A DNA stretch of 64,000 nt from the NCBI GenBank assembly GCA_020832285.1, contig JAFIFB010000023.1:1-64000 (forward strand), given 5' to 3'. Within the stretch, counting starts at the first letter, position 1. Each line of letters starts with the position of its first letter. This stretch comes from Balneolaceae bacterium (GTDB lineage: Bacteria > Bacteroidota > Rhodothermia > Balneolales > Balneolaceae). The position numbers were made by a program, and so were the translations under genes. Below the pieces are notes generated by a model. It was not told the DNA's origin. It worked only from the letters and a program-made list of their open reading frames with translations, and made no database searches. Of the stretch, positions 1 to 64,000 are shown piece by piece.

Positions 1-238
1 GTACTTTGATCAATGATGGCCCATTGATGTTTTCTCCCACCGGCCCGATCATTCCGGCCATCTCCCGGTGAATGATTGGATTAGATTCAAATCTCTCCAC
101 TTCAAAAGTAAAATCGGAGGAGGGTGCAACATATTCCCATGTTTCCATAGGATCGTCTTGAGCTTGAATACTACTAAACAATAAATGTGAAAAAGCAAAT
201 AAAGAAATTCCAATTTTATATAAAATTTTTAAATTCAT
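1..238 (-). CDS. Secreted protein, N-terminal fragment (gene runs off left edge); possibly a glycosidase-type propeller
   Basis: Reverse-strand ATG at 236-238, frame open to base 1: MNLKILYKIGISLFAFSHLLFSSIQAQDDPMETWEYVAPSSDFTFEVERFESNPIIHREMAGMIGPVGENINGPSLIKV; signal peptide then 'NPII...NGPSLIKV'. Confidence 0.6.
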   Translation of the reverse strand, partial: MNLKILYKIGISLFAFSHLLFSSIQAQDDPMETWEYVAPSSDFTFEVERFESNPIIHREMAGMIGPVGENINGPSLIKV

Positions 239-279
239 TCTTTGATTTTAAATATTAAATTAAAAATTACAAAATTATA

Positions 280-1536
280 CTAGTTATCTATATTAGGATT
301 ATTCCAAAATATTGGCAATCGCACTGTTGGATAAGGATCAATATCGAATCTACTATTGACTTCTTTTTCAAAAAAATATTGATCAGAAAAATCTAATAAT
401 GCTAACCAGTCGATTACACCTTGCGCATGACCTCCAGTTCTCCAATGCATCGCAATATTATTTTCTACACCCAACCATCGATATACTTTTTTTGCAGCCT
501 TATGGGCGATATGGGTTCCAAACGGATTGGCATGATAATCTTGAAGCGCATGCGCATTAAAAAATGCTCTGGGAGCAATTGTAACCTTACCAAAATGCGC
601 ATCAAAAGGAGTCATATTTTCAAAACCTGCTAAATCATAATAGTTTGATGTCCACCAATGAGCGTGCGAAGTTATATGCATACCAATAGTTTGCTCACGT
701 TTTCCGAGTTCAAAATATCTATGGCTTGCGGTACCTCCTAAGCCTGATGAATTTGGAGCCGTTATCGCTATTCTTTCATCAAAAATGCCTGCACAATATG
801 CAGCTTTCCCCCCTCTTGAATGACCAGTGGCAACTATTTTTGATGAGTCGATGAAATCAACCGTTTCAAAATAGTCAATTAATAATTTATAGCCCCATGC
901 CCAAACGGCAATTGTACCCCAATTGTAATCAGGGTACAATAAAAAAGCTCCATTGTTTCTATTTTCTTCTAACTTTCTATGACCAGCAATATCTGAAGCA
1001 AGATCCATTCTTTGGAATTGTGCCATAACATAACCTCTTTCAATAGCTGTCCGATTAACCTCCTCAGGTATGTCATTAATTTCTCTATCGTTTTTTATAA
1101 TTACAGGAAATGGCCCATTTCCTATAGGTTTGATAAGGCCAAATTTTAATTCGATGGATGTACCATTTTCCTCAATGGTTAATAAATATAATTTCCTGGT
1201 AGCTGTTCCATTTAATATATCTTCCGATAATGTTTCTTCTATTAAAATATTTTCTGGTGAGGGTGGCATTTTTCCATATTGAAAATGCTCAAGCATGAGA
1301 ATTATGTACTCTCTTTGATTTTTCCACTCCATTTCAGCTTCAACTCGAGTACCATCTTTTTTTTGAAATGGATCTGGCATTCCATTTAATCGTTCTAATA
1401 AATCTACACCAGGAGTTTTAAAATCATAATTTCCTTGAGAAAAAGAAACTTTTACACTGGTTAAACTAATCAATAATAAGCATATAATAATTTTCATCAT
1501 TTTAAATAAAGGTTTACACTTAATATTATTAAACAA
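280..1536 (-). CDS. CE15-like glucuronoyl esterase (secreted alpha/beta hydrolase)
   Basis: Signal peptide; nucleophile motif GHSRGGKAA, SSGLGGTASHR, and C-terminal GGHAQGVIDW His region typical of CE15. Confidence 0.8.
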   Translation of the reverse strand: MFNNIKCKPLFKMMKIIICLLLISLTSVKVSFSQGNYDFKTPGVDLLERLNGMPDPFQKKDGTRVEAEMEWKNQREYIILMLEHFQYGKMPPSPENILIEETLSEDILNGTATRKLYLLTIEENGTSIELKFGLIKPIGNGPFPVIIKNDREINDIPEEVNRTAIERGYVMAQFQRMDLASDIAGHRKLEENRNNGAFLLYPDYNWGTIAVWAWGYKLLIDYFETVDFIDSSKIVATGHSRGGKAAYCAGIFDERIAITAPNSSGLGGTASHRYFELGKREQTIGMHITSHAHWWTSNYYDLAGFENMTPFDAHFGKVTIAPRAFFNAHALQDYHANPFGTHIAHKAAKKVYRWLGVENNIAMHWRTGGHAQGVIDWLALLDFSDQYFFEKEVNSRFDIDPYPTVRLPIFWNNPNIDN

Positions 1537-1554
1537 TTTTCTGAACTTTTAAAA

Positions 1555-3012
1555 CTAATAACCCGGATTTTGACTAATCATACTGGGATTTATATCTATC
1601 TGACCTTGAGGAATCGGAAATAGTGTATGATGTTCGTGTACATTGTAAAATTGATTCATTACCTCAACAAATCTCCCTGTCCGAATTAAATCAAAATACC
1701 GATGATTTTCGAAAGCAAGTTCAACTCTTCTTTCTTGTTCAATTGCCACCCTAAATGCCTCCTGATCACCAACTTGAAAGTCTGGATTCGTATTATCAGA
1801 GGTTTTAGCTGCTAATCCTGCACGATCCCTTATTAGATTCAACTTATCAAAAGCTTCACCATTTGGAACAAAACTTATTTCATTCAGAGCCTCAGCATAC
1901 ATCAATAATACATCTGCATATCGCAATACTGGCCAGTTATTATCAGAATCATTTGGCTGAAATGGTTCATCAAAAAATTTAACAACCCAATATTCAGCTA
2001 CAAATTCCCCATCTCCATCAATAAAACCATCCGACATTGATGCGTATTTTCGTAAATCATTTTCTTCGTAAGCATCTATCAAATCTTGTGTTGGACTATT
2101 TTGGCCACCTGCACTACCGACTGACACAGTGTATGGTGCCGAAAACCTTGGTGCAAACTGATTTGCATAAATACTCCCAGTACCTGTCCCTCCTTTTTTA
2201 AACTGGACTTCGAAAATTGACTCCATATTATTTCCATTTCTGGGATCCCACAAATCTGCATAATCAGGCATCAGATTATATACACCTGAATCTATGACTT
2301 CTTTCAGAACTTCTGCTGCCTCATTAAAATTATGATGTGTAAGATAAACCTTACCTAATAATGCTTTTGCAGCACCACCAGTTACTCTTCCGATATCTCT
2401 TTCATTTGAATATACTAGGGGTAATTGCGCTGCTTCTATTAGATCTTCAACAATTTGATTATATACCTCATCCACACTTGTTCTGCCAATTTCATATGAC
2501 TCTTCAGGTGATTGTATTACATCCACTATCAATGGTACATCCCCAAATAATCTTACAAGATTAAAGTGTTGTAAAGCTCTTAAAAATTTAACCTCTCTAA
2601 TGTATTGATTCTTTAAATCCTCATTCAAGTCTATATTATTAACTCGATCCAATACTATATTACACATTAGAATACTTCTATAAGCCGAATCCCAAATTGT
2701 AGCAATTCTTTCATTCGAAGTAGTCATCCCAAACTCAACAATACTTGATGTTTCAAAATCTCCCTCCATCCAAGACAATGTTGTATTATCTGATCTCATT
2801 TCAGGTATCGTTACCAAGCGATGACCGTATGACCCCCCATTTTGTAGTGAAGCATATGCTGCATTTACAGCAAGCTCTATATCTTCTTGGGAATTATAAA
2901 AATCAATTTCATTTACATCAGACTTCGGAGCTAAATTCAAGAAATCATCACCACATGAAATAATGAACAAAAAAACTATAAATAGTATTAATAATAAATT
3001 AAATTTTTTCAT
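1555..3012 (-). CDS. SusD/RagB family outer-membrane glycan-binding lipoprotein
   Basis: Lipoprotein signal (IISCGDDFLNL), LRALQHFNLVRLFGDVPL, LRYADVLLMYAEALNE, ERRVELAFENHRYFDLIRTG, FPIPQGQIDINPSMISQNPGY. Confidence 0.95.
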   Translation of the reverse strand: MKKFNLLLILFIVFLFIISCGDDFLNLAPKSDVNEIDFYNSQEDIELAVNAAYASLQNGGSYGHRLVTIPEMRSDNTTLSWMEGDFETSSIVEFGMTTSNERIATIWDSAYRSILMCNIVLDRVNNIDLNEDLKNQYIREVKFLRALQHFNLVRLFGDVPLIVDVIQSPEESYEIGRTSVDEVYNQIVEDLIEAAQLPLVYSNERDIGRVTGGAAKALLGKVYLTHHNFNEAAEVLKEVIDSGVYNLMPDYADLWDPRNGNNMESIFEVQFKKGGTGTGSIYANQFAPRFSAPYTVSVGSAGGQNSPTQDLIDAYEENDLRKYASMSDGFIDGDGEFVAEYWVVKFFDEPFQPNDSDNNWPVLRYADVLLMYAEALNEISFVPNGEAFDKLNLIRDRAGLAAKTSDNTNPDFQVGDQEAFRVAIEQERRVELAFENHRYFDLIRTGRFVEVMNQFYNVHEHHTLFPIPQGQIDINPSMISQNPGY

Positions 3013-3065
3013 ATCAAAAGTGATTAATAATGTTAAAAATTTTATGAAGAAATGCGATTATTTTT

Positions 3066-6000
3066 TTAAAATCCTAGATTGATTCCAATTGTATAAGACC
3101 TACTTGTTGGATAACCTCCCTCTGACATACCTGGTTGGAGAGGATTATTAGTTCTACTTACATCAGGATTATAGCCTCGAAATGAAGTAAATGTATATAA
3201 GTTCTGTGCTTGAAAATATACTCTAAGAGATGAAAGTGATAGTCTGCCTAAAATATCTAGAGGAATACTATAGCCAATATATACATTTGATATTCTTGCA
3301 TGAGTACCATCCTGTATCCAATTTGTAGAAGGTTGCCTTTGATATCCTCTTGTTACACCATCAGCTCTTGGTATTCGACCATTCCCAGGGTCTTCTGGCG
3401 ACCTCCATCTTTCTAATAGTTCTGAAGATACATTCATAATACCTGTTGGAAATGTTAACCAAGTATAATCTCTCATCCATACCTGATAACCATATGCTCC
3501 AGTTACTGTTAAATTAAAATCAAAATTTCGATAAGAAATTCTATTGGTGATACCAAAAATAAAATCTGGATTATTATCACCTATTATAGTACGATCATCT
3601 TGAGTAATTTCACCATCTCCATTAACGTCCCTAATAATTATACTACCTGGTCTATCAGATGTCAATGATGGTCTAGAATCAATTTCTTCTTGAGTATTGT
3701 AAATTCCATCAAAAATGAAACCATAATAACTGCCAATGGGATGTCCTATTTTTGTAATACTGTAATTTGACGGGCCAGAGAATATTGGATCTCCTTCTGG
3801 TCCCAAAGACAAAACCTCATTTTTATTGGTCGAAAGATTTAATGATGTACTCCAGCTAAAGTTATTCGTTAACATATTTCTGGTTGTTAAATCAAAATCC
3901 CAGCCCACATTTTTAACTTCTCCGATATTTTGCAATGTATTTGAAAATCCAGTAATAGTTGGTACCTGAACATTTAACAATAAATCATTAGTGTTCCTAT
4001 AATAATGGTCTACTTCAAATATCACTCGATCATCGAACAAACCCAATTCTATTCCTACATTTGTTTCACGAGTTCTTTCCCAACCTAATAATCTATTTGA
4101 CATACTTGTAGGTTGAATTCCATTGACAAGATTACCCAAACCTGAACCAAATGCATAATTATTACCAGATAATAGTCCAACAGAGCCATAGTTCGGAATT
4201 GATTCATTTCCAGTGAATCCATGACTTATCCTAAGCTTTAAATTATTAACGAAGGATATTCTTTGCATAAACTCTTCTGAAGAAATAATCCAACCTAAAG
4301 ATCCTGAAGGGAAGTAACCCCACCTATTTCCTGCACCAAATCGGGAAGATCCATCTCTCCTAATACTAGCAGTTGCTAAGTATTTATTATCAAATGAATA
4401 ATTAATACGTCCTAAATACGACATTAAAGCCCATTCACTTGCTCTTCCATCACCGCTTGTAACTTGTCCAGCATTTATAGTTCTAACAAGATCATTTGGA
4501 AAATTAGTTGCAAAAACATTCCCACTTTCAAAATTATTTTTTTGCACTGTATATCCTATTACAGTATTTATTGAATGTCTGTTATTAAAAGAAGTATCAT
4601 AAGTTATAATGTTTTCGCTAAGTATGTTTATTCTTGAAGAATTCTCATAAATTGCCTCAGGAGGCTGAGGAGCAGGCCGCCCATCCCTCTCTCTCTGTGA
4701 AGTGCTATAATGATTTCTTTGAAATCTTGACATATCAGCACTAAAACTTGTTCTAAATGCTAACCCTTCAAATAAGTTGACTTCTAAATAAGAAACTCCT
4801 AAGAAATCTAAATTAGTTCTTTGGTCATCAATTTCATTAAGTGAAACTAAAGGACTAGGAATACTTGGTGTACCATACCCAAACCTCATTAATGTTCCAT
4901 AAGATCCATCTTCTTCATATGTCGGAAATATTGGTGGCTGATTTAGTGCAGCAAGAACAACGCCATTACCTCCCCAATGCCCTTCAGCATTAACATGGTC
5001 AGTAATTGAATAAGTTGGCATTGCTTGAATCCCAAATCGTAAATTTTCTGTAAGATCTATATCAGCATTAATTCTTATATTAAATCTCTGATAGCCAGAA
5101 GTTTTGATTATTCCTTCCTGATTAAAATAATTGCCAGATATAAAATATCGCATATCTTCACTTCCCCCTGACGTAGTTATTGAATAATTTTGTATTGGTG
5201 CAAGTTGATATATTTCATCTTGCCAATCAGTTCCTTTACCAAAACTTGAAGGATTTCTAAATTCAGCAGGATATGACATGTTTTCTGGTCTTGCATCAAG
5301 TGGATCATCAAGACTCCCACCAGAATCAACATATTGTCTATCTTGAGCTTCAGTAAAAAGTTCAACCCATTGTTCAGCATTTAGAACATCAAACTTTCTC
5401 TCCAGTTCTTGAACACCAAAATATGCATTAATTTCAGTTCTTGGTGAACCACTAATTCCACTATTTGTAGTAATAAGTACTACACCATTTGAACCGCGAG
5501 ATCCATATATTGCAGTGGCAGAAGCATCTTTCAATATCTCTATCGATTCAATGTCATGCATGTTAATATTATTTAAATTAGTTGCCCCTACGTGCCCGTC
5601 AATCACATACAATGGATCATTACCTGCAGTAATAGAACCAGTACCCCTAATACGAATTATAGGTGCTGCACCTGGAGTGCCTGACCCTTGTTGAACTCTT
5701 ACACCTGCAATTTGGCCTTGCATTGCCTGCTGTATACCTGTAACAGGAAAATTTTTCACATCTTCCAAATTTACTGAAGCTATTGAACCAGTTATATCAC
5801 TTTTTTGAATTGCACCATAACCAACTACAACTATTTCATCACCAGCGATAATAGATGAAATCAATTCAAGATTGACTTCATTTCTCCCATCTAATAATAC
5901 TACTTTACGATCATAACCTATATAAGTAATGATCAGAGTTTGCTCTAAATCTGGCACATTGAGTTCAAAAAAACCATCTACATCAGAACTTGTACCTATT

Positions 6001-6521
6001 GTCGTTCCTTCAATCAAAATATTAACCCCTGGTATTGGTTGGCCGGTTTGGGCATCACTAACACGACCCGTTACGGTCTCCTGGAAAAAAGTTTCCTCCG
6101 GCTTCTCAAACGGAACCAATACCAGTTGGCGGTTTTCGGAAATGGCAAAACGGAGCCCCGAACCTTTTAGGGCAGCCCAAAGTGCTTCTTCTATAGGCAC
6201 ATTTCCCATTTTTAAATGAATCGTTTCATGTAATTGGGAAAGCTCTGTATCATAAGAGAGCTTAAATCCTGCTTTTTCACCAATTTTTTGTATCGCATAC
6301 AAGCGGGTCTGGTCTTGTATTTCAAAATCTATCATCTTATTCAGCAGTGAATGCTTCTGAATAGATGTTGCTCCGAACTGAATTCGCTCGGCGTATGTCT
6401 GCTCATTATTTTGAGCCTGTCCATCCTGAGCAGCAAACCCTGCCAGTAGCAGGCATGTGGTGACTATAAGAAACAGTACCGATCGAGTTTTTTTGTAGAA
6501 ATGTATCATCGTCATGTTCAT
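3066..6521 (-). CDS. SusC/RagA family TonB-dependent receptor with N-terminal STN domain
   Basis: STN-like segment (IEEALWAALKGSGLRFAISENRQLVLV), carboxypeptidase-regulatory-like repeat, plug motif (DPLYVIDG, SIEILKDASATAIYGSRGSNGVVLITT), terminal beta-strand IGINLGF. Confidence 0.95.
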   Translation of the reverse strand: MNMTMIHFYKKTRSVLFLIVTTCLLLAGFAAQDGQAQNNEQTYAERIQFGATSIQKHSLLNKMIDFEIQDQTRLYAIQKIGEKAGFKLSYDTELSQLHETIHLKMGNVPIEEALWAALKGSGLRFAISENRQLVLVPFEKPEETFFQETVTGRVSDAQTGQPIPGVNILIEGTTIGTSSDVDGFFELNVPDLEQTLIITYIGYDRKVVLLDGRNEVNLELISSIIAGDEIVVVGYGAIQKSDITGSIASVNLEDVKNFPVTGIQQAMQGQIAGVRVQQGSGTPGAAPIIRIRGTGSITAGNDPLYVIDGHVGATNLNNINMHDIESIEILKDASATAIYGSRGSNGVVLITTNSGISGSPRTEINAYFGVQELERKFDVLNAEQWVELFTEAQDRQYVDSGGSLDDPLDARPENMSYPAEFRNPSSFGKGTDWQDEIYQLAPIQNYSITTSGGSEDMRYFISGNYFNQEGIIKTSGYQRFNIRINADIDLTENLRFGIQAMPTYSITDHVNAEGHWGGNGVVLAALNQPPIFPTYEEDGSYGTLMRFGYGTPSIPSPLVSLNEIDDQRTNLDFLGVSYLEVNLFEGLAFRTSFSADMSRFQRNHYSTSQRERDGRPAPQPPEAIYENSSRINILSENIITYDTSFNNRHSINTVIGYTVQKNNFESGNVFATNFPNDLVRTINAGQVTSGDGRASEWALMSYLGRINYSFDNKYLATASIRRDGSSRFGAGNRWGYFPSGSLGWIISSEEFMQRISFVNNLKLRISHGFTGNESIPNYGSVGLLSGNNYAFGSGLGNLVNGIQPTSMSNRLLGWERTRETNVGIELGLFDDRVIFEVDHYYRNTNDLLLNVQVPTITGFSNTLQNIGEVKNVGWDFDLTTRNMLTNNFSWSTSLNLSTNKNEVLSLGPEGDPIFSGPSNYSITKIGHPIGSYYGFIFDGIYNTQEEIDSRPSLTSDRPGSIIIRDVNGDGEITQDDRTIIGDNNPDFIFGITNRISYRNFDFNLTVTGAYGYQVWMRDYTWLTFPTGIMNVSSELLERWRSPEDPGNGRIPRADGVTRGYQRQPSTNWIQDGTHARISNVYIGYSIPLDILGRLSLSSLRVYFQAQNLYTFTSFRGYNPDVSRTNNPLQPGMSEGGYPTSRSYTIGINLGF

Positions 6522-6539
6522 TTTTATCGTTATTATGAA

Positions 6540-7595
6540 TTATTGGAAAAACTCTACCTGTCGTTTTTCCTGAATAAAATCTATTTGCAAAGCATGGCTG
6601 ATCACCTGCAACACTTCCGATAGCGGATCGTCTTCAAATATTGCGGACATGCGACGTTGATAAAGTGCAGGTTCAGTTATGGTAACCTCAATATCGTACC
6701 ACCTTTCCAGTTCTCTTATTATCTCTTCAAGCGGTTGGTCGGTAAAAACCAGACGGTTATTAACCCAACCAAGATAATTATCCATTCCAGCATTGTTGAC
6801 AGCAACTACAGAAATTGCTCCGGCCGGGCCGATCACACCTTTCTGACCGGCACCCACCTCCACCGAATTGGGCTGATTTTGATCCTCACTCCCCAAAAGC
6901 ACTCTACCTTCGGCTACCACGACATCTACCTTGTCGGCTTCAGTTTTGTAACTGCGCACATTAAACTGGGTGCCAAGCACTTCCGTATAAACATGATCCC
7001 CGGTATATACCCTGAAAGGTTGGCCAGGATTGTGTTCTACTTCAAAAAAGGCTTCGCCTTCAAGGGTCAATGTGCGCGAATGTTGTCCATAATCCACCGG
7101 GATTTTTAATCGACTGTCCGAATTTAGAGTCACACGACTGCCATCCCCGAGGATTAAATTGGTTCGTTCACCACGGTTTGTGATGACCTCTTGCATAGCC
7201 ACCTCCTCACCTCCCTCACTGATCATCCAATCCGTATACAGTATGGAAAAGCCTATAAAAATGACCACAGCCGCCGCGACCCATTTCCAGCTTGTTGATG
7301 TTCCCGAATACGAATAGTGCATGGAAGAAGGATGCTCTGTTATCTTTTTAGTTGTTTTCTTTGATTCGACATTCAAAATATTCAGCAATAATTTACCGGC
7401 TTTCTGTTCCGACATATCCAAATTATTCTCGTGTAAACGTTTAATATCACCGGTCAGATTCCGGTCAATCCGGTTTTTAATCCAGCTGTCGTATTTACCG
7501 GATTTTACCATCCTCATTAATTCATTTATCTCTTTTTCAGTGGCATGATCATTTACATAGCGCCGGAAGAGATATATAAAATGCTTTATTTTCAT
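6540..7595 (-). CDS. FecR family anti-sigma factor
   Basis: One TM segment (WVAAAVVIFIGFSILY), EVITNRGERTNLILGDGSRVTLNSDSRLKIP, LEGEAFFEVEHNPGQPFRVYTGDHVYTEVLGTQFNVRSY; adjacent to STN-type SusC. Confidence 0.92.
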   Translation of the reverse strand: MKIKHFIYLFRRYVNDHATEKEINELMRMVKSGKYDSWIKNRIDRNLTGDIKRLHENNLDMSEQKAGKLLLNILNVESKKTTKKITEHPSSMHYSYSGTSTSWKWVAAAVVIFIGFSILYTDWMISEGGEEVAMQEVITNRGERTNLILGDGSRVTLNSDSRLKIPVDYGQHSRTLTLEGEAFFEVEHNPGQPFRVYTGDHVYTEVLGTQFNVRSYKTEADKVDVVVAEGRVLLGSEDQNQPNSVEVGAGQKGVIGPAGAISVVAVNNAGMDNYLGWVNNRLVFTDQPLEEIIRELERWYDIEVTITEPALYQRRMSAIFEDDPLSEVLQVISHALQIDFIQEKRQVEFFQ

Positions 7596-8235
7596 TTTTA
7601 GGTATTGTTTCGCCTCACACCAAATGAGACATTGCTAAAGACCTCAGTATCCTATCCGGGTCTGACGGAAATCTTATTTAATTTATTTTGCAGTTTGTTT
7701 ATTAATCACTCCCTCACACCTCGTAGCGATTTCAGGATCTGAAAGGACCGCTCTGCATTAGAGAGTTAATATTTTTCAACCAATAATCGTGTTACTGATA
7801 TAAAGACGAACTTAAAAGACGGAGGGAGTAGTCATTATTTGATTTTTTTTAATAAGTGTTTTAGCCAAAATTATTCAACAAGTATTTTATTTTGTGGCCA
7901 GGTGAAGTTGAAATTATAAGTGATAAGTATCTTGATACGTTGAAATGAGTAATTTCAACTATAACAAAGCTCACGTAATAATTATGTGAAAGAATACTTA
8001 AGAATAAATTATTAATATAATTTACACTAAACATATTATTTATTTAATTTTTTAGATTAGTATTAACAGCTTGCTAATAAAAAAATAATGAGAACGGTTT
8101 CAATAAAACCGGAGGTATCTTCAGATTTTCTCCTTTTTTTTATTTTTATCTTTTTTTGTTATATATGATTTGATCAGAATTGCAATCTGTACAGAATCAA
8201 CCTTTCAATTTTGCTTTCACGAAACCGTTATATAC

Positions 8236-8832
8236 ATGAGTGATCTGTATCTGAAAAACGAAAAGGAGTGGCTCAAAAAACTCTCACAGGGTAGTGAACT
8301 TGCTTTTACCAAAATATTCGATCACTATCGTCCACGAATCTACAGTGTAGCACTAAATATGCTCAAATCAAGTAATCAGGCTGAAGACGTGGTTCAGGAA
8401 GTATTTTTGAAAATCTGGACTCAGCAGGAAAAGATGATAAACATCAACAACTTGGAAGGGTACCTATTCATGATGGCGCGGAACAATATTTATGACCGAT
8501 TCAAAAAACTGGCCAGCGAACGAACAGCACGGAATACATTCACGGAAATAAGAAAAAACACCGTTAACAACACCGACCATTCGTTGATTGAAAAGAATAA
8601 CTACGAACTTTTGCAACAGACTTTGGCGATACTTCCTCCCCGCCAAAAACAAATTTATGACTTGTCAAGGAATGAGGGCATGAGCTATAAACAGATCGGG
8701 ATTAAACTCGATATCTCGCATCTTACCGTAAAAAAGCATATGTCAGAAGCACTTAAATTTATTCGCAAACATCTCGAAACCCATATAGAGCCGGTTATAC
8801 TCCTTCCGATGCTGTTTGGTATCTTTCAGTAA
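8236..8832 (+). CDS. ECF RNA polymerase sigma-70 factor
   Basis: AFTKIFDHYRPRIYSVALNML, QAEDVVQEVFLKIW, LPPRQKQIYDLSRNEGMSYKQIGIKLDISHLTVKKHMSEALKFIRKHL. The ORF track extends to a TTG at 8170; in-frame ATG at 8236 is the likelier start. Confidence 0.92.
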   Translation: MSDLYLKNEKEWLKKLSQGSELAFTKIFDHYRPRIYSVALNMLKSSNQAEDVVQEVFLKIWTQQEKMININNLEGYLFMMARNNIYDRFKKLASERTARNTFTEIRKNTVNNTDHSLIEKNNYELLQQTLAILPPRQKQIYDLSRNEGMSYKQIGIKLDISHLTVKKHMSEALKFIRKHLETHIEPVILLPMLFGIFQ

Positions 8833-9039
8833 GCTGTAAACCACTTCTTTTTTCTTCTCTTATATGAAAAGAAGCTGATTTTACGGAATTACCCACTGCA
8901 TCCATACCGTTAAAACCAAAGTTCAATAATTTATTTAAAATTGAAGATTTTAAAATGGTTATTCTGAAGCATAAACCATTAATTTTATTTTACATTCAAC
9001 TTATCAACAACAGTCATAACAAATTAAAGAGTCCAAACG

Positions 9040-9133
9040 CCTGTTATCACGGCATATCCACCATCAGCTCTTCAATAATATCAGCAATTTCTGATGGGCC
9101 CGGATTGTTTCGTTCAATCAGATATACATGCAG
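9040..9133 (-). pseudogene. 3'-terminal relic of a second nucleoside-hydrolase gene
   Basis: 89/94 nt match by eye to 10932-11025 (3' end of the intact gene). Reverse translation LHVYLIERNNPGPSEIADIIEELMVDMP* versus intact LHVYLIERNNPGPSEIAEIIEELMVDMP*. Confidence 0.85.
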
Positions 9134-9163
9134 GTTTAATAAATTGTGAAATTCAATCATGTG

Positions 9164-10876
9164 CTATCGATAATACGATGTATTTTCACCTGCCGGTGGA
9201 ATGGGCGGATTCAGCTCCACTGGTTCAGCATAATCCTCTTCCATTTTATAGGGTAATTTAAATAAACGATCTCCCCTGGAGTTAGTAAAATAGATCCGGG
9301 ATATGGAATTTTCCTGGGAGTTACTATCCGCCCAAATAGCAAAAAACGGATCCACAGGGTTGTGCGGGCGACGCATATACCCATGATTAAATGGACTGTC
9401 CATCGTTACCCGCCGCTTTAGCTGCCACCAGTCTTCATCCGGATTTTTGGTTTCGTAAACACCTACTTCCCCGCCTGTAAAACCCGCTTGCGGGCCAGGC
9501 AGTGCGGGGGCGATCAGCGACCATCGGTCTTCATGAATAAAGAAGGTTCCCATATCATAGATATGGTCGGATACCGTCACATTCCGGGTGACCCATTCCT
9601 CGCCGGTCCAGCGGGTAATTTTCCACACCCGGGGTGAGTTTTCAAGAACCGGTGCCGCCCCAAATGCGGTTATATAGAGTATCACCGGATGTCCGTCTTT
9701 ATCGAATAACAATTTATTCGGAAATGCCACTTTGCCTTTCGCTTCATAGTCGGTTATCAAAGCCGGATTATCCCGGTCATCCAGGGGAGTTTCCACAACT
9801 GTTCCGTCAACTGTTTTCCAGGTTTCACCAAAATCGGATGTCTGCAGATAGTATATATTCGTGCGCCTATCCACATTTCCGTCAGGATGATAATTAAAAG
9901 ACGTACCCACGGTATTTTCGTGTATTCTTGTTACCTGGTAGTGCCCGCCAAAGCCAACCAGCTTTTGCAGCTCTTCGGCCGGTTCCGGACTCCAGTTCGT
10001 ACCATCACTATTGGTCTCCCAATACAATTCCCGGCCGCTTGTGTAGAGAGTTAAAAGATGCATGAAGCCTCGTTCAGGTACCATCCAGACCTGTGAATAG
10101 GTTTGTTCCCTTGATATAATCTTGTCAAAAGCCTCCACTGAATAGGGCTGCTGACTTCGAAAAATCTGTCCGGGGCGATGTCTTGAACGTCCGGCTATGA
10201 ATACCCAGATATATCCATCCCCATCAATAGTCAAACTGGGATTATCGTGTGGATCATCAACACCTCTTTGATCGCGTACAATCGTCGGCTTCGGAACACG
10301 GTGCTTATCATGGTCATAATAAGAAGCCATGGTTAACAGATAACGGTCTTTCGGCCCGGTATCACCGCCATACACAAAAAATGTCTTGTTAACTTCCGGA
10401 GCATAGATCGCCATTGGGGCCACCGTGTGCGGCCAGGCAAAAGAGAGCGGTCCTGAATATTTGTAGTCTTGAGAACCATAATTAGGCGCATGAGGACGTG
10501 CCGGCATCGGCCCGTGTCGCCACCAGATTCCTCTATATCCATCCATTTTTTCATTATCTCTTGGTTCAACTTTTTTTCTATCCTCTTGATGATCCGTAAC
10601 AGACAAATGGCCGGAATCATCTTCAGATCCTATGTAATCTGCTGTTAACCTTGTCTCTGATTGTAACGAGTGATCTTGTATTTCAGGAAGTTTTTCCGAA
10701 ATGGAAGGTGATACCTGAGCAATCAATCCTGATGGTATTAACAAAAATGACAGTGATAAGAACACACATAAGAGACATTTAACCGTCAAATTTACAACTA
10801 CTTTTATTTTTTTCATCTTTTGTAATGTATAATGTATACAGTATGGTTTAAGTGTAATACCAGAGAAATTATTCAA
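9164..10876 (-). CDS. Secreted BNR_4-type beta-propeller protein, candidate lyase or hydrolase
   Basis: Internal start MKKIKVVVN (about 10816) gives a signal peptide. Repeated propeller blades; DPHDNPSLTIDGDGYIWVFIAGR, RRPHNPVDPFFAIWAD. Confidence 0.7.
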   Translation of the reverse strand: MNNFSGITLKPYCIHYTLQKMKKIKVVVNLTVKCLLCVFLSLSFLLIPSGLIAQVSPSISEKLPEIQDHSLQSETRLTADYIGSEDDSGHLSVTDHQEDRKKVEPRDNEKMDGYRGIWWRHGPMPARPHAPNYGSQDYKYSGPLSFAWPHTVAPMAIYAPEVNKTFFVYGGDTGPKDRYLLTMASYYDHDKHRVPKPTIVRDQRGVDDPHDNPSLTIDGDGYIWVFIAGRSRHRPGQIFRSQQPYSVEAFDKIISREQTYSQVWMVPERGFMHLLTLYTSGRELYWETNSDGTNWSPEPAEELQKLVGFGGHYQVTRIHENTVGTSFNYHPDGNVDRRTNIYYLQTSDFGETWKTVDGTVVETPLDDRDNPALITDYEAKGKVAFPNKLLFDKDGHPVILYITAFGAAPVLENSPRVWKITRWTGEEWVTRNVTVSDHIYDMGTFFIHEDRWSLIAPALPGPQAGFTGGEVGVYETKNPDEDWWQLKRRVTMDSPFNHGYMRRPHNPVDPFFAIWADSNSQENSISRIYFTNSRGDRLFKLPYKMEEDYAEPVELNPPIPPAGENTSYYR

Positions 10877-10938
10877 TCCTTGTAATTTTTAATTCAACTT
10901 TTCCGAACAATTTGACTGGAATCCCTGTAATCCTGTTG

Positions 10939-11973
10939 TCACGGCATATCCACCATCAACTCCTCTATAATTTCAGCAATTTCTGATGGGCCCGGATTGT
11001 TTCGTTCAATCAGATATACATGCAGTCCATCCGGATCACTTGTCCATGAATTATGTCCTTCCTCATCTACTTCAGCCCATCCCTGATTGCTCAGATCCCA
11101 GTATAATTCGGGATCACGTACGGCTGCCAATATAGCTGTCTGATCCCAGCTCATTCGCCCGTTTATTAATGGCTGCGAAGGGTGGTGTTCGTAAGCATAC
11201 CGAACAGGGTGATTCTCATCCAGTGCAGTCAGCCGGGGACCTGTCAAAATATTTTCTCCAATTTCATACCCTGATATTACTACCCGTGTAGGCCATTTTT
11301 CCAGGACGGATCCGGTGAACTGTGCACTCCCCCGGGCTCTGAAGTTGTGTTCCCGGCCATACGGATATCTCTCAGATACATCAGGGAGAAAATGTCCGCC
11401 CATGACAACAAGGTGATCCACTTTCTCTTCTACCAATTGCACACCATTTAATTCGCTGTATTGATCGGCTCCTGACTCCAGTAGATCATACAGGTTATTC
11501 AGGTGTCCAACACTCACAATAATTACTTCATTTTGTCCGGCTTCGGCCAAAACCTTGCGATATACTTCCACTGCATCCGGAAATTGATTTCTGGATGATG
11601 CACTGTGGCCATAACTGTCTTTATCCTTTGCAATATCCGCAAAAAAATCAGCCGCATCGCGACCTACAATGTCTCCCTGATAAGCACCCACCGGTATATC
11701 CGGCCGATTGTAGAATGCATTGATTGCTGCTGTTGCACCAGAAGAGTATTCTCCCATATTGTTTACCACCGTAGCCAATATATTGGCTTCCCCCTTTCGT
11801 TCCAGCGTATGAAGCATTGCTAACGCCCCTGCATCGTCGCAATCAGTAGTCATGTCAGTATCAAAAATAATATTTACAGGATTTTCACTTTGATTAATTT
11901 CATTGCTGCATCCTAAAACAATAAGAGCAATTACCATTCCTGTTATTGCCTTATAAAATGAAAAGTTTAACAT
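10939..11973 (-). CDS. Nucleoside hydrolase-like protein, lipoprotein signal
   Basis: IVLGCSNE lipobox; NIIFDTDMTTDCDDAGALAML is the Asp-rich IUNH metal/ribose-binding motif; VIIVSVGHLNNLYDLL. Confidence 0.8.
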   Translation of the reverse strand: MLNFSFYKAITGMVIALIVLGCSNEINQSENPVNIIFDTDMTTDCDDAGALAMLHTLERKGEANILATVVNNMGEYSSGATAAINAFYNRPDIPVGAYQGDIVGRDAADFFADIAKDKDSYGHSASSRNQFPDAVEVYRKVLAEAGQNEVIIVSVGHLNNLYDLLESGADQYSELNGVQLVEEKVDHLVVMGGHFLPDVSERYPYGREHNFRARGSAQFTGSVLEKWPTRVVISGYEIGENILTGPRLTALDENHPVRYAYEHHPSQPLINGRMSWDQTAILAAVRDPELYWDLSNQGWAEVDEEGHNSWTSDPDGLHVYLIERNNPGPSEIAEIIEELMVDMP

Positions 11974-12127
11974 ACTCGAAGGATTTAATGATTAAGAAAT
12001 TTTATGATATAATAACTTTGCCAATGCTACAAATTCTGGAGCAATCAGAACTCCGACCCCTGGTTTTGAGTATATTCGTATCAACACATTTTCAGGGATA
12101 GAATGTATTCCTGCATTTTCAACTGTC

Positions 12128-13576
12128 TTATTTGGCAATTTTGAACACCCTCAACATCGTTGGTTCCGGCCAGGGCTCCGGGACTGGCCGGTCACGATTT
12201 CTGCCGGCATTTTCCCATCGCAGAATATATTTTACATTTTCATGAGTTGCTTCTCCCATATCTTCTATCAATGTAACTTCCATGGGGCCACCATCACGAA
12301 GAAGTTCAGAATCAGGCTCAACCTGAAAATCCAGTTCGGGGACTTTTATGGCTTTTTCCCATTCCGGTGTCTCATCTGGCTCTGTACGTTTTATCGGTTC
12401 CAGGTTATTTTCGTCCAGAACAATTCTTTCATCACCGTAATATTGGCTCCATACATCAAGCTCCAATGTTCCGGATTTTCTGCCAACTTTGACATTTCCG
12501 ACAAGCACCACTGAAGGCAGGGCTCCTCTACCCTCATAGTTCCATCTAAAATCCCAGTCGGTAGCCTGAACAATATTCCAGTGTCCATCTTCAAAACGAG
12601 CATTCACAACCTGGCTGTTGCCATATTCATCAAATTTATGATAGGTTCTTATGGTTCGTTGTTGCGTATCCCATCCCAAACCTCCACTGGTCATATTACT
12701 GATACCGTCACCGGGTCCTGCAGGATCAACAATCACTCCCTCAGTTTCACTTGTAATGGGTAGGTCAACGGGTTTACCGTCCACCGTTTCCCAGTTACGC
12801 ATATCCCTGCTGCGCGCATAAGATACAGAGTGATTGGTTGCATTGTCCGGCGTATTTCTCCATACCCAGGTTGCATGCCAAATTCCATCTGGTCCCAAAC
12901 GCGGCCCTCCATAAGCATTCATCTCGCCCTGTCCGTCAAATAACGGAGTATCATGCAGGCGTTCCCAGCTTCTGGTTTCCGGATCGTAAATATTAAATAT
13001 CTGATCACCACTTCCACTGCCCCCCTGACGGTAGGTAAAATAGAGTTCATCGTTCGGCCCTTTAACGAACGTTGGATATTCTGGTGCTTCATCATCAGAA
13101 ATCATAATCAGACGTTCAAAAGACTGAATTTCGTGGGGATTTTCTGAACGATAATAGATCTTTTCCGGTGGTGCGGGCGGACCTTCCTGCAAAGTTCTGC
13201 GGTACGAACTTACGTGCAAATACCCATCACGATCCAATGCAAGAGTAAGTCGCGCATGGCCGCCCGTTGCCCAGCCCATCTGCACAGGAAACACATAATA
13301 TGTCCACTCCTGAGTACCCAGTTTTCGCTGAGCGACTGTTAAAAAACGGTCCTCATCATAATATCCAACGTATTGAAATTCATCACTTGTAATCAGATCG
13401 GGACTGCCAATTTGATGGACTGACCAAACTGAAGCCACATCTATTACCTTAACAATATCGTCGTAAGTCTCCTCCGGATTTGAAGATGAGGTTTGAGCAA
13501 TATTCTCTTCATAAATCAGTGTTAAAAAACTGAATGTAATCATTGCCATCACTATCTGTTCTGCTTTCATACACAT
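12128..13576 (-). CDS. Secreted BNR_4-type beta-propeller protein (PL24/PL25-like fold group, candidate lyase)
   Basis: FQYVGYYDEDRFLTVAQRKLGTQEWTYYVFP...GHARLTLALDRDGYLHVSSY typical of BNR_4 repeat proteins. Activity is not assignable by reading. Confidence 0.65.
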   Translation of the reverse strand: MCMKAEQIVMAMITFSFLTLIYEENIAQTSSSNPEETYDDIVKVIDVASVWSVHQIGSPDLITSDEFQYVGYYDEDRFLTVAQRKLGTQEWTYYVFPVQMGWATGGHARLTLALDRDGYLHVSSYRRTLQEGPPAPPEKIYYRSENPHEIQSFERLIMISDDEAPEYPTFVKGPNDELYFTYRQGGSGSGDQIFNIYDPETRSWERLHDTPLFDGQGEMNAYGGPRLGPDGIWHATWVWRNTPDNATNHSVSYARSRDMRNWETVDGKPVDLPITSETEGVIVDPAGPGDGISNMTSGGLGWDTQQRTIRTYHKFDEYGNSQVVNARFEDGHWNIVQATDWDFRWNYEGRGALPSVVLVGNVKVGRKSGTLELDVWSQYYGDERIVLDENNLEPIKRTEPDETPEWEKAIKVPELDFQVEPDSELLRDGGPMEVTLIEDMGEATHENVKYILRWENAGRNRDRPVPEPWPEPTMLRVFKIAK

Positions 13577-13690
13577 CTGATTTATTGTCGTGTCAAGCTT
13601 AAAATTTTTATTGAGACCTGACAGGTTTTGTTCGGTATTTCATTCATAATCAACTTCCACAAAATTTTAAATATCGACCTCACTTAAACT

Positions 13691-13803
13691 GTCCTTTTGG
13701 CTTGACCCAAAAGGACCAAAAAGTCAAGCCCCGACGGCGGTCGGGGTTGGCGGCGGGCTTTTCATCGACGCGGCACCCTTTTCCCAAAGGGATCCCCGTG
13801 GGG
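13691..13803. repeat. GC-rich cluster of consecutive or overlapping inverted repeats
   Basis: GTCCTTTTGG-cttgac-CCAAAAGGAC (13691-13716); GGCTTGAC...GTCAAGCC (13699-13730); CCCCGAC-ggcg-GTCGGGG (13729-13746); CCCTTT-tccc-AAAGGG (13776-13791); CCCC-gt-GGGG (13794-13803). Confidence 0.8.
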
Positions 13804-14189
13804 TAATGGTCCATCACACTTATTGACAGTAATCAAGGATCCGGCCGGTATCAAATGCTGCCATAGCGTCGCTGAAAACACCCTGTTCCCGCCAACTGAT
13901 TCAAGGCCGGGCAAAGTATATCTCAAACGACTTCCACCTAATGATATCCGTAAAGTTTTACTTTTACTATTCTTATTTAGTTTATATCCAAAATTTCGAA
14001 CAACCTTTTCATTTTATTTTTGCAGCCACTACATCGTCATTATTTCGGAACTTGAGATAATCAGCACACTATGTTGGTTCACGTATCTAATCGGTTATAA
14101 AATTGTTGACTCGTCTCATCGGACAACGCTGTCAGGAGCTGACGCACACTGACAGGTTGATTTATAAGCAACCGCTGCAAAGGTTTATG

Positions 14190-16060
14190 TTAGATTTCTA
14201 TAGATGAGCTTACTCCGAAAAGTCGTTCAAATTTGGTGAGTATTCAAGAATTAAAGCGGTGTATTTTTAGTTATTTTGGGTCCTGTTTCGTATATTATAA
14301 CTTCATTAATAACAGTTATGTACTATGTTTAAAACGTCTCCAGAACACCCCCAGATTGACCTGTTATCCTCGGCCGGCCAGCATCTTGACGAGCGCCGCC
14401 AGCGTCAGCTTCAGGATCCCAATCGATGGCATAATTCCTTTTACAAGCACGTATTCAGCCAAATTGACGAATCGATCTTTAAAGTTCTCTTTGACCAGCA
14501 GATGGGTGCGCCCAACGCCCCGGCCCGGCAGCTGGTGGGGATGATGATCCTCAAAGACGGTTTTGGATTCAGCGACGAGCAGCTCTTTGAAGCCTGCCGG
14601 TTCCACCTGCTGTTTCGCCAGGCCCTGGGACTTGTGAATCTGGACGACCCACCTCCCACTGAATCTACCTATTACCTGTTCCGAAAGCGTATCTATGAGT
14701 ATGATCGCGATCACGGCACGGACCTGCTTGGCCAGGTGTTCGAGGCCATTACCAGCAATCAGCTACTTGAGTTTGATCTTGGCGGGCAACAGATCCGCAT
14801 GGACAGCAAACTGATCGGCAGCAACATTGCCAGTTTTTCCCGCTTTGAGCTGGTCTGCAGAACGCTGAAGTTGTTTTGGCGGAGCCTTTCCAAGCAGGCC
14901 CGCCGCAAGGCACCCCAATCGGTGCTACAGGCGATGGAGGAGCTGGCCGGGGAGGATGCCCAAACAACCGTCTACCGCTCCACCGGCGAGACCATTCGAC
15001 AGCGCCTGGAGGACCTTGGGGGCCTCATGGCCAGCCTTCTGGCCACCTACAGCCCCGACGACAGTTCCAAATACGGGCTTCTGGAGCAGGTCTTTGCCGA
15101 GCAATACACCACCGGGGATGATGACGATGAGGCGGGTCAGGTTACCGCGCGTGATGCCGAACAGATCGCCGCCGACAGCGTCCAGTCGCCTGACGATCCG
15201 GAGTGCAGCTACCGGCGTAAGGCCGGCCAGACGGTCAAAGGCTACACCGTGAACCTGACCGAGACAATTGACGAGGAGCAGGAGTTGAATTTAATTACCG
15301 ACGTGCACCTTGCCCCGGCCGATTGCAGTGACGCGGACCTGCTGGGCCCGGCTATTGAGGCCACCGAGCAGCGGACCGGCCGGGACGTAGAGACCTGCTA
15401 TGCCGATGGAGCCTACAACCGAAGCCTGGACAAAGACCAGCAGGCGGGCCAGGAACATGTGGAGATGGTATTGAGTAGTATTCAGGGCGCCCCCTCGCGG
15501 TTTGAGTGTACCGAAACCGAGCAAGGGGTGACTGTTCATGACACAAAAACCGGCAAAACGCATACCGCAAAGCCGGCCCGCCGCCAGAAAAACAGTAGCG
15601 AACAGCGATGGAGAATCTGGCTGGACGAGAAGCAGCAGTACCGGTATTTCGGGTCGTCGGCCATCCGGGCCTCGGCCCGGCGGCAGGCGATCGCGGAGCG
15701 CCCGGCGTGCGAACGCAACAAACGCAATAATGTGGAGGCCAGTATATGGCACCTGAGCCATACCTTGCGTGGGGATAAAACGTCCTATCGGGGGTTAATC
15801 AAGCATAAACTATGGGCGTGGTGCAGAGCCTTGTGGGTAAACATGAGGCGTATTCAACGATATATAGGCCAACCGGATGGATCAGGCAAGGAAACCAAGC
15901 ATTATACCCCTAAAACTACTCAAATAGTTTGAACGGGACGGGCTATGGTATATCAAAAAGCAAAGAATCGATTTTTCAAGATGTTTTCTTCACCCACAAC
16001 CGATTTGACGGGTAAATCGAAAATGTACTTTTCGGAGCGGGCTCATAGATTAATGTCTAA
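14190..16060 (+). mobile_element. IS1182-like insertion sequence with imperfect terminal inverted repeats
   Basis: Left ttagatttctatagatgagcttactccgaaaagt (14190-14223); right (rc of 16027-16060) ttagacattaatctatgagcccgctccgaaaagt, 25/34 identical. Encloses a single transposase. No clear target duplication seen. Confidence 0.75.
14325..15932 (+). CDS. IS1182-family-like (DUF772/DDE) transposase
   Basis: APARQLVGMMILKDGFGFSDEQLFEACRFHLLFRQALGL, TESTYYLFRKRI, IRMDSKLIGSNIASFSRFELV, CYADGAYN, IWHLSHTLRGDKTSYRGLIKHKLWAWCRALWVNMRRI; markedly GC-rich. Confidence 0.88.
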   Translation: MFKTSPEHPQIDLLSSAGQHLDERRQRQLQDPNRWHNSFYKHVFSQIDESIFKVLFDQQMGAPNAPARQLVGMMILKDGFGFSDEQLFEACRFHLLFRQALGLVNLDDPPPTESTYYLFRKRIYEYDRDHGTDLLGQVFEAITSNQLLEFDLGGQQIRMDSKLIGSNIASFSRFELVCRTLKLFWRSLSKQARRKAPQSVLQAMEELAGEDAQTTVYRSTGETIRQRLEDLGGLMASLLATYSPDDSSKYGLLEQVFAEQYTTGDDDDEAGQVTARDAEQIAADSVQSPDDPECSYRRKAGQTVKGYTVNLTETIDEEQELNLITDVHLAPADCSDADLLGPAIEATEQRTGRDVETCYADGAYNRSLDKDQQAGQEHVEMVLSSIQGAPSRFECTETEQGVTVHDTKTGKTHTAKPARRQKNSSEQRWRIWLDEKQQYRYFGSSAIRASARRQAIAERPACERNKRNNVEASIWHLSHTLRGDKTSYRGLIKHKLWAWCRALWVNMRRIQRYIGQPDGSGKETKHYTPKTTQIV

Positions 16061-16068
16061 AACTTTTC

Positions 16069-16797
16069 TCACTGACCACGAAAATGGCCAATATGTACAT
16101 CTACCGTCTCAACAGAAGTTAAACCCTCTGCCCGGATCATTTCTTCCCCTTCTTCTTTCCATAGTATCAGATCATCTCCCACACGAAGGGCCAATCCACC
16201 TTCAGCATCCAATAGTTCAGCCCCCTCCAGAGATTTGTCCAGAACAGCCTGATCCCGCACACCCTGGTTTTCAAGGGTCCTGATCCCTGAACTTTCGGAT
16301 TCACCCTGAACCTCAGTTTGTAAGTCAGGATCCCGATCGACCCATATTACAGAAACAAATTGTTTTGAGGATGCCGGATCAAGAGTTGAAGCCGTCAGGT
16401 GGAACTGGTCAGGTGCCGTTTCGGGATCTTCGACGGGCGGATCAAATCCGGTGCGCTGTTCAATGTCAAGAGCTTCGGGAGCAAGAAACCGGAGAGTCAT
16501 TCTGGCGTCACCTGAGCTGCTTACAGCCACCCGGTTTTCATCATCAACCTCCATTTCATTAACGGCATGCAGCAGCCACTGATAAGTAGACGAACTTCCT
16601 GATGTCTCAAGATCATCGACAATGACAAAATAATCCGGCCGCACAAACAGAATATGCCGGTGAAACCGATCGAGCCTGCCGCCGTAAGCCTCCGTAGCAT
16701 CTCCTGCCGTATAAACATAATTTCCATTTTCACGGTGTGCTATAATTTTCCCACTGGAACTTCTGCTGCGCGGGACCTGGCCTTCTTCATCAACCAT
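16069..16797 (-). CDS. C-terminal part of heparinase II/III-like protein, separated by frameshift from the upstream ORF
   Basis: MVDEEGQVPRSRSSSGKI...DRFHRHILFVRPDYFVIVDDLE is the expected continuation of heparinase II/III C-terminal domain; 8-nt overlap with the upstream ORF. Confidence 0.8.
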   Translation of the reverse strand: MVDEEGQVPRSRSSSGKIIAHRENGNYVYTAGDATEAYGGRLDRFHRHILFVRPDYFVIVDDLETSGSSSTYQWLLHAVNEMEVDDENRVAVSSSGDARMTLRFLAPEALDIEQRTGFDPPVEDPETAPDQFHLTASTLDPASSKQFVSVIWVDRDPDLQTEVQGESESSGIRTLENQGVRDQAVLDKSLEGAELLDAEGGLALRVGDDLILWKEEGEEMIRAEGLTSVETVDVHIGHFRGQ

Positions 16798-18574
16798 GAA
16801 TACTATTATGTGCTATCGTATGCCAAATCCACTCCTGGTGGTGTGGAGTTCCGTGAGTCTGGCGGGCCCCGCTGCTGATTGCCAAAGGTTCACCAAAAGC
16901 CTCTATTACAAAAGCATTTTGACTCGCATGATTATGACTGATCGCACCGAATGGGTTGCTTTTGAAAAGCATCATTACATTATTCTCAGGTTCAGCCATG
17001 TTGCTATGCAGGGCCGCTATCCCAACATCATTAAACACTCTTGATTGAGGCAGATCATCCGGGGCTTCTGCACTCAGTTCCGGATTGTATATCCTGACGG
17101 CCTTCCGGCCTGATGCACCGGCACCAACCTGTTCAGAGTGCCACCGGAAATAGGGATTATCATAGAGGTTCGACAGCATATAACTCACAATTCCTGTAGC
17201 AGCGCCAAGCGGCTGGTGGTGTCCATCCCCAAACGCCCGTCCAGGCCTGTCGGGATATGCAGCATATAAGCCAAAATAACCGGTATTCTGAAAAAAGGGT
17301 TTATCCTTTAAAGGCACGCCATGCAAGTCCAGTTCATGAACAACCCGAACCATTCGTCTCATATATCCGCTCCAGTAACTAACACCTTCATGCCATCCTC
17401 CTTCAGGGCCACCCCAGGCCGGGTATGTGCTCCAGACAAGCCGCAACGTATAATCAAGCCAGTCTCTGGCTTCAGGTGCCTCGTGAGCCAGTACAATGCC
17501 TCCTTCCAGCGCAAAGCCTACCATACGTCCGGGATGACTCGAATATGGACGCGCTTCCATCGGCCGGGCACGGTGTACATCCCGGTTTATCTGCTCCATA
17601 CGCGCTGTAAGTACTTCCTTACACTTATTTCGCTCTTCCTCGGTAAGAACATCATAGATCCAGTCAAACACAGGGGTCGCATTTTCTGCAATATTCATTC
17701 CCAGCTCCGTTGGCCAAAGCGCGCTTGAAGAACCTTCAACATCCCACGACATGAAATGCATTAACCGTCGTTTAGCCTCTTCAGCAAACCTTTCGTCACC
17801 TGTATAGAGATAGGCAAGTGCACTTGTTACCATACGCTGGGTATAAGGACGCATTGAACGCCAGGCTTCGTAATAAATGGGGCGATAATTCTCTTCCGGC
17901 CAGGGATCCGGTTCTTCAAATAACGGTTCATCCATTGCAAGGATCTCTTCAGCTTCTGCAATAACATCCTCGGTCAAATGACTGTAACGTCCATCGGGAT
18001 CCGTACGAACCTCTTCTACAAGTTCAGGTGAAAAATATAGGCGCGGACGTTCATCCGGTATTTTGGTAATAACATCATCAACAGAAACCAAAGGAAATTC
18101 CGTGGCTGTATCAGGGATTTCGAAACGGCGGGTCCGGCTATACAGATCCTCATTTCCATCATTGTAACCATACCGCCAGTACCATATTCCCGGTTCCATG
18201 ATCTCCTTTGGAATATATACACTCATATCGATGTCACGCACCATTATGGTCTCATCCGAATTAAAAGATTCGGACCGGGAATACTGGACGATATAAGTAT
18301 CAGCTTCTTCAACAGGCAACCAGATAAAAGCCGGCGGATTTGTGGCTGTCAGGTCTCCGTCATCAGGTGAATAGCGCACCTCATGATCCGACGGCTCACG
18401 ATCCAGTCCATTCGTTTCAGGTTCCATCGCAGAATCACAAGCGATGCTGCCAAACAGAAACAGAATTGCAAAAAATGGAGCCCAAAGGAGCGATACATTT
18501 TTGAATGTCATGCAAAATCTTTTTTTATCAGTTCCTTTGCCGAAGCACCAATTGAATCTCTCATGTCTCATCAT
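16790..18574 (-). CDS. N-terminal part of heparinase II/III-like (DUF4962-type) polysaccharide lyase, frameshifted
   Basis: LERP-like lipoprotein start at MTFKNVSLL (about 18511); DERPRLYFSPELVEEVR; NHASQNAFVIEAFGEPLAISSG; stops at ...TIAHNSIHG*, mid-domain. Confidence 0.85.
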   Translation of the reverse strand: MMRHERFNWCFGKGTDKKRFCMTFKNVSLLWAPFFAILFLFGSIACDSAMEPETNGLDREPSDHEVRYSPDDGDLTATNPPAFIWLPVEEADTYIVQYSRSESFNSDETIMVRDIDMSVYIPKEIMEPGIWYWRYGYNDGNEDLYSRTRRFEIPDTATEFPLVSVDDVITKIPDERPRLYFSPELVEEVRTDPDGRYSHLTEDVIAEAEEILAMDEPLFEEPDPWPEENYRPIYYEAWRSMRPYTQRMVTSALAYLYTGDERFAEEAKRRLMHFMSWDVEGSSSALWPTELGMNIAENATPVFDWIYDVLTEEERNKCKEVLTARMEQINRDVHRARPMEARPYSSHPGRMVGFALEGGIVLAHEAPEARDWLDYTLRLVWSTYPAWGGPEGGWHEGVSYWSGYMRRMVRVVHELDLHGVPLKDKPFFQNTGYFGLYAAYPDRPGRAFGDGHHQPLGAATGIVSYMLSNLYDNPYFRWHSEQVGAGASGRKAVRIYNPELSAEAPDDLPQSRVFNDVGIAALHSNMAEPENNVMMLFKSNPFGAISHNHASQNAFVIEAFGEPLAISSGARQTHGTPHHQEWIWHTIAHNSIHG

Positions 18575-18739
18575 TTTATTGTGATTTGATTATTGGTTCA
18601 GGTATAAAATTGCATTCTAAAATATCCTATTTGGTATATTGAGCCGCAATTACACAGGCAATAAATAACACCTGCTATTTTTAAGCAAATGATCATTGCT
18701 TTACTGAATTATCCTGCCTCAAACCAAATAAAAAAAGTT

Positions 18740-20983
18740 TCACCTGGTTAAGTAATATGTGACACTTTGGCCGGCATAATCTCCTTGAGGCAGCGCAACA
18801 GAAATTCTGCTGTGTCCTGTATCTTCATCCCATATAGCACTCCATTGGGCATTCTCAATCTCTATACGTGAGGTAACAGAAAACTGAAAAGAATCCTGTT
18901 TACGGGTTGGGTCTGATACAGTGATTTTTTCTATTTTATCACCGGAAGTGGTAACCATTACCAGTCCGGCTGTTTCTGACGTGATGGTGATGTTCTCAGA
19001 GATCTCAATTTCGCCGGGTTCGTAAAAAACGATCTGACTCATACCCAGTCCGGAATGTTTTACAGCCTGAATTTCCCGCTGGTTCGCAAGAATTTCTATC
19101 GGGGATGATTGATGATAACTCTCAACTTCCGTGGCGTCTATACCGGGCACCACAATATATTCATATTCAGATTGTTGCGGCTTTACTCCATGATCAATCC
19201 ACAATGTAAATACGTCTTTAAACACTTTATCTCTTGAAAGTGCCCAGGTTTGCTCATTGATCTCTTTCCAGGCTCCACTTCGCTGCCTGTTTTCAACTTT
19301 AACAGACACCGGTTCAGAAAAGAGATAAGCCGTTTTATCGTGATGAACCCATAACACGTCTGTCAAATCGTGTTCTCCCGTGTCGAGTACCGTTTGATTT
19401 CCGTTCTGAGCTGTTATCACATCTCCATTTAATAAACTTTGATTCAGAGTTGTGACTACCGGATACTCTGAGTCGGACTGTATACCGGCACCCAGTGCTA
19501 CAAACTCATCATCGAAAAAAAACCAGGATTTGCGGGCAGAGAGCGGATCAAGAGGGCTCTTAAAATCAAACACCGCCGCACCATAGGTTCCATCTGTAAC
19601 TCCTCCTACAAAATCGGTAAGCCCCTGTTGCTGAACTTCATCGGGATCTGGCAATGTTGGTTTCTGAACAACCGTTGTGCCTGGGATTTTCTGCCAGTCC
19701 CAAACCGGAAATATATGAATATACTCCTCACCTGTTCGTGTGATAAAGTTGTACCCATCGGCCAAATGATGATTTTTTAAACCCTCGCTGTTATAAGGAA
19801 CTTCCACACTGTGATTTCGGCTGGAATACATGCGTACGGATGCAAAATAGTGTGGCCGCTGATGACTGAAATATTCCGTATTCCAGAAAAAAAGATTTCT
19901 TCTTAAATCAGGCTCCCTGTTCCCCTCACGGATTTGTACAATTGCTTCCAGTTCATCCTGTCTGTAATCAGTGATCTGAAGCAAGGTCCTTGGTAATTCA
20001 GGGCTTCTCGGATTGAGTGCATTCAATCTTGTAATCCCCCGGTTCCTTCCACCAGGATCGGGATATTTACCAAAAGCCATGTACCCGTTAATGCCATCAA
20101 GATAGTAATCTACGATAAGCTGGATGGATTCATCTGGAAATTCAAACTCTGTTCCATTAACTTTTTTAGCCCAGTCAACAAAATAACTGGCAAACCCTTG
20201 TCCATAGGTTATCGTTGATGTGACCCGGTCGTTTCGATGGTGAAAGCTAAAATCAGTCTGTAATCCCCTTACATCAGAAGGATCTCCTCTGTCCACAGCA
20301 AATCCGATTTCACCGGCTATGGCAGCCACTGCTTCTTCCAGTACTTCAACATCTCTTTTAAACAGAGCATACTTGCCGAGAATACCGGCAATTTTAATTA
20401 AATCTCCGCCAGGCCGCGCACCCCAGGCATCCAGATTAGCCCGGCCCACAATTGGTTCTGATTTCGTTACCTGTTCTTCGGTCAGATCATCATCCATGAT
20501 TAACAAAAGATTGCCAATTCGCTCCGGGGTTCCAATCTGGTTCCACCACCAATTTTCACAGATAAAATCATTTTCATTCCAAAAATCGAGTGCTTTCCAG
20601 ATAACCTGTTTGAGATCAGAATTTTTATAAAAAGGTGATTCGGGTTTTTTATATGCTCTGCCTAAATCCACCATATTATCGAGGTGAATACTGTGTTCAA
20701 AGGCAGTTCGTGTCGTATCCACATAATCAATGCCGGGCCAGGTTCCATCTTCGCGAATTGAGCTGATCAAACTTTCAACCTCTTGCTCATTCACTGATGG
20801 TTCAAGAAGCTCTTCAGTAAACCGCTCTCTCAGTATCTCTATATCCGATTCTGCTACCTGGGCTTGTGAATCTTTCACAGTGATAAAAAGCTGAACAGAA
20901 ACCACTATGGATATCAAAAAAACATTTCTGAACCAGGAAAATCTATTTCTTTTTGAGTCTTTTTTCATTGTAATGGTCTTCAT
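18740..20983 (-). CDS. Polysaccharide lyase family 8-like (hyaluronate/chondroitin AC/xanthan lyase type)
   Basis: NWWWNQIGTPERIGNLLLIM, DVRGLQTDFSFHHRNDRVTSTITYGQGF (His/Tyr catalytic region), GGRNRGITRLNA, SARKSWFFFDDEFVALGAGI. Confidence 0.85.
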   Translation of the reverse strand: MKTITMKKDSKRNRFSWFRNVFLISIVVSVQLFITVKDSQAQVAESDIEILRERFTEELLEPSVNEQEVESLISSIREDGTWPGIDYVDTTRTAFEHSIHLDNMVDLGRAYKKPESPFYKNSDLKQVIWKALDFWNENDFICENWWWNQIGTPERIGNLLLIMDDDLTEEQVTKSEPIVGRANLDAWGARPGGDLIKIAGILGKYALFKRDVEVLEEAVAAIAGEIGFAVDRGDPSDVRGLQTDFSFHHRNDRVTSTITYGQGFASYFVDWAKKVNGTEFEFPDESIQLIVDYYLDGINGYMAFGKYPDPGGRNRGITRLNALNPRSPELPRTLLQITDYRQDELEAIVQIREGNREPDLRRNLFFWNTEYFSHQRPHYFASVRMYSSRNHSVEVPYNSEGLKNHHLADGYNFITRTGEEYIHIFPVWDWQKIPGTTVVQKPTLPDPDEVQQQGLTDFVGGVTDGTYGAAVFDFKSPLDPLSARKSWFFFDDEFVALGAGIQSDSEYPVVTTLNQSLLNGDVITAQNGNQTVLDTGEHDLTDVLWVHHDKTAYLFSEPVSVKVENRQRSGAWKEINEQTWALSRDKVFKDVFTLWIDHGVKPQQSEYEYIVVPGIDATEVESYHQSSPIEILANQREIQAVKHSGLGMSQIVFYEPGEIEISENITITSETAGLVMVTTSGDKIEKITVSDPTRKQDSFQFSVTSRIEIENAQWSAIWDEDTGHSRISVALPQGDYAGQSVTYYLTR

Positions 20984-20984
20984 T

Positions 20985-22880
20985 TTACCAATCAGCCAAA
21001 TTCTGATCGAACTCTGTCACCGTACCGGAAGAAGCAGGGATAAGTGATACTTGTAAAATCTCACTTGTATTGGCCGATAAATTTGTTTCAAACCCTACCA
21101 GGATGGTACCAGGGTTCTCTACATCATGTTCAGTATCGGGCTGCGTACTCCAAGTGGTAACTTCTATATCAGATGGCTGATCAACACGTAAATATAATTG
21201 TTGGCCATCCCTGGTCAAGGTTGCGGTATTGGCACCGGTAATGGTTACATCAGCTTCAGTCAGCATTTGCCAGCGCACTTCGGCTGGTTCTTCAGAGGAC
21301 TCAATTTCATCCCGTATTACAACAAACATCTGGTCTACAATACCGGCTCCTCTGATTACTGATGCTAAATCATTTTCATAAACAGACGACATATCCGTGA
21401 TGCCAAAATAGAATTCCGGATCATCCGAATAATTTTCAATTTTAGAGTATCCATCTACAAGCTGAAGTTCACCATTGACCGTAAGTGTACTGTGAGAAAA
21501 GTTATTCAGGCGATATACCGTCCATCGCTCGGAATCCTGAGACATTCCCCAGATATTCATGCCCAACTCTTCAAGTGAATGATAATTCTGAGGCCCCAAA
21601 TCACTCGACCATCGCACACCATCTGATTCCATGACAAACGAGCCGATATCCATGTGTCCATGGTTCACTGAAGGTGAGCCCCCTTTAAAACCCAGGTAAA
21701 TCGCATTCGGATCGCTCCATGAGGTTCGCATGATCGACAAAGGCATCGCCCCTTGAGCAACATATAAGTAGTTTTCGGGCTCTGTTATTTCGTCAAGCTG
21801 AATATCCTTTCCCCAAATCAAAATAGCCGGTAACCGCCTGTTATTGGTGAATTGTGAAAAATCATCAGTATCAAGGAATAATTTTTCTTTATAGAGAAGT
21901 GAAGGCTCACTGTTTTTATCAGCATACCAAAACATGGAAGGACTCAGTCCCGCAGAAGGTCTGTTATCTCCCCAGTTGAAGTTTTGAAATGTGGGGCCAA
22001 TCATATGTTTTCGGAAACTTCCGGTCTCCAAAAAAGCTGAATGATCACTGTAATCAAACCCGCCCGGCCAAACCTTATCGATTGCACTTAGAAACAAAAT
22101 GTTAAATGAAGTTCCGTACCCCCAGTAGCCATAACCTTCGGGATAAGCTCCGTCAGGCCTGTAATCTTTTTTGGCGAGAGGAATGGTTTCCAAAGCTCTT
22201 TCAATGACTTCTTCAGATATTTCAGGATAGTGATCATAAACAGCAAGAGCTCCGTACGTCAGCCCGGCATTACAGACCTGGTTCCAGTTATGAGTGGCTT
22301 CGAGAAACCAGTTGTAATCGGGGTCGAAAGAAGGTTCCAGGCCTTTTTCAAGTATCGCCTCACGAATCGTCTCTCTGGATTCTGCTGAAAGCTGGTCATT
22401 AAGCCAATCATAACCAATGGCAAGAGCCATGGTCATTTCTCCCACATCAAGAAAATGAGATGGGTTCCAGTCACTGAAATTGGCTGCGGCCAGCATCTCC
22501 CTTTCTGCCCGCTCTGCGTATTTATCTTCTTCGGTCATCCGGTAAGAATATGAAAGATAAAAAACCCTTCTTAATGCCTCACGTGAGGTGCCCAGCAATC
22601 TCCTGCCAACCACCTCCCGTTCCAAAACCGGTTCATCGATAATAGCATCACTTTCTGCTAATATGGCCTCATGCATCCTTTGCCAAATCGGATTATCCGT
22701 TATGGATTGATGAATATCCTCTTCCTCACCTTCCAGTAACATGATTCGGGGATGGCCGGGAAGAAAGTCTTCATCAATTCCTGCTGAGAGGCCCGATTGA
22801 TTATCATCCGTATCACAGGAGATGAAGGCTATCAACAAAAGAATTGCTATGATTTTTGTCGTATAGAAGATTCTATTCAT
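20985..22880 (-). CDS. Heparinase II/III-like polysaccharide lyase (lipoprotein)
   Basis: LIAFISCDTD lipobox; HPRIMLLEGEEEDI; THNWNQVCNAGLTYGALA; PSVNHGHMDIGSFVMESDGVRWSSDLG. Confidence 0.82.
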   Translation of the reverse strand: MNRIFYTTKIIAILLLIAFISCDTDDNQSGLSAGIDEDFLPGHPRIMLLEGEEEDIHQSITDNPIWQRMHEAILAESDAIIDEPVLEREVVGRRLLGTSREALRRVFYLSYSYRMTEEDKYAERAEREMLAAANFSDWNPSHFLDVGEMTMALAIGYDWLNDQLSAESRETIREAILEKGLEPSFDPDYNWFLEATHNWNQVCNAGLTYGALAVYDHYPEISEEVIERALETIPLAKKDYRPDGAYPEGYGYWGYGTSFNILFLSAIDKVWPGGFDYSDHSAFLETGSFRKHMIGPTFQNFNWGDNRPSAGLSPSMFWYADKNSEPSLLYKEKLFLDTDDFSQFTNNRRLPAILIWGKDIQLDEITEPENYLYVAQGAMPLSIMRTSWSDPNAIYLGFKGGSPSVNHGHMDIGSFVMESDGVRWSSDLGPQNYHSLEELGMNIWGMSQDSERWTVYRLNNFSHSTLTVNGELQLVDGYSKIENYSDDPEFYFGITDMSSVYENDLASVIRGAGIVDQMFVVIRDEIESSEEPAEVRWQMLTEADVTITGANTATLTRDGQQLYLRVDQPSDIEVTTWSTQPDTEHDVENPGTILVGFETNLSANTSEILQVSLIPASSGTVTEFDQNLADW

Positions 22881-22921
22881 AACTGTTTATTTAATTTAAG
22901 AGTTAAAAACTCCACTATTTT

Positions 22922-25033
22922 TCATTCAGGAATAAATTCCATGGCAGCCCCGGAACTATTTAAAAATGGAACAGAAACATCCCAGTACCCCTGACCAGGC
23001 ACAGTAACCCGTACTTTAACCTGACCGGAATCCTGATCAATGATATCCGCCTGAACTTCTGGCGCAGTACTTTCAAATGGATAAAGAACCCACGCATATG
23101 TACCGTCAGAATTCAACTTCTCAGAGTAGATTGTGGCTGTATTGGGTTCATACAAATTGTATTCCTCACTGTACCATCCCTGTACTAACGGTTCTTCCTG
23201 CCCTTTCACAAAATCGATGTGCCAGTCTGGATTGCCGGCAGGTGTGATTTTTAAATTTCCACGTTGATTATTGCTGGACACTACTCCATGATCCATCTCC
23301 TGAACTGAGGTGTCGGGATGCCAGTGCCACAAGACTTCTATTTCACGGGGACGGTCGGTAGTTATCCGGTCAACAACAACCCAAAACTCACCCCTTATAT
23401 AAAACACAGATCTTGAGTGCCGGGCCTCTCCTTCCAAATCATCAAAATAATCAACCGAAGCAGATGCATAATCAAACTCATCTGTAATTCTGAATTTCTT
23501 TTCAGGTATGGGATCTTCTGTAAGTCGCGGACCCGGTCCCTGTCCCTTTCCATCAATGATAATCAGATTATGGCTGTGACTGCTAAGAGCATATTCCCGA
23601 AACCGGTCGGCAACTTCGCCACGGTAGGCAAATCTTCCGCCATCAACCAGCAGATCGCGCCCAAATGAAGCTACTGACAAATGAAGTTTATCATTATGCT
23701 GATGTCCGGTACCCCACGGACCGATATCAAAATAGGACCAATGAGCATCCGGCCCGAAGTCACTTCTTGAGATGATTTGTCCGGCCCAGGGATAAACGAA
23801 CGAAGGCCCGGCAACCGGCCTGGCACCAGAACTCCCATTTGATGCAATGTACAGCCAATCTTCCCGATTGTATATTGAAGCCGCTTCTTTAATCATTTCC
23901 CGGTTATAGGTTTTATCTGAATTGTTATTAAGCAATCCATACCCATCCGGACGCATCGTAACCGCAAGATATTCCCACATATCCTCCAGTGTTTCTGTAT
24001 AAAAGTCCGGCAGATCGATATTTGTCATACTGGCAACTTCTTTAAAATTCTCGAAATTACTGAGTGCTACACGGTGATAGTGTGAAGTGAGTTCAGTTTG
24101 AACACCGTCAGGATATACCTGCTCCTTCATACTGCCGACCATCGTTTCAATGGTATAGTCAAGCCAAACTTCAGAATCCTTAAACTCGGGCCAATGCGAT
24201 GCAACCGTGGCCAGACCGTTCATTTCCATGGTCAGCCAGTTACCCTGTGCATGAAAATTCTTCAGATAGTGAGTATGTTCGGGAAGGCTGCTTAGAATTA
24301 ATAACTGTGTTGCAGGTGACAGATATTCGGTATCCATCAGGTTGTAAAATGCAGGCATCCAATTTCTCACCCTCGCAGTAACTTCAAGGCCCCGCCACAT
24401 CGCTGTACTGCTTCTTACTTCAGGATAGGGCCAGCTGCTTATAATCCAGTCTTTTATATAATGGTCTATGTGATTCGGGTATTTAGGATTTCCGGTTTCA
24501 AACCAGGCTTCCAGTAAAATTCTTACGGTGCTGTGCCTGTTATGCAGCCAGGCATATTCCAAATCATCTTCTGGGCCTGTATGATGCCAATCCAAATGCC
24601 CGTTCTCCAATCGGGGAATACGGTCTGAAATTCTCTGGATAGTAATAATGTCGTTAACTATTGAATCTGCCGCAGCAACGGTTTTATCGGTCAACTCAGG
24701 AACATCTTGTTCAACCATATACCTGATCTCTGAATTTCTGTAATAATCCAGCAGATATCTGCCGGCCAACACCATATCGCCGTTGTTCACGGCCTGTTTT
24801 ACATCTTCCAGCCCATCTCTTTCAAGATCCAGATTCTGAAAAATAAGTTCGGTCCTCTCCGGATATGCTGAATATAAATCCTCAACCGTTGTCATCTTTT
24901 CCCAATTCACAGGATCCGATTTCTTATCACCGGCAAAATTTTCTGCCAACCCCGGAACTTCAGAATAATACGTCAAACCCACGGTAGTGGAAACCGGGAT
25001 CAAAAAGAGTAAAATGAGTACAAAAGATTTCAT
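22922..25033 (-). CDS. Heparinase II/III family lyase (PL12-like two-domain architecture)
   Basis: N-terminal alpha/alpha toroid (NWLTMEMNGLATVASHWPEF), WGTGHQHNDKLHLSVASFGRDLLVDGGRFAYRG, SSHSHNLIIIDGKGQGPG. Confidence 0.85.
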   Translation of the reverse strand: MKSFVLILLFLIPVSTTVGLTYYSEVPGLAENFAGDKKSDPVNWEKMTTVEDLYSAYPERTELIFQNLDLERDGLEDVKQAVNNGDMVLAGRYLLDYYRNSEIRYMVEQDVPELTDKTVAAADSIVNDIITIQRISDRIPRLENGHLDWHHTGPEDDLEYAWLHNRHSTVRILLEAWFETGNPKYPNHIDHYIKDWIISSWPYPEVRSSTAMWRGLEVTARVRNWMPAFYNLMDTEYLSPATQLLILSSLPEHTHYLKNFHAQGNWLTMEMNGLATVASHWPEFKDSEVWLDYTIETMVGSMKEQVYPDGVQTELTSHYHRVALSNFENFKEVASMTNIDLPDFYTETLEDMWEYLAVTMRPDGYGLLNNNSDKTYNREMIKEAASIYNREDWLYIASNGSSGARPVAGPSFVYPWAGQIISRSDFGPDAHWSYFDIGPWGTGHQHNDKLHLSVASFGRDLLVDGGRFAYRGEVADRFREYALSSHSHNLIIIDGKGQGPGPRLTEDPIPEKKFRITDEFDYASASVDYFDDLEGEARHSRSVFYIRGEFWVVVDRITTDRPREIEVLWHWHPDTSVQEMDHGVVSSNNQRGNLKITPAGNPDWHIDFVKGQEEPLVQGWYSEEYNLYEPNTATIYSEKLNSDGTYAWVLYPFESTAPEVQADIIDQDSGQVKVRVTVPGQGYWDVSVPFLNSSGAAMEFIPE

Positions 25034-25091
25034 GTTTACAGGTAGTATAAATTCTATGAAGTTATTTTTTCTAAACCATCTGGTAACTTTC

Positions 25092-25367
25092 TAATTAGGG
25101 CTTCCTCAAAAAGTCGAGGTACACACACATTGGTAATTCTAATTTCATAAATTGGTGTTTAGAAGCCAGAGAGCAATGTTTTAGTGACTTAAATATGAAG
25201 CCATATGATTATATGTCCAAATATCTTGTATTTTTTCGAAAAAATGGACGCTCAAATGCTAAGAAGCTTGCATATAATTGCAATTTTTCCTTGCATTAAA
25301 AATCAATTTTATGAATGTAACTCATTGTTGTACAAATAGATAGATTAGTCTGAGGATGCCCTAATTA
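25092..25367. mobile_element. Candidate non-coding MITE, 276 bp
   Basis: Terminal inverted repeat TAATTAGGGCTTCCTCA (25092-25108) versus rc of 25351-25367 TAATTAGGGCATCCTCA, 16/17 identical; no long ORF inside; lies between two genes. Confidence 0.6.
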
Positions 25368-25491
25368 ATTTAAGTTTAATCCCAAGATGGCTACACTTCG
25401 GTCGTACCAACAATACTCAATATTTCGTATGCGGTTATTTAACCTGGTTTCAGACTTGGTTTTCTATGCCAGTATATATCTGTTTTACCGG

Positions 25492-26814
25492 TTATTCTCC
25501 AGAGTCCACCCAAATTCCATTCAGCATTACTTTACTGACATTGCGCATCACTCTGATATCCTCAACAGGATTCCCATCTACAATTATAAGATCCGCGAGC
25601 ATTCTTGACTTAATACTTCCCAGTCTCTCTTCTGTCCGCAAGTATTTTGCATTCCCCAATGTACTGTTGACAATTATATCCATAGGGTCCATTCCGGCTT
25701 TTGCCAGTAACTCCATTTCATGCTGAAAATCCCAACCATAATCTGCATGGATCAATCCTGCATGAGAACCAACAGATATTTTCATACCAGCTGTATAAGC
25801 CATGCCCACGAACTTAACCATATTATAATACCCTTGAACATGATAGTTTTCCACACCATCATCTCCTTCATAACGTTCAAACACGCCAAGTGTAGGTACC
25901 ATGATTGCGTCGTTTTCAATGGCTAATTGAATAACATCCTTCACACGCTCAGATTCCAAATCAATTGTTGACCACAACCTGAACCTCTCCGTTCTTCTTG
26001 CTCCGTAATCTTCTCTGAGGGCATCTTTGAATTTCTTTGCCTCACCTGTCTCAGCCAGTGCTGTTCCAAAAGAAGTAACATGTTCAATACCTTCAACTCC
26101 TGCAAGGATCGCATCATCAGCATCCACAAGCTCGAGATGGGCCATAACCGGAACCCCGCTGAGTGAGGCGGCATCTGTTACTGTTTCAAAATATTCAAGC
26201 GGAAGATTAAAATAGATTTTTACACCTGTAGCCCCGTTTCTCACATATTCATAGACAGATTCCCTAGCGTGCTCTGCACTTCTGACTACATTTGCCTGCT
26301 GTGTCCACACAGGAGGATATCCGTCCAAATGACTGTCCGTCAGAAATACCCTTGGGACAGGCTGGTCTGCAAAATGAAGTGATTGATGAAACCGAATAGG
26401 TTGGCCTGGATCACGCATTGTGGTAATGCCGTTTCTCAGGTACTGATTGATCCGGTCATTATTCATCAAGTTATGAAAGTGGGCATCTATCAGGCCGGGC
26501 ATGACCGTTTTTCCTTCCGCATCAAAATATTCAGCATTTGCCGGGATATTTATCTCGTTTCCGGGGCCGGCATCCACAATTCTGTTGCCTTTTATAATAA
26601 CAACTGCATCTTCAACAGGTGTACCGCCAAGCCCGTCAATCAGGCGGCATCCTGTAATGGCCAGAACGTGATCACTATCCTGCGCAGCAGGTGTATTCAC
26701 TTCTATAAGAGTTCGGGTTTGCTGAGGGCTGTACACCTGGTTTTGGGCATATAGCAAAACAGTTGTAAGAAAAAAAAGGAGAGTACAACCGATGGTTTTC
26801 AGGCAATATTTCAT
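25492..26814 (-). CDS. Secreted amidohydrolase family protein (imidazolonepropionase-like)
   Basis: VIIKGNRIVDAGPG, GKTVMPGLIDAHFHNLMNN (HxH), KIYFNLP, VMAHLE, GIEHVTSFG, SVGSHAGLI, GSIKSRMLADLIIVDGNPVEDI. Confidence 0.87.
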   Translation of the reverse strand: MKYCLKTIGCTLLFFLTTVLLYAQNQVYSPQQTRTLIEVNTPAAQDSDHVLAITGCRLIDGLGGTPVEDAVVIIKGNRIVDAGPGNEINIPANAEYFDAEGKTVMPGLIDAHFHNLMNNDRINQYLRNGITTMRDPGQPIRFHQSLHFADQPVPRVFLTDSHLDGYPPVWTQQANVVRSAEHARESVYEYVRNGATGVKIYFNLPLEYFETVTDAASLSGVPVMAHLELVDADDAILAGVEGIEHVTSFGTALAETGEAKKFKDALREDYGARRTERFRLWSTIDLESERVKDVIQLAIENDAIMVPTLGVFERYEGDDGVENYHVQGYYNMVKFVGMAYTAGMKISVGSHAGLIHADYGWDFQHEMELLAKAGMDPMDIIVNSTLGNAKYLRTEERLGSIKSRMLADLIIVDGNPVEDIRVMRNVSKVMLNGIWVDSGE

Positions 26815-26987
26815 TATTTGGTATTTGTTTTATTAGACCTTAAAAAAAGAAAACGTCCCTTACGAACAGAACTTCATTGGCAGAAGATTGTTTTGTTTGA
26901 AAGAACTGTTTCCATTCAACTTATTGCTTTAACTGCAATAAGAGGTAAAGTTTATTCAAGAGAAATACTGTTTTGGGCGGGGAAAAA

Positions 26988-27024
26988 TTTCCCGGCTAAT
27001 GAAAATGTTTGGTTAGCCGGGAAA
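26988..27024 (-). terminator. Rho-independent-like terminator after SusD-2
   Basis: 12-bp stem TTTCCCGGCTAA / TTAGCCGGGAAA, 13-nt loop, followed on the minus strand by TTTTT; 10 nt past the SusD stop. Confidence 0.8.
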
Positions 27025-27034
27025 TTAGATGAAT

Positions 27035-28624
27035 TTAATAGCCCGGGTTTTGAGTCATTTCCGGGTTTGCATCCATCTCACGCTGGGGAATGGGAAGCAG
27101 ATAGTTTCTTTCGGGAATGAAAGTTCTTTCTACAAGTATGATATGATCTCCGGTCCATTCCACTTCACCTGTTTCATTGTCTACCGTTCCTCTTCTCACA
27201 CCGTAAATCGGGCCATCGAAGGCTTCATGGCCGAGATCCCAGCGTTTGATATCATGAAAACGCACAGTTTCAAAGGCAAATTCAACCCTTCGTTCACGGC
27301 GAATCAGCTCTTCAGTCAGTTGGGCGGCTTCAGGCATTCCTGCCCGAACTCTGATTTTGTTCAGGTATTCAAGGCCTAAATCCAGATTTTGTCCAGTTCG
27401 AAAAGCAGCCTCAGCAAATGTAATATACATTTCAGCAAGGCGAATCACCATCAAGTCCAATCCACTATTTTGCATCACCGATTCCGGCATCGGTTCAATA
27501 TACTTTTTAATGATTAATCCTGCCGGAGAGCCTACCGAATTTTCAAAATATTCGGGATTATTAACCATTTCTCCCTGAGCATTTGGTATCTGCTGATCGA
27601 GAGGATTGTATAAACGGTTATTCCACTCCCCTCCGGGATATAATATTGACATACCTAATCTCGGGTCCCGGTTCTCAAACGGTCGCTCCGGGTTATATTC
27701 AGGGTCTTCTGTAATCGTCAACCCGTTAATTGTTTCGTATGCCTCAACAATATCCCATGTAGGCGCCATATTTGAATACCCCCCATCCATACCCGGCATC
27801 AAAAACTGAGGATGGCGGCTTGGATAAATATCCTGAGTATAAGCAATTGAAAGGATTGCTTCCTCATTATTGGAATCATCCAAAAAAAGCTCCCGGTAAT
27901 CAGGTTGGAGCTCATATACACCCATATCGATCACACTTTTGGCATCCTGCATTGCTTGTTCATAGTTTCCGGAGAAAAGTTCAATTCTGGATTTCATTGC
28001 CAGAGCAGCTCCGCTGGTGATACGCCCTCCTGATTGCAGATGATTTTGAACAGGAAGTATTTCGCTGATTTCCTCCAGCTCGTTAAGCATGAAATTCCTG
28101 AGTTCTTCAGCTGGAGTACGGGCCATTACAAAATCAGGAGTTACCGTTTCGGTAATCAGCGGCATATCCCCGAACATTGTATATTTAAAAAAGTAGTTGT
28201 AAACCCTTAAAAAGCGGGCTTCAGCTTTAAACTGCTCTTTTCTTGCTTCATCCATCTCAACTTCTTCAATTTTTTCAAGAAAGTTGTTGTATTTCCGAAT
28301 CCGCTGGTATTCGAACCAAGAACCGCTATATGAGTCTGCCCAATATGATTCAGATAGGTTTGTTGGAGTTGCAGATCCGTCGATGTAATGGCTCCAGCCC
28401 GGAAAAAAAGCGTTATCACTGATTGCGTCAAAATAGATCACATTCGACCATGTTTCCCAGTTTTCATACAATCCAGCGAGGGCGAGCTCAGCATCTTCTT
28501 CAGTTTGCCAAAATGTTGCATCCGATAAAGCATTCTTTGGTGTTACATCCAAAAAATTATCACTACAGGATGTAAATACAAACGAAAGCAGTACTGTGAC
28601 TATAAAAATATTTCGTTTCTTCAT
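27035..28624 (-). CDS. SusD/RagB family lipoprotein
   Basis: FVFTSCSDNFLDVTPKNAL; FLRVYNYFFKYTMFGDMPLITE; RRERRVEFAFETVRFHDIKRW; PIPQREMDANPEMTQNPGY. Confidence 0.95.
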   Translation of the reverse strand: MKKRNIFIVTVLLSFVFTSCSDNFLDVTPKNALSDATFWQTEEDAELALAGLYENWETWSNVIYFDAISDNAFFPGWSHYIDGSATPTNLSESYWADSYSGSWFEYQRIRKYNNFLEKIEEVEMDEARKEQFKAEARFLRVYNYFFKYTMFGDMPLITETVTPDFVMARTPAEELRNFMLNELEEISEILPVQNHLQSGGRITSGAALAMKSRIELFSGNYEQAMQDAKSVIDMGVYELQPDYRELFLDDSNNEEAILSIAYTQDIYPSRHPQFLMPGMDGGYSNMAPTWDIVEAYETINGLTITEDPEYNPERPFENRDPRLGMSILYPGGEWNNRLYNPLDQQIPNAQGEMVNNPEYFENSVGSPAGLIIKKYIEPMPESVMQNSGLDLMVIRLAEMYITFAEAAFRTGQNLDLGLEYLNKIRVRAGMPEAAQLTEELIRRERRVEFAFETVRFHDIKRWDLGHEAFDGPIYGVRRGTVDNETGEVEWTGDHIILVERTFIPERNYLLPIPQREMDANPEMTQNPGY

Positions 28625-28648
28625 GTTTATTGATGGTTTAAAAAGTTT

Positions 28649-31600
28649 TTAAAAAGTGATATTTAACCCGAGGGTGTAGGTTTTGATCTGCGGATAGCCG
28701 ACACCATTCGGTGTTTCCGGGTCAAAGTTCCCGGGGAAACCTGTAAGGGTAAACAAATTCTCCCCGCTGAAATACACTCTTACATTGGAAATATTCGGCA
28801 ACCAAGACATCGGTAAGGTATATCCTACCTGAAGATTTTTCAGCCTGATGTAAGACGCATCGAGCACACTAAATGAGCTGAATTCGTAGTATGAGGTAGT
28901 ATGTCCAGAAGTAGCAGTAGTATAAACTCTTGGATAATGCCCGTGCTGAACAATTTCGCCGTTCTCTACTATTGTGCGGTCCAAGTGCATTCTTTGTACT
29001 TTAGCACCGTTTTGAAACGGCCACATCGCTTCCGGATGAATGGTTCTGTACACCCTGTCGGCACCCTGAAAAAACATTGATATATCAACACCTTTGTATT
29101 CAGCTCCAAGATTGAGGCCAAATGTAATCTCTGGTATCGTATTTCCGAGTACAACCCGGTCGTCACCATCAATTACTCCATCACCATTTTGATCTTTGTA
29201 TTTTAAATCACCTACATTTGGGCTGCGCCCCTGTATATGTGGACTGTTCTCTATATCCTCCTGGGATTGAAACTGTCCGATTGCTTCGTATCCATAGTAT
29301 GAGTTCCAGGCTACTCCTTCAGCACGGATTGAAGTACCAAAATGTGGATTCTCATACCTTTCCACTACATTGTCGTTGAATGCACCATGCAAAGATACGT
29401 TATACTGAAAATCAGTAAATGTATCCATCATCCCGATCTCAAACTCTACGCCTTTATTTCTCATTGCACCTGCATTGACAGTGGGTGCCGGAAGTCCAAA
29501 AAGATCTGAAACAGGTACAGATGTCAGAATATCATCTGTAAAACGGTCATAATAATCCAGGGTCAGCGTCAGTCGGTTTCCAAGAAATGCCGCATCAAGC
29601 CCAATATCTACTTCAGTTGTGGTTTCCCAGGTTATTTCTTCATTTGCCGGGCTGGTTTGTGCAGCACCAGGTGCTATAGAGCCTCCGAAGTTGTAATTGC
29701 GGCCGAGTGAAATCAGTGGAATGTACTGATAGTTTCCTATCCTGTTGTTTCCAAGCATTCCCCAGGAAGCACGTAACTTCAATTCACTAAGCCAGCTTAC
29801 ATCTTGCATAAAGCTTTCTTCGCTTATTCGCCAACCTGCAGAAAACGAAGGGAACCATCCCCATCTATCTCCACGGGCAAATTTTGAAGACCCATCGCGG
29901 CGTATATTTGCCTGAATGAGGTATCTTCTGTCATAGTTATAATTAATTCTTCCGAAAAAAGAAGCCAATTTATCTTCAACTGCTGATCCATCATTTTGCC
30001 ATCCTTCCTGAGAACCGGCTGTTAATTCGGAGATTTCATTCGATGGAAAATTCTGACGATATCCGCTAAGCATGTTGTATTCTTCATACCTTCTGGACGC
30101 CCCAGCCAAAGCTTCAACTCCATGAGGGCCGAAATCTTGTACATAATCAAGCATTGTTTCCAGTGTAATAATAGAATTCCTGTTTACCTGGTCTGTAACA
30201 CGATTAGGCCCTTGTACAGAGCCGTCTCCATACTCAATCGTCCTGAAATGGTGCTTGCTGTCAGTTAATTGATAATCAGCACTGGCATTTCCCCTAAGTG
30301 ATAATCCATCAAGAATTTCAGCTCTTCCGAAAACGGTTCCAACGATATGCGAAATTGCTGAATTGAACATTCCGGCTTCTTCAACCCATGCAATTGGGTT
30401 CCCATCATCATGGCGATCCCATGATCCATCTTCATATTTATTCGCTACATTAGGCGGAATCCTGTTTGCCTGACGGAAAAACTGAAATATTCCGCCACCA
30501 CTATCATTTGGATTTGATGGATTTGAAATATTTCTGCGCGATAATGCTGTATTAAGGCCAAAATCAAACCAATCCGACATTTGACTATCGAAATTTACAC
30601 GCAAATTATATCTTTCACTGTTCGTTTTCTCGAGCAGCCCTTTCTGTTCATTATATCCCAAAGATATTCTGTACCTGTTAACCTCACTTCCTCCTGAAAA
30701 ACTCAGGTTGTGGTATTGAGTAAAACCGGATCCCTGCAGCAACAGATCCAGCCATGGTGTATTGGGGTAATTATATGGATCTTCACCTGAAGCAAACAGA
30801 TTGATCTCATCCTGGCTGTATCTTGGATCAAGCCCCTGATTGCGATTTGCCTCATTATATAATTCGGCATATTCAGCTGAAGAAACATAGTCCGGCAGCC
30901 TTGTTGCCTGATCGCGTCCGATGTAAGTATTATAGTTTACATTGAGCGTACCGGCCTCCCCCCTTTTGGTCGTAATCAGAATGACTCCATTTGCTGCTCT
31001 CGATCCATAAATTGCTGCCGATGAAGCATCTTTCAGAACACTTATGCTTGCCACATCCTGGGGATTTACATCATTCATTGAGGATTCTACACCATCCACA
31101 ATAACCATAGGCTGAGCATTATTCATAGTACCCACACCTCGAATCAAAATACTATGCCCCTCGTCTCCAGGCCGCCCTGAATTTTGAGTAATAGTTACAC
31201 CCGGACTAGTTCCCTGTAGCAGGGATGTCAGGTTTGAAGCTGGCCTCGACTCTATTCTTTCACTGCTAATGCTGCTGACAGAACCGGTAAGATCAATCTG
31301 TTCTTGTGTTCCATATCCCACAACAACCACATCATCCAGCATTTGAACGTCCGGTTGCAGTTCAACTTGTACTTCTTCCTGACCATTGATTTCCACCTGC
31401 TTTGTCCGGTAGCCTATATAAGAAAAAACAAGCGTATTCAGTTCATCCGGTACAGAAATCGAAAAGGCACCATCCATATCAGACTGTGTACCAATAGTGG
31501 ATCCGGTTAGTTCTTCCGCTCCTAAAACAACAATATTTACACCGGGCAAAGGTTCTCCCGATTCGGAATCAGTAATCGTTCCCTGAATTACATCCTGAAC

Positions 31601-32017
31601 AATTAATTCTACTTTTTCAGGTTTAACTTCTTTTAATATAACCTCACCTCTGGATGTCAACACCGCTTCATAACCGGTTCCAGACAGAATATTCATAAGA
31701 GCGTCAGCTACACTTATGCTTTCCTGAATAATGGTGATATTGACATCATTTTCAGGGAGCATATTGGAATCGAATGCAATTTCAAGATTAGCCTGATTTG
31801 AAATATAAAATAAGGCCTCTTCAATGGACTTATTTTTTATACTTAAGTCCATTTGATGCTCCAGCTCCGGTATTTGAGTCCCATATTCGGAAACAGGATA
31901 GTATACTGAAGCTACTTGATTTGTATTTTTATCTTGTGCATTTAAAGTATTAGCAATCAGCATTACCAGAATCACTGATGCTGTTTTCCTGATATATTCA
32001 GTAACAAAGTGCTTCAT
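28649..32017 (-). CDS. SusC/RagA family TonB-dependent receptor with STN domain
   Basis: STN-like (SIEEALFYISNQANLEIAFDSNML), GTITDSESGEPLPGVNIVV, VVGYGTQEQIDLTGSVSSI, SVLKDASSAAIYGSRAANGVILITTKRG, C-terminal YTLGLNITF. Confidence 0.96.
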   Translation of the reverse strand: MKHFVTEYIRKTASVILVMLIANTLNAQDKNTNQVASVYYPVSEYGTQIPELEHQMDLSIKNKSIEEALFYISNQANLEIAFDSNMLPENDVNITIIQESISVADALMNILSGTGYEAVLTSRGEVILKEVKPEKVELIVQDVIQGTITDSESGEPLPGVNIVVLGAEELTGSTIGTQSDMDGAFSISVPDELNTLVFSYIGYRTKQVEINGQEEVQVELQPDVQMLDDVVVVGYGTQEQIDLTGSVSSISSERIESRPASNLTSLLQGTSPGVTITQNSGRPGDEGHSILIRGVGTMNNAQPMVIVDGVESSMNDVNPQDVASISVLKDASSAAIYGSRAANGVILITTKRGEAGTLNVNYNTYIGRDQATRLPDYVSSAEYAELYNEANRNQGLDPRYSQDEINLFASGEDPYNYPNTPWLDLLLQGSGFTQYHNLSFSGGSEVNRYRISLGYNEQKGLLEKTNSERYNLRVNFDSQMSDWFDFGLNTALSRRNISNPSNPNDSGGGIFQFFRQANRIPPNVANKYEDGSWDRHDDGNPIAWVEEAGMFNSAISHIVGTVFGRAEILDGLSLRGNASADYQLTDSKHHFRTIEYGDGSVQGPNRVTDQVNRNSIITLETMLDYVQDFGPHGVEALAGASRRYEEYNMLSGYRQNFPSNEISELTAGSQEGWQNDGSAVEDKLASFFGRINYNYDRRYLIQANIRRDGSSKFARGDRWGWFPSFSAGWRISEESFMQDVSWLSELKLRASWGMLGNNRIGNYQYIPLISLGRNYNFGGSIAPGAAQTSPANEEITWETTTEVDIGLDAAFLGNRLTLTLDYYDRFTDDILTSVPVSDLFGLPAPTVNAGAMRNKGVEFEIGMMDTFTDFQYNVSLHGAFNDNVVERYENPHFGTSIRAEGVAWNSYYGYEAIGQFQSQEDIENSPHIQGRSPNVGDLKYKDQNGDGVIDGDDRVVLGNTIPEITFGLNLGAEYKGVDISMFFQGADRVYRTIHPEAMWPFQNGAKVQRMHLDRTIVENGEIVQHGHYPRVYTTATSGHTTSYYEFSSFSVLDASYIRLKNLQVGYTLPMSWLPNISNVRVYFSGENLFTLTGFPGNFDPETPNGVGYPQIKTYTLGLNITF

Positions 32018-32100
32018 AATGATGTTGGGTGTTTAGTGTTTTAGATTTTAACGTGTCTAACAATCTTCTTTTTTATTTTTATTTATTGTTTTTTATACAT

Positions 32101-33207
32101 TTAGATGACTTTAATTTGATTGTCATCCAGTATCATATAGTGCAGATCTATCGATTCATTCAGTAATTCAAATACATCCCTGATATGGCCTTTTCTCATA
32201 TTGAGCGTAATTCGGCTCTCTCTCATTTTTGAATCGGCCAGTTCTGACGTAATTTTCACATCAAACCATCGCTCAAGAGTTTGAAAAATTTCTTCAAGTG
32301 AGGCTTCCCTGAAAATGAGCCTGTTATCCATCCAGCCCAGTAAATCTTCGAAATCTCCTGTTATGCCGGAGGTTATACTAAAGTTTGTTTTATCGAAAAC
32401 TCCAACATCTCCAGCTTCTAACAAGACTCTATTTTCTAAACCTTCATCCAAAGTTCTGCTATCAGCTTTTACTTCCGGAAGTATCTTTTTCAGAGCAACC
32501 ATCCCACTCTTCACCACAATCTTCACTTCCCTGTCGCTTTCATAGGATCGAACTCCAAATGACGTTCCAAGCACTTCTGTAATAGAGCCATGACTCTCAA
32601 TTAAAAAGGGGCGATCCGGATCTTCGGTTACATCAAAAAAGGCTTCTCCTTCAAGAATCACTCTTCTATTGTCATCACCGAACTGACGGGGTATCAGAAG
32701 TTTACTGTCTACGTTGAGCGAGACTTTCGTTCCATCACCAAGTGTAATATTGGCCCGTTCTCCACGATTTGTGGATACCTCTTCAAGCACAGCCTTTTCT
32801 TGCATTGCTGCTTCTGCAGATGGTGTATAAATGAATTCATATGTTAGATATGCTGATGTAAAAGCTACAAGAATCAAGGCAGCTACTTTCAGCAAACCTG
32901 CAAAAGTGGCTTGTTTTTTTCTTTTTTGGTGAAGGGCATGAATTTTTTTCTGTCTTTCTTTAGCCCGTTCCCTTCGGATGTGTGAAGAAACTGAAGCCCA
33001 ATCTTTGTCAAGATCCAGTTTACTTAAAAAAAGTTTATCCTCTCTATCCTTTCCGGAATACCGTAATTCCTTCAGGAAGTGCAGAGTTTGGCGGTTCTTT
33101 TCATCAGATTTAAGCCACCGATTCAGCAGTTCTTCATCTTTTCGGGTCATGGAATCGTTAAAATACCTGGCCAGAAGTTCCCAAACATGGTCGGGCAAAT
33201 GCTTCAT
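32101..33207 (-). CDS. FecR family anti-sigma factor
   Basis: EEVSTNRGERANITLGDGTKVSLNVDSKLLIPRQF, VILEGEAFFDVTEDPDRPFLIESHGSITEVLGTSFGVRSYE; single TM. Confidence 0.93.
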   Translation of the reverse strand: MKHLPDHVWELLARYFNDSMTRKDEELLNRWLKSDEKNRQTLHFLKELRYSGKDREDKLFLSKLDLDKDWASVSSHIRRERAKERQKKIHALHQKRKKQATFAGLLKVAALILVAFTSAYLTYEFIYTPSAEAAMQEKAVLEEVSTNRGERANITLGDGTKVSLNVDSKLLIPRQFGDDNRRVILEGEAFFDVTEDPDRPFLIESHGSITEVLGTSFGVRSYESDREVKIVVKSGMVALKKILPEVKADSRTLDEGLENRVLLEAGDVGVFDKTNFSITSGITGDFEDLLGWMDNRLIFREASLEEIFQTLERWFDVKITSELADSKMRESRITLNMRKGHIRDVFELLNESIDLHYMILDDNQIKVI

Positions 33208-33464
33208 ATAATTAAACTAATTATCGTTTTTGGTATTCAGCTGTTGATTAGAAGGTCGTTACCAGAACAACACCTTATTATCAGACTACTTACCTATATG
33301 ACGCAGTAAAACTTCAGTACCCCCCTAAAAAAGATATATTTTTTTAACTCATTTAATAACTGTTACTTAGAAATGATTACCTGAACTTAAGACTATCCAC
33401 CCGCTAATAAAATGTATCTATCAAATGAATTTGAAAAGATTCCAAAGACCTTAACACTATCTAA

Positions 33465-34007
33465 CTAATCCGATAAATAGACCTTTTGTAACCTTTCCCG
33501 TAAAAAGAGCAGAGCCCTTCCCATTTGATTTTCAACAGTTTTTCGTGTAATTCCCATCACTTCTGCAATTTCCTTATATGATAGGCCGTGTTTGCGATAA
33601 AGTGTGAATATCGTACGCTTTCTCTCCGGAAGCTCTCTAACTTCTTTCCAAATCTGGTTCGTTAGCGGTTCATCCCTGTAAGAGAGGATTTCTTCCATTT
33701 CATAAAGATCGGATTTTGTGTTCAACGCTTCAGAAATGTCCGTACTGGGTTTTGTTTTACGCAATTGACTGATAGCCTGATTTTTTACAGCCTTATATAG
33801 ATATGCTTTTACTGAAGAATTGATATTGAAATTTTCACGGTTGTCCCATATTCTGATAAACACTTCCTGAACGACATCTCTTGAAAGATCTGCAGAACCG
33901 ACATATTGATTAGCGAAAAGACACAGGTCAGAATACCAGGTTCGGAATAATTCTCCAAACACCTCTTCATCACCCTTCCGGATTTTTTCAATCAGTTCCT
34001 TTTCCAT
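33465..34007 (-). CDS. ECF RNA polymerase sigma-70 factor
   Basis: VFGELFRTWYSDLCLFANQYV, SRDVVQEVFIRIWDNRE, RELPERKRTIFTLYRKHGLSYKEIAEVMGITRKTVENQMGRALLFLRERL. Confidence 0.94.
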   Translation of the reverse strand: MEKELIEKIRKGDEEVFGELFRTWYSDLCLFANQYVGSADLSRDVVQEVFIRIWDNRENFNINSSVKAYLYKAVKNQAISQLRKTKPSTDISEALNTKSDLYEMEEILSYRDEPLTNQIWKEVRELPERKRTIFTLYRKHGLSYKEIAEVMGITRKTVENQMGRALLFLRERLQKVYLSD

Positions 34008-34340
34008 GTCAGGTAGAAAAAATAAAATTATTATATTTGCATGGCCAGAACTCTTTCAAGACCAGTACAATTTACTTTATCGTTTAAGTACCAAAAAATC
34101 AAGGGAGACTTTGATTTATATTGACCCAACCTGAAAACCTCATTCACAATGTGGTTGAACACTGTTAATCATCCTAATGAATATTGAATCAGATCCAGCT
34201 AAAAATGGGTGGAATCTGAACATAACTTTTAAATATCATCATTTTGAAGAATTGATAATTTCGGTGCCAGAAGAGGCTGGCTGATCTTATAACATTGATA
34301 TAAGTTCGATTTTCGCTGTCAGGTTCAAAGTTGAGAGGGA

Positions 34341-35618
<1,278 letters not shown>

Positions 35619-35724
35619 ATCACCAATCTCTGGATTTGAAATTTACATTTTCAAAATTGATTGCACTTAGTATAAAAACAATTCCTTAAATATTTTTTGT
35701 TCTACGGGAATTGTTCAGGGAACA

Positions 35725-38700
35725 CTAATCAAAAAATACTCTCAGCTCTTCCTCAGTCCATAATTCTGTACGTTCTCCGGTTGTCTGCCGAATTTCTTCT
35801 ATTTGTGACGGGGCAACCGGTTCTTCATCATGCCAGTTTGCACGGATATAACTGATCACCGCGGCTATTTCCTCATCGTTCATCCATGAAAAAGGAGTCA
35901 TCACGCCTCTTTCACCCCGTTTGCCCTGCAATACGATCCGGACGAGAGCTTCGTGAGATCCGCCAGCCCATTCCGATCTATCCATCGATGGTGCCACACC
36001 TCCGCTCACATGGCAGGCAGCACAATTTCTCTGAAAAGAGATCGCTCCCTCCCGGTACCACTCCGGCCGGTCTTCTTCTGTCGAATCATCTGCCCTCTGA
36101 ACGATAACCTCCTCCTGATCCTGCGACCTGGAGATAATCTCCTGTTGCCATTCAGGCCTGTCAGCGGCTTCATCAGGTGTAAGCCAATTCACTGTATGAT
36201 AAATGGCGTTTTCAGAAATTTCACCATCTTCAAACAAGAGATTATAGGCGATTTTCATCTGCATCACCGATTTCATATCTCTTATTTCAAGAAAGACTTC
36301 TGTTCTATCCTCTGAAATTTCGGCTGAAAGAATCTCAACCGATTCACGCCCTTCTGTATCGGGATCATCCGGCAAAACCTCTGGGGAACCGTAGCGGGCT
36401 GAATAGACATACCCCCATCTTTCGGCCTGGTAATTCTGAATGTTTTGAGCCTCATCAGGATCAAGCGGATCCGTGAACACAATTCTCACACCTTCGGGAG
36501 AGACGTGAAAATGTTTGGGAAGATTGGCACTGCCACCGGCATATCGTATCCGTTCAAAGCCTCCATCATCAGTTGCAAGAGTCTGCCAGCCTCTTAGTCC
36601 GGTCACATATAGCTGGCCGTCATGCGGATTCATCTGCCCACGCACCAAACCCGAACTGGATTCTACAGGCAGTTTTACAATGCCTCCCTGATACCGGCCA
36701 TTCATCTCTTCTTTTAATACAGTAAATAGCGTGCGCTGACTGTAGGAGCCTAAAATCCACTGCCCGGCGAGCGGCCCCCAGCGGGAGTCTCCGGCATAGA
36801 TAATCGGTCCCGTTGAGTTGTTTACGTGGTAAGGCATCCAGGCTACAGGTGGATCGAAATCTCCCACCTCAAGGTTTTCTCCTCCGTGACGCCGGTCGCC
36901 ATAAAAACCACCTTTTTCCAAGACATCAAACCGGTCTACCGGAACCCAATTCCCTTCCTGATCGGCACCCAGAATCTGGTCGTCCGGGCCAATACCGAGA
37001 GAATTTGCACCCCGGTATCCACGAGCGAATATTTCACGTTCAGAACCATCCGCGGAAACCCGGATCAGAGATCCATGCTGCGGTATTTCGGGAGGAACCC
37101 GGTTTCCGTTTTTGAAAAAGTAAAAATTTCCCTCCGAATCAACCTGGAGCTCCAGCGTATGAGCCATCGGGTAGACAATGCCGTCGTTGTTGAAATTTTC
37201 ATAAAAATCGGCTTCCCCATTGCCGTTCAGATCGCGCAGGCGTGTTAGCTGGCTTCGTTCGGTTACATAAATCTCATCATCCACAACAGCTACTCCCATC
37301 GGGTAGAAAAGCCCCGATGCAAAACGCTGCCAGGTCACCTCTTCCAGGGAGTCGTTCAGCCCGGAGACGATCCACACATCCCCGTTCCAGGTAGAAACGG
37401 CTGCCCTGCTGCCATCTTCAAAAAAGTCGAGGCCCGACAGGCGCATCCAGGATTTCCAGGGATTATCGAACGGAACGGGAATACGGTCAATCACATATCC
37501 TGACTCGCGTTCATCCAGTTCTCCGGATGCAGCCAGTTCCTGAGACCATCGGGAAGACCCTCCCTGTATTTTTGCCTTGAGATCGGGCAGATCTTTTTGA
37601 GCCATCATTCTGCCAAAATTTTCAAAAAGAGTATCATCAGCGGAATTCATTTCGAACATCAACACCCTCACCGATCTGGCGTTGCGGGATGAAGGCAGAT
37701 GAAGTTCAACCCGGCCGTCTGATTCAACCAATTTTACATCTTCACCTGCATCAAACAGACGAACGGCAAAAGCGGCGTCACCGGTGGAAAAAATAATTGC
37801 TTCATCCGATTGGGTTTCAACGACCCAGTTATCCCGCTTTTCTGCGATCAGAGCTTTCATATCACCTTCTGAAGCATCAGCCTGAAGCGTGCGCATAAAG
37901 GCTGGTGAATCTCCATACCGGATGATTCCGGGCAGTTCAAGCAGATTGGTTTCTCCAACGGTGTAAGAGAGCACAACCTGGTTTCCATATCGATAAAACC
38001 CTTTATAGTGGGCCCAGTCGTGCGGCAAATTTCCCAAACCATCATCCCTCGGTCCGTAGAAGCTTCCCTCTTTTGCCCAGCCGGCTATTTCGGAGGTCGC
38101 AAACACCTGACGGCCTTCAATCGATGCAATATCTGAACCTTTGTAACTTGTATAATCAGTTTGAGAAATATCCAGCCAGCCACCAACTGTTCCCGCGGCA
38201 AACCGTACCAGATCTGTATCAAAAACCATGGCTGCATCGTGATCGAGCCGGATAGCCAGCCCTTTTCTTACCAGTGCATCGGAGGGCCATTCCATTTTTA
38301 TAGATTCAGACAGAACAGGCCCGTAATCCATGATCTGGTATGAGCCGGGTTCAAATGCATCGATTTTGGGAGAGAGAAGTGGATATCCCGTTGTCCAGGA
38401 AATCGCATTAAATAGCATCTGAAGAAAATATTCGTTTTCAAAATCGGAGGGCAGCCCCATCGACGTGTAGAAAGCACGGCCGTTTTCTCCATATATGTTG
38501 GCCCATGCCAGCGGTTCATCAATCCCGCTCTCCTCTCCTCTGCCATAGAGCAATGGAACTGCATTAGTCCCCAGAGATGGATTATGATAAATTTTTCCGG
38601 GACGGTTCCATTCATCATCCACCCCTTTCAAAACAGAATGACCAGCCGCTTCATCTGCAATTCTTACATCAACAGTTTCGTCATCACCGTGACCATCGTA

Positions 38701-39204
38701 GTCTCCTCCTAAAACAAGCTCATCCATTTCTAATAAGTCCTGGAATGCATGGCTTGCAGTGCGAATTCCCAGAACGGGTTTCTCTGCCTCAATATGTCGC
38801 TGAATGTATTGAAGCTGCTCTTTCGGAAGGGTCATCCTCCGTGTAAATACAACCATCAGATCAGCCATTTCAAGCTGCTCAATATCCGGCAAATCGCTTC
38901 CCTGATCTTCACCCCAGGAAGCGGTGATCTTGATTTGCGAATGCTGTCCGGAAATGAGCTGTTTGAGATCTTTCAGAGATGCTTCCGATTCGTACTCGGC
39001 CGACCCGGAGATAAAATGAATATGCAGTTCCGGTCCCTCAGTTCCTGTAGTATCAGAATCAGCCGATATTTGCCAAAACACAATGGCCCCGGCCAAAAAT
39101 ATCAGCAGGAAAAATGCTGAGGATAGAATCAAACGCACCCTTCCTTTTAAACTACTCTTATTTTCCGGTTCTATATTACCTGTTTCTGAGTTATGCGGCT
39201 TCAT
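35725..39204 (-). CDS. Multidomain membrane-anchored protein: ThuA-like + DUF6797-like + sugar-dehydrogenase-type beta-propeller + cytochrome c
   Basis: N-terminal TM; ThuA-like KPVLGIRTASHAF...GGDYDGHGDD...NAISW; propeller VYVTERSQLTRLRDLNGNGEADFYENFNNDG; heme site NCAACHVSGG. Confidence 0.8.
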   Translation of the reverse strand: MKPHNSETGNIEPENKSSLKGRVRLILSSAFFLLIFLAGAIVFWQISADSDTTGTEGPELHIHFISGSAEYESEASLKDLKQLISGQHSQIKITASWGEDQGSDLPDIEQLEMADLMVVFTRRMTLPKEQLQYIQRHIEAEKPVLGIRTASHAFQDLLEMDELVLGGDYDGHGDDETVDVRIADEAAGHSVLKGVDDEWNRPGKIYHNPSLGTNAVPLLYGRGEESGIDEPLAWANIYGENGRAFYTSMGLPSDFENEYFLQMLFNAISWTTGYPLLSPKIDAFEPGSYQIMDYGPVLSESIKMEWPSDALVRKGLAIRLDHDAAMVFDTDLVRFAAGTVGGWLDISQTDYTSYKGSDIASIEGRQVFATSEIAGWAKEGSFYGPRDDGLGNLPHDWAHYKGFYRYGNQVVLSYTVGETNLLELPGIIRYGDSPAFMRTLQADASEGDMKALIAEKRDNWVVETQSDEAIIFSTGDAAFAVRLFDAGEDVKLVESDGRVELHLPSSRNARSVRVLMFEMNSADDTLFENFGRMMAQKDLPDLKAKIQGGSSRWSQELAASGELDERESGYVIDRIPVPFDNPWKSWMRLSGLDFFEDGSRAAVSTWNGDVWIVSGLNDSLEEVTWQRFASGLFYPMGVAVVDDEIYVTERSQLTRLRDLNGNGEADFYENFNNDGIVYPMAHTLELQVDSEGNFYFFKNGNRVPPEIPQHGSLIRVSADGSEREIFARGYRGANSLGIGPDDQILGADQEGNWVPVDRFDVLEKGGFYGDRRHGGENLEVGDFDPPVAWMPYHVNNSTGPIIYAGDSRWGPLAGQWILGSYSQRTLFTVLKEEMNGRYQGGIVKLPVESSSGLVRGQMNPHDGQLYVTGLRGWQTLATDDGGFERIRYAGGSANLPKHFHVSPEGVRIVFTDPLDPDEAQNIQNYQAERWGYVYSARYGSPEVLPDDPDTEGRESVEILSAEISEDRTEVFLEIRDMKSVMQMKIAYNLLFEDGEISENAIYHTVNWLTPDEAADRPEWQQEIISRSQDQEEVIVQRADDSTEEDRPEWYREGAISFQRNCAACHVSGGVAPSMDRSEWAGGSHEALVRIVLQGKRGERGVMTPFSWMNDEEIAAVISYIRANWHDEEPVAPSQIEEIRQTTGERTELWTEEELRVFFD

Positions 39205-40915
39205 CGATGTTATTTACCTTTTGATTTAATTTTTTTCGCCATTCGGCAATACCAACCGCAGCAAGGAACAGTATGAGAACGCTAAGCCCCCAAAGTCCTC
39301 CGCGCATCCACAACATGTAGAGGCTGGCCGAGCTAATCAGTGCTACTGCTCCGATCATCAGCGTATTCCAGGCGATCCTCTTTTTACCTTTGGGCATGTG
39401 CCTTCCCATCAGGGCTTTGTTGTTCATCATTAATAAGAACGTAACATAGGCAATAGGAAGCAACAGCAGAGTAAGAATCGATGTTGGAATAGCCAGCCAG
39501 AAATAGGCCTGATCCCAGAAAAACGGCCCGAGAACTCCAAGGCCCGGCGCCAAAACACCCAGACGGAACAGCCATTTGCTTTTGGGCTTGTTGAAAACTT
39601 CACAGAGAACCATGCCAGATATGACCATCATCAAGGTAATACTGGAAAGCGCCATGCCCAGTACTCCGATTCCGAAAATCAGGTGACCGAAAAAGCTCCC
39701 CAGCAAGGGTTCGAGAGAAAAAGAGAGATCAAAGGCGTCCCTTGTGATTAATGTTGCCGCCATCACATGATCTTCTCTTCCAAGCTCTTCAATTTGCGCG
39801 GCAAGCTGCCCGTCAGTGAGATCACTTTCTTCTGATTCATAGAATATACGCCCCTCCAGCAGTTGGTGATATTCATTGACCTGGCTTTCCACCGGTTCCC
39901 ATTCGGCTGTAAACTCTTCGATAATACCGGGCTGGGGAACGGTATGAAACTGGCTGGTGGCTGCAATCATCACACAACTTACGACCAGCATAAAAGGGAT
40001 AAGCATACCTCCTGCAAGATCGAATTTCATCAGGCCCTGATATTCGGTCCCCCATTTCCGCCGAAGCATAGAGTAGGCAAACAGAAAGGTCATATTAATT
40101 CCAACAGCACTGGAAAGTGCCGCGGCCATGACATTCTGCTGGCGGGTTACAATCAGCTCCGTCCAGTATCCGCGGGAGGTTTCAGAAAGTCCCTCGAGGA
40201 GTGGGAGAAATCCTTCGGCCGGACGAAAGAACAGTGCAGGATTGGGAATAAAGCCCCGTCCCAGTTCTGCCCAGTCTATGGTACCGGCGATGAAAGTAAG
40301 CCGCACAACAACACCCATAAAACTGAGTACGACAATAGCAACCACACCTTTCAAAATCCATTCGTAAATCCTCACTCCGGTTCGCCCACGGTCGTAATTC
40401 CAGCTTACAGCAAGAGTAATGGCAAGCAGTACTACTGAAACCAATACCATACCCGGCACGCCCCCAAAAGAACCATCCTCACCGAAGATACCCGGCATCA
40501 GGTTTTGCTGCACCACACCGTTCGCAAGAGAAAACTGTGGCAGCGCCCACACAATACTGGCAAGCAGGGCAGCCAATGCCCATCCCCATCCCAGCACTGG
40601 ATTTACATGCCGGTTGATCGCCTGAAATGGGCGTTGATTTGTTACCAGAGTCACGTACCCCAGGGCGCTGAGCATGATGATACCCAGAAACATCGCAACC
40701 GGCTGAAGCCAAAGCATGCTGTAGCCGGTCAGAACCCCTAAATATAGACTGCTGGCCATCGAACCGCCACCGAGTGCAAGTGCACTTTGCAAAAAGCCGG
40801 GCCCTGACAGTTTCAGGTATGTTTTCAGCCGAACCGGAAGAGGCTTCCCCTGAATCTCTTTCAGAAGGTCGGACTCCCGGGTATAATCTGTTTCATTTTT
40901 TTTCATCATATCCAA
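39191..40915 (-). CDS. Nramp-like (divergent, non-DPGN) multi-pass membrane transporter
   Basis: YLKLSGPGFLQSALALGGGSMASSLYLG, AALSSAVGINMTFLFAYSMLRRKWG, about 11 hydrophobic segments; TM1 and TM6 metal motifs not conserved. Confidence 0.72.
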   Translation of the reverse strand: MDMMKKNETDYTRESDLLKEIQGKPLPVRLKTYLKLSGPGFLQSALALGGGSMASSLYLGVLTGYSMLWLQPVAMFLGIIMLSALGYVTLVTNQRPFQAINRHVNPVLGWGWALAALLASIVWALPQFSLANGVVQQNLMPGIFGEDGSFGGVPGMVLVSVVLLAITLAVSWNYDRGRTGVRIYEWILKGVVAIVVLSFMGVVVRLTFIAGTIDWAELGRGFIPNPALFFRPAEGFLPLLEGLSETSRGYWTELIVTRQQNVMAAALSSAVGINMTFLFAYSMLRRKWGTEYQGLMKFDLAGGMLIPFMLVVSCVMIAATSQFHTVPQPGIIEEFTAEWEPVESQVNEYHQLLEGRIFYESEESDLTDGQLAAQIEELGREDHVMAATLITRDAFDLSFSLEPLLGSFFGHLIFGIGVLGMALSSITLMMVISGMVLCEVFNKPKSKWLFRLGVLAPGLGVLGPFFWDQAYFWLAIPTSILTLLLLPIAYVTFLLMMNNKALMGRHMPKGKKRIAWNTLMIGAVALISSASLYMLWMRGGLWGLSVLILFLAAVGIAEWRKKLNQKVNNIDEAA

Positions 40916-40962
40916 TACTGTAAAGCATCATTTTAAATTTCATGTGCCTGTAATCTTTTGAC

Positions 40963-42378
40963 TTATTCCACCGGCCAGTGTTCGGTTTCGGTGCGGGCTG
41001 ATTGAAACAGCTCTTCGGCCCGGGCCACAATATCCGGGTAGTCATCCGCCAGATCCTGCTCTTCACCGATATCTTCTGCCAGATTGTATAGCTCAATGTG
41101 CTGATCGATATTATTTCTCACTGCTTTCCAGTCATCAAAACGCACAGCCTGGCTGAATCGCCCCTCGTGGAATTCCCAGTATAGGTATTCCGGATCCTGT
41201 TGCGGCTGTCCTAAAAGTGCGTTTACCATCGAAATGCCGTCAATATCATCAGGCGGTTCAACACCGGCGAGTTCAGCAGCTGTGGGCAGAAAATCCCACA
41301 TTGACCATACCTGTCCGCTCTCTTCACCGGCGGGTACAGTTCCCGGCATCCGAACGATCATCGGCACGCGAATCCCGCCTTCATACAAATCCCGCTTGAT
41401 GCCACGTAATGGCCCGTTGCTGTTGAAATAGTCTGGGTCGTACCCGCCTTCAGCATGCGGTCCATTATCACTCGTAAAAAAGACGATGGTGTTTTCATCA
41501 ATCCCGAGTTCATCTAATAAATCCAGTAATCGCCCGATATCTCTGTCCATTCTCGTTACCATCGCGGCAAAAGTTGCATTGGGCATCTCCTGAGGACTAT
41601 AATTTCCGGCTCCTTCAAACGGGATCTCTTCAAAAATGCTATTTCCATTTTCATCCAGGTAATCTTCGAGGGAGTCTTCAGGTACAAGCAGTTCCGCATG
41701 TGGTATCTGTAATGCGAGATAAAGGAAAAACGGATTATCACGGTTTTCACTAACGAATGTCATCGCTTCCTCCATATCAAGATCATGGGTGTACTCACCA
41801 CGCTGTCCATCCAGATTTCCTTCCAGAACCACCTGTTCAGTATTGCGCCAGACCCATTCCGGATAATAGGTGTGTGCCCGGGCCTGATTTAAAAACCCAT
41901 AGAAATAGTCGAATCCTTTTTTATTCGGTATTCCCGTGGTTTCCGGCTCTCCAAGCCCCCACTTACCGATAAGACCAGTTGTGTAGCCTGCCTGCTGCAA
42001 GACTTCGGCTACTGTTGTGTCTTCCGGACGGAGTGGCACACGATCACCTGTAGCACTGCTCGTGTTTCCTCTTAAGCGGGTTCGCCCTGTGTGCTGACCG
42101 GTCATCAGGCTGCTCCGTGCCGGTGCGCATACCGTATGCCCGGAATAGAATTGCGTAAACATCAATCCTTCTGATGCCATCCGATCGAGCCGGGGTGTTT
42201 TTATCACCTCTTGTCCGTATGCTCCGAGGTCTCCGTACCCGAGATCATCAGCCATAATCCAGATGATGTTGGGCTGATTATTTTCTTGACTTGCAGATTC
42301 TTCACAGCCTGTAAATAATGCGACCCCGGCAATTATCAATCCCAAAATCAGTATTGTAAACGTATTCTTTTTTATCAT
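40963..42378 (-). CDS. Sulfatase (type I, formylglycine-dependent), lipoprotein
   Basis: NIIWIMADDLGYGDLGAYGQ; CAPARSSLMTGQHTGRTRLRGN (C-x-A-x-R); GLIGKWGLGEPE; FFTSDNGPHAEGG. Confidence 0.95.
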   Translation of the reverse strand: MIKKNTFTILILGLIIAGVALFTGCEESASQENNQPNIIWIMADDLGYGDLGAYGQEVIKTPRLDRMASEGLMFTQFYSGHTVCAPARSSLMTGQHTGRTRLRGNTSSATGDRVPLRPEDTTVAEVLQQAGYTTGLIGKWGLGEPETTGIPNKKGFDYFYGFLNQARAHTYYPEWVWRNTEQVVLEGNLDGQRGEYTHDLDMEEAMTFVSENRDNPFFLYLALQIPHAELLVPEDSLEDYLDENGNSIFEEIPFEGAGNYSPQEMPNATFAAMVTRMDRDIGRLLDLLDELGIDENTIVFFTSDNGPHAEGGYDPDYFNSNGPLRGIKRDLYEGGIRVPMIVRMPGTVPAGEESGQVWSMWDFLPTAAELAGVEPPDDIDGISMVNALLGQPQQDPEYLYWEFHEGRFSQAVRFDDWKAVRNNIDQHIELYNLAEDIGEEQDLADDYPDIVARAEELFQSARTETEHWPVE

Positions 42379-42453
42379 TTTTAATGATGGTTTATATTCG
42401 ATGGTTTTGGTTTGCTAACCCGGTAACATATTTTCATCTTAATGTTTTTTAAA

Positions 42454-45192
42454 TCACTCCTCGTCTGCCAGCTCAGATAGTTCCTCTCTTGTCCACATTC
42501 CACTTCGGCTGTCCGACTCTGCACGAATTTTTTCAATGGCTGACGATGAAACGGAACCGGCATCATGTCCCCAGGCAGATCGTATATACGTGAGGATGTC
42601 GGTGAGTTCTTCATCGCTGAGTGTTTCCATCGGAGGCATGGCCATCTCTCCCTGAAATCCGTTTAACACGATCCGTATCAATGCCTCTTCCGGACCAAGA
42701 ACCCATTCTGAATTTCGCAAAGGTGTGGCCAGTCGCTCCATCCCGCTGCCATCGGCCTGGTGACAAAGTGCACAATGAGTTAAGTATGCTTCCCTGCCCT
42801 GATTGGCTGTAACCAGTCCGGCAACCCTTGCTCTTTCGGCTTCCCCGATATCGGGATTTTCGGTGATGGCAACAATTTTTTCTACCGCATCCGGATAACC
42901 CAGCTGAGCCGCCGCGTACAGAAAAGGCCCGCTTTGGTCCTGTTCATTCCATTTCTTCTCTATCAAAGAGATTAGGGATTCTGGCACCTGTACCAGCGCC
43001 GGCCCCTGACTGAGGCCTGCTGTGATACCTGCAAATATGTTATCCAGATCTTCATTATCGGGCGTTGTTTCCAATAATCGCGCAAGCCGGTTAAGGTTTT
43101 TTTCGCTGACCTCCGGTGTGTAGTTGGTCTCCCACTCCGTATAGTCGCCTTTGTGATCCGGCATCCGGCTTCTCGGATAATTGGCGTACACGATCCAATT
43201 ATCATACGGATCGATACGGGTAAACGAAGGATTGTCCCCACGCTCGGCAGCCAACCTGCGGGCGATCCGCTCTGCAAGATGTTCACGGAAAAGCGAAGTG
43301 TGCCAATGTTCGTGGTTTTCAAGCCAGGTCATTACGGCATCTGCCTCGGTTGTCATAATCTCTTCCAGTGCCCACCAGATCAGCAGTGGTATATGTTTGT
43401 CGTCGGAAATATTCGGAAGTCTGTTCAGTTCTGAAATCAAACCCAGGGATAGTTCAGCAGGGAGGTATCTGGCTGTGCTGGCAAGCTGACTTCTCACTTC
43501 CGGATTCTGCTCGGTTCCGGCTTGTTTGATCAAAGCCTCCTGAACCCGGTCTGTGATTACACCATGATCACCTATCAGGCGAATGGCCCAGGCCCGAACT
43601 GAAGAATCAGAATGTTCAATGAGCTTTGCTGCCCACTCCGGATCCATTCCGCCTATCAGATTTGCCGTCCAGAGCGATTCAAGAGCCAGTTGCCCATTCT
43701 CATCCAGGGCCTGCTGCTGCAGCCGGGGAAGCAGCGAAGTCTCTTTTCTCTCTCCTATTAACCTGCGAGCCTGTTCACGATACCATTTTCTTTCATCACC
43801 AAGCAGCTCCATCAGCTCTTCACTGCTTTTTTCCGCCAGGTTAAAGGGACGCACAGGCTGGTAATTTTCGGACTGCAACCGCCAGATCCGGCCGCAGCTT
43901 TTGTCCCATGTATCACGCGGGTCAAGGTGGTCCATCCGGATGTCGCACCAGTCGGCAAAATAGACAGCGCCATCGGGCCCCGCTTTGGTATCGACGGGAC
44001 GGAAACTTCGGTCTGATGTCATAACCAGCGAATCACTGTCAACAGTTCTGAATGTTGAACCATCGCTGAAAAAATCGCTGGCCTGAACCCGGCTGGTCAT
44101 TGCCATACCCGATATGAGCTGTCCTTCGAAACCGGGCAGCTTGCCTTCTTCATAAACGGTAAACGTCATTGAGAAGCGGGCGGAATAACCTTCATGTTCC
44201 ATCACGGGAAACGATCCGAAGGAATAAGGCCGGGTAAATGGCCCGTGTTTCGGCCAGTTTTTATCGTATCTCCCTCCCTGAACCCAATGAAATCCACGAG
44301 TATTCCCACCATTATGGCCGGAAAATGCGCGCCCTTTACTGTCAAAAGAGAGTGTCCAGGGATTGCCTCCGCCTTCGGTAAAAAGCTCAAATTCATCGCT
44401 AACCGGATGATAGCGCCACACCGCCTGCCCGAGAAATCGGATTCCCCTGACCTCGGCCGTACTGGTGCTTCCGTGAACCCCGTAAATCCAACCGTCCGGA
44501 CCCCATGTAAGTGAACTGGCCAGGGAATGTGTATCCTCCAGGCCAAAACCTTCCAGGCGCACCTCTGGGTCACCATCCGGCAATCCGTTACCATTCCGGT
44601 CCGGATAAAAGAGCAGATAGGGCGGATTCATCACCCAGATTCCGCCCCCTCCGGTTAACACACTTGTTGTTATGTTTAATCCGGTGATGACATCTTTGGC
44701 AGAATCAAACACGCCATCGCCATTGGAGTCTTCAAGAACGGTAATAACATCGGAGCCCTCGGTATGATTGGGAGGTGCCTGCGGAACTCCGTCAAACCCG
44801 GCCCGCATATACTGGTCGTAAAAATTGATGGTTACGCCGGCCGGGAAGGGATACTGCCGGTATTGGACAACCCAAAGGCGTCCGCGTTCATCGAAGTGGA
44901 GATCGATCGGCTGGCGAATAAGGGGTTCGGAAGCCACAAGTTGCATGGCCAGGCCGTCAATCGGTTCAAAGGCTTCAAGTGATTCCTGAGGCTCTGGGGT
45001 AGTGTCATTCCCCATCCAGATTTCCAGTTTTTCTCCTCCGGCTTCTGCATAAATTTCAACAAACTCTTCGACCTCCGGAGTGAAAGGCCAATGCTCTGTT
45101 TGAGCCGTTTCAGAGCTGCACCCTGAGATAAGAAAAGCCACACAATAAAAAATGATGACCGGTCCGGTTTTAAAGAAGGAGATAAATGTCAT
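42454..45192 (-). CDS. PVC-type membrane-bound dehydrogenase-like beta-propeller + HEAT-like repeats + cytochrome c
   Basis: Start MTFISFFKTG (45192) gives lipobox FLISGCSSE; GRLWVVQYRQYPFP, VITVLEDSNGDGVFDSAKDV, GWIYGVHGSTSTAEVRG, GPDGAVYFADW; heme site CALCHQADGSGM. Confidence 0.85.
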   Translation of the reverse strand: MTFISFFKTGPVIIFYCVAFLISGCSSETAQTEHWPFTPEVEEFVEIYAEAGGEKLEIWMGNDTTPEPQESLEAFEPIDGLAMQLVASEPLIRQPIDLHFDERGRLWVVQYRQYPFPAGVTINFYDQYMRAGFDGVPQAPPNHTEGSDVITVLEDSNGDGVFDSAKDVITGLNITTSVLTGGGGIWVMNPPYLLFYPDRNGNGLPDGDPEVRLEGFGLEDTHSLASSLTWGPDGWIYGVHGSTSTAEVRGIRFLGQAVWRYHPVSDEFELFTEGGGNPWTLSFDSKGRAFSGHNGGNTRGFHWVQGGRYDKNWPKHGPFTRPYSFGSFPVMEHEGYSARFSMTFTVYEEGKLPGFEGQLISGMAMTSRVQASDFFSDGSTFRTVDSDSLVMTSDRSFRPVDTKAGPDGAVYFADWCDIRMDHLDPRDTWDKSCGRIWRLQSENYQPVRPFNLAEKSSEELMELLGDERKWYREQARRLIGERKETSLLPRLQQQALDENGQLALESLWTANLIGGMDPEWAAKLIEHSDSSVRAWAIRLIGDHGVITDRVQEALIKQAGTEQNPEVRSQLASTARYLPAELSLGLISELNRLPNISDDKHIPLLIWWALEEIMTTEADAVMTWLENHEHWHTSLFREHLAERIARRLAAERGDNPSFTRIDPYDNWIVYANYPRSRMPDHKGDYTEWETNYTPEVSEKNLNRLARLLETTPDNEDLDNIFAGITAGLSQGPALVQVPESLISLIEKKWNEQDQSGPFLYAAAQLGYPDAVEKIVAITENPDIGEAERARVAGLVTANQGREAYLTHCALCHQADGSGMERLATPLRNSEWVLGPEEALIRIVLNGFQGEMAMPPMETLSDEELTDILTYIRSAWGHDAGSVSSSAIEKIRAESDSRSGMWTREELSELADEE

Positions 45193-45199
45193 ACTGTTT

Positions 45200-46810
45200 T
45201 CATTTTTCCGCTGCCCATTCAATTGAATTGAGTAAAAGCCGGTTAAATTCAGGTAACTCAAAATCACCGGGAGAGCCAAGAGAGGTATAAAAAATGTTCG
45301 CATCTCCATATTTTCGCACCCAGGTTACCGGTTCCGGATCTCCATCCTCCCCTACTTTACCATACATCAAAGGAATTACATTATCGGCCAGGGGCTCGGT
45401 TTTGTAGAGCCATGAAGCTGCACGAAAGGGTTCCTGAGGCAGCCCTGCTAAAACCGGGTGTGAACTGTTTTGTGAAGAAACCTGTACCCAGGACGGGGGA
45501 TCATCCGGCGGACGATTCCCATGGTGACCGCTATAGCTGCCGCCGAGTACTTCAGGGTCAAATTCCGTCCAAGTTTCAAATGCGTGGCTGCTTGTGCGAA
45601 GAGCGATGAGCGGTTTGCCTTCATTAAGATACTTTTTCAGCCAGTTGAGCTGTGATTGTGGCAGGTGCCTGCGCCGTACATAAAGGATCACAAGGTCTGC
45701 ATCGCGAATCTGTTCGATGGCTGTAATTTCATCATCATCACTTTGAATGACATTAAATGCATAGTGCCCGCCTTCGGTAAGATATTCCTCTGCAAATTCA
45801 GGCAGTGTCAGATGGGCCTCATATTCATCTTCTGCAATCACAAAAGCGATGTGGGTTCTCTCATCTTCGGCAAATCTGAATGCCGGTTCTCCGGTAAAGT
45901 CGGAACTCAGGATGGTTGGCGCCCAGTATTTTTCAATATGTTCGGTTACCAGTTCTGTTCCGCGAAAATGAGTAACATACGGAGGCATTTCAGGATTGTA
46001 CATCGAATCGGTCATATCCCGCATTAATACCACGTTCATGCCCAGGTTTGCCATCTGCCGGATAGCGAAGGAGCGGCCAAGTACACACATATTGGTATGC
46101 ACACCCATGACAATTACATTTTCAATATTGTAATCCATAAAAAGGTTATAGACCTCCTGTCCGTCTTCGCTGATGGCGTCTTCATCATGGATTTCAATAT
46201 CGGCGATTTGGCTTGACCAGGCCCTGCCTTCCTCACAAGGTTGTCCGTCTGAACAGGGTTTATCGCATCCTCCATCTGAATCATCGATGGGAAGGTCCGA
46301 TTCGACCGATTCATCCAGATAACACCAGGCTGTAAGATCAAAACCTTCAGGTGCTTCATGCCAGTTTGCATCGACAGCCCTCTGCCGCTGCGGAGTTCCT
46401 TGATAGGCATCAAGAGTATTACTTGGGGCGTGAACAATCAGTGCTCCTTGATCTCTCGCCTCAGAAATAACCTGGTTCATTACCGGGGCAAGCTCCCCAA
46501 CGCGATCAGTAGCACTTTCACACCAATGCCGGTCCCACATATCCGCTACAATAATGGCAGTCCGGTTCGGATCCCAGCTCTCCTGCTGATGAACAACCTG
46601 CCAGATGCCGCTTCCGGCTTCTGTCTCTACCCGGCTTCGAAGAGTAAGATTAAATGTATTGGAACCTGGGTTATTTGAGGTATAATCAGTATTAACGGGA
46701 CTTTCTCGGTGCTCACTTGTTTCACAAGATACTCCCGCTAAAGAAATCAGGCAGACAGATACAAAAGTCAGAAAAGCGAATATATGTAGGTTACAATTGT
46801 AGTTGATCAT
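45200..46810 (-). CDS. Secreted lipoprotein fusion: isochorismatase-like hydrolase + ThuA-like domain
   Basis: Lipobox LAGVSCETS; NRTAIIVADMWDRHWC, VMGVHTNMCVLGRSFAIRQMANLGMNVVLMRDMTDSMYNP; then HIAFVIAEDEYEAHLTLPEFAEEYL...PLIALRTSSHAFE...GGSYSGHHGN...LNSIEWAAEK. Confidence 0.85.
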   Translation of the reverse strand: MINYNCNLHIFAFLTFVSVCLISLAGVSCETSEHRESPVNTDYTSNNPGSNTFNLTLRSRVETEAGSGIWQVVHQQESWDPNRTAIIVADMWDRHWCESATDRVGELAPVMNQVISEARDQGALIVHAPSNTLDAYQGTPQRQRAVDANWHEAPEGFDLTAWCYLDESVESDLPIDDSDGGCDKPCSDGQPCEEGRAWSSQIADIEIHDEDAISEDGQEVYNLFMDYNIENVIVMGVHTNMCVLGRSFAIRQMANLGMNVVLMRDMTDSMYNPEMPPYVTHFRGTELVTEHIEKYWAPTILSSDFTGEPAFRFAEDERTHIAFVIAEDEYEAHLTLPEFAEEYLTEGGHYAFNVIQSDDDEITAIEQIRDADLVILYVRRRHLPQSQLNWLKKYLNEGKPLIALRTSSHAFETWTEFDPEVLGGSYSGHHGNRPPDDPPSWVQVSSQNSSHPVLAGLPQEPFRAASWLYKTEPLADNVIPLMYGKVGEDGDPEPVTWVRKYGDANIFYTSLGSPGDFELPEFNRLLLNSIEWAAEK

Positions 46811-46889
46811 ATTTTAAATAATCGGAATTGCCTGTGGGTTATCGGTTCTTCAGTAATTGTTGTGGGCAGATTGAAATGGTGGCTGTATA

Positions 46890-46981
46890 ATCCCCTCTCA
46901 AGAGGGGATACTATTTATCTCAAAAAATACTACCCTCAACAGTTCCTGTTGAACCAAAAATGAACTCTGTCAGGGCCTGAC
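46890..46981. repeat. Cluster of three short intergenic palindromes
   Basis: ATCCCCTC-tcaa-GAGGGGAT (46890-46909); TCAACAG-ttc-CTGTTGA (46936-46952); GTCAGG-g-CCTGAC (46969-46981). Confidence 0.7.
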
Positions 46982-47096
46982 TGAACTCTCGCAGGTTTCT
47001 TAATACGATATTCAATGCCGGTCACACCCACAATAAAAAGATCGTCGGTTTAAAAGTCTATCCCGATATCCATTTTCTGTCAACTTTCAGAAAATT

Positions 47097-49280
47097 TCAC
47101 TCGACCCAGTTCAGCAGAAACTCATTCAGAGACAAAATGTTTAATCGGTCACCCGCATTTTCACGTTCATAGGCCGCTTCAATCACGGAGAGTTCGTCTG
47201 TGGCGTCTGGTGATCTCATCCATTCTCCGTTTGCTTCTGTGACTCCAGCCATGATCAAATTTCTCGGCGCGAGACTTGCAGCGAGGTCTGCCAAATCATA
47301 CTCACCTGCAGCTCCGGCAACTGTACTGAGATGATATCCCGGATCATAATAACGGTGATTAACCATTGACCTGTAGGAAATGTACGGTTCTAAAAGGGCG
47401 ACTCGGCTGATCCTCTCCTCAAATGCCGCGGCGTGAAGCAGAGCCGAACCCATCGTTTGCCTTGCCACTCCCAGGATTTCCTCAGCTCCAAAAGTATCTT
47501 CCAGCAATCTTGTCAATCTTACAATATCACCTGCATAAATTCCTGCGATACTACGTCCGATCATAACCGACGCCGGCCAAACATCATACGAAACGGGATC
47601 AAACTGTTTGACCTGCGCCCCGTAGTTTGCCATATCACTGCCGCCAAGCTCTCCAACACCCGGCAGGTCGGGTGCCAGAACCGTGAATCCCTTTTTCACG
47701 AACCATTCAATCTCACCATTTTCAGAAGCTTCAGCAGATTTGCCTTCCGGGTGAAGATAGATCACAGCTTTTCCTGATTCATTTTCCGGTACAAAAAGGA
47801 TGAAAGGCAGAATGTATTCACCTTCTCCTTCAGTAAAATATTTTTCAATAGTGTAACCTTCCCGGACAATCCGCCCCGTAAAAACAGGTGCTCCGGGAGT
47901 GCCGGGATCCCGGTACCCAGAAAGTTCTTTTGCCCTGGCAATGGCTTCGGGAATGTGATCCCCGTTATTCACTCTTGAGTTTTCAAGTCGGGTTATCCGC
48001 TCCTCTGCCAGTTTTTGGCTGATGGAGTGTACCGTTTCCCCTCCAAGAGAAGTGGATACTTGACCGGTTTCGGTTACACGAATCTCTTCATTGCTCAGAA
48101 TTTCCACGTCCAGATCTTCTGAGCTACCTGGATTACCGAGATGATCCTGAAAAAAAGCATACATCGCTTCCCGGTTTTTACGGGTAGACTGATGTCCGCC
48201 GCCATCTTCCACCATTTCAAAATGATCCGCTGCTCCCAGTGCTTCAAACATTTTCGACACTTCTGCAGCACTTTCCCTGGCACCCTGAATACTAAAAAAA
48301 TCTTCGGTTGTGGCGATCAAAAGTGTGGGATTGGGTGCTCGAACATGGAGATAATCAGCATGATCAATTCCTCGTGCAATGCCATGAGGTAAATTTTGTT
48401 CTGCATCCTGTGGACCGATGGATTGAAGCAGACGAGTAAACGTGGTGATGTAAGCTTCTGGCGCCGCGGCGTAAACCCGATCATCCACTGCGGCGATGTA
48501 GGCCGTTTGTGTACCTCCGCCCGATCGGCCGGTCATCCCGATCCGTTCCGGATCTACCTCATCCCGGGTGAGCAGGTAATCCACCGCGCGGATACCATCC
48601 CAGGTCATGATGGAAGCCAGCGAGCTGCCCGCTATAAACGCCTGAACCCCCGCATAGGAGTGTTCCCGGGTAGGTCCACCGACAATCGATTCTCCGGTTT
48701 CGGGATCATAATATTCGATACGTTCACCCTGCCCTACCGGATCAACTGCAAAAACGATAAATCCCTTTTTAACAAGGTTCAGCATTTTATGCTGATAGGT
48801 TGGCGAACGGTAACCATCCTGGGTATGTCCGCTCAGGTAGATGACAGCAGGGGCCGGATGAACGATATCATCAGGTAAAAAAAGTGTAGAAGTCACGTAA
48901 AATTCCGGACGGGACTCAAAAACGATATGCTCTGCCCGGTATCCCTCTTTTTCAATGGTACGTGTAATTTGTGGATTTAAGTCAGTTTTCTCAGGAAACG
49001 GACCCAGCATTTCCATAAGAGTCTCTTTTATTTCCTGCTGATAGCTTTGCCAGTCATTTGCAGATTGAAAAGAGGAAAGTCTGTCAGCGCGTTCCTTGAG
49101 GAGCTCCATCGCCTCTCCGGAGAGATGATGATAGAGCGAGTTGGGCGCATCACTGAAATGAATCCACCGGTTGTTGGAAGATTCACCCTGTATCACATTA
49201 AGCTGATCCTGGCCATAAAGCCCCTCGGCAAGGACCACCAAAACAACCAGCAGAATTTTGATGGTGCGTAGAAACATCAT
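47097..49280 (-). CDS. Secreted protein with two tandem alpha/beta hydrolase (esterase-like) domains
   Basis: Start MMFLRTIK (49280) gives signal peptide. Domain 1: AVIYLSGHTQDGYRSP, GMTGRSGGGTQTAYIAAVD, DGGGHQSTRKNREAMYAFF. Domain 2: KAVIYLHPEGKSA, FTVLAPDLPGVGELG, GVARQTMGSALLHAAAFEERI. Confidence 0.78.
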   Translation of the reverse strand: MMFLRTIKILLVVLVVLAEGLYGQDQLNVIQGESSNNRWIHFSDAPNSLYHHLSGEAMELLKERADRLSSFQSANDWQSYQQEIKETLMEMLGPFPEKTDLNPQITRTIEKEGYRAEHIVFESRPEFYVTSTLFLPDDIVHPAPAVIYLSGHTQDGYRSPTYQHKMLNLVKKGFIVFAVDPVGQGERIEYYDPETGESIVGGPTREHSYAGVQAFIAGSSLASIMTWDGIRAVDYLLTRDEVDPERIGMTGRSGGGTQTAYIAAVDDRVYAAAPEAYITTFTRLLQSIGPQDAEQNLPHGIARGIDHADYLHVRAPNPTLLIATTEDFFSIQGARESAAEVSKMFEALGAADHFEMVEDGGGHQSTRKNREAMYAFFQDHLGNPGSSEDLDVEILSNEEIRVTETGQVSTSLGGETVHSISQKLAEERITRLENSRVNNGDHIPEAIARAKELSGYRDPGTPGAPVFTGRIVREGYTIEKYFTEGEGEYILPFILFVPENESGKAVIYLHPEGKSAEASENGEIEWFVKKGFTVLAPDLPGVGELGGSDMANYGAQVKQFDPVSYDVWPASVMIGRSIAGIYAGDIVRLTRLLEDTFGAEEILGVARQTMGSALLHAAAFEERISRVALLEPYISYRSMVNHRYYDPGYHLSTVAGAAGEYDLADLAASLAPRNLIMAGVTEANGEWMRSPDATDELSVIEAAYERENAGDRLNILSLNEFLLNWVE

Positions 49281-49346
49281 AAAGGTATTATTTTGATGTT
49301 GAGGCGACTTGATCCGCAACGACAGATTATATCCGGCCAAAAACGG

Positions 49347-50762
49347 TCAGACATCAAATCGGAAAAAGTTCACCGAATTGTGGTAACTGATATTTTCAAT
49401 CATTTTGCCGACCAGAAGGCGGTCGTTTGGTATAAGTCCCCGCTCTATATCATCGCCCAACAAATTACAAAGGATTCGCCTGAAATAATCGTGCCGGGGG
49501 AAGGAGAGGAAACTGCGGGAATCGGTTGTCATCCCGATAAAAAGGCTCAATATGCCCATGTTCGATAGTGCTTCTACCTGTTTTTCAATTCCGTCGATCT
49601 GATCGAGAAACCACCAGGGCGGGCCGTACTGAAGTTTGCCGGGGATTGTTCCATCCTGGAAATTGCCTATCATAGTGGCAAATAGTTCGTTGTCGCGCGG
49701 ATTGTTGTTGTAGAGAACCACACGCGGAAGCCGGTCTTCCTGGTCAAGCCGGTCGAGCAGGGCTGATAGCTGCTCGCCAATCAAAAAGTCACCCATTGAG
49801 TCGAAGCCGGTATCACGGCCCAGTTCATTCAGCTTTCGGGTATTGTTGTTTCGCAGTGCTCCGATATGGAACTGAAACACCCACCCTTTTTCGTGATCCA
49901 TTAATCCGCACTCGTAAAGAAATGCCGATTTAAATTTCCGGACCTCGGATTCATCGGGCTCTTTTCCGGCCATCACTTTGGTGAAAATAGTACGAATCTC
50001 TTTCTCTGTGTAAGGATCTGCGTAAGGCCGGTCCACACCGTGATCGGAAGCTTTACACCCAAGTGAATCAAAAAAATCGTGGCGCTTTTTCAGCGCTTCA
50101 ATAAACTGACTATATGTAGTGATATCCATGCCGGCAGCATTTTCCAGCTTTCGAACCCAGGCACGAAATTCATCTCCATTTTCAATTTCCATACCCCGAT
50201 CGGGACGAAACGTTGGTACCATGATAAATTCTGTTCCTTCCTCCTCTTTAAAAGCAACATGGTGTTTCAGAGAATCTGTGGGATCATCCGTAGTGCCCAC
50301 CACTTTCACCCTGCTTTTTTTAAGAAGGCCACGGGCAGAAAATCCGGGCTGAGTAAGCATTTCGTTGCACTCTTCCCAGATGCTTTCTGCCGTTTCACCA
50401 TTCAGCAGGCGGTCGGTAATTCCGAAAGGATGGTTCAGCTCCATATGAGTCCAGTGATAGAGGGGATTTCGGAGCGTTTTGGGGACTGTTTCTGCCCAGG
50501 CGAAAAATTTCTCTTTGTCTGATGCATCCCCGGTTATGTACTTTTCATCCACTCCACAAGATCTGAGCGCACGCCATTTGTAGTGGTCCCCGTCCAGCCA
50601 AATATGAGTCAGGTTCCTGAAGTTGATATCTTTGGCGATCTGATCAGGCGGAAGGTGGCAGTGATAATCAATAATCGGCTGCTCCTCGGAAAATTCATGA
50701 AAAAGCTCGGAAGCAGTTTCGTTGTGAAGAAGAAAATCTTCGTGAATGAATGGTTTTTTCAT
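49347..50762 (-). CDS. uxaC: Glucuronate (uronate) isomerase
   Basis: PFIHEDFLLHNETASELFHEF, PIIDYHCHLPPDQIAKDINFRNLTHIWLDGDHYKWRALRSCGV, LYHWTHMELNHPFGI, VGTTDDPTDSLKHH, GMTTDSRSFLSFPRHDYFRRILCNLLG. Confidence 0.97.
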   Translation of the reverse strand: MKKPFIHEDFLLHNETASELFHEFSEEQPIIDYHCHLPPDQIAKDINFRNLTHIWLDGDHYKWRALRSCGVDEKYITGDASDKEKFFAWAETVPKTLRNPLYHWTHMELNHPFGITDRLLNGETAESIWEECNEMLTQPGFSARGLLKKSRVKVVGTTDDPTDSLKHHVAFKEEEGTEFIMVPTFRPDRGMEIENGDEFRAWVRKLENAAGMDITTYSQFIEALKKRHDFFDSLGCKASDHGVDRPYADPYTEKEIRTIFTKVMAGKEPDESEVRKFKSAFLYECGLMDHEKGWVFQFHIGALRNNNTRKLNELGRDTGFDSMGDFLIGEQLSALLDRLDQEDRLPRVVLYNNNPRDNELFATMIGNFQDGTIPGKLQYGPPWWFLDQIDGIEKQVEALSNMGILSLFIGMTTDSRSFLSFPRHDYFRRILCNLLGDDIERGLIPNDRLLVGKMIENISYHNSVNFFRFDV

Positions 50763-50817
50763 GTTATGTATAGAGTATTTCAGTAGTGAGTATCAAGTAG
50801 TGAGACGGATTAAAAAA

Positions 50818-50842
50818 TGAAAAGTGAAAAGTGAAAAGTGAG
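50818..50842. repeat. Tandem heptamer repeat (TGAAAAG)x3 plus partial unit
   Basis: tgaaaagtgaaaagtgaaaagtgag between kdgK stop and uxaC start. Confidence 0.85.
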
Positions 50843-50971
50843 ATAATACAATGGTCAACATGATTTTTATTCATGAATTTTCCTGAACTTTAAAAAACGC
50901 GTAAAGATATACCTCCAATTCAGAGGCACACACTTTTGACTTTTGCCTTTTCACATATAAAAATAAATCTG

Positions 50972-52003
50972 TTATCGTTCCACTCTTCCGGAGCCGCCGC
51001 TTTGAACCAGCTTTTCCACCTCTTCCACACTTACCAGGTTAAAATCACCGGGAATGGTGTGTTTCATGCAAGAAGCTGCCACTGCATATTCCAGGGCGTC
51101 TTTTGTGCTTTTTTTGTTCAGCAGTCCGTAGATCAGGCCGGAAGCAAATGAGTCTCCGCCGCCTACACGATCCACAATATGTATCTCGTACCGGGTAGAC
51201 CGAACGGGATCTTTGCACTCTTTGTCGTCGTGTAAAACTGCACTCCATCCGTTGATACTTGCTGAAAAGCTTTCGCGCAGGGTGATTGCTACCGTTTGAA
51301 AACCATAATGCGATTTTAACTCTCTGGCAAGCTGATAATATCCCGATTCATCGAGTTCAGCTCCTTCCACATCAGTTTTGCCGGCTTCAAACCCGAGACT
51401 TCGCTGAGCGTCCTCCTCGTTGGCAATGCATACATCCACATATTCCATCAGGGGATTCATCACCGACTGCGCTTCCTCTTCTGTCCAGAGTTTACTCCGA
51501 AAATTGAGATCACAGCTGATGGTTACGCCCGCTTTTTTCGCCGCTTTGCAGGCCGCAACAACAGCTTGCTGAGGCTTTTTACCAAGTGCAGGAGTAATTC
51601 CGGTCCAGTGAAACCACTGTTTACCTTCAAAAATCTTGTCCCAATCGGCCATACTGCCGTCCATCTCATTAACAGCAGAATTGGCCCGGTCATAAATCAC
51701 TTTGGAAGGTCGCTGGCTGGCCCCGGTTTCCAGAAAGTATACTCCCAGCCTGTCACCGCCGCGAAGAATGTAATCGGTTTTTACTCCGTATCTTCGCAAA
51801 GACTGAAATGCCATCTCCCCGATTTCATGTTTCGGGAACCGGCTCACAAAAAAAGCATTTTCACCAAAATTGGAGAGGGCTACTGCAACATTTGCCTCAC
51901 CTCCGCCAAATGTGATAATGAATTCGTCAGATTGCAAAAACCTTGAATAACCGGGTGTTGAAAGCCGGAGCATATATTCTCCGAAAGTTACAATGTTGTT
52001 CAT
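50972..52003 (-). CDS. kdgK: 2-keto-3-deoxygluconate kinase (PfkB family)
   Basis: NNIVTFGEYMLRLSTPGYSRFLQ, FGGGEANVAVALSNFGENAFFVSRFP, VSCDLNFRSKLW, DRVGGGDSFASGLIYGLL. Confidence 0.93.
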   Translation of the reverse strand: MNNIVTFGEYMLRLSTPGYSRFLQSDEFIITFGGGEANVAVALSNFGENAFFVSRFPKHEIGEMAFQSLRRYGVKTDYILRGGDRLGVYFLETGASQRPSKVIYDRANSAVNEMDGSMADWDKIFEGKQWFHWTGITPALGKKPQQAVVAACKAAKKAGVTISCDLNFRSKLWTEEEAQSVMNPLMEYVDVCIANEEDAQRSLGFEAGKTDVEGAELDESGYYQLARELKSHYGFQTVAITLRESFSASINGWSAVLHDDKECKDPVRSTRYEIHIVDRVGGGDSFASGLIYGLLNKKSTKDALEYAVAASCMKHTIPGDFNLVSVEEVEKLVQSGGSGRVER

Positions 52004-52071
52004 GATCTTTTGATATTATTAGATAAAATATTATTTCTTTACTCAGTTTATACTTTGAGTCTGATGGATCA

Positions 52072-52716
52072 CTAACCCGGTACCGTTGCCAGGTTTTCCA
52101 GAAGCAGTTCGGCGTTTTTTCGTATCTGGTCGAAATTACCCGCGGCGATAGCTTTTTTATCGGTCAGAGCGCTGCCCACTCCCACCGCACAAGCACCGGC
52201 AGCAATCCACTGATTGGCATTGGTTAAAGAGACCCCGCCGGTCGGCATCAACTTCAGGTGTGGCAGCGGAGCTTTCACAGCTTTAATAAATGGCATACCA
52301 ACAATGTCTGCCGGAAAAACTTTGATGATATCCGCTCCTGCATCCCAGGCATGCTGAATTTCGGTGGGTGTAAATGCTCCGGGCATCACTGGCACATCCA
52401 GTTTATTGGTTTCATTGATGACCTCATCTTTTACAATGGGGCTTACAATAAAGCGGGCACCGGCATCCACAGTTTTTCGCACATCTTCAGCGGTGATTAC
52501 AGACCCGGCTCCCAAAATCACATCATCCGAAGCAATTTTTGCTGCTTTTTTAATCAGTTCGATAGCCCCCGGCACTGTCATCGTGATTTCGAGCACTTTA
52601 ATCCCCCCTTCATAAAGTGCCTCATAAAGGGGTTCAAACTGTCTTTTATCTTCAAAGCGAAGTACGGCTACTGCCTTTTCCGCTTCTACACGTTCCGTTA
52701 TTTCTTTTCTGGTCAT
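52072..52716 (-). CDS. eda: Bifunctional KDPG/KHG aldolase
   Basis: AVAVLRFEDKRQFEPLYEALYEGGIKVLEITMTVPGAIELI, ILGAGSVITAEDVRKTVDAGARFIVSP, VMPGAFTPTEIQHAWDAGADIIKVFPADIVG, KLMPTGGVSLTNANQWIAAGACAVGVGSAL. Confidence 0.96.
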   Translation of the reverse strand: MTRKEITERVEAEKAVAVLRFEDKRQFEPLYEALYEGGIKVLEITMTVPGAIELIKKAAKIASDDVILGAGSVITAEDVRKTVDAGARFIVSPIVKDEVINETNKLDVPVMPGAFTPTEIQHAWDAGADIIKVFPADIVGMPFIKAVKAPLPHLKLMPTGGVSLTNANQWIAAGACAVGVGSALTDKKAIAAGNFDQIRKNAELLLENLATVPG

Positions 52717-52899
52717 CTTATTTTATGTGTCAGTAAAAATCTGGTGAAGTATTTTGTTAATGGGTGTTTGCGGAAATTTATCCATCGGCTCGTTTCGCTG
52801 AAATGTTCTGATTTATTAACGATAAATCAAACCTGAAAAAGAATTTTTTCCGGAGTCTGTTCCACACGAACCAGTTACAGATTAAAGTAAAACCATTCC

Positions 52900-53682
52900 T
52901 TATATCGTCATCGCTGTAAAACCTCCATCAACAGGCAGAACTGCACCTGTTACAAATGAAGAAGCATTTTCTGATGCAAGCCAGACTATAATGCCAGCAA
53001 GTTCATCCGCTTCACCGTAACGATTCATGGGAGTATGGCCAAAGATGGCTTTTTGACGTTCTTCTGTCAATATTTTTCTATTCTGTTCGGCAGGGAAAAA
53101 GCCGGGCATTACAGCATTCACCCTGACCTTGTGAGGTGCCCACTCTCTAGCCATAAAACGGGTCATATTGTTCATCCCTGCTTTGGAGATGCTATAAGTC
53201 ACCACTTTGGAAAGTGGAATTTCGGATGAAGCCGACGAAATATTAATGATGCTGCCACCCTCTCCATGGTCAATCATCTTTTGAGCTGCAATTCTGCTGG
53301 CCCAAAACGCGCCTTTCAGATTGATATCCATAATATGATTCCATTCCTCTTCGGATATATCCATTACCGGAGTAGTGGAATTTACACCAGGGGCATTTAC
53401 AAGAATATCAACCCGTCCCCAGTTCTTTTCTACTTCATCGATGGCAGCAGATATAGAACCTTCATTCTTCACATTGGCCTTGCTGATCATGGCCTCACCG
53501 CCAATCTGTTCTATTTTATTTGCACGATCTTCAGCATTCTCTTTGCTGCCACTGTAAAAAACGGCTGTCTTCGCTCCTGCACCGGCCAGTGCCATACAAA
53601 TTTCACCGCCAAGCACACCACTTCCACCTATTACCATTGCCACTTTCCCATCCAGAGAAAACAGCTTTTCTAAATATTTCAT
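52900..53682 (-). CDS. SDR-family oxidoreductase, probable D-mannonate oxidoreductase (fructuronate reductase)
   Basis: GGSGVLGGEICMALAGAGA, SSASSEIPLSKVVTYSISKAGMNNMTRFMA, NAVMPGFFPAEQNRKILTEERQKAIFGHTPMNRYGEADELAG; beside uxuA/uxaC. Confidence 0.87.
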   Translation of the reverse strand: MKYLEKLFSLDGKVAMVIGGSGVLGGEICMALAGAGAKTAVFYSGSKENAEDRANKIEQIGGEAMISKANVKNEGSISAAIDEVEKNWGRVDILVNAPGVNSTTPVMDISEEEWNHIMDINLKGAFWASRIAAQKMIDHGEGGSIINISSASSEIPLSKVVTYSISKAGMNNMTRFMAREWAPHKVRVNAVMPGFFPAEQNRKILTEERQKAIFGHTPMNRYGEADELAGIIVWLASENASSFVTGAVLPVDGGFTAMTI

Positions 53683-53921
53683 CTATTAAATAAACTGTTA
53701 AATAATTAAAATGAGCACCGCTAAGATAAGCATCATAGAAAAGACATCATGAACTCTTTGATCCCCAATTATTTTGCATGATTTTTCAACCTGGCATTTT
53801 ACAACGCCATTAGAATTCCTGATATTCACCTTAACCGGTAAAGCTTTATTTTGTATATTATAAACAAGTAACTTTAAACGGTCAAGACTTTTTCTGAATA
53901 ATCCATAACATGCTTCAAAAA

Positions 53922-55127
53922 ATGAATTCAAACATCCCAAAACTGGAACAGACCTGGCGATGGTACGGGCCATACGACAAAATCACCCTGCAGGAAATTC
54001 GCCAAACCGGCTCTGCCGGTATTGTTACTGCACTGCATCATTTACCGATTGGTGCTGTCTGGACCACTGATGAAATTGAAAAACGAAAAAAGGAAATTGA
54101 AAAAAGCGGCCTGCGATGGTCGGTTGTAGAAAGCATTCCGGTCCACGAAGATATTAAACGACAAGTAAAAGGATTTGAATCTTACATTGAAAATTACAAA
54201 CAATCGATCCGAAACCTGGGAAAATCTGATATCGATACAGTCTGCTATAATTTTATGCCCGTTCTCGACTGGACCCGAACCGACCTGGATTATGAAGTGT
54301 TTGACGGATCGACGGCTCTGCGATTTGATGAGACGGCACTTGCCGCTTTTGATCTGTTCATTCTAAAGCGGCCGGATGCCCGGGATGAATACAGTCAGAA
54401 AGTGACTGGAGATGCTGAAATGTTTTTTCAAAAACTCAATTCTTCTCAGAAAGATATATTGACGGAAACGATCCTGGCCGGTCTGCCCGGCTCAGAAGAG
54501 GGCTACACACTGGACGAATTCCGCGAAATACTCGCCAGTTATGAGGAAATAGGTCCAGAGAATCTGAAAAACAATCTCTATCATTTTCTTCGAGAAGTTG
54601 TACCGGTTGCAGAAGAGTCCGGTGTCCGGCTTGCCATCCATCCGGATGACCCTCCTTTTTCCCTTTTTGGCCTTCCGAGAGTAGTGAGCACCGAAGCAGA
54701 TGCAAAAGCATTGACAGAAGTGGTTGATTCCCCTTCAAATGGTATCACACTCTGCACAGGTTCATACGGTGCGCGGCCCGACAATGATCTGCCGGGCATG
54801 GCAAAACGGCTCGGGCCAAAAATCAATTTCATCCACTTAAGGAATATTCTGCGCGAGGATGGCCGCACGTTTTATGAATCAGACCACCTCGACGGTTCGG
54901 TTGATATGGCAGCTGTTATGCATGAACTGGTACTTGAACAAAAAAGAAGACTTGACGAAGGCCGTAAAGATGTAAATATTCCCATGCGCCCTGACCACGG
55001 CCATAAAATGCTGGATGACCTGAAAAAAGATGCCTTTCCCGGATACTCTCTCATCGGCCGGATGCGCGGCCTGGCAGAGCTGAGAGGACTGGAACTGGGA
55101 ATTCAGACAATACTGGAACAAAACTGA
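53922..55127 (+). CDS. uxuA: Mannonate dehydratase
   Basis: LEQTWRWYGPYDKITLQEIRQTGSAGIVTALHHLPIGAVWT, LRWSVVESIPVHEDIK, VRLAIHPDDPPFSLFGLPRVVST, FIHLRN, MRPDHGHKMLDD. Internal ATG 53922 preferred. Confidence 0.97.
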   Translation: MNSNIPKLEQTWRWYGPYDKITLQEIRQTGSAGIVTALHHLPIGAVWTTDEIEKRKKEIEKSGLRWSVVESIPVHEDIKRQVKGFESYIENYKQSIRNLGKSDIDTVCYNFMPVLDWTRTDLDYEVFDGSTALRFDETALAAFDLFILKRPDARDEYSQKVTGDAEMFFQKLNSSQKDILTETILAGLPGSEEGYTLDEFREILASYEEIGPENLKNNLYHFLREVVPVAEESGVRLAIHPDDPPFSLFGLPRVVSTEADAKALTEVVDSPSNGITLCTGSYGARPDNDLPGMAKRLGPKINFIHLRNILREDGRTFYESDHLDGSVDMAAVMHELVLEQKRRLDEGRKDVNIPMRPDHGHKMLDDLKKDAFPGYSLIGRMRGLAELRGLELGIQTILEQN

Positions 55128-55204
55128 TTCAGTTTTATCCATAAGATTGTTATTTAACTGTAGCTAAATTTTATCCATCAAAACACTCAATTAACCAACT
55201 TAAT

Positions 55205-56074
55205 ATGATTTTCCGAATCGCTTTAACTTTTCTTTTTTTAATCGGAACATTCATTCCCGAAACCGACCGTACCACGGCATACGCCCAGCAGGGCGAACAG
55301 CTTCTGCCAGATCCCGGTGTTGTTTCATTCACTTTCCGAAACCAGTTTTCCGAAGACACTCCCGGAACACTCGATATGATTAAGGATATGGGGATCACCA
55401 ACATCGAATTTTCAAGTCTGTTCGGTTACACAGCTGAGGAGATGCGACAGATGCTGGATGAGCGGGGAATGATTGCCACCTCCTATGGTGTGAGTTATGA
55501 TGCATTGGTCAATAATACCGAAGAAGTGGCCGAAGATGCGCTGACTCTTGGAGCAAAATTTGTACGTGTAGCCTGGATTCCACACGACGGAGAGTTTGAT
55601 ATTGAAGATACTCGCCGTGCAATACGAGATTTTACTGAAGCAGGAAAAATACTGAGCGAACACGGTATTCGATTTGCTTATCACAATCACGGCTACGAAT
55701 TTCGTCCTTATGGTGATGGTACTCTCTATGACTACATGGTTCAGAATTCAGATCCGGAGTACGTAAACTTCCAGATAGACACATTCTGGGTGGCTCAACC
55801 CGGGCATGATCCGGTAGAGGTACTTCGCAACTATCCCGACAGGATTCTGCTGGTTCACATGAAAGATCTGGGGCATGATGCTGAACACAACTATTCAGGA
55901 CAGGCCCCCGGATCTCTTGACGTGCCACTTGGTACAGGCCAGATTGATTGGGAGGAGTTTTTAAAAGTAGCACAGGACTCGGCCATTGAGTACTTCTATA
56001 TCGAAGATGAGACAGAAGATGTGGTCGAACGTGTCCCCAGAAGCCGGGAATACATCATGAGCATCACCAACTAA
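55205..56074 (+). CDS. Secreted sugar phosphate isomerase/epimerase-like TIM barrel (xylose isomerase-like)
   Basis: Signal peptide; TNIEFSSLFGYTAEEMRQMLDERGM, IRFAYHNHGYEFRP, FQIDTFWVAQPGHDPVEVLRNYPDRILLVHMKDLG, YFYIEDETEDV. Confidence 0.88.
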   Translation: MIFRIALTFLFLIGTFIPETDRTTAYAQQGEQLLPDPGVVSFTFRNQFSEDTPGTLDMIKDMGITNIEFSSLFGYTAEEMRQMLDERGMIATSYGVSYDALVNNTEEVAEDALTLGAKFVRVAWIPHDGEFDIEDTRRAIRDFTEAGKILSEHGIRFAYHNHGYEFRPYGDGTLYDYMVQNSDPEYVNFQIDTFWVAQPGHDPVEVLRNYPDRILLVHMKDLGHDAEHNYSGQAPGSLDVPLGTGQIDWEEFLKVAQDSAIEYFYIEDETEDVVERVPRSREYIMSITN

Positions 56075-56080
56075 AAAGTA

Positions 56081-57444
56081 CAACGGGTCGCTGACCCGTT
56101 ACTCCGGTCTTTGCTTAACACCCCCATCTTTACCAGGCGACCAAACCCGGTCCTCAATCATCCACTTGGATCGTTCAAAGTTCAGAGGGCCGGACAGGCT
56201 GTCCGGCGTACAATGGGTCGCTGACCCGTTACTCCGGTCTTTGCTTAACAAAGATTTTTTATTGTGAGACGTTTCAGTCTTCCGATAAGGACGTTGCAGC
56301 AAATAACACGGCAGCGGCGTGATACAGAATTCTGCATGTTTAGAATACGGATACGCCGCTTACCTTAATGAATAGTGAACCTTGTCTCTCTCAAATGAGC
56401 GGAGCGAATGCGTGGAGAGATCTCCCTGGAATGGGGACTAACCAAAACAACGCCTCAATACGTTCCTTCCTATACCAAGGGAGATTTCACTTCGCTTCTT
56501 TGCTTGGGGAAAAGATGAGCTCCATTACGAACCGAAAACAAACTCAGATCTCTCGGGTCAGCGACCCGAGCTTCAGCAGATATCACTCCGTTTCGCTGCA
56601 TGTGGAAATGATGAACTCCACTACGCACAGCAAACCCGCCGGTGCTTCGAAAATGACAAGGGCGTTTGTTTAGAAAGCGCGGCGCGCACCATTCAAAGCC
56701 ACACCAACGCCCACTGCCGCGCCGCTTGGAACTCATCCAGTTACTCTCTCTCCCACTCACTATCTCACTCCCATTTCTATCTGACAACCCAACCCGAACC
56801 TCAATCACCCACCCGGATCATTCAAAGTTCAGGGGGCCGGACAAGCTGCCCGGCGTACAACGGGCAGCTTGCCCGTTACTCACCAATCTTTCATAAACAA
56901 TACCTTCACCAATTTACCTGTAAACAAGTGCATTGCGACTCTTGCCGTATAGCGAACCCTGCGGGGCAAGAGCCAAGTTATCGTTATGATTGAACAATTT
57001 ATGAGATATTCGATATTCGACGTAGCGATTTTATTGTCCATCAGATCGAATATCGTTACGTCGTTACATCTCAAGAATCGAATATCATAGAGGCGATTGA
57101 AAACAATTTAAATACTGAATTTTCTAAAAAGAGTTGTGGGTTGAGGCCTTGGTTGGCTTTAAGGCATTTTGGAGCAGCGCCTCGCGACTCTGCCAAGTCA
57201 CTGACTCCGTTCTCCGCATTTCACCCACCCCCATTACCAGGCAACCCCGGCCTCAATCACCCATCTGGATCGTTCTAAGCTCAGAGGGCCGGACAAGCTG
57301 TCCGGCGTACAACGGGCAGCTTGCCCGTTACTCACCAACCCTTCAAAAGCAACACCTTCACAAATTTACCCATAAACACGACCATCATCCTAAATCATAA
57401 CTTTCCCCACACCTCAACTTTTCCGGCCGGACAGGCTGTCCGGC
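56081..57444. repeat. Intergenic array of palindromic hairpin modules in a degenerate 110-160 bp repeat unit
   Basis: Module A GCCGGACA-RGC-TGYCCGGC at 56189, 56836, 57288, 57426; module B AACGGGTC-GCT-GACCCGTT at 56081 (and T/G variant 56212), AACGGGCA-GCT-TGCCCGTT at 56859 and 57311; CTCGGGTC-AGC-GACCCGAG at 56552. Confidence 0.9.
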
Positions 57445-57452
57445 GTACAAAA

Positions 57453-59045
57453 TTACCTGCCTGGCTTGTTTTCCAGCAATAGGAATTGGGGTGAATTTCT
57501 CCACACCTCCTGCGTGCTGTCGGCCGCTCCAAAAAATCCATCAGAAAAATTCCCCAGCAAGATGTCGTCGAAACCATTCCCTGTCCAGTCCGCAACATCC
57601 ATTGTGATCCATCTGCCCTTTGATGCTTCCGGATGATGGTAAGGTGTAAAATTCAGCCCGCCTTCGTTTTTGAAAAAGGCGAACCCTTCTTCAGGCTTAT
57701 TTTCAAAATCCGCATAGAAACCGATCACAGCGATATCCGGCTCACCGTTTTGAGTAAAATCTGCGGCTTGGGCGTTAAAAGCCCCATGAACCGGGTAGAA
57801 CCACTCCTCTTCAAAGTTATTGTTGCCGTCATTCAAAAAAATATAAACCCCATGATAAGGCTTGAAAACTGTGGAGTAATCAGCATTATCTCCACTGGTG
57901 TATAAAATATCGGGAAAGCCATTATTATTAAAATCATGCAGCTGAAATGAACTGGAACCGGCTGCTATGTGAAATTGCAATAGGGTTTCTCTTTGAAAAT
58001 TTCCTTCACCTTCATTTTTGAAAAGGTAAATAGCCTGATCTTCCTGGGTACAAAGTGCCGCAATATCCTTCAGTCCATTTCCTGTAAAATCCCCGATTTC
58101 ACTATTTATACATCCCGGAGTATCAATCAGAACGTGCTTTTCATATTCAAATTCATTGCCGGTATTCTCCAGCCAGAAAAGACTGCCCGCCCGATGGCCA
58201 AATTCGCTGATCAAAAGATCTTTCAGTCCATTTTGGTTCAAATCCGCTATTTTACTTTCAACAGGCCGTGATATCTCATCCCAAATCAGGATATCGGAAT
58301 GAACTTCATTTTCATCAGGATCGTACGAAATTTTCCTTACCGAGCCTGACGTGGCATCGGTTGGCAGTAACTGACCCATCAATGTTATCATCAGGCCGGT
58401 ATTCTCGGAGTCATGCTGTAGCCTTATATCAGAGATTGGATAACCAATTGGCAGCTTATTTACTAAACTCAGTTTTTCATCGAAAACCAGGAGGCTTCTT
58501 TCATTGATATCGGCAGTGTAAATGAGTCTGTTAACTGAATCAAAGCGGACGGCCGAGACTTTAGGTGGTGAATCGGGCAGATAATCCGTAACAATGGCAT
58601 TAAAGAAGAGTGAATCAACCTGAATGGCAGGATCTCTTTCAGATGGTGTTAATTCTTCAGGTGCAGTTTCACTGTAATAGTTAATAATTTGCTGCCATTC
58701 ACTTCGGCTCAGTTGTGATTCACGGGGATAGTAATTTTCGGGCAAATGAGAGTCTCTTTCCGTAGGATAGGGCGAAACCTCATGCCTGAATATTCCCATT
58801 TTTGGACCCATTGCAGGCAAAACGGATGAAGTCCAGACCTCTTTCGGGAGAATTTCCGGTTCGGGAAACAGATGGCATGTTGAACAATACTGAACAGAAA
58901 TGGCTCTCCCCTCATGATGCATTGCTTCATAATTCATTTCAGAAGTTTCTGTTGAAGTTGAAGAACCAGATAGAAAATAAAGGCCACCCAATAACACTGC
59001 CGTACCTGATAGGAGTAAATAAAAGAAGGTTTTACCTCTCATCAT
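57453..59045 (-). CDS. FG-GAP/VCBS repeat protein with N-terminal heme-binding CxxCH motif
   Basis: QYCSTCHLFPEPEILPKEVW; repeated DFTGNGLKDIA, DFNNNGFPDILY, DFTQNGEPDIAV, DWTGNGFDDILLG. Confidence 0.85.
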   Translation of the reverse strand: MMRGKTFFYLLLSGTAVLLGGLYFLSGSSTSTETSEMNYEAMHHEGRAISVQYCSTCHLFPEPEILPKEVWTSSVLPAMGPKMGIFRHEVSPYPTERDSHLPENYYPRESQLSRSEWQQIINYYSETAPEELTPSERDPAIQVDSLFFNAIVTDYLPDSPPKVSAVRFDSVNRLIYTADINERSLLVFDEKLSLVNKLPIGYPISDIRLQHDSENTGLMITLMGQLLPTDATSGSVRKISYDPDENEVHSDILIWDEISRPVESKIADLNQNGLKDLLISEFGHRAGSLFWLENTGNEFEYEKHVLIDTPGCINSEIGDFTGNGLKDIAALCTQEDQAIYLFKNEGEGNFQRETLLQFHIAAGSSSFQLHDFNNNGFPDILYTSGDNADYSTVFKPYHGVYIFLNDGNNNFEEEWFYPVHGAFNAQAADFTQNGEPDIAVIGFYADFENKPEEGFAFFKNEGGLNFTPYHHPEASKGRWITMDVADWTGNGFDDILLGNFSDGFFGAADSTQEVWRNSPQFLLLENKPGR

Positions 59046-59118
59046 CGTTATCTGAAAATTGAAGGTACTATTGAGGGGTGATTGACATCAATGTTTTAGA
59101 ATCCAGCCGAAATGGAAC

Positions 59119-62100
59119 TCAATACCTGAAAAACTGCATAGACTGATTATTCCTTGCAACTCCAATCAAATTATTATTTTCGCTGCCCGAAACAGGAATC
59201 ACACTTCTGCCTTCGCCAAAAATATAAAACCCGCTGGATTTCATATCCGTTGTCTTGAACTCCATGTTACCATTTCCGGTCAAAAGCAAACCGTAACTTG
59301 CGTCTTGCCTGCCACCAAAACCGGGATGGACATCGAAGAGATTCCCGCTGAAGATTACATCTTTGTTTCCATTTCCATTAAAATCACCCGAATGCATTCC
59401 CATCACGGGTGAAAACTGCACTTTTTGAGGTAGTTTTCTTGGTTTAAACGAGTAGTCTCCCAGATTTTCGATGGATACAGAAGCAAGGGTGTGAATCTCT
59501 TTAACTTTTGCACTGCTTACAATTTCACTCCCGAAAATCTCTTCTATCGTTTTTGTGGAATATTCATAATAGGTTGTAATTTCATTACTTAAGGATGTAA
59601 ACTGAGTAACAAGTTCATTGAGCGGTATAAAAGGATAGTATTCACCATCCCTTTCATAGGCAATGACTGAAGAGATCTGGCCATTTTGTTCAAAATCCTG
59701 AATATATAGCCGAAGTGGCCTTTCCTCCGACGTTTTTAACCTGGAATTCTTGCCAAAATTTCCCACAATGATGTCGGGTCTTCCATTCTGATTAAAATCA
59801 TCAATCAACAACTTAGACCATAATCCGTTTGTATTTTCCAGCCCCTGAACGTCAGTCTTATGGGTAAGTGTACCTTCATCATTTTTAAATATGGTAACCG
59901 GCATCCATTCGCCTGCCAAAATCAGGTCTGGGTAACCGCTATCAGAAAAGTTCACCCATTCAGCATCTGTAATCATACCAATCTCTTTGAGTTCAGGTGA
60001 CATTGTATCAGTTACATCTTGAAAATTTCCGTTGCCGTCGTTTTTAAGTAAATAATTTCTGGGTGCTTCTCCATAATTGAATCCTCGTCTGCTTCCCACA
60101 AACAGATCAGAATGTCCATTTTGATTAAAATCTGCCACTGTTACAACCGAACCATTTTCATAAAATTCGGGCAGGCGGCTTGTTGACTTTTTGAATTCTC
60201 CATCACCCAGGTTCATGTAGAGCCGGTCCAATAGAATATCACTATTATCAAAATACTGGTTTCCGCCGCTTACCACGTAGAGATCATTCAAACCATTACC
60301 GTTTGCATCGAAAAAAATCGCAGACACATCTTCGCTGTCCCTGTCCTCTTCAAAAAGCTCATCGTTTAATGAGGCATCATTAAACGTACCATCCGGGTTT
60401 TGAAAAAAAATGCGCCCGGGCTGGCCATGAGCACCTCCGATAAAGATATCATCCAAACCGTTCCCATTCACATCACCGCTCGCCACAGCCGGACCTGATG
60501 TTGATAATTTATAGGGCAAATGCGGCTCTCTCCTGAAATCATTGTAGCTGTTTTCGCGATGTAAATCATTCAAACCTATTTCTTCTGTCACATCCATAAA
60601 AAGCATATTATCATGCGGGTGGTGTAAGCGTTCATAGTCGAATTCACCACTGGAATCTTCCTGATTGAGCTCCAGCATTTCGTTGAGCTGAACTTCATAA
60701 ATTGTATCAAAAGAACGGTCGGGCCAGATTACAAGAAGGGAATCCACAGCTGAATGGCTCCCAAGGCCAAAATGTAAAATATGCTCCACAGAAGATTGAA
60801 ATCCCCTGGTTGGCATCTGCTCCTGGTAAAAAATGTCATCTTCTTTATATAGAATGACTTTACTGCCAATTCCGGATGTATTGAACCCGCTGCCATTGAG
60901 CTTTACTCTTAAAAAGTTTGTACTGTCGCCCGGAGCAGTATTATTGCGATAGATGAATGAAGGCATGTTTACATTATTAACTACCAGGTCCAGGCTGCCG
61001 TTGTTGTTCAGATCAGCATAGGCTGCTCCGCTTGAAAAACTGGGTTGTGCAAGTCCCCACTTCTCCGTTTTGTTGTCAAATGTTAAATCACCTTTATTTC
61101 TGAATGCATAATTTGAAACTTTGATAGGTGGCATTTCATCAATCAGATCCAGGTACTCCTGCTCTATATCGTTACTGATGGATCTCTGCTGAGTTTTCTG
61201 CTGAAGAGCCAGGTTGTAATCAATATCGGTAGGCCTGCCGACCATTCCATTAGCAACAAAAATGTCGCGAAAACCATCGTTATCCATATCAAACAGCAGT
61301 GTTGCCCAGCTCCATTCCGTTGCTGCAACACCGGCTGCAAATCCAATTTCACTGAATATCGGGGTTCCGTCCGGGGCGTTTCCTCTGTTTAGCTGAAGTG
61401 TATTGTGAGAGTGCTTTGGTTTAAAACCAAAACGAAGGTGTGCTTGTATCCGGTCGTAGGGATCAATAATTCCTGATCTTTTCAAAACGTCGTTATCTTC
61501 GGGGAGCATATCCAGCGAAAAAATATCCGCATTGCCGTTGTTTGTTAAATCAGCAATATCATTACCCATTGACGATTTACTGGTGTGATTTATCGAAGAA
61601 GCAAGAGATTCAGTAAATGTACCGTCTCCATTGTTGATATAGAGATAATCGTCTTCGTGAAAATCGTTGCCTACATAAATATCGGGCCAGCCGTTTTGGT
61701 TGATGTCACTTACAGCCACACCCAAACCATAACCGAGGGCACTGCTGTAAATACCGGACTCCTCCGTTACATCTGTAAAAGTATCTCCGTCATTTCTGAA
61801 GAGGCGATCACCGGCTTTGGGATCGTGGACAGCCCGAAGTGTTTCGGCCCTTCCTCTTGTATTCTCACCGTGGAATGAATGGTTCAGTAAAAAAAGATCT
61901 AACCTTCCGCTGTTATTATAATCAAAGAAAACGGCCTGCTTCGAGTACCCTTTGAAGTCGAGTCCGTACTCTGCAGCTTTTTCGGTGAATGTATTGTCTT
62001 TGTTGTTTATGAATAACTGATTATGTCCCTCTTTGTTACTGTAGTTAACCCGGCTCACATAAATATCGAGATAACCGTTACCATTTATATCGGCCATCGT

Positions 62101-62475
62101 AACCCCGGTTGACCAGCCTTTTGTATCACCTCCAGTTCCAGAAGATTCTGTTATATCTTCAAAAACGAAATCTCCTTTGTTCAGGTAGAGTTTGTTCTCC
62201 ACTTCATTGCCTGTAAAATAGATATCAGGCAGACCGTTGTTGTTGATGTCTCCAATAGCTACTCCCCCGCCATCATAAAAATAACCGTAGTTTTGGATAT
62301 TCAGATCTTTTGTATTCTCAACCTGGTTCACAAAATCAATCTGAGTGTGTGAGGTTGGGAGCAGTGTAAATTTTGTTTCCTCTGTTTCAGAAGAACAGCC
62401 GTAAATAAAAAAGCAGAACAGAATTCCGGCTCCGGCTGAAAGACGTGCAATTCTGTACAATAAAAACCTGGTCAT
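59119..62475 (-). CDS. Large FG-GAP/VCBS repeat lipoprotein with ASPIC/UnbV-like domain (CRTAC1-like)
   Basis: Start MTRFLLYR gives lipobox FFIYGCSSE; many DxNxNGxxD repeats; NTSGIGSKVILYKEDDIFYQEQMPTRGFQSSVEHILHFGLGSHSAVDSLLVIWPDR. Confidence 0.88.
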   Translation of the reverse strand: MTRFLLYRIARLSAGAGILFCFFIYGCSSETEETKFTLLPTSHTQIDFVNQVENTKDLNIQNYGYFYDGGGVAIGDINNNGLPDIYFTGNEVENKLYLNKGDFVFEDITESSGTGGDTKGWSTGVTMADINGNGYLDIYVSRVNYSNKEGHNQLFINNKDNTFTEKAAEYGLDFKGYSKQAVFFDYNNSGRLDLFLLNHSFHGENTRGRAETLRAVHDPKAGDRLFRNDGDTFTDVTEESGIYSSALGYGLGVAVSDINQNGWPDIYVGNDFHEDDYLYINNGDGTFTESLASSINHTSKSSMGNDIADLTNNGNADIFSLDMLPEDNDVLKRSGIIDPYDRIQAHLRFGFKPKHSHNTLQLNRGNAPDGTPIFSEIGFAAGVAATEWSWATLLFDMDNDGFRDIFVANGMVGRPTDIDYNLALQQKTQQRSISNDIEQEYLDLIDEMPPIKVSNYAFRNKGDLTFDNKTEKWGLAQPSFSSGAAYADLNNNGSLDLVVNNVNMPSFIYRNNTAPGDSTNFLRVKLNGSGFNTSGIGSKVILYKEDDIFYQEQMPTRGFQSSVEHILHFGLGSHSAVDSLLVIWPDRSFDTIYEVQLNEMLELNQEDSSGEFDYERLHHPHDNMLFMDVTEEIGLNDLHRENSYNDFRREPHLPYKLSTSGPAVASGDVNGNGLDDIFIGGAHGQPGRIFFQNPDGTFNDASLNDELFEEDRDSEDVSAIFFDANGNGLNDLYVVSGGNQYFDNSDILLDRLYMNLGDGEFKKSTSRLPEFYENGSVVTVADFNQNGHSDLFVGSRRGFNYGEAPRNYLLKNDGNGNFQDVTDTMSPELKEIGMITDAEWVNFSDSGYPDLILAGEWMPVTIFKNDEGTLTHKTDVQGLENTNGLWSKLLIDDFNQNGRPDIIVGNFGKNSRLKTSEERPLRLYIQDFEQNGQISSVIAYERDGEYYPFIPLNELVTQFTSLSNEITTYYEYSTKTIEEIFGSEIVSSAKVKEIHTLASVSIENLGDYSFKPRKLPQKVQFSPVMGMHSGDFNGNGNKDVIFSGNLFDVHPGFGGRQDASYGLLLTGNGNMEFKTTDMKSSGFYIFGEGRSVIPVSGSENNNLIGVARNNQSMQFFRY

Positions 62476-62533
62476 TTGTATTCGATAGAAGTATGCTTCT
62501 TTGGTAACCTTTTGAAAATACATTCAAAATGAA

Positions 62534-62562
62534 AAGGGGGCAATTTTTTAATTGCCCCCCTT
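62534..62562 (-). terminator. Rho-independent-like terminator downstream of SusD-3
   Basis: AAGGGGGCAATTTTTTAATTGCCCCCCTT; on the minus strand the stem is followed by a T tract. Confidence 0.75.
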
Positions 62563-62599
62563 CTTACTATAAGTTGAAAAATTCCTGGTCTACATATGA

Positions 62600-64000
62600 T
62601 CAGTTGTAACCGGGATTTTGTTGCAATACAGGTTCACCCGCTACCGTACTTAAATCGATCTGATTTTGCGGGATCGGAAAAATTTCGTCCCGTCCCGGAG
62701 TAAACGAACCGCTTCTTGTTGAAATACCGAGTGCATCATTTTCATAATCGAAAAACGCATTCAGAGTTTCTTCAGCAGTCCCCCACCGGATGAGGTCGAA
62801 ATAGCGGTGCCCTTCCATAGCCAGTTCAAGTCTTCGTTCAAAGTGAATGGCTGCACGGGCAAACTCCTGGTCACTGAAATCTGCGGAGCTGTACTCATTG
62901 ATCACATAGTTTGGCAATTCATATTCTTGCCAGTTATCAATATCTCCGACTCCCCCGCCCAGGTATACAAACGTAGATTGAGTATCTTCACGAATCACCC
63001 AGTCGAGGCTGCTTACACTCAGGTTCAGCATTTCAGATTCACTTGAGACTTCTGCTGCTGCCTGACCTCTGTTGTGATCTAAGTTTACAAATCCGTCCTC
63101 ATTGGCAGCTCTGTTTCGTACACGATTCACGTAGTCACGTGCTGTTTCGAGCGAACCCACTTCCACTTCTGCCTCAGCTGCCAATAAGAGAACATCTGCA
63201 AAACGGATAATGTAAGTGTTAATAGCTGTTCCGGGAGCCCAAGAGTTGAGATCAGCATAATCAGATTGCTGCTCAGCCCAGAATACATGTTTCTTCGGGC
63301 CGTAAGGGCCAAAGTTATTGGGTTCACGAGCCCAATCGATACCAGGATACGGGCCCCAGTCAAGATAGGGAACACCGCGGCGTCCTACCGTCCAATCCAG
63401 GCGGGGATCCACATTCCCTTCATACATACCGAACTGAGTGCTGGTGGATACACCCATATCGTGTGTTACCTTATCATCATTGTGAGCATCCGGCCGGTTT
63501 ACATCAACATAGGGAAGGCCGTTTTCGTCTGTTCGAAATGCATTTACCAGATCCTGTGTAGGCTGGAAATATCCGCAGCATTCAAACGGGCTTGTATCGC
63601 CGTATGGAAAAGCAGTAGACATTCCAAGATTCGCATTATTGGTATGGCCGGTACCGTCATTGGCTACCATGTGAGCAGCAAATACTTCTTCGGGATTTCC
63701 GTCCTGGCGGGCTGGATTCCAGTTCTGACGATATTCGTCGATCAGATCATACGGCACACCTTCTGTCGTAACACCGTTTGGGATAATATTATCAAAAAGT
63801 GCTTTTGCTTCACTCCAGTTTTCCTGGTAAACATGTGCTTTTGCCAGATATGACGCTGCTGCCCAGCTATTAACCCGTGCCCTGTCACTTTGAGTTTCAG
63901 GCAGGTTATCCATTGCAAACTGAAAATCAGCTTCGATATTTGGCCAGATATCCTGATCATTCGGCTGGTTTACATCTTCGGTATCTTCATCAATCCAGGG
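62600..64000 (-). CDS. SusD/RagB family lipoprotein, truncated by window edge
   Basis: Frame stays open beyond listed start 63913 to base 64000 (PWIDEDTEDVNQPNDQDIWPNIEADFQFA-MDNLPE). Motifs IIRFADVLLLAAEAEVE, FERRLELAMEGHRYFDLIRWG, FPIPQNQIDLS...LQQNPGYN. Confidence 0.93.
   Translation of the reverse strand, partial: PWIDEDTEDVNQPNDQDIWPNIEADFQFAMDNLPETQSDRARVNSWAAASYLAKAHVYQENWSEAKALFDNIIPNGVTTEGVPYDLIDEYRQNWNPARQDGNPEEVFAAHMVANDGTGHTNNANLGMSTAFPYGDTSPFECCGYFQPTQDLVNAFRTDENGLPYVDVNRPDAHNDDKVTHDMGVSTSTQFGMYEGNVDPRLDWTVGRRGVPYLDWGPYPGIDWAREPNNFGPYGPKKHVFWAEQQSDYADLNSWAPGTAINTYIIRFADVLLLAAEAEVEVGSLETARDYVNRVRNRAANEDGFVNLDHNRGQAAAEVSSESEMLNLSVSSLDWVIREDTQSTFVYLGGGVGDIDNWQEYELPNYVINEYSSADFSDQEFARAAIHFERRLELAMEGHRYFDLIRWGTAEETLNAFFDYENDALGISTRSGSFTPGRDEIFPIPQNQIDLSTVAGEPVLQQNPGYN

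Follow-up and report, generated by a model that had tools for sequence, protein, structure and literature searches.

Judged from sequence, genes E and D of a Balneolaceae bacterium are one functional unit, in which an exported isochorismatase-like and ThuA protein is paired with a lipoprotein combining a propeller and a c-type heme. With gene A as a relative, this core could constitute an exported, membrane-tethered unit for sugar oxidation, a reading in which our confidence falls slightly short of even. Directly established for the module are the domains, the synteny, the fusions, the sGDH-like fold of D, and one c-type heme site each on A and D.

The window analysed here is a stretch of 64,000 nucleotides (positions 1 to 64,000, forward strand, of contig JAFIFB010000023.1, assembly GCA_020832285.1). 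As the preliminary description had stated, five ORFs are co-oriented at 35725-46810, on the minus strand. All the domains assigned to them score over the Pfam cut-offs, and uronate as well as lyase/SusCD genes flank them. The genes form an operon-like run beside acidic-sugar breakdown genes in the order E (45200..46810), D (42454..45192), C (40963..42378), B (39191..40915), and A (35725..39204). The intergenic spacing is 7 bp for E-D (taken from the ATG at 45192), 75 bp for D-C, and 47 bp for C-B, while B and A overlap by 14 bp; such tight spacing makes transcription as a single unit likely. A propeller-like protein with Tat-type export (34341..35618, minus strand), without a match in Pfam or NCBIfam, is separated from the run by 106 bp and is probably co-transcribed with it. 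On this side lie PL8 and heparinase II/III-type lyases, an amidohydrolase, SusD/SusC, FecR, and an ECF sigma factor (16069..34007, minus strand). The other side is occupied by a two-domain alpha/beta-hydrolase resembling acetyl-xylan esterases (47097..49340, minus strand), a homologue of which is found near E in a Sphingobacteriales locus (L156, 844 bits), by the uronate catabolism genes UxaC, KdgK, Eda (KDPG aldolase), and an SDR (49347..53682, minus strand), and by UxuA with an AP-endonuclease-2-type sugar isomerase (53910..56074, plus strand). Within the run, gene C encodes a sulfatase (PF00884, 215 bits), probably a lipoprotein, whose translation contains the C-x-P-x-R motif of FGly sulfatases as CAPAR.

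The pairing of E and D was surveyed in 80 of 244 E loci. In 27 of these, mostly from Verrucomicrobiota, both are part of a single protein of ~1500-1770 aa, and in 5 further loci they are adjacent on the same strand; in Balneolaceae they are separate neighbouring genes. The core pair is present across several bacterial phyla, and the suggestion that the module is more than a chance run is borne out. No D-like gene was recognised beside E in 46 of the 80 loci, a count that depends on contig ends, as many loci are truncated. The five genes had also been proposed as a conserved system, and this had to be rejected: the same five are not found together in unrelated genomes. E-D occurs widely and B accompanies it in some relatives (in genome G274 and, decayed, in G119), whereas G275, a close relative, is the only genome in which A and C stand alongside E-D-B.

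Over the ORF 42454-45309, gene D matches DUF7133 (191 bits), HEAT repeats (35 bits), and cytochrome c (45.5 bits). Its start lies at about 45192 rather than 45309, where an internal ATG is followed by the lipobox ISGC. NCBIfam places D in TIGR02604, the PVC-type heme-binding CxxCH proteins (201.6 against a cut-off of 122.2), and the single CxxCH, near the C-terminus, is CALCH. In a fold search with a structure model of mean pLDDT 71, the propeller was matched to sGDH (1qbi, E 3e-8) as well as to 3a9g, 7cdy, and 2ism; the modelled fold is sGDH-like, with sGDH and PQQ sugar dehydrogenases as the best matches. A dehydrogenase was obtained from the fold search alone, and the sequence search against the PDB listed none matching the propeller. 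The propellers of D and A had been described in general terms; they are present but not generic, as that of D is sGDH-like and that of A is related to DUF7133 via an intermediate in the same genome.

The canonical PQQ residues appear to be only partly kept in D. By comparison with E. coli YliI, the His and Asn at the positions of sGDH His144 and Asn229 are retained, while, in all the homologues aligned, Gly occupies the Arg228 position and Val replaces the second last-blade Arg. This reading relies on motifs matched by hand rather than on superposition; hhalign with YliI aligned the last blade only, and MAFFT misplaced the middle blades. No PQQ synthesis gene was found above cut-off in the genome: pqqE gave a sub-cut-off match only, and pqqC none, in a search whose control gave no signal. 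Cytochrome c assembly genes are present. The missing arginines, together with the presence of HHIP among the fold matches of D, would suit non-enzymatic propellers of HHIP-like fold that serve as carbohydrate-binding or docking scaffolds, with hemes for another purpose. We consider this quite improbable, given that the catalytic His and the Asn are retained, that fungal AA12 departs from the canonical PQQ residues and yet binds PQQ (PMC4133262), and that the propeller stays the same whether the C-terminal carrier is cytochrome c or cupredoxin.

The partner of D, gene E, encodes 536 aa with a ThuA domain (PF06283, 73.2 bits against a cut-off of 33.4) and an isochorismatase domain (PF00857, 30.0 against 27). 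Foldseek searches with its AlphaFold model (pLDDT 89.8) returned the ThuA-like structures 4jqs/4e5v, triuret/biuret hydrolase, and RutB. With the isochorismatase-like amidohydrolases TrtA, RutB, and BiuH, E has in common the fold and the catalytic Asp and Cys, as Asp90 and Cys242 are invariant among 81 sequences. Unlike these enzymes, it conserves no third catalytic Lys (no Lys is invariant among the 81 sequences, so the Asp-Lys-Cys triad is incomplete), it contains an additional conserved Cys and His, and it is exported and fused to ThuA.

Of the 14 ThuA domains in the genome as a whole, 7 are either joined to a DUF7133/DUF6797 propeller in one protein or lie close to one, against an expected 0.3 (P ~6e-9; all genome-wide statistics derive from per-family searches). 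This association and the exchange of cytochrome c for cupredoxin indicate that electron transfer is probably the purpose of the ThuA-linked propellers. Gene A, a membrane-anchored protein with the heme motif CAACH, combines ThuA (63.7 bits against a cut-off of 33.4), DUF6797 (83.1), and cytochrome c (45.3). Among about 20 other DUF6797-propeller homologues there is none with a ThuA domain, which is shared by the G275 orthologue alone, and in a tree of ThuA domains that of A groups only with this orthologue. A literature search returned no paper on DUF6797 or DUF7133 and nothing useful on ThuA function.

The thuAB genes of rhizobia belong to the comparison with the 3-keto-glycoside pathway, in which LacABC or a Gfo/Idh dehydrogenase acts together with a PF06439 hydrolase. 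The module has ThuA domains in common with this pathway, and there are PF06439 and Gfo/Idh genes at paralogous loci and, elsewhere in the genome, a ThuA-PF06439 fusion. PF06439 takes in 3-ketotrehalose and putative 3'-ketolactose hydrolases (PMC9007349). The window differs from the pathway, as it contains neither a PF06439 hydrolase nor a Gfo/Idh dehydrogenase. The redox and 3-keto-sugar idea put forward in the preliminary description is supported in part, both by the repeated tie of ThuA to heme or copper propellers in this genome and by the 3-keto-sugar genes beside E and the paralogues of B and in the fusion; the hydrolase and dehydrogenase are missing from the window. Oxidation might also take place elsewhere, by Gfo/Idh/MocA or GMC 3-dehydrogenases in the cytoplasm or periplasm, with D and A as electron sinks or binding scaffolds and E rearranging the product. 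In Bacteroidota, 7 of the 76 neighbours of E are Gfo/Idh/MocA genes where 0.8 would be expected; such genes also occur beside paralogues of B, and the genome holds 54 Gfo/Idh and 22 PF06439 matches over cut-off. This alternative is nevertheless unlikely in view of the gene content of the window and of the fusions, which join E to a propeller-heme protein and not to Gfo/Idh.

Gene B matches the Nramp family (PF01566, 52.5 bits), in line with its earlier designation as an Nramp-like transporter, but neither its motifs nor its gene context support an ordinary Mn/Fe importer. The DPGN of TM1 is absent, with LGGGS, invariant in 4 homologues, aligning to LDPGN of human NRAMP1/2; the MPH string of TM6 does not occur in the whole protein. 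Paralogues in the same genome adjoin PF06439 (C97), ThuA, and Gfo/Idh (C13) genes and are also found in SusCD operons, and a distant relative in genome G399 lies within a keto-sugar/SusCD gene set. The missing motifs and the 3-keto-sugar surroundings of the paralogues make a carrier of sugar products more likely than a metal importer. Among B neighbours in eight mostly planctomycete genomes, 2 of 41 were Gfo/Idh and 3 DUF1501, which is uninformative. EleNRMT, which is Nramp-related, moves Mg2+ although it has no canonical motif (PMC12873925), and B might similarly be an NRMT-like transporter that provides the module with Mg, Ca, or Fe. B lacks DPGN and MPH, as do Nramp-related proteins (PMC12873925), but its paralogues and the distant relative are surrounded by keto-sugar rather than metal genes, and we see the chance of such a role as well short of even.

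In the oxidation unit that we propose, the propellers of D and A would oxidise a sugar or uronate product freed by the surface lyases and sulfatase C, and the electrons would exit via the attached heme into the respiratory chain. The oxidised product, for example a keto-sugar or lactone, may be processed by E, through its ThuA and isochorismatase-like domains, and by the ThuA of A. B would subsequently carry a product into the cell for use by UxaC/UxuA/KdgK/Eda-type enzymes. The E-D fusions and adjacency, the sGDH-like fold, the ThuA-propeller excess, the carrier swap, the keto-sugar neighbours, and the cytochrome c assembly genes argue for this reading. Against it stand the replaced arginines of D, the lack of a pqq gene above cut-off, the absence of PF06439 and Gfo/Idh from the window, the unconserved triad Lys of E, the E loci without a recognised D-like neighbour, the inconstancy of A and C as partners, and the lack of uronate linkage in relatives. 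The coupling to uronate breakdown that had been suggested is seen in this window alone: the module adjoins enolase-superfamily, AP-endonuclease-2, FAD-oxidoreductase, and PSCyt genes in G274, and an enolase-superfamily gene in G119, with uronate genes beside it in neither. These neighbours would also fit an E-D-B module that is unrelated to uronates and was placed in the locus by chance, with separate jobs for the two. The operon-like spacing to the upstream uronate genes (6 bp from UxaC to the alpha/beta-hydrolase, 286 bp from there to E) and the sulfatase inside the run make this somewhat unlikely. Within the proposed oxidation unit, the joining to the uronate locus would be a local and recent arrangement.

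In Planctomycetes, Verrucomicrobia, and some Bacteroidota, sulfatase and glycan genes are accompanied by many genes for exported heme proteins. For one branch of these proteins, the joining of E and D in one polypeptide, the exchange of cytochrome for cupredoxin, and the keto-sugar genes nearby lead to a specific, testable hypothesis, namely extracytoplasmic sugar oxidation coupled to respiration during the breakdown of sulfated or acidic glycans. Tentatively, and with low confidence, these proteins may represent a widespread and undescribed class of surface sugar oxidases, in which an sGDH-like propeller with its own cytochrome c or cupredoxin acts jointly with, and is often fused to, an isochorismatase-ThuA protein processing the oxidised sugar, and is served by Nramp-fold carriers moved from metals to sugars. 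The hypothesis also points to sugar products as the possible cargo of some Nramp-related proteins that are annotated as metal transporters.

Among known systems, D has the sGDH-like propeller in common with the sGDH/L-sorbosone dehydrogenase/AA12 family, in which the AA12 enzyme CcSDH likewise has a propeller of this type linked to a cytochrome (PMC4133262). It differs in its c-type heme and HEAT repeats, in the two replaced positions of PQQ-ligand arginines, and in a genome in which PQQ synthesis genes were not found above cut-off (for pqqC, in the search without a working control). He et al. noted that PSCyt genes are located near sulfatase genes and contain carbohydrate-binding modules, and proposed that they take part in the degradation of carbohydrates by a dissimilar mechanism (PMC5615132); ThuA was not found in a text search of their paper. 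By its TIGR02604 score, D is a member of these PVC-type heme-binding CxxCH/PSCyt/PSD proteins, from which it is set apart by its Bacteroidota-type SusCD setting, its isochorismatase-ThuA partner, and the Nramp-related transporter.

The five genes named in the preliminary description (E to A in order of transcription, minus strand, window 35725-46810) are borne out, in their existence, common orientation and tight spacing, by open reading frames, domain profiles and gap lengths in a genome of 5.33 Mb and 99% completeness. An isochorismatase-ThuA protein (E) is followed by a DUF7133-HEAT-cytochrome c protein (D), a sulfatase (C), an Nramp-related protein (B) and a ThuA-DUF6797-propeller-cytochrome c protein (A), with the start of D at about 45192, 7 bp past the stop of E. 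Read by eye, D carries the lipobox ISGC, A an N-terminal membrane anchor, and E a signal sequence whose lipobox is imperfect. The count of terminator-like sites across the region is not above chance and thus gives no reason to divide the run. The exported propeller-like protein downstream of A (34341-35618, minus strand), which has no Pfam or NCBIfam match, probably belongs to the same transcript.

Joint action of E and D is best supported by their fusion. Outside the Balneolaceae, relatives of E are encoded at 244 places in GTDB; among the best 80 of these loci, 27, mostly from Verrucomicrobiota, join E and D in a single open frame (about 1500-1770 aa) whose heme motif lies close to the C-terminus, and 5 more have D as a separate gene directly after E. 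Another 46 of the best 80 encode a full E with no D-like gene recognised adjoining it in the sequence available, so E may have further partners.

Modelled by AlphaFold (mean pLDDT 71), D best matches the Acinetobacter soluble quinoprotein glucose dehydrogenase (sGDH) 1qbi (E 3e-8), followed by other PQQ sugar dehydrogenases and HHIP. In a motif comparison with YliI, the aldose sugar dehydrogenase of E. coli, the putative general-base His is retained across the D family, as is the Asn of the R-N motif; Gly stands at the position of sGDH Arg228, and Val replaces one of the two last-blade arginines. By inspection, A appears to retain an R-x-x-x-G-type motif (GYRGANSLG; consensus GFRAPNGV) where sGDH has HRNPQG. 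A genome search, a weak test, found no PQQ genes above cut-off; AA12 enzymes depart at the PQQ residues, yet bind PQQ (PMC4133262). The model of E (pLDDT 89.8) matches ThuA-like structures, triuret/biuret hydrolases and RutB; in the alignment Asp90 and Cys242 are invariant, and no triad Lys is conserved.

The theme recurs across the genome, which holds 14 ThuA domains, 20 DUF7133 matches and 3 DUF6797. Of the ThuA domains, seven have a DUF7133 or DUF6797 propeller no more than 2.5 kb away (0.3 expected under a simple random-placement model, P about 6e-9), and three of the seven share a polypeptide with it. In the window and on contig C13 the propeller bears cytochrome c as its carrier, but on C14, C97 and C125 a cupredoxin; such a swap of heme protein for blue-copper-type domain, in one and the same position, argues for one-electron transfer as the shared function. 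The same genome encodes multiheme relatives of A, two divergent proteins of 1431-1440 aa (L066:8683-13002, minus strand, and 13633-17925, plus strand), each with a DUF6797-propeller and five CxxCH motifs, and with a weak PA14 in the one scanned. At L067:12207-15062, a GDSL lipase-DUF7133-cupredoxin fusion adjoins a ThuA gene.

B has LGGGS in place of the LDPGN of human NRAMP1/2 and lacks MPH, which places it among Nramp-related proteins rather than canonical metal importers (cf. PMC12873925). One of its two paralogues in the genome lies on C97, in the order SusC-SusD-PF06439-DUF7133/cupredoxin-ThuA-B-PF06439; this locus (L162, C97:83001-103000), with two PF06439 hydrolase genes and an aldehyde dehydrogenase, is a cleaner candidate for a keto-sugar system than the window. 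The other is on C13, where Gfo/Idh-B-Gfo/Idh stands about 9 kb beyond DUF7133-HEAT-cytochrome c and ThuA. A distant relative from another family lies in sigma-FecR-SusC-SusD-Gfo/Idh-B-AP_endonuclease_2 x2. Across ten Bacteroidota loci, Gfo/Idh/MocA accounts for 7 of 76 neighbours of E (about 0.8 expected); in Arenibacter, the genes after E encode Gfo/Idh and a further Nramp-family protein, in which GTGS replaces DPGN. More Nramp-family proteins with GPGS or GTGS at this position occur near ThuA and Gfo/Idh genes at L069:8291-9613 and L154:12959-14221. PF06439 includes the 3-ketotrehalose hydrolase BT2157 and a proposed periplasmic 3'-ketolactose hydrolase (PMC9007349); the genome has 22 such domains over cut-off, and a ThuA-PF06439 fusion at L067:2598-3965. 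Within the window neither PF06439 nor Gfo/Idh partner genes were found, and a complete 3-keto pathway therefore cannot be claimed for it.

Upstream of E, in the same direction, are genes for an alpha/beta-hydrolase, UxaC, KdgK, KDPG aldolase and an SDR; beyond the exported propeller-like protein follow sigma/FecR/SusCD genes with PL8 and heparinase II/III-type lyases. The preliminary description had proposed a surface sugar oxidation coupled to sulfated-uronate breakdown. In such a scheme, surface lyases and the sulfatase would set free sugars or unsaturated uronates, one of which the D and A propellers would oxidise at the membrane surface; the heme of each propeller protein would take up the electrons and relay them to the respiratory chain, the ThuA and isochorismatase-like domains of E would process the oxidised product, and B would import a product for the uronate enzymes. 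Architecture, linkage, fold and heme sites are established, and cytochrome c assembly genes are present in the genome; the mechanism as a whole we advance tentatively, at slightly less than an even chance. A serious rival, which we consider rather unlikely, is that E-D-B functions separately from the uronate genes, as the module is kept in relatives without them. Some of the rival explanations could hold together, and the probabilities need not sum to one.

Besides the window's own, the family holds five E orthologues (65-91% identical), one from another genus; the same-genus relatives are G119, G270, G274 and G275. G275 has the full order E-D-C-B-A, with A interrupted by a contig end; D is 82% identical and the other four proteins 91-98%. 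G274 has E-D-B without C, and G289 has E without D. In G119, E is accompanied by D in split form, by an enolase-superfamily gene and by only part of B, which points to a module that is probably decaying. The ThuA-DUF6797 fusion of A is rare: in the set of DUF6797-propeller homologues gathered, ThuA occurs in the window and G275 alone.

A literature search on DUF7133 and DUF6797 gave no papers. The components are known families, and He et al. (PMC5615132) had previously suspected planctomycete-type cytochromes of acting on carbohydrates; the specific additions here are the E-D Rosetta fusion, the alternation of cytochrome and cupredoxin, and the Nramp-related carrier.

Elsewhere in the window, a heparinase II/III-type C-terminal domain is spread over two overlapping ORFs (16069-18574, minus strand; profile positions 4-83, then 106-220), which indicates a frameshift, and an IS-type transposase (DUF772; 14325-15932) adjoins them. 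FG-GAP and FG-GAP/ASPIC proteins (57453-63913, minus strand) adjoin a second SusD gene.
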